From positions 1 through 24,813 of the IMG/VR virus record IMGVR_UViG_3300044960_000675: a stretch of 24,813 bases of DNA, one strand, 5' to 3'. The position numbers were made by a program, and so were the translations under genes. This stretch comes from a virus. Numbering within the stretch: position 1 is the stretch's first letter; each line of letters opens with the position of its first letter. Shown here piece after piece: positions 1 to 24,813 of the stretch. The notes under the pieces are model-generated. The model was not told where the DNA came from. It did not search any database and saw only the letters and a program-made list of their open reading frames with translations.

Positions 1-1
1 G

Positions 2-91
2 TTCTGCGCGTGTGAGGACCATTCGCGCTGGGCCGCGCGTGAGCCAAGCAGAAGCAGCGATCCAAAGATTGCGATGATCAGGCGACGTTGA
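2..91 (+). CDS. Possible 3' end of an upstream gene (unrecognised)
   Basis: A reading frame enters from the left edge and ends at TGA 89-91. It would encode about 29 residues with a Cys-x-Cys near the edge (FCACEDHSRW) and a basic end (MIRRR). I do not recognise the family. A second frame is also open from base 3 to a TGA at 75-77, so the choice of frame is uncertain and the stretch may be non-coding. Genes before the small terminase in lambda-like phages vary a lot, so the position says little. Confidence 0.2.
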   Translation, partial: FCACEDHSRWAAREPSRSSDPKIAMIRRR

Positions 92-98
92 TCACATC

Positions 99-707
99 AT
101 GATCGGCTCTGAGGGCGGCATGCCGGGAGCCCATCGCGCGAGCGCGATGGGAACCCGAGTTGCCTCGCAGCGCGAGGTGGCACGCCGGCTGGGGATCTCG
201 CACACGGCCCTGCAGAAGGCGCAGCGCTCGGGGCGCATCGCGCCCGAGCCGGACGGCGGCTGGGACGTCGAGAAGGTGCGTGCGCAGCTCGCCCGCACGG
301 CCGACCCGGCGCGCAAGACCGGCGGGATGGCGACACCGACGCCACCGTCCCCGCGTCCGGCGGCGAAGCCCCTGCCGATCGGTGCACCGGCGCCCGCGCT
401 CGACCCGCCGCCGAGCGGGTCGAGCTACCACACAGCGCGCACGGCCAACGAGGTGCTGAAGGCGCAGGAGCGCAAGCTCCGCCTCGAGGAGCGCAAGGGC
501 CAGCTGGTCGACAAGGCGCGCGCGCTGCTGCTGGTGCATCGGCTGGCGAAGGAAGAGCGTGACGCGATCCTGGGCTGGCCCGCACGGGTCGCGGCCGAAA
601 TGGCGGCCGAGCTCGGCGTCGATGCGCACCGGCTGCAGATGATGCTCGATGCACGGCTGCGCACGCTGCTCGCCGAGCGCAACGACGTGCGGATCGCGGT
701 GACATGA
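99..707 (+). CDS. terS: Phage terminase small subunit (Nu1-like)
   Basis: Recognises phage DNA and brings the large terminase to the packaging site in the cytoplasm. The N-terminal part holds a winged helix-turn-helix of the lambda Nu1 type (SQREVARRLGISHTALQKA, then a GRI wing and a WDVEKVRAQL helix). A proline/alanine-rich linker follows. The C-terminal half is helical and charged (NEVLKAQERKLRLEERKGQL), ending in LRTLLAERNDV, typical of the oligomerisation and large-subunit contact region. The stop overlaps the terL start by 4 bp. The start is uncertain: in-frame ATGs lie at 99, 120 and 147. The homologous part begins just after 147, and that ATG lies inside a palindromic repeat (124-157), while a weak purine stretch (GAGGG, 111-115) precedes 120. 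The widest frame is given. Function is confident from sequence and context. Confidence 0.85.
   Translation: MIGSEGGMPGAHRASAMGTRVASQREVARRLGISHTALQKAQRSGRIAPEPDGGWDVEKVRAQLARTADPARKTGGMATPTPPSPRPAAKPLPIGAPAPALDPPPSGSSYHTARTANEVLKAQERKLRLEERKGQLVDKARALLLVHRLAKEERDAILGWPARVAAEMAAELGVDAHRLQMMLDARLRTLLAERNDVRIAVT
124..157. repeat. 34-bp palindromic repeat, copy 1 (REP-like)
   Basis: Perfect 10-bp arms (130-139 and 142-151) around a GA centre, flanked by CGGGAG and AACCCG so that the whole 34 bp is close to palindromic. Related 34-bp units lie at 2569-2602 (about 30 of 34 positions the same, opposite orientation) and 21430-21463. This copy lies at the 5' end of terS and contains the in-frame ATG at 147. 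Size, symmetry and dispersal fit a REP-type element; the family name is inference. Confidence 0.65.
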
Positions 708-2746
708 CCAGCCTGGAGGCGATCCTCACGGAGGTCGGCCGGTTCGATGGCGACCTTGAGATCGTCCAGGCCTGGCGCGACGGCCTGGCCCCCGAGCCGG
801 CGCTGCTGGTCTCGGAATGGGCCGACCGGCATCGCGTCCTCGGCTCGCGGGACTCCGCCGAGCCGGGCCCCTACCGCACGTCCCGCACGCCGTACCTGCG
901 CGCGGTGATGGACGCGCTGTCGCCGTCGCACCCGGCGCGCTGCGTGGTGTTCATGAAAGGCGCCCAGGTCGGTGCCACCACCGTGGGGACGAACTGGATC
1001 GGCTACGTGGTGCATCACGCGCCGGGACCGATGCTGGCGGTGCAGCCGACCACGGAGCTCGCCAAGCGCTTCTCCGACCAGCGGATCGATCCGCTGATCG
1101 AAGAGACGCCCGCGATCCGCGAGCGGGTGGCACCCGCGCGTTCGCGCGACTCCGGCAATCGTCAGCTCTCGAAGGAGTTCCCCGGCGGGCAGCTGGTGAT
1201 GACGGGCGCGAACAGCGCCGTGGGCCTGCGCTCGATGAGTGCCCGCTTCCTGTTCCTCGACGAGATCGACGCCTATCCGGGTGACGTCGAGGGCGAGGGC
1301 GATCCGATCGCGCTCGCCGAGGCGCGCGCCCGCACCTTCGGCTGGCGCCGCAAGACCTTCCTGGTCTCGACGCCGACCATCGCCGGGCTGTCGCGGATCG
1401 AGCGCGAGTACCTCGCCTCCGACCAGCGTCGGTTCTTCGTGCCGTGTCCGCGCTGCAACGCGATGCAGTGGCTGCGGTTCGAGCGGCTGGTCTGGCAGAA
1501 GGGCGAACCGGAAAGCGCGCGGTATCTGTGCGAGGCGTGCGAGCATCCGATCGGCGCGCAGCACAAGACCGCGATGCTGGCCGCGGGGGAATGGCGCGCC
1601 ACGGCCGTATCGGACGATCCGCACACGATCGGCTTCCACATCTCGGCGCTCTACTCGCCGGTCGGCTGGCTTGCCTGGAGCGAGATCGCCCGGTCGTGGG
1701 AGGCGGCGCAGGGCGACGACCGCGCGATCAAGACGTTCAAGAACACCGTGCTCGGCGAGACCTGGCAGGAGAGCGGCGAGGCGCCGGACTGGCAGCGGCT
1801 CTACGAGCGGCGTGAGGACTGGCAGATCGGCACGGTGCCCGTCGGTGGTCTGTTCCTCACCGCCGGCGCAGACGTGCAGCGCGACCGCATCGAGGTCTCG
1901 ATCTGGGCCTGGGGCCGTGGCCTCGAGAGCTGGTTCGTCGACCACGTGGTGATCGATGGCGGTCCCGAGCGTGCCGAGACATGGGCTAGGCTGACGGCGC
2001 TGCTGGGGCAGACCTGGCCGACGGGTCACGCGAGCGGCGCGCGGTTGGGCCTGGCGAAGCTTGCCATTGACACGGGCTACGAGGCGCCTGCGGTCTATGC
2101 CTGGGCGCGCCGCGCCGGACATGCCCAGGTCGTGCCGGTGAAGGGCGTGGACGGGTTCAACCGCGTCGCGCCGATCGTCGGCCCGAGCTACGTCGATGTG
2201 ACCGAGGGCGGACGCAAGCTGCGCCGTGGTGTGCGGCTCTGGACGGTCGCCGTCGCCACCTTCAAGAGCGAGACCTACCGCTTCCTGCGACTGAGCCGGC
2301 CGACGGACGAGGAGCTCACCGCGGGGACCGCCTATCCGCCCGGCTACGTCCACCTGCCGCGGGGGATGGAAGCGGAGTGGGTGAAGCAGCTGGTCGCCGA
2401 GCAGCTGGTGAGCGTGCGCACGAAGCGCGGCTTCGCCCGGCTCGAGTGGCAGAAGCTGCGGGAGCGCAACGAGGTCCTCGACTGCCGCGTCTATGCCCGC
2501 GCCGCGGCCTGGATCGCCGGAGCCGATCGCTGGACCGAGGCGACGTGGCGTGATCTCGAGGCGCAGGTCGGGCTCCGATCGCGCTCGCGCAATGGGCACC
2601 CGGTCGCGCCCAGGCACCGCGATGACGTGCCTGCGTCAGCGCCCGAGCAGTCGGATGCTGCCGATCCCGTGCCACCCTCGGCCGGCGTGCTCCGCCGCCG
2701 TGCACCGCGCGGCCGGCGCGTGTTCACCCCGTCCTATCTGCGCTGA
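704..2746 (+). CDS. terL: Phage terminase large subunit (GpA family)
   Basis: ATP-driven packaging motor and nuclease that cuts concatemeric DNA and pumps it into the procapsid. The N-terminal ATPase has the GpA-type Walker A region KGAQVGATT (residues 85-93) and Walker B FLFLDEID with Asp186-Glu187. A zinc-ribbon-like part follows with CPRC (248-251) and CEAC (276-279). The nuclease domain shows acidic residues in expected places: Asp390 (AGADVQRDR), Asp456 (AIDTGYE) and Asp593 (EVLDCRVYARAA). At 680 residues it is slightly longer than lambda gpA (641). The last 60 or so residues are low in complexity and basic, and part of them (about 622-633) is encoded by a palindromic repeat. The ATG overlaps the terS stop (ATGA). 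High confidence. Confidence 0.95.
   Translation: MTSLEAILTEVGRFDGDLEIVQAWRDGLAPEPALLVSEWADRHRVLGSRDSAEPGPYRTSRTPYLRAVMDALSPSHPARCVVFMKGAQVGATTVGTNWIGYVVHHAPGPMLAVQPTTELAKRFSDQRIDPLIEETPAIRERVAPARSRDSGNRQLSKEFPGGQLVMTGANSAVGLRSMSARFLFLDEIDAYPGDVEGEGDPIALAEARARTFGWRRKTFLVSTPTIAGLSRIEREYLASDQRRFFVPCPRCNAMQWLRFERLVWQKGEPESARYLCEACEHPIGAQHKTAMLAAGEWRATAVSDDPHTIGFHISALYSPVGWLAWSEIARSWEAAQGDDRAIKTFKNTVLGETWQESGEAPDWQRLYERREDWQIGTVPVGGLFLTAGADVQRDRIEVSIWAWGRGLESWFVDHVVIDGGPERAETWARLTALLGQTWPTGHASGARLGLAKLAIDTGYEAPAVYAWARRAGHAQVVPVKGVDGFNRVAPIVGPSYVDVTEGGRKLRRGVRLWTVAVATFKSETYRFLRLSRPTDEELTAGTAYPPGYVHLPRGMEAEWVKQLVAEQLVSVRTKRGFARLEWQKLRERNEVLDCRVYARAAAWIAGADRWTEATWRDLEAQVGLRSRSRNGHPVAPRHRDDVPASAPEQSDAADPVPPSAGVLRRRAPRGRRVFTPSYLR
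2569..2602. repeat. 34-bp palindromic repeat, copy 2, inside terL
   Basis: Same length as copy 1 and about 30 of 34 positions identical to its reverse complement, including the central GCGCTCGCGC. It lies in frame in the 3' end of terL and encodes part of GLRSRSRNGHPV, in the poorly conserved C-terminal tail after the nuclease domain. It appears tolerated because it adds residues without a stop or frameshift. Confidence 0.6.
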
Positions 2747-2755
2747 GGTGATGCC

Positions 2756-2968
2756 GTGACGATCGAGCAGATGACGGCGCGGCGCGAGGCGCTGCTCGAG
2801 GCGCGCTGGCGCGGGGTGCGCACGGTCGAGATCGAGGGCCGCCGCATCACCTACGCCACCGACGCCGAGATGGCCGCGGCGATCGCCGATCTCGAACGCC
2901 GCATCGCCGATGCCTCTGCCGGCGCGCGGCGGCGGATCGTCCGCACCACCGCGAGCAAGGGGCTGTAG
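2756..2968 (+). CDS. gpW-like head-tail joining protein
   Basis: Small head completion protein that binds the portal vertex after packaging and prepares it for tail attachment. The product is 70 residues, close to lambda gpW (68). It has an N-terminal helix (MTARREALLEARWRGVRTV), a beta hairpin (EIEGRRITYATDAEM) and a second helix (AAAIADLERRIADA), the gpW fold order. The start is GTG at 2756, preceded by TGAGGTG; an ATG at 2771 is less likely because it would clip helix 1. Position between terL and portal is the same as in lambda. High confidence in the family. Confidence 0.85.
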   Translation: MTIEQMTARREALLEARWRGVRTVEIEGRRITYATDAEMAAAIADLERRIADASAGARRRIVRTTASKGL

Positions 2969-2974
2969 GTTCGG

Positions 2975-4444
2975 ATGCTGGCCACGCTCTCGCGCTGGCG
3001 TCGGCGCGTCGGTGCCTTCATTGGAGGCTTCGAGGCTGGGGAGGCGGGCCGTCGGCTGCGCCACTTCCAGCCGAGCCGAGCGCATCTGAACACCCTGATC
3101 GCCGCTGCCGGTGCGGACATCACCGCGCGCGCCCGCTGGCTCGTGCGCAACAACGGCTATGCGGCGAACGCCATCGAGTCCTGGGCCGGCAACGTGGTCG
3201 GCAGCGGCATCAAGCCGTCATCGCTGATCGCCGACAGCGCGCTCAAGGCCGCGGTGCAGCGTCTCTGGCTCGACTGGACCGACGAGAGCGACGCCGAAGG
3301 CTTCACCGACTTCTACGGCCAGCAGCGCCGGGTTGCGCGCGAAGTGTTCATCGCCGGTGAGGTGTTCTTGCGCTTTCGCCCCCGCCGCCCCGAAGACGGG
3401 CTCGTCGTGCCGCTGCAACTCCAGATGCTGCCCTCCGAGATGCTGCCGCTCAACCGCAACGAAGTTGCATCCAACGGCAACGTCATCCGCCAGGGCATCG
3501 AGTTCGACCGCATCGGGCGGAGGGTGGCGTACCACTTCCTGCGCCGCCATCCAGGCGACACCACCGATCCCGGACTCGCAGGCGAGACCGTGCGCGTGCC
3601 AGCTTCGGAGGTGATCCACGTGATCGACCCGGTCGATGCCGGGCAGCTGCGCGGCATCTCCCGCTTCGCCCCAGGCATCGTCAAGCTCTTCCTGCTCGAC
3701 CAATACGACGATGCCGAACTCGACCGGAAGAAGGTCGCGGCGATGCACGCCCTGTTCATCACCACCCCGGCACCGGCCGAGCCGTTCGACGTCGCCGAGA
3801 GCGAGGACCGGGGCGGCGAGCGGCAGATGGACTTGCAGCCCGGCCAGATCGTCATGCTGGAGCCGGGCGAGGAGATCCAGACCTCGGCGCCGGCCGACGT
3901 CGGCCAGACCTACGAGCCGTTCCAGTACCGCACGCTGCTGCAGGTCTCGGCGGCGCTGGGCATCCCCTACGCCTACCTCTCCAACGACATGGTGCGCGCG
4001 AACTACTCGAACTCGCGGCTCGCGCTCCTCGAGTTCCGCCGCCGCGTCGAGGCCTATCAGCATGCGGTGATGGTCTGGCAGCTCTGCCGGCGCGTTAGGG
4101 TGCGCTGGATGGACACGGCCGTGATGGCGGGCGCGCTCAAGCTGCCCGACTACGAGGCACGCCGCCGCGACTGGATCGGGTGCGCCTGGCTGCCGCCGCG
4201 CTGGGACTGGGTCGATCCGCTGAAGGACGCGCGCGCCGAGATCGAGCAGATCCAGGCCGGGCTCAAGAGCCGGACGCAAGCCCTTGCCGAGCGCGGCTAC
4301 GACGCCGACCAGGTCGATGCCGAGATCGCCGCCGATCGCGCGCGCGAGCAGAGGCTCGGACTGGCATTCGGGGCCACGCCGGGTGCGCTGCGTCAGGGTG
4401 GCGATGCCGACGAGGAGACGGCTACGGCTGCAACGCCCGCATGA
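2975..4444 (+). CDS. Phage portal protein (lambda gpB family)
   Basis: Forms the dodecameric ring at the capsid vertex through which DNA is packaged and ejected. The 489-residue protein has the lambda-type portal landmarks: RARWLVRNNGYAANAIESW near the N-terminus, IEFDRIGRRVAYHFLRRHPG with the following VIHVIDPVDAGQLRGISRFA, and the later GIPYAYLSNDMVRANYSNSR segment, all typical of PF05136. The C-terminal 50 residues are charged and helical and may contact the scaffold. The start ATG is 6 nt past the gpW stop. Its 3' end overlaps the 3' end of the minus-strand antitoxin gene by 23 bp. High confidence. Confidence 0.93.
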   Translation: MLATLSRWRRRVGAFIGGFEAGEAGRRLRHFQPSRAHLNTLIAAAGADITARARWLVRNNGYAANAIESWAGNVVGSGIKPSSLIADSALKAAVQRLWLDWTDESDAEGFTDFYGQQRRVAREVFIAGEVFLRFRPRRPEDGLVVPLQLQMLPSEMLPLNRNEVASNGNVIRQGIEFDRIGRRVAYHFLRRHPGDTTDPGLAGETVRVPASEVIHVIDPVDAGQLRGISRFAPGIVKLFLLDQYDDAELDRKKVAAMHALFITTPAPAEPFDVAESEDRGGERQMDLQPGQIVMLEPGEEIQTSAPADVGQTYEPFQYRTLLQVSAALGIPYAYLSNDMVRANYSNSRLALLEFRRRVEAYQHAVMVWQLCRRVRVRWMDTAVMAGALKLPDYEARRRDWIGCAWLPPRWDWVDPLKDARAEIEQIQAGLKSRTQALAERGYDADQVDAEIAADRAREQRLGLAFGATPGALRQGGDADEETATAATPA

Positions 4445-4790
4445 CCGCCTGCGGGTCGCGATCGATCGCCATCAGCAGCGCGCGCGCCGGCCCCTCCGGC
4501 ACCCGCCGGCCCTGCTCCCAGTTGCGCAGCGTGTGGGGGCTGATGTGGAACGCCTTGGCGAAGCGTTCCTGCGACAGCCCGGTCTTGGCGCGGATGGTCG
4601 CGACGTCGAGGGGACGTAGCACCCGCACCCGCCCCGTGCGCAGCCCGGCCTTGAAGTCGACATCGCCGGTGACCGTGCCATCCGCCCGGGCCTGACGGGC
4701 GATCTCCTTTTCGGTCGTGGCCGCGATCCGCTTGCGGTCCACACGCGCCCGCCGGTGCGCTTCCTCACTCGACAGCTTTACGATAGGCAT
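4422..4790 (-). CDS. BrnA/HigA-type antitoxin with helix-turn-helix
   Basis: Antitoxin and probable autorepressor of a type II toxin-antitoxin pair. The 122-residue protein has a basic N-terminal part (SSEEAHRRARVDRKRIAATT), a linker, then a C-terminal XRE-like helix-turn-helix (TIRAKTGLSQERFAKAFHIS, then TLRNWEQGRRVPEGPARALL, about residues 65-108). This layout is usual for antitoxins paired with BrnT. Its ATG lies 26 bp inside the 3' end of the toxin gene, so the two are translationally coupled, toxin first. It runs against all surrounding phage genes and its end overlaps the portal gene. The frame is intact. The HTH call is strong; the exact antitoxin family name is less certain. Confidence 0.85.
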   Translation of the reverse strand: MPIVKLSSEEAHRRARVDRKRIAATTEKEIARQARADGTVTGDVDFKAGLRTGRVRVLRPLDVATIRAKTGLSQERFAKAFHISPHTLRNWEQGRRVPEGPARALLMAIDRDPQAVMRALQP

Positions 4791-5034
4791 CGCGTTCTCT
4801 CCGGTTCGCGAGACGGGCGGAGATGATCCGGCGCATCGCGCCGCGCCAAGTGTAGACGACGAACAGGACGTCCTCGTTAGCCTGCCCGATCGCCTGGATG
4901 CGTCGCTCGCCGTAGTCCCGCCGCACGTCGTCCTATTCGAGCGTGGCGCCGTCGAAGATCAAGGCGGCATAGGCGAAGTCGAAACCGCGCTCGCGCAGGT
5001 TCGCCTCGCTCTTCGCTTCGTCCCACTCGAACAC
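4765..5034 (-). pseudogene. BrnT-type toxin gene with in-frame amber codon
   Basis: BrnT toxins are ribonucleases of the RelE fold that cut mRNA. The 90-codon frame runs from GTG 5034 to TGA 4767-4765. It begins VFEWDEAKSEANLRERGFDF, the BrnT signature, and continues after the stop with DYGERRIQAIG, VLFVVYTWRG and MRRIISARLANRRERDAY, all expected BrnT blocks including the RIISAR motif. Codon 34 is TAG (plus-strand bases 4933-4935). As read, translation gives only 33 residues and the active-site half is lost, unless the codon is suppressed or translation restarts at the GTG three codons later. An in-frame TAG also lies just upstream of the GTG, which supports that start. There is no frameshift or other decay, so the lesion looks recent or is a sequencing error. 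Confidence 0.75.
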
Positions 5035-5040
5035 GGCAGA

Positions 5041-5069
5041 TGACTAAGCCAACGACTGATCTAAGTCAA
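5041..5069 (-). promoter_or_regulatory. Candidate promoter/operator of the toxin-antitoxin pair
   Basis: Read on the minus strand, TTGACT (5069-5064) and TAGTCA (5046-5041) are 17 bp apart, a fair -35 and a weak -10 match. An imperfect inverted repeat (GACTAAG 5042-5048, CTAAGTC 5061-5067, one mismatch) overlaps both boxes, as expected for an operator bound by the HTH antitoxin. The toxin GTG at 5034 is only 6 bp from the -10 box, so the transcript could be leaderless or nearly so. Confidence 0.4.
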
Positions 5070-5107
5070 CGGCGGAGTCTCGTGTCCGCCTTTCGTGCCG
5101 AGGTCCC

Positions 5108-6358
5108 ATGACATCCTTGCAGACAGCGCTCATCCGGCTCGCGAGCCGCCCGCTGGCGATCGCGCCGCGCGCACTGGAAGCGCTGCTCGCGGCTGGCAAC
5201 GTTGCCCTCGCGCCGCGGAGCAGCGGGACAACGCTGGGTCGCGGCTATGCCGTCACCGATGCCGGCATCGCGGTAGTGCCGGTGCTGGGTCCGCTGGTCG
5301 CGCGCGACGACTGGTTGACGGAGCTGTTCGGCGCCTCTGTCTACGGCGGGGTCGGCGACACCATCGAGAACGCGCTGGCCGATCCGTCGGTGCGCGGCGT
5401 GGTGATGGAGATCGACTCCCCGGGCGGCGAGGTCGCTGGCATGTTCGATCTCGTCGACCGGCTGGTTTCGCTGCGTGCCACCGCCGGCAAGCCCCTGTGG
5501 GCGGTCGCGAGTGAGAGCGCGACCTCGGCGGCCTATGCGATCGCCAGCGCGGCGGAGCGCATCTACGTCACCCGGACCGGCGAGGTGGGCTCGATCGGTA
5601 TCGTCGCCGCGCACCTTGACCAGAGCAGCGCCGATGCGAAGGCCGGGCTCGCCTGGACCTTCATCCATGCGGGCGCGCACAAGCTCGACGGCAATCCGCA
5701 CCAGCCTCTGTCCGACCCTGCGCGCGCGGCGATCCAGGCGGACGTCGATGCGCTCTACGGCGAGTTGGTCGACCTGGTCGCGCGCAACCGCAACCTGGCG
5801 CCGGAGACGGTGCGCGCCACCGAGTCGGCGATCTACCGCGGCCGCGCCGGTGTTGCGATCGGTCTCGCCGATCGCATCGGCACCGTCGAGACCGCGCTCG
5901 CCGAGATGGCCACCCACCTCGCGGCACCGATCAGCCGACGCGGTGCACGCGATACAGCCACCCCAACAACTGCTCGGAGACTCACGATGACCCATCCGGT
6001 CGAACCCGATGATGCACCCGAAACGGAGGCGCAGCACGAGCCGCCGCAGGAGGCGTCCGAGACCGCACTGCCGGAGCCTGCGCCGGCACTGCCGGACGAG
6101 GCCACGCGCGCCGCCGCGGCGGAGATCGCCGAGGTGGCCGCACAGGCCGCCCGCCTCGGCGTTGCGGTGGATGCAGCCGACGCCATCCGACGCGGCATCA
6201 CTGCCCACGCCCTGCGCCGCTCTGTCCTCGACGCCTTGGCCGCACGCGCTGAAGCAAGCGCGATCGTGACCGCCAAGTCCAATCCGGCATCCGATGGAAT
6301 ATCGGAAAGCCCGATCGTCCGACGTGCGCGCGAGCGCGCCGCGGCCGCGCAGCACTGA
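5108..6358 (+). CDS. S49-family phage protease with C-terminal scaffold
   Basis: Capsid maturation protease like lambda gpC, fused to a scaffold domain. Residues 1-280 form an SppA/ClpP-type serine protease: an IEIDSPGG-like motif (VVMEIDSPGGEV), nucleophile Ser140 in SATSAAYAIAS, the GEVGSIGIVAAH segment, and probable general base Lys192 in GAHKLDGNP. After a linker, residues 294-416 are acidic, proline- and alanine-rich and then helical, as in Nu3-type scaffolds. A separate start at 5987 would give this part alone. Total length 416, near lambda gpC (439). The start ATG at 5108 has only a weak GAGG before it and follows the divergent toxin-antitoxin promoter region. High confidence in the protease; good confidence in the scaffold. 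Confidence 0.92.
   Translation: MTSLQTALIRLASRPLAIAPRALEALLAAGNVALAPRSSGTTLGRGYAVTDAGIAVVPVLGPLVARDDWLTELFGASVYGGVGDTIENALADPSVRGVVMEIDSPGGEVAGMFDLVDRLVSLRATAGKPLWAVASESATSAAYAIASAAERIYVTRTGEVGSIGIVAAHLDQSSADAKAGLAWTFIHAGAHKLDGNPHQPLSDPARAAIQADVDALYGELVDLVARNRNLAPETVRATESAIYRGRAGVAIGLADRIGTVETALAEMATHLAAPISRRGARDTATPTTARRLTMTHPVEPDDAPETEAQHEPPQEASETALPEPAPALPDEATRAAAAEIAEVAAQAARLGVAVDAADAIRRGITAHALRRSVLDALAARAEASAIVTAKSNPASDGISESPIVRRARERAAAAQH
5987..6358 (+). CDS. Internally started capsid scaffold protein (Nu3-like)
   Basis: An in-frame ATG at 5987 within the protease gene is preceded by GGAGA (5976-5980) six bases upstream, a better ribosome site than that of the full-length gene. The product would be 123 residues: an acidic, proline-rich N-terminus (HPVEPDDAPETEAQ), a long alanine-rich helical part (AAAEIAEVAAQAARLGVAVD) and a basic C-terminal end (VRRARERAAAAQH) of the kind that binds capsid protein. 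This repeats the lambda C/Nu3 nested-gene arrangement. Scaffold would guide major capsid protein into procapsids and then be degraded by the protease. The site is seen; its use is inferred. Confidence 0.65.
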   Translation: MTHPVEPDDAPETEAQHEPPQEASETALPEPAPALPDEATRAAAAEIAEVAAQAARLGVAVDAADAIRRGITAHALRRSVLDALAARAEASAIVTAKSNPASDGISESPIVRRARERAAAAQH

Positions 6359-6373
6359 CCAGGAGAGAACCCC

Positions 6374-6763
6374 ATGCCCGTTCTGACCAAGGATCCGACG
6401 CTCGGCGACCTGCTCAAGTACGAGCTCAACGGGAACTACACCCGCGAGGTCGTGACGCTGAAGGGCGGCACCGCCTATCCGCTTGGTGCTGTGCTCGGCA
6501 GGATCACGGCCTCCGGCATCCATCGCTTCTCGCCGGCCGCCACGGTTACGGGCGACGAAGGCGCCGAGACCGCGGTCGCCGTGCTGATCGAGGCGGTCGA
6601 CGCCACCTCCGGCGCCACCACCGGCGTGGTGGTTGCGCGGGGTCCGGCCATCGTCTCCAAGGCTGCGCTGGTGTTCGACGCTTCGGTCGACCAGCCCGTC
6701 GAGATCGCCGCCAAGCACAACCAGCTCGCCGCCGCCGGCATCGTCCCGCGCGATACCGCCTGA
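6374..6763 (+). CDS. Head decoration protein (lambda gpD family)
   Basis: Trimeric protein that clamps the outside of the expanded capsid. The 129-residue product matches the HDPD family (PF02924): a flexible N-terminus (KDPTLGDLLKYELNGNYTRE), then a beta-rich body with LKGGTAYPLGAVLGRI, AVAVLIEAVDA, VVVARGPAIVSKAAL and the terminal LAAAGIVPRDTA, a common end for this family. It is slightly longer than lambda gpD (110). AGGAGA at 6361-6366 sets the start. It lies between protease/scaffold and capsid genes as in lambda. High confidence. Confidence 0.9.
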   Translation: MPVLTKDPTLGDLLKYELNGNYTREVVTLKGGTAYPLGAVLGRITASGIHRFSPAATVTGDEGAETAVAVLIEAVDATSGATTGVVVARGPAIVSKAALVFDASVDQPVEIAAKHNQLAAAGIVPRDTA

Positions 6764-6789
6764 GCACGTTCACTCATCCACGCCATGCG

Positions 6790-6813
6790 CGGCGCCGGGT
6801 CCCCTCGGCGCCG
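6790..6813 (+). terminator. Hairpin before the capsid gene: attenuator or weak terminator
   Basis: CGGCGCCG at 6790-6797 pairs with CGGCGCCG at 6806-6813, extended by a G-T and a G-C pair to a 10-bp stem with a 4-base TCCC loop. TTCTTGTCT follows. It lies in the 80-bp gap between the decoration and capsid genes, the largest gap among the plus-strand head genes. It could attenuate read-through, protect an RNA 3' end or serve as a processing site. A full stop seems unlikely because the capsid and tail genes lie downstream with no obvious new promoter. Confidence 0.45.
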
Positions 6814-6843
6814 TTCTTGTCTCTACCCAGAGGAGGCCGACCG

Positions 6844-7866
6844 ATGGTCGCCATCATCAATCCGTTCGACGCCGGCGGCTACTCGCTCGCCGAGATGACC
6901 CAGGCCATCAACATCCTGCCCAACGTCTACACCCGCCTCGGGCAGATCGGCCTGTTCCGCTTCGAGGGCGTCACCCAGCGCTCGGTGATCATCGAGCAGG
7001 CCGAGGGGGTGCTGAACCTGCTGCCCACCGTGCCGCTCGGCGGACCCGCCACGGTCGCCAATCGCGACCTCCGCTCCATGCGCTCCTTCACCGTGCCCTG
7101 GATCCCGCACGACGACGTCATCACGCCCCAGGACATCCAGGGCGTGCGCGGCTTCGGCGTCGCCGACGCGGCCGACCCGCTCGCCACCGTCATGGAGCGC
7201 AAGCTGACGCGGATGCGCGTCAAGCACGCGCAGACGCGCGAATACATGGAGATCAACGCGCTCCGCGGCGTGGTGAAGGACGGCGCCGGGGCGACGCTCT
7301 ACAACTACTTCACCGAGTTCGGCCTGACCCAGCTCAGTGTGGATTTCGTCCTCGGTACCGCGACGACGAACGTCCAGGCGAAGGTGCGGACCCTGCTGCG
7401 CCTGGTCGAGGAGGAGCTGAAGGGCGAGACCATGACCGGGGTGCATGCGCTGGTCAGCCCGGAGTTCTTCGACAAGCTCATTGGCCACGCCAAGGTCGAG
7501 GAGGCCTACAAGTACTACGCATCGACGGGAGCCCAGCCGCTGCGCGAGGACACGCGCCGGCGCTTCCCCTTCGCCGGCGTGGTGTTCGAGGAGTACAACG
7601 CGACCGTAACGCTCTCCACGGGCGCGACCGAGAAGCTGGTGCCGGCGGGCGAGGGCATCGCCTTCCCACTCGGCACGCTTGATACTTTTGTCACCTATGG
7701 CGCGCCGGCGAACCTGATCGAGACGGTGAACACCGTCGGCCTGCCGATCTATGCACGGCAGATCGCGCGTCCGGACGGCTCCGCGATCGAGGTGAAGACC
7801 GAGGCCTCGATCCTGCCGGTCAACAAGCGGCCGCGGCTCGCCGTGCGGATCTTCTCCTCGAACTGA
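6844..7866 (+). CDS. Major capsid protein (lambda gpE family)
   Basis: HK97-fold shell protein. The 340-residue product is almost the length of lambda gpE (341). Typical PF03864 segments are visible: an N-terminal NPFDAGGYSLAEMTQAINIL, YTRLGQIGLF with the following VTQRSVIIEQ, ITPQDIQGVRGFG, ALRGVVKDGAGATLYNYFTE, the late AYKYYASTGAQPLREDTRRRF region and the end of the protein, KRPRLAVRIFSSN. A strong ribosome site AGGAGG (6831-6836) precedes ATG 6844, which is why this start is preferred to an upstream TTG at 6817. High confidence. Confidence 0.95.
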   Translation: MVAIINPFDAGGYSLAEMTQAINILPNVYTRLGQIGLFRFEGVTQRSVIIEQAEGVLNLLPTVPLGGPATVANRDLRSMRSFTVPWIPHDDVITPQDIQGVRGFGVADAADPLATVMERKLTRMRVKHAQTREYMEINALRGVVKDGAGATLYNYFTEFGLTQLSVDFVLGTATTNVQAKVRTLLRLVEEELKGETMTGVHALVSPEFFDKLIGHAKVEEAYKYYASTGAQPLREDTRRRFPFAGVVFEEYNATVTLSTGATEKLVPAGEGIAFPLGTLDTFVTYGAPANLIETVNTVGLPIYARQIARPDGSAIEVKTEASILPVNKRPRLAVRIFSSN

Positions 7867-7867
7867 G

Positions 7868-8182
7868 GTGGACGTCTTCGCTGCGGCGCTCGGCGACCTT
7901 CTCGCCGATCCGCATATGGCGGTGGATGCGGAATGGCGGGCGGGTGGTGCGGAACCGCCCGCCGCTGTGCGCGTGGTTCGGTCGTCGCCCGATCGGGTGG
8001 CGACCGCCTTCGACAGCGCGGTGATCCAGGCCACCGACGTGCTCACGGTCGCGGTGGCGGACGTCCCGGACCTCGCCGCTGCCGACACCTTCGCCATCGG
8101 TCCTGACGTTCTGATCGTCACCCACGCCGAGCGCGATGCGATCGGCGTGGCGTGGCGCGTGTTCTGCCGGAGAGAGTCATGA
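7868..8182 (+). CDS. Head-tail joining protein, gpFII-like
   Basis: A 104-residue protein directly after the capsid gene, the place of lambda gpFII, which caps the portal and gives the tail its docking site. It has an N-terminal helix (VFAAALGDLLADPHM), then beta strands, including VTHAERDAIGVAWRVFCRRES near the end; the AADTFAIGPDVLIVTHAE part resembles the GDTLTIGEENFWVDRV segment of FII-type proteins. The start is GTG 7868, one base after the capsid stop, with that stop region (TGAGG) possibly serving as ribosome site. Identity rests mainly on size, position and this weak similarity. Confidence 0.6.
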   Translation: MDVFAAALGDLLADPHMAVDAEWRAGGAEPPAAVRVVRSSPDRVATAFDSAVIQATDVLTVAVADVPDLAAADTFAIGPDVLIVTHAERDAIGVAWRVFCRRES

Positions 8183-8838
8183 GCCGCATCGATCCACGAG
8201 CCAGCCGCGGCTGGCGCAACCGCAATCCCGGCAACATCGAGCACAACCCGTCCAACAAATGGCTGGGGCTCGATGATCCACCCTCGGACGGGCGGTTCTG
8301 CCGCTTCGTCAGCCACGAGCACGGCATCCGCGCGCTGGCCGTGCTTCTCCAGGCCTACCAGGACCGGCACGGGCTGCGGACGCTGCGCGCGATCATCGGC
8401 CGCTACGCCCCGCCGAACGAGAACAAGACCGACGCCTACGTCAACACGGTGGCCCGGCGGATGGGCGTGGGGCGCGACGTGGCGATCGACGTGCATGACC
8501 CGGCAACCATGCGGGCGCTGGTCGAGGCGATCATCGCTGTCGAGCTTGGCGGCCAGCCCTACGACGATGCCACTCTCACCGAGGGGCTGCGCATGGCTGG
8601 GCTGGTGCAGCCGGGCCTCGCGCATAGCGGCACGGCGAAGGCTGCTGCCGGGACAGCAGCAGCGGCGGTTGGCACCACGGCCGTGCTCGAGATTGCGACG
8701 CAGGTCGCACCGCACGTGGAGGGGATCGCCACCGTTCTGCGTGCACTCGGGCCATGGACGGTGGCGTGCGCGGTGGTCGCGGTCGCCGCCTGGTTCATCT
8801 GGCACCGCTGGCTGCGGCAGCAGCGTGTTGCCCGATGA
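8179..8838 (+). CDS. Phage muralytic enzyme with C-terminal membrane anchor
   Basis: Probable peptidoglycan-degrading enzyme. Residues 10-100 show the pattern NRNPGNIEHN, KWLGLDDP, FCRFVSHEHGIRALAVLLQA, LRAIIGRYAPPNENKTDAYV, which marks a family of phage lysozyme/transglycosylase-like proteins often listed as structural proteins. The C-terminal third is alanine-rich and ends in one hydrophobic segment (WTVACAVVAVAAWFIW, about 193-208) followed by a basic tail, so the protein is probably membrane-tethered. ATG 8179 overlaps the upstream stop (ATGA) and has GGAGAGA before it, so it is favoured over ATG 8152. It heads a run of lysis-type genes. It could instead be virion-borne. The catalytic residue cannot be proven by eye. 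Confidence 0.75.
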   Translation: MSRIDPRASRGWRNRNPGNIEHNPSNKWLGLDDPPSDGRFCRFVSHEHGIRALAVLLQAYQDRHGLRTLRAIIGRYAPPNENKTDAYVNTVARRMGVGRDVAIDVHDPATMRALVEAIIAVELGGQPYDDATLTEGLRMAGLVQPGLAHSGTAKAAAGTAAAAVGTTAVLEIATQVAPHVEGIATVLRALGPWTVACAVVAVAAWFIWHRWLRQQRVAR

Positions 8839-9059
8839 TCGGCGCCCTGCTCGGCCGGTTCTGGCGCGAGCTCTCGGCGCTCGGCGCTGCCGCCGCGGCT
8901 GTGGGCGCGGTCTATCTGAAAGGCCGGCGTGACGCCGCGCGCGACGCTGAGCGTTCTGCGCTGAAGCAGCGCATCCATACGCAGGAGAAAGCCGATGCGG
9001 AAGCAGCTCGCTATCGCGCTGACGGCGCTGCTCGCCGGCTGCGCGACGGCCAGTTCTGA
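8835..9059 (+). CDS. Rz-like inner membrane spanin (i-spanin)
   Basis: A 74-residue protein with an N-terminal hydrophobic stretch (LSALGAAAAAVGAVYL) and then a highly charged helix (GRRDAARDAERSALKQRI to the end). That is the Rz pattern: one membrane segment and a periplasmic coiled coil that pairs with an outer membrane lipoprotein to fuse the two membranes at lysis. It is shorter than lambda Rz (153). The ATG overlaps the upstream stop (ATGA). The strongest support is the lipoprotein gene that starts inside it in another frame at 8995. Confidence 0.7.
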   Translation: MIGALLGRFWRELSALGAAAAAVGAVYLKGRRDAARDAERSALKQRIHTQEKADAEAARYRADGAARRLRDGQF

Positions 9060-9237
9060 CGGACTGCTGTGCCGGGCGCTGGTGCCCTATCCGCCCGAGG
9101 TCCAGCGGCGCGCTGCCGACGAGCTGGCTGTCCTGCCGCCTGACTCCGCGCTCGCACGCATGATCCACGACTACGGCGAGCTGCGCGCACGCATCCGCGG
9201 TGCCTGTGGACACGCAGCAGGACGGAGCCGCACATGA
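8995..9237 (+). CDS. Rz1-like outer membrane lipoprotein (o-spanin)
   Basis: An 80-residue protein with a classic lipoprotein signal: MRK, hydrophobic core LAIALTALLAG and lipobox LLAGC with Cys16. The mature part is short (about 65 residues) with a proline pair region (ALVPYPPEVQRR). It starts within the Rz-like gene in a different frame, overlapping it by 65 bp, the embedded or overlapping Rz/Rz1 arrangement. AGGAGA (8983-8988) precedes the ATG. It would sit in the outer membrane and bind the i-spanin in the last step of lysis. Confidence 0.75.
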   Translation: MRKQLAIALTALLAGCATASSDGLLCRALVPYPPEVQRRAADELAVLPPDSALARMIHDYGELRARIRGACGHAAGRSRT

Positions 9238-9467
9238 CCGAGACCGATGCGCTGGCGCGGTTAGAGCGGCACGAGCGCGAATGCGCCGAGCGCTACCGCG
9301 AGACCAAGGAGGAGATGCGGGCGATCCGCCACCTGATCGACACCCGCATGGACTGGCTCTTGAAGGCGCTGATCATCATGGCGCTCGCCTCGGTGGTGAT
9401 GTCGTTCATCGTGCTGCTCGGCGCGGAAAGCTTCGCCGAGATCGCCAAGGCCGCCCGTCGCGGCTGA
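9234..9467 (+). CDS. Small membrane protein, XhlA-like holin candidate
   Basis: A 77-residue protein with a charged helical N-terminus (LARLERHERECAERYRETKE) and one C-terminal membrane segment (LLKALIIMALASVVMSFIVLL) followed by a short basic tail. This is the outline of the haemolysin XhlA family (PF10779), small lysis-associated membrane proteins. It overlaps the o-spanin stop by 4 bp (ATGA), so it belongs to the lysis cassette. No other obvious holin is present; whether it alone makes holes is not known. Confidence 0.6.
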   Translation: MTETDALARLERHERECAERYRETKEEMRAIRHLIDTRMDWLLKALIIMALASVVMSFIVLLGAESFAEIAKAARRG

Positions 9468-9471
9468 GCGC

Positions 9472-10182
9472 TTGCGTCTCCTCGCCTCCCTCAGCACCAG
9501 CCTGGTCAAGGTCCTGGAACAGGAACTGCGCGCAGGCGAGCGTGCCATCACACGCGCCGTGCGAGCCGAGACCGAGCGGCTGAAGGCCGAGCTGCGCCAG
9601 CAGGCGAAGTCTGCGTTCGGAGATCGCAGCCGCAACATCGCCAATGCCTGGCGCTCTCGCGTGTTCCCTCAATCAGGCGAGAGCCTGCGCGCGGCTGGCA
9701 TCGTCTGGACGAAGGTGCCCACGATCATCCACGCCTTCGAGCACGGCGCGACGATCCGTGCGCGGGGCGGGCGGTTCCTCGCGATCCCCACCGGGTTCAA
9801 TGCCGCCCGCGGGCGGCGCGGGCGAGGCAATCTGGGTCTGCGCGTCACGCCGCAGCAGATGGTGGCCAGCCGCCAGGCCTTCCTGCGGCCGTTCCGGTCA
9901 GGGCGGGGCTTCGTCTGGTGCCTTCCCGTGCGGCAGGGCGTGCGCGTTGGCCGCCGGCGCGCGCCGCTGATCGCTGGCGGCATGGCGGAGGTGGCTACGG
10001 CGCGGCGGAAGGGTGCGGCAGCTTGGCAACAGGCTCTGCTCGCGCAGGGCTTCGTGCCGATGTTCCTGCTCGTCCCGCAGGTGCAGCTCGCCAAGCGACT
10101 GGACGTGCGCGGCGCCGGCCACCGGGCGCTCGCGCGCCTGCCTGCCGCGGTCGTGCGCGAATGGGAGGCGATCACCTCGTGA
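9472..10182 (+). CDS. DUF6441-family phage protein
   Basis: A 236-residue protein resembling DUF6441 proteins found in tail clusters of alphaproteobacterial phages: an N-terminal charged helix (VKVLEQELRAGERAITRAVR), the block NIANAWRSRVFPQSGESLRA, then AAGIVWTKVPTIIHAFEHGA, and a glycine/arginine-rich middle with FLAIPTGFNAA. Its place, after the head module and before the tail terminator, matches that of lambda gpZ or HK97 gp10 tail completion proteins, so a head-tail completion role is likely. The start is TTG 9472, four bases after the upstream stop. Molecular role not known. Confidence 0.7.
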   Translation: MRLLASLSTSLVKVLEQELRAGERAITRAVRAETERLKAELRQQAKSAFGDRSRNIANAWRSRVFPQSGESLRAAGIVWTKVPTIIHAFEHGATIRARGGRFLAIPTGFNAARGRRGRGNLGLRVTPQQMVASRQAFLRPFRSGRGFVWCLPVRQGVRVGRRRAPLIAGGMAEVATARRKGAAAWQQALLAQGFVPMFLLVPQVQLAKRLDVRGAGHRALARLPAAVVREWEAITS

Positions 10183-10319
10183 CAGAAAAGCTCTCGCCAC
10201 GGCGGTGCCTGGCGCTGCTGACGATCGGTGTCGCGCTGAGCTGGCTGGTCGCCTTGCTCGCGCTTGCCGTCATCCATGTGCTCGGGCGCTGGGCCGCGGA
10301 GATGCTCGGATGGCTGTGA
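10179..10319 (+). CDS. 46-residue single-pass membrane protein
   Basis: Small reading frame from GTG 10179 (GTGA overlap with the upstream stop) to TGA 10317-10319, overlapping the next ATG at 10310 by 10 bp. The product has a basic N-terminus (MTEKLSPRRC), one strong hydrophobic helix (ALLTIGVALSWLVALLALAV) and a short tail. The overlaps at both ends argue that it is a real, coupled gene. The family is not recognised. A membrane protein among tail genes could be a second holin or antiholin, or a superinfection-exclusion peptide; these are guesses. Confidence 0.55.
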   Translation: MTEKLSPRRCLALLTIGVALSWLVALLALAVIHVLGRWAAEMLGWL

Positions 10320-10762
10320 GCATCCGCGAAGCGGCGATCGCCGCGCTGCATACCGCGCTCTCGAACGCTCTCGCCTCGCGCTCGCCCCCGCCCCAGGTGC
10401 TGCGCGGCGAGACCGTGCCGCAGCGGCTCCCGTCCGGCGGGCTGGTCGTGGTCCAGGACGGCGAGACGGCCGAGGAGACCGCGATCCTCTCGCCGCTACG
10501 CTGGCAGGTGCGGCATGTGGCCGAGGTCGTGGTCGCGGCGCCCGGCTCCACACCCGAAGCGCGCGCAGCCGCGCTCGACGCGCTGCTCATGGACGTCGCT
10601 ACTGCGGTCGCCGCAGATCGCACGCTCGACGGCGCGGTCGAATGGGCGCAGCCCGAGAGCCCCTCCTTCGACGACCTCGAGTTCGACGGCGCCGCAGCCG
10701 TGCGCGCCGCGGCCGTGCCGGTCTCGCTCTGGTTCACCACCAGCGAGACCCCGCTCTCCTGA
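10310..10762 (+). CDS. Putative tail terminator / completion protein
   Basis: A 150-residue protein just before the tail tube gene, the place of lambda gpU. It starts with a helix (SIREAAIAALHTALSNALAS), then strands and a loop (GGLVVVQDGETAEET), LRWQVRHVAEVVVAAPG, a helix (ARAAALDALLMDVATAVAAD) and a final strand region (AVPVSLWFTTSETPLS). This alpha-beta order and size fit tail terminator proteins that cap the tube; close relatives in alphaproteobacterial phages are sometimes labelled acyl-CoA transferase, which I do not think is meaningful. Moderate confidence. Confidence 0.6.
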   Translation: MAVSIREAAIAALHTALSNALASRSPPPQVLRGETVPQRLPSGGLVVVQDGETAEETAILSPLRWQVRHVAEVVVAAPGSTPEARAAALDALLMDVATAVAADRTLDGAVEWAQPESPSFDDLEFDGAAAVRAAAVPVSLWFTTSETPLS

Positions 10763-10777
10763 TCTTCGGAGGTTCCC

Positions 10778-11728
10778 ATGCCCCGTGCCATCGGCGCGAA
10801 CAGCAAGATCCACATGGCGGTCGAGGCCGTCTACGGCACGCCGCCAGGCGGCAATTGGCGGCTGATGCCGATCCTTTCGTTCGACCTCGGCGCTGAGCAG
10901 CCCTTCATCGACGCGGACGTGATCGGTCTCGCGACCAACCGCGACGTCGCCCCGCCTTTCCGCGACATCGTCACCGTCCAGGGTCGGGCCGAAGTGCCGG
11001 TCGATCTCGAATTCATCGGCGACTGGCTTCGGCTGCTTCTTGGACCGCCGACCACCACCGGCACCGCGCCCGACTTCCAGCACGTCTTCGTCTCTGGAGC
11101 CTCTTCGCTGCCGTCGAACAGCATCGAGCAGGCCATGCCGGACGTGCCCAACTACGCCGTCTCGTCGGGCGTACGCGCGGATACCTGCCAGATCGATTTC
11201 TCGCCGTCTGGACCTGCCACCGCCACCTTCGGATTGATCGCGCAGAGCTCGACCCGCTCGAACACGTCCTCCGCAGGCACGCCGACCACGCGCGACTACA
11301 CCGCCTTCAACAAGGCGCAGGGTGTGATCCGCCGCAATGGCACGCCCTTGGCGCAAATCACGGGCGGGCAGCTGAACTTCTCGAACGGCATCGAGATCGT
11401 CCGCACCATCCGCGACGACTTCAAGATCGAGGGCGCCGATCCAGGGCTCTCGCGTTCCACCGGGCAGGTCACGAGTCGCTTCGAGAATACGGTGCTGATC
11501 GACGATGCCGCCAACAACACGCCGATCTCTCTTGAGTTCGAGTATCGGGTGAGTGCAGAGCGCCGTCTCACCGTGACCCTGCACCGGACGTATCTCGCGC
11601 TTGCCAAGACGCCGATCCAGGGACCGCAGGGCATCGAAGCCGCCTTCGACTTCCGTTGTGCCTTTGACGCGGCTGCCGGTCGCATGATGACCGTGACGCT
11701 CCGCAACGGTGTGGCGAGCTACGCCTGA
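10778..11728 (+). CDS. Phage tail tube (major tail) protein
   Basis: Forms the stacked rings of the tail tube. The 316-residue protein matches the Phage_tube_2 type: the opening RAIGANSKIHMAVEAVYGTP, then FDLGAEQPFIDADVIGL, VQGRAEVPVDLEFIGDWLRLLLG, a long middle with PTTTGTAPDFQHVF, and C-terminal FEYRVSAERRLTVTLHRTYL. A good ribosome site CGGAGG (10767-10772) precedes ATG 10778, consistent with high expression. Its stop overlaps the next ATG. Position before the chaperone and tape measure genes supports the call. Confidence 0.85.
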   Translation: MPRAIGANSKIHMAVEAVYGTPPGGNWRLMPILSFDLGAEQPFIDADVIGLATNRDVAPPFRDIVTVQGRAEVPVDLEFIGDWLRLLLGPPTTTGTAPDFQHVFVSGASSLPSNSIEQAMPDVPNYAVSSGVRADTCQIDFSPSGPATATFGLIAQSSTRSNTSSAGTPTTRDYTAFNKAQGVIRRNGTPLAQITGGQLNFSNGIEIVRTIRDDFKIEGADPGLSRSTGQVTSRFENTVLIDDAANNTPISLEFEYRVSAERRLTVTLHRTYLALAKTPIQGPQGIEAAFDFRCAFDAAAGRMMTVTLRNGVASYA

Positions 11729-12183
11729 TGTTCCGGCTCGCGCAGAAGGAGCGGTGGGTTGAACTGCCGCATGGCGTGCGGCTGCTCGTCGCGCCGCTGA
11801 CCACGGTCATGGTCGCGGCAGCGCAGGCGTCGGCCCGGCGGCGCGCGCTCGAACTGCTCGGCAAAGAAGAGCTGCCAGAGCAGGAGAACCTGCGTCGTGG
11901 CGTGGCGCTCATGCTCACCATCCAGGCGCTCGGACGCGAGTGCATCCGCGCCTGGGATGGCGTGGTGGACGAAGATGGCGCGACAGTTCCCATCACGCCG
12001 GAAGCGATCGAGGTCCTCCTGAGTCACGAGGAGATGGCGTTCGCCTTGTTCGATGCCGTCATGACTCCGTTGCGCGCGGTCGAAGCGGAGGGAAACGCCT
12101 CAGGGCCCGCGCCGCATGGCACTGCGGCGGCGGGCCGGAATACTGCCGAGGCTGTGCCAGTCTCGAACGCGAGTGCGGCCTGA
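11728..12183 (+). CDS. Tail assembly chaperone, short (gpG-like) form
   Basis: Coats the tape measure protein before tube assembly. The 151-residue product (FRLAQKERWVELPHGVRLLV, then a helical middle ARRRALELLGKEELPEQENL and MLTIQALGRECIRAWDGVV) has the size and position of gpG-type chaperones, between tail tube and tape measure. The last 30 or so residues are alanine-rich and low in complexity (PHGTAAAGRNTAEAVP), as expected where a second frame is read in the same DNA. A frameshift signal at 12090-12136 would redirect a fraction of ribosomes into the extension that ends at 12419. Confidence 0.75.
   Translation: MFRLAQKERWVELPHGVRLLVAPLTTVMVAAAQASARRRALELLGKEELPEQENLRRGVALMLTIQALGRECIRAWDGVVDEDGATVPITPEAIEVLLSHEEMAFALFDAVMTPLRAVEAEGNASGPAPHGTAAAGRNTAEAVPVSNASAA
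12090..12136 (+). promoter_or_regulatory. Programmed -1 frameshift signal
   Basis: The heptamer GGGAAAC at 12090-12096 is in the correct phase (G GGA AAC in the chaperone frame), matching the X XXY YYZ rule; lambda uses GGGAAAG in its G/GT gene. Seven bases later a GC-rich hairpin starts: 12104-12115 pairs with 12124-12136 (7 bp, one bulged G, 5 bp) with an 8-base loop. Slippery site, spacer and hairpin together form a full frameshift signal. The resulting frame has no stop until 12419. Confidence 0.8.
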
Positions 12184-12419
12184 GCTGTCCCTACGTCGAG
12201 CACGCCCCGGAAACGGTCGATGGGACGGCGTGCTGGCGCGCGGCGCTCGCCTGCCTGACGGCGGACATGGCGGGGGTGCGGATCGACATGGCCGCCGCCC
12301 TGGCGGTCGCGCAGGCGCTCGGAGCCGCGCCTGAGGTGACGGGCGAGTTGCTGGCCGCGATCGCGGATGGAATGGCGGAAGCTCAGGTGAAACGAGCAAA
12401 GGAGCGGCGCGATGGCTGA
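12096..12419 (+). CDS. Tail assembly chaperone -1 frame extension (GT-type T part)
   Basis: Continuation of the chaperone in the -1 frame, 108 codons, ending at TGA 12417-12419. It has no ATG or GTG start before its conserved part, so frameshifting at 12090-12096 is the likely route; the fusion would be about 231 residues. The segment just after the shift is cysteine-rich (HCGGGPEYCRGC, then ERECGLSC), quite unlike the alanine-rich peptide in the other frame. Then comes a helical part (GTACWRAALACLTADMAG, ALAVAQALGAAPEVTGELLA) with a charged end (QVKRAKERRDG). The T domain should bind the tube protein and recruit it to the tape measure. It overlaps the tape measure ATG by 8 bp. Confidence 0.7.
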   Translation, partial: RLRARAAWHCGGGPEYCRGCASLERECGLSCPYVEHAPETVDGTACWRAALACLTADMAGVRIDMAAALAVAQALGAAPEVTGELLAAIADGMAEAQVKRAKERRDG

Positions 12420-14598
12420 CGCGGTGCGTCGCTTCCTGCTGCGGCTGTCTGTCGACGGTGCTCAGCAGGCCAGGACCGAACTCACACAGATCGGCGAGCA
12501 GGGCGACCGCGCGTTTCAACGGATCGTTGCAGGAGCACAAGGTGCCAGCCGTGCGCTGTCGCTGCTCGCGCCAGTGCTGTCGGCGCTCTCGGTCGGAGCG
12601 ATTGCCAATTTCGCAAAGCGAGCGGTTGATGCGGTAGGCGGGCTCGGCGAGCTTGCGGACAGCGTCGGCGTCTCGACCGACGCGCTGCAGGCGTTCCGGT
12701 TCGCCGCCACCGAGGTCGGGCTTCGCAGCGAGGACCTCGAACGCGGCCTCGCCATTCTGACTCGCCGCATCGGCGAGGCGGCGGTTGATGGCGGCGAGGC
12801 AGAAAAAGCGTTTCGCAAGATCGGCGTCGCCTTCCTCGATGCGTCCGGCAACGCGCGCGCGACCGAGGGCGTGCTGGCGGATATCGCCGATCGGATCGCC
12901 GCGATCCAGAGTCCAGCCGAGCGGGCGCGGATCGCCACCGAGATCTTCGGTGACCGGATCGGCCAGCGGTTGATCCCATTCCTGGCGCAGGGACGGGAGA
13001 GGCTTCAGGACCTCATCGCCGAAGCCCTGCGCTATGGCGTGATCGCTGACGCCGAGCTGATCGTCAAGGCGGATCAAGCGTCCGACAAGATCAACAAGCT
13101 TGGCGAAGCATTCGGTCGACTGGCAACGCGGATCGCGGCCGAGGCAGCGCCGGCGCTAAGCACATTCGCTGCCGTGCTCGAAGGCGTACTCTTCGGCAGG
13201 CCGGTGTCGGAGCAGATCAAGGATCTTGAAGGCGAGCGCGCTCGCATTTCAGCTCTCATCGACCGTGCTGTTGATGGCGTTGTCACATCGACCACACGAC
13301 GCGGCCGCACGGTGCGGACGCCCGTCGAAGAACTCATTCGCGCACGTGCAGAGATTGATCAACAACTTGAAAAGTTGCGCGCAAGCAATCAGCAGTATCA
13401 GCAGCAGGCGCGTGAGATCCTCGAAGGACGCACTCGCACGGGCGCCAATGAGGCGGAGTTGCGCCGACAGCGCGCGGCCGAGGATATCGCGAAGCTGCGC
13501 GAGACGTTCGATGCACGGGTGCGGATCGAGCGCGAGTACCAGGAGAAGCTGGATCGCATTCGCCGGGCTTCCGAGACGGGCGCGATCGATCCTGGACAGC
13601 GACAGGAACTCGAAACCCAGGCGCTGCGCGCGCGCGATGAGGCGCTGCAGAAGCTCACGCGCACCACCACCACGGCCGTCAACGCCGAGGAGCGGCGGAT
13701 CGACGCGCTCCGCCGACAACTCGAGCTCGCGCAGCTGGTCGACGAGCGCGAGCGGTTCGTCGCCGAGAAGGTTGCAGGCCTCACCGGCGTGCAGCGCGCG
13801 GAAGCGGAGCGGCTCGCCAACACGCTGTTCGATCTGCAGAAGGCGCGGCAAGAGGAGAACCGGGCGCTTAGCGAGGTCGCGCGGCTCTACGAGGAGACGC
13901 GCACGCCGATCGAGCGCTACATCGAGGCGCTGGAACGGCTCGCCCAGCTGCGTCCCGCGCTCGAGCTGCGGTTCGGCGCTGAGCAGGCCAACGAGATCAT
14001 CAGCCGGCGCGCGGAATCCCTGGTCAACGAACTGAACCGGGCGGAACAGCAGGTCACGCAGGTGGATGATGTCGCGCGCCAGCTGGGCCTCACCTTCGAG
14101 AGCGCGTTCGAGAATGCAATCACGCGCGGCAATAGCTTCTCGAGTGTGCTGAAAGGCATCGAACAGGATCTGCTGAAGCTCGGCACACGCAAGCTGGTCA
14201 CCGAGCCGCTGCTGGCGCTGTTCAACTCGGCGCTCAAAGGCGTCTTCGGCGAAGGCGGGATCAGCGGCATCTTTTCCAGCATCGGCTCGTTCATAGCCGG
14301 GCTGTTCCACGAAGGCGGCGTGGTCGGCGCGAGCGCCGTGCCGCAGCGCCGCGTGCCGGCGCTCGCTTTCGCCGGTGCGCCACGGCTGCACAACGGCTGG
14401 TTCCGACCGGACGAGTACCCCGCGATCCTGCAGCGCGGCGAGATCGTCGTGCCCAAGCGCGAGGCGCGCCGCGGCTTCGGCGGCATGAACGTGACCATCA
14501 ACGTCACCACCCCTGATGCAGACAGCTTCCGCGCGTCGCAGGCTCAGATTGCAGCCTCCATGGCGCGCACGCTGCAGCGCGCGCAGCGGAGCCTCTGA
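12412..14598 (+). CDS. Tail tape measure protein (lambda gpH type)
   Basis: Sets tail length and is ejected ahead of DNA. The 728-residue protein starts with a tape-measure opening (RRFLLRLSVDGAQQARTELT), a hydrophobic segment (LSLLAPVLSALSVGAIANFA, about 49-68), GLGELADSVGVSTDALQAFR, a long alpha-helical, charged middle (about 280-560) and a lambda-type C-terminal region: TFESAFENAITRGNSFSSVL, LLKLGTRKLVTEPLLALFNS, a glycine-rich membrane-active stretch (GGISGIFSSIGSFIAGLF), FHEGGVVGASAVP, ILQRGEIVVPKREARRGFGG, then MNVTINVTTPDADSF. At roughly 1.5 angstrom per residue the tail would be about 110 nm, an estimate only. High confidence. Confidence 0.93.
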   Translation: MADAVRRFLLRLSVDGAQQARTELTQIGEQGDRAFQRIVAGAQGASRALSLLAPVLSALSVGAIANFAKRAVDAVGGLGELADSVGVSTDALQAFRFAATEVGLRSEDLERGLAILTRRIGEAAVDGGEAEKAFRKIGVAFLDASGNARATEGVLADIADRIAAIQSPAERARIATEIFGDRIGQRLIPFLAQGRERLQDLIAEALRYGVIADAELIVKADQASDKINKLGEAFGRLATRIAAEAAPALSTFAAVLEGVLFGRPVSEQIKDLEGERARISALIDRAVDGVVTSTTRRGRTVRTPVEELIRARAEIDQQLEKLRASNQQYQQQAREILEGRTRTGANEAELRRQRAAEDIAKLRETFDARVRIEREYQEKLDRIRRASETGAIDPGQRQELETQALRARDEALQKLTRTTTTAVNAEERRIDALRRQLELAQLVDERERFVAEKVAGLTGVQRAEAERLANTLFDLQKARQEENRALSEVARLYEETRTPIERYIEALERLAQLRPALELRFGAEQANEIISRRAESLVNELNRAEQQVTQVDDVARQLGLTFESAFENAITRGNSFSSVLKGIEQDLLKLGTRKLVTEPLLALFNSALKGVFGEGGISGIFSSIGSFIAGLFHEGGVVGASAVPQRRVPALAFAGAPRLHNGWFRPDEYPAILQRGEIVVPKREARRGFGGMNVTINVTTPDADSFRASQAQIAASMARTLQRAQRSL

Positions 14599-15218
14599 TG
14601 GCGTTCCACGACGTTCGCTTTCCCGACAGGATCGCGCTCGGGGCGACCGGCGGACCGCTGTGGTCCACGAACGTGGTCACGACCGCCGGCGGTCACGAGC
14701 GCCGCAACCAAAACTGGTCGGCCTCGCGCGGCCGCTGGAACGTCGGATCTGGGCTCAAGACGCGCGACGACCTCGCGGCTCTGATCGCGTTCTTCCGCGC
14801 CCGTCGCGGCCGCGCCTTCGTGTTCCGCTTCAAGGATTGGTCTGACTTCGAGATGCCGCGTCAGCAGATCGGCACGACGGATGGCACGACGTCGACCTTC
14901 CAGATCGTCAAGACCTATACCTCCGGCCCCGCATCGCAGGTGCGCACGATCCAACTGCCGGTCGCCGGCACGGTGCGCTGCTGGGTGAACGGGATCGAAC
15001 GCACGCTCGGCGGCGGCTCGAACCAGTTCCAGGTAAACACCACAACGGGCGTCATCACCCTCGGCACCGGGCTGCGATCGCCTGCCGGCAATGCCGTGGA
15101 AGCGTTCTGCCAGTTCGATGTGCCGGTGCGTTTCGATGTTGATGAGCTTGGGCTGACCCTTGAGAACTTCTTCCAGGGCCAGTGGGTCGACATCCCGGTG
15201 ATCGAGGTGCGGCTGTGA
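14598..15218 (+). CDS. DUF2460 distal tail protein
   Basis: A 206-residue member of the TIGR02217/DUF2460 family: FHDVRFPDRIALGATGGPLW, the block RNQNWSASRGRWNVGSGLKT, then LAALIAFFRARRGRAFVFRF followed by KDWSDFEM, all hallmark segments. It is the equivalent of gene transfer agent gp12 and of the distal tail protein that joins the tube to the tip in Alphaproteobacteria. The ATG overlaps the tape measure stop. High confidence in family; the exact structural place is taken from gene transfer agent work. Confidence 0.9.
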   Translation: MAFHDVRFPDRIALGATGGPLWSTNVVTTAGGHERRNQNWSASRGRWNVGSGLKTRDDLAALIAFFRARRGRAFVFRFKDWSDFEMPRQQIGTTDGTTSTFQIVKTYTSGPASQVRTIQLPVAGTVRCWVNGIERTLGGGSNQFQVNTTTGVITLGTGLRSPAGNAVEAFCQFDVPVRFDVDELGLTLENFFQGQWVDIPVIEVRL

Positions 15219-16282
15219 AATCGGTATCCGGCGCGCTGGCAACCCATCTCGGCGAACGGCTCACCACGCTGGCGACCTGCTGGCGTGTCGAGCGCCGCGA
15301 TGGTCTGGTATTCGGCTTCACTGATCACGACCAGGATCTGGTTGTCGACGGCGTTACCTATCGCGCGCAGACAGGTTACCGGCGCGCTGCGATCGCATCG
15401 CGTGCCGACCTTTCGGTGGACGACACCGAGATCGAAGGCATCCTTGACGCGGCGGAGATCGACGCCCCGTCGCTGCGGGCGGGCATCTGGGACGGCGCCG
15501 AGGTGCGCATCTTCCTGGTCAACTGGGCCGACCTTTCGCAGGGAACGCTCCGGCTGCGGCGCGGGCGGCTTGGCGAGGTTGTGGCGCGCGACGACGGCAC
15601 CTTCCGCGCCGAGCTGCGCGGCCTGGCGCAGGCGCTGAACGTGACGGTCGGCGAACTCTACACGCCTGAGTGCCGCGCTGACCTGGGAGATGCGCGCTGC
15701 AAGGTGCCAATCCGGCCGCCGCTGCGGGCGAACAGCACCGCCTACGCGCTCGGGACGTTTGTGCGTTTCGAGACTGACCCGCTGGCGACGGGCACCTGGC
15801 GCGAGCAGGAGCGCATCTACGAGTGTACGACCGCCGGCACCAGCGCCGCCACCCCCCCGACGTTCAACACCACGGTCAACGCCACGACGACGGATGGCAC
15901 GGTGACCTGGACCGCGCGCATGGCGTGGACGCTGCCGGCAACGGTCGCCTCCGCGCCTGATCTGCAGACGGTCGTGATCCAGAACACCGGCGAGGCGCCG
16001 AACAAGGTGAACGGATGGTTTGAGGCGGGCGTGGTTGTGTTTGAGAGCGGGCTCAACGCCGGGGTGGCGCGCGACGTGCTCGGTTGGGTGCAGGCGACCC
16101 GCACCTTGACCCTCTTCGTGCCGCTGCCGTTCCCGGCTGTCGCCGGCGACGTGCTGCGGGTCCAGCCCGGCTGCGACAAGCGCCTCGCTACCTGCCGCGA
16201 CCGCTTCGCCAACCGGCTCAATTTCCGCGGCGAGCCGTACGTCCCGGGCGACAAGGGCGTGATCGAGACGGGGGTCGCGTGA
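15215..16282 (+). CDS. DUF2163 / BR0599 tail tip protein with inserted module
   Basis: The 355-residue product has an N-terminal DUF2163 domain (HLGERLTTLATCWRVERRDG, FGFTDHDQDLVVDG) and a C-terminal BR0599 domain (GWFEAGVVVFESGLNAGVAR, then VQPGCDKRLATCRDRFANRL and NFRGEPYVPG with conserved cysteines), the counterpart of gene transfer agent gp13 hub proteins. Residues about 170-240 between them form an extra module (TAYALGTFVRF, RIYECTTAGTSAATPPTF, TDGTVTWTARMAW), of the small carbohydrate-binding-like type seen in phage tail proteins. The start is GTG 15215, overlapping the upstream stop. High confidence in the family, moderate in the module. Confidence 0.9.
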   Translation: MKSVSGALATHLGERLTTLATCWRVERRDGLVFGFTDHDQDLVVDGVTYRAQTGYRRAAIASRADLSVDDTEIEGILDAAEIDAPSLRAGIWDGAEVRIFLVNWADLSQGTLRLRRGRLGEVVARDDGTFRAELRGLAQALNVTVGELYTPECRADLGDARCKVPIRPPLRANSTAYALGTFVRFETDPLATGTWREQERIYECTTAGTSAATPPTFNTTVNATTTDGTVTWTARMAWTLPATVASAPDLQTVVIQNTGEAPNKVNGWFEAGVVVFESGLNAGVARDVLGWVQATRTLTLFVPLPFPAVAGDVLRVQPGCDKRLATCRDRFANRLNFRGEPYVPGDKGVIETGVA

Positions 16283-16689
16283 CGCTCGACGAAGCAGCGC
16301 GATCCTACCTTGGCGTGCCTTGGCGCCACCTTGGCCGCTCGCGCGAGGGGCTGGACTGCATCGGGCTGGTGCTGCTGGCGGCGCGCGATTGCGGCTTCGA
16401 CGTGCCGGACCCGCCGCCCTACGAGCGCGAGCCGTCCTCGCATCGTCTGCGTCAGGAACTGACGTTCTTGCTGGACGAAGGATCGGTCGCCGATCCTCGC
16501 CCAGGCGACGTGCTGCTCTTCAACGTGGGCGTCTATGGCGGGCACATCGGCATCGCGGGTCTGCATCCCGAGTACCGATGCCTGTCGCTGATACATGCCT
16601 ATGCGCCCCGCCGACGCGTAGTGGAGGATCGTCTGACTGGCTCGGAGATCGAGCTGATGACGGGCGTCTTCCGGCTGAGGGGCGTCTGA
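16279..16689 (+). CDS. NlpC/P60-family tail peptidase
   Basis: Cell wall peptidase placed in the tail tip, the counterpart of gene transfer agent gp14. The 136-residue protein shows the NlpC/P60 pattern: RSYLGVPWRHLGRSREGLDC with nucleophile Cys27, PRPGDVLLFNVGVYGGHIGI with catalytic His89, and a later polar residue in SLIHAYAPRRRVV. It likely cuts peptide cross-bridges so that the tail can cross the wall. GTG 16279 overlaps the upstream stop by 4 bp. High confidence. Confidence 0.92.
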   Translation: MTLDEAARSYLGVPWRHLGRSREGLDCIGLVLLAARDCGFDVPDPPPYEREPSSHRLRQELTFLLDEGSVADPRPGDVLLFNVGVYGGHIGIAGLHPEYRCLSLIHAYAPRRRVVEDRLTGSEIELMTGVFRLRGV

Positions 16690-16690
16690 G

Positions 16691-19600
16691 ATGGCCGTCC
16701 TCGCGCTTGCGGCTGGCGGTGCGGTGCTGGGTGGCGCCGTCGGCAGTGCGCTCGGCGCCGCTTCGCTCGGCGTTTCGGTCGGCTGGGCGCTCGGCGGGCT
16801 CGCGGGCAACATGCTGTTCGGCCCGAAACCGCCCGCGATCACCGGGCCGCGCCTGGGCGACCTGTCGGTCCAGACCAGCACCTACGGCGCCGCCATTCCG
16901 CTGGTGTTCGGCACGGCGCGCGTCGCCGGCAACATCATCTGGTCGTCGGGCATTCGCGAGCAGACGAACACGCGACGGGTGCGCGCCGGCAAAGGCGGGC
17001 GCCGGCAGACCGTCACGACCTACTCCTACTTCGCCTCCTGGGCATCCGCGCTCTGCGCCGGTCCGATGGCGGCGGTGCTGCGGATCTGGATGGACGACAA
17101 GCTCGTCTACGACGCGTCAGGTGCGTCGCTCGAGTTGCAGGTGCCCGGGCTGCGCTGGCGGTTCTATCCAGGCGACGAGACGCAGCTTCCGGATCCGCTG
17201 ATCGAGGCGAATGTCGGTGCGGCGAATGCGGTCGCGCATCGCGGTCTCTGCTACCTCGTATTCGAGGACGTGCCGCTGGATGCGTTCGGCAATCGCATCC
17301 CGTCGGTCAGCGTCGAGGTGGTAGCGGCCGGTGGCATTTCTTCCATCGAAACGACAACGACTCTTCCAACGTCCGGCAGCTGGTCCAGTGCGCTCTACGC
17401 AGCAGACCACACGCGCGCCACGGTGCTGTTGATTGGCACCGAAGCTAACAACAGCACGCTCCACTTCTTGGGCTCGGTGAACACGCTGACGATGGATGCG
17501 CAGCGGGCATACGGTCCGAGCCTGGCGCGGTTCCCGCACGCGATCGCCTTGCAGGACGGCAAGGCCTACGTGGTGCACGGGCCGTCTGGTGACGTCTGGC
17601 TTCGCAAGTACGATCTCGACGCCGGCGTTCGGATCGAGCCGCCATTCGAAGCGACGACTGCGGGATTCACAACCACGCGCACCCGCTTCCGCGTGCCGCT
17701 GCGCGGTGATTGCGTGATTGCTCGCGTGCTCGGTCCCTTCGGCTGGCGGCGCTTCTTTCTGACTCCGCCGCAGGGCAGCCCGGCCGCCGTCTACTGCATC
17801 GATGTCGACACAATGAAGTACGTGTTCGGCTCGTCCGCCACCGGCGATCAGCGCATCATGGAAGCGCCGACAAACGGACTGCTGGCGGCAGGCGAGGAGC
17901 GGGAGGGCGAGTCCGACGTCTGGTATGTCGCGCCGGTCTCCGGTGGCGGCATCGAGCTCTGGCGCATCGTGATCACCTACGGCGCAACCGGCGGGCCACA
18001 GATCGCAGGCGTGAGGGCGTCGCAGGTGGCTACCTATACCAATGCCGCGCTGGGTTTGACCGGTTCAGGAACAATCAAAGTTAACGCCTTTGATTACGAT
18101 CCAGACGACAACACTCTGATCCTCGCTGTGTTGCCCAACTCGCCCGTCGAAACCGCGATTATCAAGCTGCGCGCGGATGGATCGATCGCCTGGCAGCGAT
18201 ACTTCGCAACCTTCTTCTCCGAGTCACGGTCTGGCACCAAGCGCGTCCTCGGCGGCACCTGGGCAATCCAAAGAGAAGGCGTGAACCAGGTCACGCTGCT
18301 TGATACGCGCACGGGCGCGACGCTGCAGACCGTCACGACTTCCGGCATGCCGAGCTTTGTCGCGTTCGCCTGGGACTCGACCATCAAGGCCGCGTTCTAC
18401 TTCGGCACGGGCGGCGTCTATCGCCGGCTGCTGATGCAGCGCCAGAGCAGCGACACCGTGCCGCTCTCGTCGATCGTGTCGACGCTCTGCACGCGTGCAG
18501 GCCTTGTCGCCTCGGACATCAACGTTGCGGCCCTCACCGACAGTGTGCGCGGCTTCGTAGTGGCCCGGCCGATGGCGGCGCGCCAGGCGCTCGAGCCGCT
18601 GGCGACCGCATTTTCCTTCGATGCGGTCGAGCGCGACGATGTGCTCGTCTTTCGCAAGCGCGGCGGCGCCACGGTGGCAACAGTCGCGCACACGGATCTG
18701 GTACGGCGCGGCGACAGCCCCGTGATCCAGGAACAACGCGCGCAGGACGCCGAGCTTCCGCGCGCGGTCTCGGTACGCCACATTGACCCGGAGCGCGCCT
18801 ACGAGGTGGGAACCCAGCGGTGGCAGCGACCTCTTGCGCCTACCGCCACCATGGCGTCGGTCGGCGAGACCGTGCTCGACCTGCCGATCGTGCTGACCGC
18901 GTCGGAAGCGAAGGCGATCGCGCGGCGGGTCGTCACCGCGGCCTGGCGCGAGCGTACGCGGTTAAGCTTCACCGGCACGACGCAGCACCTTCGCCTTGAG
19001 CCGACTGATCCGATCCTGCTCACGCGCGCCGACGGAGCGCAGGCTCGCGCGCGCATCCTGTCGGCGCAGCTCGGCGCCAACTGGACGGTCGAGATCGAAG
19101 CGGTCGAAGAAGTCACGGGCGACTACGTGCAGCCCGCACTGGCCGACGGCGGCGCAGGGCATGCGCCGGATACTTTGCCGCTGCCCTACGCGGTGCGAGG
19201 TTTCGCGCCCAACCTGCCTCTGATCGTCGACGCCGACGACCTGGCCGGCTCCGGGCTACGCACCTACCTGCACGGCGGCGCCATCCGGGGCCAGACCTGG
19301 CGGAGAGCGGATGCGTTCCGTTCCACCGATGGCACCGTCTGGGAGTCGGTCGGCGCGCTGGTGGACCCGGCGGCCTGGGGCACTGTCGTCTCGCCTGTGC
19401 CGGTTCCCGCCTCCTACTGGACCTGGGACGACGCGACCGTTCTCACGGTCCAGATGCAGACTGGTGCCGAGCGCATCGAGGGCACGACCGATCTCGAGGT
19501 GCTGAACGGCGCCAACCTCGCGGCGCTGCTGGCGGAGGACGGTCGGGTCGAGCTGATCCAGTTTGTCGACGCCGATCCGCTGGGCTCCGGGCGGTTCGCG

Positions 19601-20146
19601 CTGCGGCGGCTGCTGCGCGGCAGGCGCGGCACCGAGGACGCCGGCGTCTTCACCACCGGCGCCACCTTCCTGCTGCTCGACGCATCCATCCTGCGCAGCG
19701 CCACGCCGACTGGCGCGCTCAACACCGTCGAGCGGTTCCGCTTCGTCGGTCTGTTCGGCTCGATCCAGACGGCCAGCGAGGTGCGGCGGCTGACCATCGG
19801 GCGCGCGGAGCAGCCCTACGCCCCCGCGCACATCGTCGGCACGCGCAATCCGGGCCAGGACCTCACCGTGACCTGGGTGCGACGCACGCGGATCGGCGGC
19901 GAGCTGGTCGATCTGACCGACTCGGTGCCGCTCGCCGAGGAGACCGAAGCCTACGAGGTGGACATCCGCAACGCCGGCGACACCGCCACGCTGCGCACCT
20001 TCACCGGGCTGACCTCTCCGACCGTCACCTACACCGCCGCGCAGCAGACGACCGACGGGCTGACGCCGGGCGATCCGGTGCGGGTGCATGTGTTTCAGAT
20101 GAGCGCTCTTGTCGGGCGCGGTCGAAGAGGAGTTGCCGTCGTATGA
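16691..20146 (+). CDS. Tail hub / host-specificity protein with propeller-like insert
   Basis: Large (1151 residues) tail tip protein, the counterpart of gene transfer agent gp15 and lambda gpJ. The N-terminus is glycine/alanine-rich and hydrophobic (GGAVGSALGAASLGVSVGWA), then GPRLGDLSVQTSTYGAAIPL, VFGTARVAGNIIWSSGIREQ and TYSYFASWASALCAGPMAAV, typical of this family. Residues about 213-583 form an insert with repeated beta-strand units (AIALQDGKAYVVHG, VYCIDVDTMKYVFG, FDYDPDDNTLILAVL, VTLLDTRTGATLQTV) suggesting a beta-propeller. The Phage-tail_3-type core resumes at PLSSIVSTLCTRAGLVASDI and RQALEPLATAFSFDAVERDD. The C-terminal part has fibronectin-like strands (NPGQDLTVTWVRRTRIGGEL). No TIM-barrel glycosidase, found in gene transfer agent gp15, was seen. 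One base separates it from the upstream stop. Confidence 0.88.
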   Translation: MAVLALAAGGAVLGGAVGSALGAASLGVSVGWALGGLAGNMLFGPKPPAITGPRLGDLSVQTSTYGAAIPLVFGTARVAGNIIWSSGIREQTNTRRVRAGKGGRRQTVTTYSYFASWASALCAGPMAAVLRIWMDDKLVYDASGASLELQVPGLRWRFYPGDETQLPDPLIEANVGAANAVAHRGLCYLVFEDVPLDAFGNRIPSVSVEVVAAGGISSIETTTTLPTSGSWSSALYAADHTRATVLLIGTEANNSTLHFLGSVNTLTMDAQRAYGPSLARFPHAIALQDGKAYVVHGPSGDVWLRKYDLDAGVRIEPPFEATTAGFTTTRTRFRVPLRGDCVIARVLGPFGWRRFFLTPPQGSPAAVYCIDVDTMKYVFGSSATGDQRIMEAPTNGLLAAGEEREGESDVWYVAPVSGGGIELWRIVITYGATGGPQIAGVRASQVATYTNAALGLTGSGTIKVNAFDYDPDDNTLILAVLPNSPVETAIIKLRADGSIAWQRYFATFFSESRSGTKRVLGGTWAIQREGVNQVTLLDTRTGATLQTVTTSGMPSFVAFAWDSTIKAAFYFGTGGVYRRLLMQRQSSDTVPLSSIVSTLCTRAGLVASDINVAALTDSVRGFVVARPMAARQALEPLATAFSFDAVERDDVLVFRKRGGATVATVAHTDLVRRGDSPVIQEQRAQDAELPRAVSVRHIDPERAYEVGTQRWQRPLAPTATMASVGETVLDLPIVLTASEAKAIARRVVTAAWRERTRLSFTGTTQHLRLEPTDPILLTRADGAQARARILSAQLGANWTVEIEAVEEVTGDYVQPALADGGAGHAPDTLPLPYAVRGFAPNLPLIVDADDLAGSGLRTYLHGGAIRGQTWRRADAFRSTDGTVWESVGALVDPAAWGTVVSPVPVPASYWTWDDATVLTVQMQTGAERIEGTTDLEVLNGANLAALLAEDGRVELIQFVDADPLGSGRFALRRLLRGRRGTEDAGVFTTGATFLLLDASILRSATPTGALNTVERFRFVGLFGSIQTASEVRRLTIGRAEQPYAPAHIVGTRNPGQDLTVTWVRRTRIGGELVDLTDSVPLAEETEAYEVDIRNAGDTATLRTFTGLTSPTVTYTAAQQTTDGLTPGDPVRVHVFQMSALVGRGRRGVAVV

Positions 20147-21387
20147 GCACGCCGAACCTCGCCATCCCGCACGTCGCTGCGGCGCAGGCGCAGAAGGAGG
20201 TGACGATCAACGACGGCTTCAACCGGCTCGACCGGGCCGTCACCGACTTCCTGACCGTCAACCTCTCGGCCGGCAACGTCACACTGACGGCCGACCAGTT
20301 CCGCCTGCACCGGATCTTCCGCAGCCAGGGCGTCACGGTGCCGCGCACGCTGACCGTGCCGCAGATCCGGCGCGAGGCCTCGATCGACAACGCCGACGGG
20401 ACGGCGGACCTGACGGTCGCGCGCGGCACGGGCTCGGTGGTGGTGCCGGCTGGCGCTGCGCTGACGGTCTACACAGACGGCACCGCGGACGGCATCCGTG
20501 CCATCGGTGGTGTGGGTGGCGGTGGTGCGTCTGAGTTCGTCGATCTGACCGACACGCCGTCGTCCTATGCGGGTCAGTCGCTGCGATCGGTACGCGTGAA
20601 CGCTGCCGAGACCGGCCTCGAGTTCTTCGCTCCGACCGTCTTCGCCAGCAACTGGGCAGTGCCGTTTCGCGGTGCGCTGACGCAGAAGACGGCGACGCAA
20701 TCCGTTCCGGCCAACACCGAAACAACCATCACGTTCAACAACACGATCTACGATACGGACTCGTTTTGGTCGAATGCCAATCCGAGTCGGCTGACGGTGC
20801 CGGCGGGTGTGACGCGCGTGATCGTCTCGGCGAACGTGCGGATCACCGGCGGTTCGACCAGCGCCCAACTGCAGCTTCGCATGAACGGCGGCGACGTGGT
20901 CGGTGTCGCCAATGTCAATATGAGCACCGGTTTTACGGTCGCCCAGATCAACGCCGTCAGCGCGCCAATCAGCGTGACCGCCGGCGACTATTTCGAAGCC
21001 AGCGTGTTCGTGACGGCGGCGCGCACGATCGACTCAAGCGCCCGCACCTGGCTTGCGATCCAGGTGGTCGAGGTGAGCACGGCTGAACAGGCGCCGTCGA
21101 TCTCGGGCGCGCGTGGGCTGAATGCCTGGGGCGGCACGGCCGGCGGCACGGCGGATGCGCGCACGATCTCGCTCACGCCCGCGCTCACCGCCTACTTCGC
21201 CGGGCTGACGGTGTGCTTCGTGAATGGCGCAGCGGCGAACACCGGCGCAGCGACGCTCAACGTGGACGGGCTGGGTGCCGTCGCCATCCGCAAGGGTGAC
21301 GGCTCCGTCGATCTCGATCCTGGCGACCTGCCGGCGTCAGCGCTGGTCACGGTCGTCCACGACGGCACCGTCTTCCGCCTCGCCTGA
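20143..21387 (+). CDS. Tail fibre with DUF2793-like N-terminus and C1q-like domain
   Basis: Probable receptor-binding fibre, 414 residues. The N-terminus (PNLAIPHVAAAQAQKEVTIN, then DGFNRLDRAVTDF) is the DUF2793-like base that attaches to the tail. A glycine hinge (GGVGGGGAS) leads to FVDLTDTPSSYAGQSLRSVR, a repeat-type fibre motif. Residues about 165-310 resemble a C1q-like jelly roll: TETTITFNNTIYDTDSFW, SRLTVPAGVTRVIVSANVRI, then VTAGDYFEASVFVTAART. The end is a glycine/alanine-rich, strand-rich module (GAATLNVDGLGAVAIRKGDG, VTVVHDGTVFRLA). The ATG overlaps the upstream stop (ATGA). It is the last gene of the late operon. Domain calls are by eye; the fibre role is well supported by position. 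Confidence 0.85.
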   Translation: MSTPNLAIPHVAAAQAQKEVTINDGFNRLDRAVTDFLTVNLSAGNVTLTADQFRLHRIFRSQGVTVPRTLTVPQIRREASIDNADGTADLTVARGTGSVVVPAGAALTVYTDGTADGIRAIGGVGGGGASEFVDLTDTPSSYAGQSLRSVRVNAAETGLEFFAPTVFASNWAVPFRGALTQKTATQSVPANTETTITFNNTIYDTDSFWSNANPSRLTVPAGVTRVIVSANVRITGGSTSAQLQLRMNGGDVVGVANVNMSTGFTVAQINAVSAPISVTAGDYFEASVFVTAARTIDSSARTWLAIQVVEVSTAEQAPSISGARGLNAWGGTAGGTADARTISLTPALTAYFAGLTVCFVNGAAANTGAATLNVDGLGAVAIRKGDGSVDLDPGDLPASALVTVVHDGTVFRLA

Positions 21388-21411
21388 TCCTCGGCCACCG
21401 CGCCGCCTTCC

Positions 21412-21486
21412 GGCCCCGCCGGCACGTCCCGGGAACCCAGCGCGCGAGCGCGCAGGGAGCCCGATTAGAGACGTGCCGGCGGGGCC
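21412..21486 (+). terminator. Operon-end hairpin with 17-bp perfect stem
   Basis: GGCCCCGCCGGCACGTC (21412-21428) pairs perfectly with its reverse complement at 21470-21486, followed by TTTCG. The 41-base loop is largely filled by the third copy of the palindromic repeat (21430-21463), which can form its own hairpin. The place, 25 bp after the last tail gene, fits a Rho-independent terminator, though the T run is short. Confidence 0.6.
21430..21463. repeat. 34-bp palindromic repeat, copy 3, in terminator loop
   Basis: Same 34-bp length and layout as the copies at 124-157 and 2569-2602: CGGGAACCC at one end, GGGAGCCCG at the other, and GCGCGC-GA-GCGCGC in the centre, with one mismatched pair in the arms. 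It lies inside the loop of the 17-bp hairpin at the end of the tail operon. Confidence 0.6.
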
Positions 21487-21603
21487 TTTCGTGCGTCCGC
21501 AGCGCAACGGACGCGCGCGTGCTATGCGACCGGTTCCAGAAGCTCAGGGCCGTCCCGCCGCACGTCGTTCACCGCACGCGAGACCGGCCAGGCGCGCAGC
21601 ATG

Positions 21604-21921
21604 GTTCAACCACGTGTCCCGGGATCCGGGTGCGGTACAGCGCGATCGGCGATCCGCGGCGCGCTATACGCGATCGATCCCTAGGCGCTCTTCAGCCGCG
21701 TCGTCCGGTAGCCGTTTCCATAGCCCGCCTCCGGCACCCGCGCCGCGCGCGTAGGAGCCGCGACCCAGCGCGTCCGCGGCTTCGCCTTTCGGCGCGTCCT
21801 CGATGATCAGCCGCGCCGCCAGGCGCACAGGCTGCGAGCAGACGTCAGACGCTCCGCCATCGCCCGCCATCAACCCCTTCAGCCGCTCGCGTGTCCGTTC
21901 GGATGCAGGTATCCTCTCCAT
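21604..21921 (-). pseudogene. Decayed IS256/mutator-family transposase, N-terminal fragment
   Basis: On the minus strand, MERIPASERTRERLKGLM (ATG at 21921) and RLAARLIIEDAPKGEAADAL, then GRGSYARGAGAG, match the N-terminus of IS256-type transposases. A frameshift near 21730 follows; the sequence continues in another frame as GYGNGYRTTRLKSA, meets TAG (21683-21681), then GSIAYSAPRIADRAVP, all in the expected order. Beyond about 21610 similarity fades, and the catalytic DDE part is absent. No terminal inverted repeats could be identified. This is an old, broken insertion sequence with no active product. Confidence 0.75.
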
Positions 21922-22052
21922 CGGGCTGCCCCGTCGTGGGACGACCAAGCGTCAACTCCATTGTCGGTGACTTGCGGTCTGGCGACGGTGCATCCTCACC
22001 CTCTTTCCAGCAATCCTAGGACTTGACCGGGGAGTGACCGCGGAGAGGAGCT

Positions 22053-24813
22053 ATGGACGTCTTTGAGTTCCGCGACCGACTGATCGAGGACTACGAGCGC
22101 TTCTCGCGCAGTTTCACCCAGATTCGCTCCGAGGATGTTCGCGACGCCGTCGACGCCGCGTATCGGGCCGGGCGCTTCTGGCCAGCGCCGCTCATCCAGA
22201 TCAATCCCAATTTTGTGGCAGGCGGCACAGTAGATGAGCTGGTCGAGGCAAGGCTCCTCGATCCAGAATGCGCTAAGATCTTCCGGATCAAGTCCTTCGA
22301 GGACACCTTCGGCAAGCCGATGGTGCTGCACCGCCATCAGCGGGACGCCATCGAGGTGGCGCGGCGTGGTGAGAGCTACGTCCTGACCACCGGGACAGGG
22401 TCCGGTAAATCCCTCGGTTATTTCATCCCGATCGTCGACGACGTGCTACGCCGCAGGCGCGCGGGCCAGCTGCGCAAGGGCATCACGGCGATCGTGGTCT
22501 ATCCCATGAACGCGCTTTGCAACAGCCAGCGCGACGAGCTCGAAAAATTCCTCAAGCTCGGCTACAGCGAAGGCAACGAGCCCGTCACGTTCGCCCGCTA
22601 CACGGGCCAGGAGAGCCAGGAAGAGCGAGAACGTATCGCCAAGGACCCGCCGGACATCTTGCTCACGAACTACGTCATGCTCGAACTGATCATGACGCGG
22701 TTCCTCCCTACCGACATCTCCGTCCGTAATCACGCGGCGGGCCTGCGGTTCCTGGTGCTGGACGAACTCCATATTTATCGTGGCCGGCAAGGCGCCGATG
22801 TCGCAATGCTGGTGCGCCGCGTCCGCGAACGTTTCAACGAAAACCTTCTCTGCATTGGCACCTCGGCCACAATGGCCTCAGAAGGCGACGCGGAGGACCG
22901 CGCAAAGGTGGTTGCCGGGGTGGCGACGCGGCTGTTCGGCGTAAAGGTGAAGCCGGAGAATATCATCACAGAGACGCTGCATCCGGTAACGGCCGACAGC
23001 ACGTCCGTCGACCGCAGGGCCCTCAGCGCCGCGATCGCAGCCGGCGTGCCGGCGTCACCGAGCGCTGCCGATCTCGTAACGCACCCGATCGCCGCCTGGA
23101 TCGAGCGCAGGCTTGGACTCGAGGAGCGGGATGGCCGGCTCATCCGCATCTCGCGCCCGCGGACCATGGAAGAGGCAGCGGCGATGCTGGCCGAAGACAG
23201 TGGGGTTTCGCAAGAGGCGTGCCGCGAGTATCTCGCTGCATTCCTACTCAAATCTTATGAGACCCAGGATAGCAAGGGTCGGCCATTCTTCGCCTTTCGC
23301 CTGCATCAGTTCGTGAGCGGCGCCTGGAATGTCTACACGACGCTTGAGGCCAAAAGTAGCCGATACATCACTCTCGACGGCCAGAAGTTCAAGCCGGGGG
23401 ACCGCGGGCGCCACCTGTTCAACCTCTGCTTCTGTCGGGAGTGCGGGCAGGAATACCACCCGGTCTGGGCGCGCATGGAAGGCAAGGAGCCGCGGGCGTT
23501 CATTCCCCGCGAACTGACCGAACGCTCCAATGAGGACGAGGACCTCGAGTACGGCTATCTGATGCCCGACAGCGATGGAATCTTCGACCCGAACGATCTC
23601 GAAAAACACTATCCCGAAGACTGGCTGGAGTTCAGGGACGGAGCCGCGCGCCTTAAGCCCAATTACCGCCGTTACCGCCCCTTCCCCGTGCAGGTCGGCA
23701 CGACCGGCGAGGTCGCGGGCGACGGGATGCTCGCCTGGTTCATTCCCGGGTCCTTCAGATTCTGCTTACGCTGCGGCATCGCCTACGACGGCAGCGTGCG
23801 CAGTGACTTGACGAAGCTCTCGGGCCTGTCAAGCGAGGGGCGCAGCTCCGCGACCACCGTCCTCACGATCAGCGCCCTCAGGTATCTCATCGGGACCGAC
23901 CTCGAAGACGAGGCCAAGAAGATCCTCGGCTTCACGGACAACCGTCAAGACGCCTCCCTTCAGGCCGGTCATTTCAACGACTTCGTGCAGGTTCTGCTCT
24001 TGCGCGGCGCATTGCTCGCTGCGATCCGCGGGCAGTCCGACGAGAAGCTGACCGATGACATCCTGACGCAACGGGTGCTGGAGCACCTCCGCCTGGACCC
24101 TGCCGATTACGCCGCCAACCCTGAAGTCAAGGGCATCAAGACGCAGAACACGCTCAAGACGCTACGCGACGTGCTGGGATATCGGCTTTATTTCGATCTG
24201 CGGCGCGGCTGGCGCTTTACCAACCCAAACCTTGAACAGGTCAAGCTCCTCGCCATCGATTACCAAGGCCTAAGAGACTGCTGCGCGGATGAGTCCGAAT
24301 GGAATAAGCGCCACCCACTCCTCGGATCGGCGACCCCGGAGCAACGCTACGCCATCGTTCACGACCTTCTTGACCGGATGCGCAAAGCGCTCTGCATCAA
24401 AACCATTTATCTCGATCCCAATTTCCAGGAGCAGATGCGCAACCGCAGCTTCAACGAGCTCAAGGAGCCGTGGGGCCTGTCGGAAGACGAGCGGCTCTTT
24501 TCCCATGCTTACATGGTGCCGCGACCGCAGCCGCAGCACCGGTCTGAAGAAAGGGTCCTACACGTCTCGTACCGCTCTGTCTTCGGTCGCCGGCTGCGCG
24601 CTCAGGCCAGCTGGGGCGACAACCCTCATTTCCCGAGCAAATTTGATGAAGATACCTACAACGCGGTCATCGACGACATTCTCCATGTGCTAACCACTTA
24701 TGGGTATGTGGAGCCGACCAAGCTCGATCAAGGCCGCATAGGCTATCGGATTGACAGTTCCGTCCTGGCATGGCGCCTCGATAACGGCCGGGACCAGAAA
24801 CAGACTGGCTCCA
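22053..24813 (+). CDS. Large DEAD/DEAH-type helicase, COG1205/DruE-like (5' part)
   Basis: Open to the window edge, at least 920 codons, so the protein is truncated here by the window, not by mutation. Superfamily 2 helicase motifs are in order: TGTGSGKS with Lys119 (motif I), VVYPMNALCNSQRDELEKFL (Ia), LTNYVMLELI (Ib), VLDELHIYRG with DELH 237-240 (II), GTSATM near 269-274 (III). A cysteine cluster follows (Cys459, 461, 464 and 571, 574) that may bind zinc, then the second RecA-like part with GFTDNRQDASLQAGHFNDF (from about 626). This set fits the COG1205 branch, which includes DruE of Druantia antiphage systems and other large DUF1998 helicases. The C-terminal DUF1998 domain, if present, lies beyond the window. 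Ribosome site GGAGAGGAG lies 2 bp before the ATG. Helicase call is strong; the system name is inference. Confidence 0.85.
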   Translation, partial: MDVFEFRDRLIEDYERFSRSFTQIRSEDVRDAVDAAYRAGRFWPAPLIQINPNFVAGGTVDELVEARLLDPECAKIFRIKSFEDTFGKPMVLHRHQRDAIEVARRGESYVLTTGTGSGKSLGYFIPIVDDVLRRRRAGQLRKGITAIVVYPMNALCNSQRDELEKFLKLGYSEGNEPVTFARYTGQESQEERERIAKDPPDILLTNYVMLELIMTRFLPTDISVRNHAAGLRFLVLDELHIYRGRQGADVAMLVRRVRERFNENLLCIGTSATMASEGDAEDRAKVVAGVATRLFGVKVKPENIITETLHPVTADSTSVDRRALSAAIAAGVPASPSAADLVTHPIAAWIERRLGLEERDGRLIRISRPRTMEEAAAMLAEDSGVSQEACREYLAAFLLKSYETQDSKGRPFFAFRLHQFVSGAWNVYTTLEAKSSRYITLDGQKFKPGDRGRHLFNLCFCRECGQEYHPVWARMEGKEPRAFIPRELTERSNEDEDLEYGYLMPDSDGIFDPNDLEKHYPEDWLEFRDGAARLKPNYRRYRPFPVQVGTTGEVAGDGMLAWFIPGSFRFCLRCGIAYDGSVRSDLTKLSGLSSEGRSSATTVLTISALRYLIGTDLEDEAKKILGFTDNRQDASLQAGHFNDFVQVLLLRGALLAAIRGQSDEKLTDDILTQRVLEHLRLDPADYAANPEVKGIKTQNTLKTLRDVLGYRLYFDLRRGWRFTNPNLEQVKLLAIDYQGLRDCCADESEWNKRHPLLGSATPEQRYAIVHDLLDRMRKALCIKTIYLDPNFQEQMRNRSFNELKEPWGLSEDERLFSHAYMVPRPQPQHRSEERVLHVSYRSVFGRRLRAQASWGDNPHFPSKFDEDTYNAVIDDILHVLTTYGYVEPTKLDQGRIGYRIDSSVLAWRLDNGRDQKQTGS

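Follow-up and report, generated by a model that had tools for sequence, protein, structure and literature searches.

ARMADA type I, as defined by Bell et al. 2025 (PMC12458937), begins with a gene for a YprA-like helicase that ends in a Vsr-type nuclease, followed by a BrxHII-like gene and then a PglX-like gene. Experimental demonstration of phage protection is available for ARMADA type II, whose block of phage is direct and involves no growth arrest; type II needs the Walker motifs of its helicases as well as the NPPW motif of its methyltransferase (PMC12458937). Type I is the branch outside the phage tests of the defining paper, which covered type II. In the related Druantia systems the helicase DruE loads on DNA that contains 3' single-stranded DNA and cuts DNA (PMC13192584), and the DrmAB components of DISARM are activated by unmethylated single-stranded DNA (PMC9142583).

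The DNA analyzed here (the window) is IMG/VR virus record IMGVR_UViG_3300044960_000675, 24,813 bases in all. An open reading frame on the plus strand runs from an ATG at 22053 to the end of the window, 920 codons without a stop. This is a real gene, coding for residues 1 to 920 of an SF2 helicase of the YprA family (COG1205), and it is interrupted by the end of the source record. The helicase match of the open frame is highly significant (Pfam DEAD, 88 bits). The initial annotation had described a DruE-like giant helicase beside a prophage. That description can now be replaced with a precise assignment: the open frame very probably opens an ARMADA type I operon (helicase-nuclease, BrxHII/RapA-like protein, PglX-like protein) and is cut by the contig end. 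The kind of system is already known from Bell et al. 2025 (PMC12458937), and the window adds another member. The rest of the gene and the partner genes would be expected in this genome, judging from the relatives.

A scan of one genome per species recovered 57 relatives of the window helicase. The closest over the 920 residues was L002, from a Defluviicoccus metagenome-assembled genome (85% identity), followed by L003, from Chelatococcus sambhunathii (82%). The features of the helicase gene, with the evidence for each, are as follows.

22027..22052, plus strand: likely ribosome-binding region, the stretch before the start codon, common to L002 (82% over 34 bp including the start)
22053..24813, plus strand: 5' part (920 codons) of the YprA-like helicase gene of ARMADA type I (open frame, identity to L002 and L003, tree)
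22389..22412, plus strand: motif I (Walker A), TGTGSGKS, residues 113-120 (invariant in 28 relatives)
22758..22772, plus strand: motif II (Walker B), LDELH, residues 236-240 (D237, E238 and H240 invariant in relatives)
22857..22871, plus strand: motif III, GTSAT, residues 269-273 (motif and conservation comparison)
23433..23444, plus strand: first CxxC pair, C461/C464, of a putative zinc-binding insert at the RecA2 start (invariant in 28 relatives)
23763..23774, plus strand: second CxxC pair, C571/C574 (invariant in 28 relatives)
23928..23963, plus strand: GFTDNRQDASLQ, residue 626, conserved RecA2 start, motif IV-like (motif and conservation comparison)

Motifs Ia (YPMNAL, residue 150) and Ib (LLTNYVML, residue 203) are also present. 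Motifs V and VI are absent from the 920 residues of the window protein. In L002 the motif QRSGRAGR sits at residue 1023, so motif VI is expected beyond the window end. The earlier statement that all main SF2 motifs are present holds for motifs I, Ia, Ib, II, III and the GFTDNRQDASLQ segment, and it was overstated because motifs V and VI lie past the window end. The five cysteines that it grouped as a cluster all exist, at residues 459, 461, 464, 571 and 574. Four of them form the two CxxC pairs, but C459 varies among the 28 relatives.

Strands are predicted at residues 456-505 and 525-565 in a structural model of the window fragment (mean pLDDT 81). The features considered for ARMADA type I were the clade, the partner genes, the MZB/DUF1998 domain and Vsr-type end, the beta-barrel insert with its CxxC motifs, and the BrxA-like helical insert after RecA1. 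The window protein has the beta-barrel insert where RecA2 begins, with its two or more CxxC motifs; paired CxxC modules of this kind have been described for the lineage (PMC12458937). A mostly helical stretch lies at about residues 321-403 in the window model.

The missing part of the protein can be viewed in the complete relatives, which have about 1700 to 1790 residues (about 1755 in L002 and L003). The L002 helicase contains DEAD, Helicase_C and MZB (DUF1998) domains and a DUF559 match at its C terminus. An AlphaFold2 model of the L002 C terminus (mean pLDDT 81) resembled the catalytic domain of I-Bth0305I (3r3p, Z 9.4) and Vsr (1cw0, Z 8.7; 1vsr, Z 7.9). Z scores of 8 to 9 for Vsr are moderate, yet the reading of this region as a Vsr fold is consistent with the DUF559 match and with conserved residues. 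This 85% identical relative thus combines an MZB/DUF1998 zinc domain with a predicted Vsr-fold nuclease at its C-terminal end.

The best fold match of the window model was the repair helicase MrfA/YprA (6ZNP), which has the same core fold and an MZB domain, and the gene might on that basis be considered a housekeeping DNA repair helicase of the MrfA/SftH type. However, MrfA has 751 residues, no nuclease, no such inserts and a different gene context, whereas the relatives of the window helicase are 1700 to 1790 residues long, end in a Vsr-like domain and have two constant partners of defence type. It is therefore extremely improbable that the window gene is a repair helicase of this kind.

The gene that follows the helicase on the same strand encoded a BrxHII/RapA-like helicase in all 45 loci with room for it. 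A PglX/DrmMI-like methyltransferase followed the BrxHII-like gene in 37 of 38 loci, and the order was kept in 37/37. The two partners in L002 match DpdE/DrmD/BrxHII models and DrmMI/type IIG models, respectively; the BrxHII-like partner also matches RapA chains, and the methyltransferase contains the NPPW motif. The trio pattern is repeated on the annotated plasmid p5-AD3 of Roseomonas mucosa, on Deinococcus radiodurans pMP1 (with the methyltransferase as two frames) and on Caballeronia pSBC1_4. Conserved housekeeping neighbors in place of the trio were not seen among the relatives. Among the possibilities raised initially, a first gene of a system continuing to the right is the most likely given these partner counts. 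The fixed partners, together with the placement in the ARMADA type I clade described below, argue against a stand-alone or new type of defence gene. In Chelatococcus the helicase and BrxHII-like genes are separated by an inserted gene of the GmrSD type (type IV restriction; L003/L133, 5670-7577, plus strand). A second and diverged ARMADA type I trio also occurs in this genome (L131, G002:C23), and its helicase is 42% identical to the window protein. A Pseudanabaena plasmid (L118, 8320-20248) carries two different giant YprA-family helicase genes, tail to tail.

Phylogeny was consistent with the partner genes. In a quickly built tree of 41 proteins, whose branches are long outside the ARMADA I group and whose rows are other than DISARM and Dpd, the window protein grouped with L002 and L003 (SH-aLRT 100). 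It fell inside 29 ARMADA I rows, labeled by operon order rather than by a named type I reference, on one side of a branch with support of 100. This branch set it apart from ARMADA II, from Druantia III (rows recognized by their STY4851 partners) and from Druantia I/II.

Annotation of the window gene as the DruE of a Druantia system would follow from the defence model scan, in which the best PADLOC model was DruE (154 bits). Both lineages are YprA-family helicases with common inserts (PMC12458937), and DruE also has an MZB domain. However, the PADLOC name arises because DruE is the nearest PADLOC model. Full-length L002 scored 331 bits, and clear DruE proteins scored 1,439 to 2,046 bits. The window score is far below those of clear DruE proteins. 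The tree separates the window from the Druantia rows. The relatives belong to the ARMADA trio, with no DruH or other Druantia gene beside them, and the C terminus of the relative is Vsr-like, in contrast to the PLD nuclease of DruE in type III. No DruH or other Druantia partner was found upstream of the open frame within the window, in agreement with the first inspection. The proposal of a large COG1205/YprA-family helicase from a defence branch related to DruE is borne out by the Pfam match, the relatives and the tree, but the tree, the PADLOC scores and the partner genes shift its identity to ARMADA type I, and there is almost no likelihood that the window gene is DruE itself. A 2023 defence gene library calls this branch DruE, and scans that rely on the library will therefore miscall ARMADA I.

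Comparison with the other described systems leads to the same placement. The relatives resemble ARMADA type I in gene order, in the MZB/DUF1998 domain, in the C-terminal Vsr-type nuclease and in the paired CxxC modules. They differ in that the two nearest relatives add a gene for an LmuB-like SMC protein, which is absent from the main text of PMC12458937. ARMADA type II of E. coli (L085 and L086) has the same protein families, but in the order BrxHII, methyltransferase, YprA (2113 amino acids) and UvrD/GajB-like helicase, an order also present on the E. coli plasmids pLAO8 and RCS32TR557_p. Its helicase is only about 34% identical to the window protein over the RecA1 region and falls in a separate clade. 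Unlike in type II, no BrxHII-like and methyltransferase genes come before the window helicase; phage and transposase DNA precede it, and in the relatives the partners follow. DISARM is similar in that the relatives' partners resemble BrxHII/DrmD and DrmMI. However, DISARM encodes the helicase (DrmA) and the DUF1998 protein (DrmB) in two genes and has a PLD protein (PMC12458937), whereas the relatives have one 1755-residue gene with a Vsr-like end. PADLOC DrmA models scored low for the window protein (17.6 bits).

These relationships suggest how the system may work. The YprA-like protein would load on phage DNA that exposes single strands and move along it under a canopy formed by the zinc-rich MZB/DUF1998 domain, and its C-terminal Vsr-fold nuclease would cut the phage DNA. 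The RapA-like ATPase might remodel or clear the substrate, and the methyltransferase might mark self or gate the distinction between self and nonself. The expected outcome would be a direct, nonabortive defence. By analogy with type II ARMADA, DruE and DrmAB, the window protein is likely to be the helicase-nuclease that engages DNA in its operon, while the methyltransferase would protect self. The sequence relationship and the conserved catalytic motifs are shown here, as are the full domain makeup and the operon order of the relatives, and the activity is inferred.

The region upstream of the helicase is of a different kind. Its features are listed here.

99..21387, plus strand: phage structural module, a neighbor that lies outside the defence operon (terminase, portal, protease, decoration, capsid, tape measure and tail genes; related viral contigs)
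21528..21602, minus strand: SRAP (SOS-response-associated peptidase) gene, last 25 codons only (tblastn with the full SRAP of viral contig L063, 96% identity)
21643..22024, minus strand: decayed Mutator/IS256-type transposase relic between the phage and ARMADA DNA (L136 and two further genomes)

The head and tail genes of this module confirm the phage tail genes noted at the outset. The module (99-21387, plus strand) combines a lambda-like head with a baseplate protein of the "megatron" type found in gene transfer agents. The baseplate proteins of related viral contigs L060 to L064 are 75 to 95% identical to that of the window. A gene transfer agent was considered on account of the megatron match and rejected; the match scored 520 bits against a cutoff of 800, and the head genes are lambda-like. 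A helix-turn-helix (Xre/HTH_31) gene, possibly a moron or an antitoxin, lies on the minus strand at 4422-4790, between the portal and protease genes. The high GC content of the phage part produced antisense frames that misled first-pass gene calls. Close relatives of the phage were not found in 385 genomes of the class of L002 or among plasmids, and phage records gave nothing closer than a portal match.

The phage genes and the helicase are directly adjacent on one contig, and the initial annotation had raised the possibility that the prophage carries the helicase as defence cargo. Carriage of such operons by mobile elements has a parallel in L059, a related ARMADA I (58% identical) in a phage satellite-like element, and satellite-like carriers were described by Bell et al. 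(PMC12458937). However, the DNA common to the related phages L060, L061, L063 and L064 stops at window positions 21391-21645, about 400 bp before the helicase. What follows is the truncated end of the SRAP gene and the transposase relic. Window positions 21643-21937 are 72% identical to DNA of L136, the frame of which matches Pfam Transposase_mut; the window's own copy has stops in all frames. The insertion sequence relic noted earlier is thus substantiated. GC content drops across the junction from about 0.69 in the phage part to 0.62 in the ARMADA part. None of the related phage contigs has the helicase, and phage structural genes are lacking from the annotated flanks of the Roseomonas plasmid copy and, as phage structural families, from the scanned upstream open frames of L002 (L003 has only 435 bp upstream). 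With the phage-shared DNA ending near 21,645 and a transposase relic lying between it and the ARMADA start at 22,053, it is quite unlikely that the operon is cargo of this prophage.

The full SRAP gene (Pfam SRAP, 208 bits) lies just after the tail gene in L063 (14782-15477, minus strand), and only the last 25 codons are left in both the window and L061. After this common truncated end the window and L061 diverge from each other. The DNA around the phage-ARMADA junction gave no consensus promoter or terminator, and the spacer had no match among plasmids.

Another explanation for the junction is that it is a metagenome assembly chimera, in which case the phage and ARMADA contigs would not be neighbors in any cell. 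The composition step near 22 kb and the absence of the junction strings from other viral contigs are consistent with a chimera, and repeats such as insertion sequence relics are sites of assembly misjoins. However, the junction passes through the truncated SRAP end common to L061 and then through a decayed rather than intact transposase, as in a natural rearrangement. A chimera is therefore unlikely, though less so than prophage cargo. The phage module is probably a chance neighbor joined to the ARMADA DNA across a transposase scar, the junction having arisen by rearrangement or possibly by chimeric assembly.

Two leads came from the wider comparison: a sub-branch with a coupled SMC gene, and an ARMADA I operon carried by a satellite-like element. 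In the two nearest relatives of the window (L132 4617-6641, minus strand; L133 14891-16870, plus strand) and in a distant Caballeronia operon (L117 from 21318, plus strand), the gene after the ARMADA I methyltransferase encodes a Lamassu LmuB-like/DUF2326 SMC ATPase. In L002, L003 and the Caballeronia locus L117, which are few cases, the two genes overlap by about 17 bp at the methyltransferase stop each time. The methyltransferases of the same three loci have a common C-terminal stretch (residues 1315-1489 in L002, 35% identical to L117), which was not matched in the four relatives compared (L007, L021, L025 and L083). It is conceivable, at somewhat less than even confidence, that the window belongs to a four-gene variant of ARMADA I in which translation of an LmuB-like SMC ATPase is coupled to that of the methyltransferase. 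If so, this variant would link SMC-type DNA sensing to ARMADA.

The second lead is a complete ARMADA I operon in the element L059/L134 (IMGVR_UViG_3300048855_000223, 37,115 bases). This element also encodes a capsid-protease fusion, a terminase small subunit, a VapE-type/Prim-Pol replication gene and a serine recombinase. From its gene content it looks like a capsid-forming phage satellite that carries defence genes, which fits the satellite-like carriers that Bell et al. described (PMC12458937).
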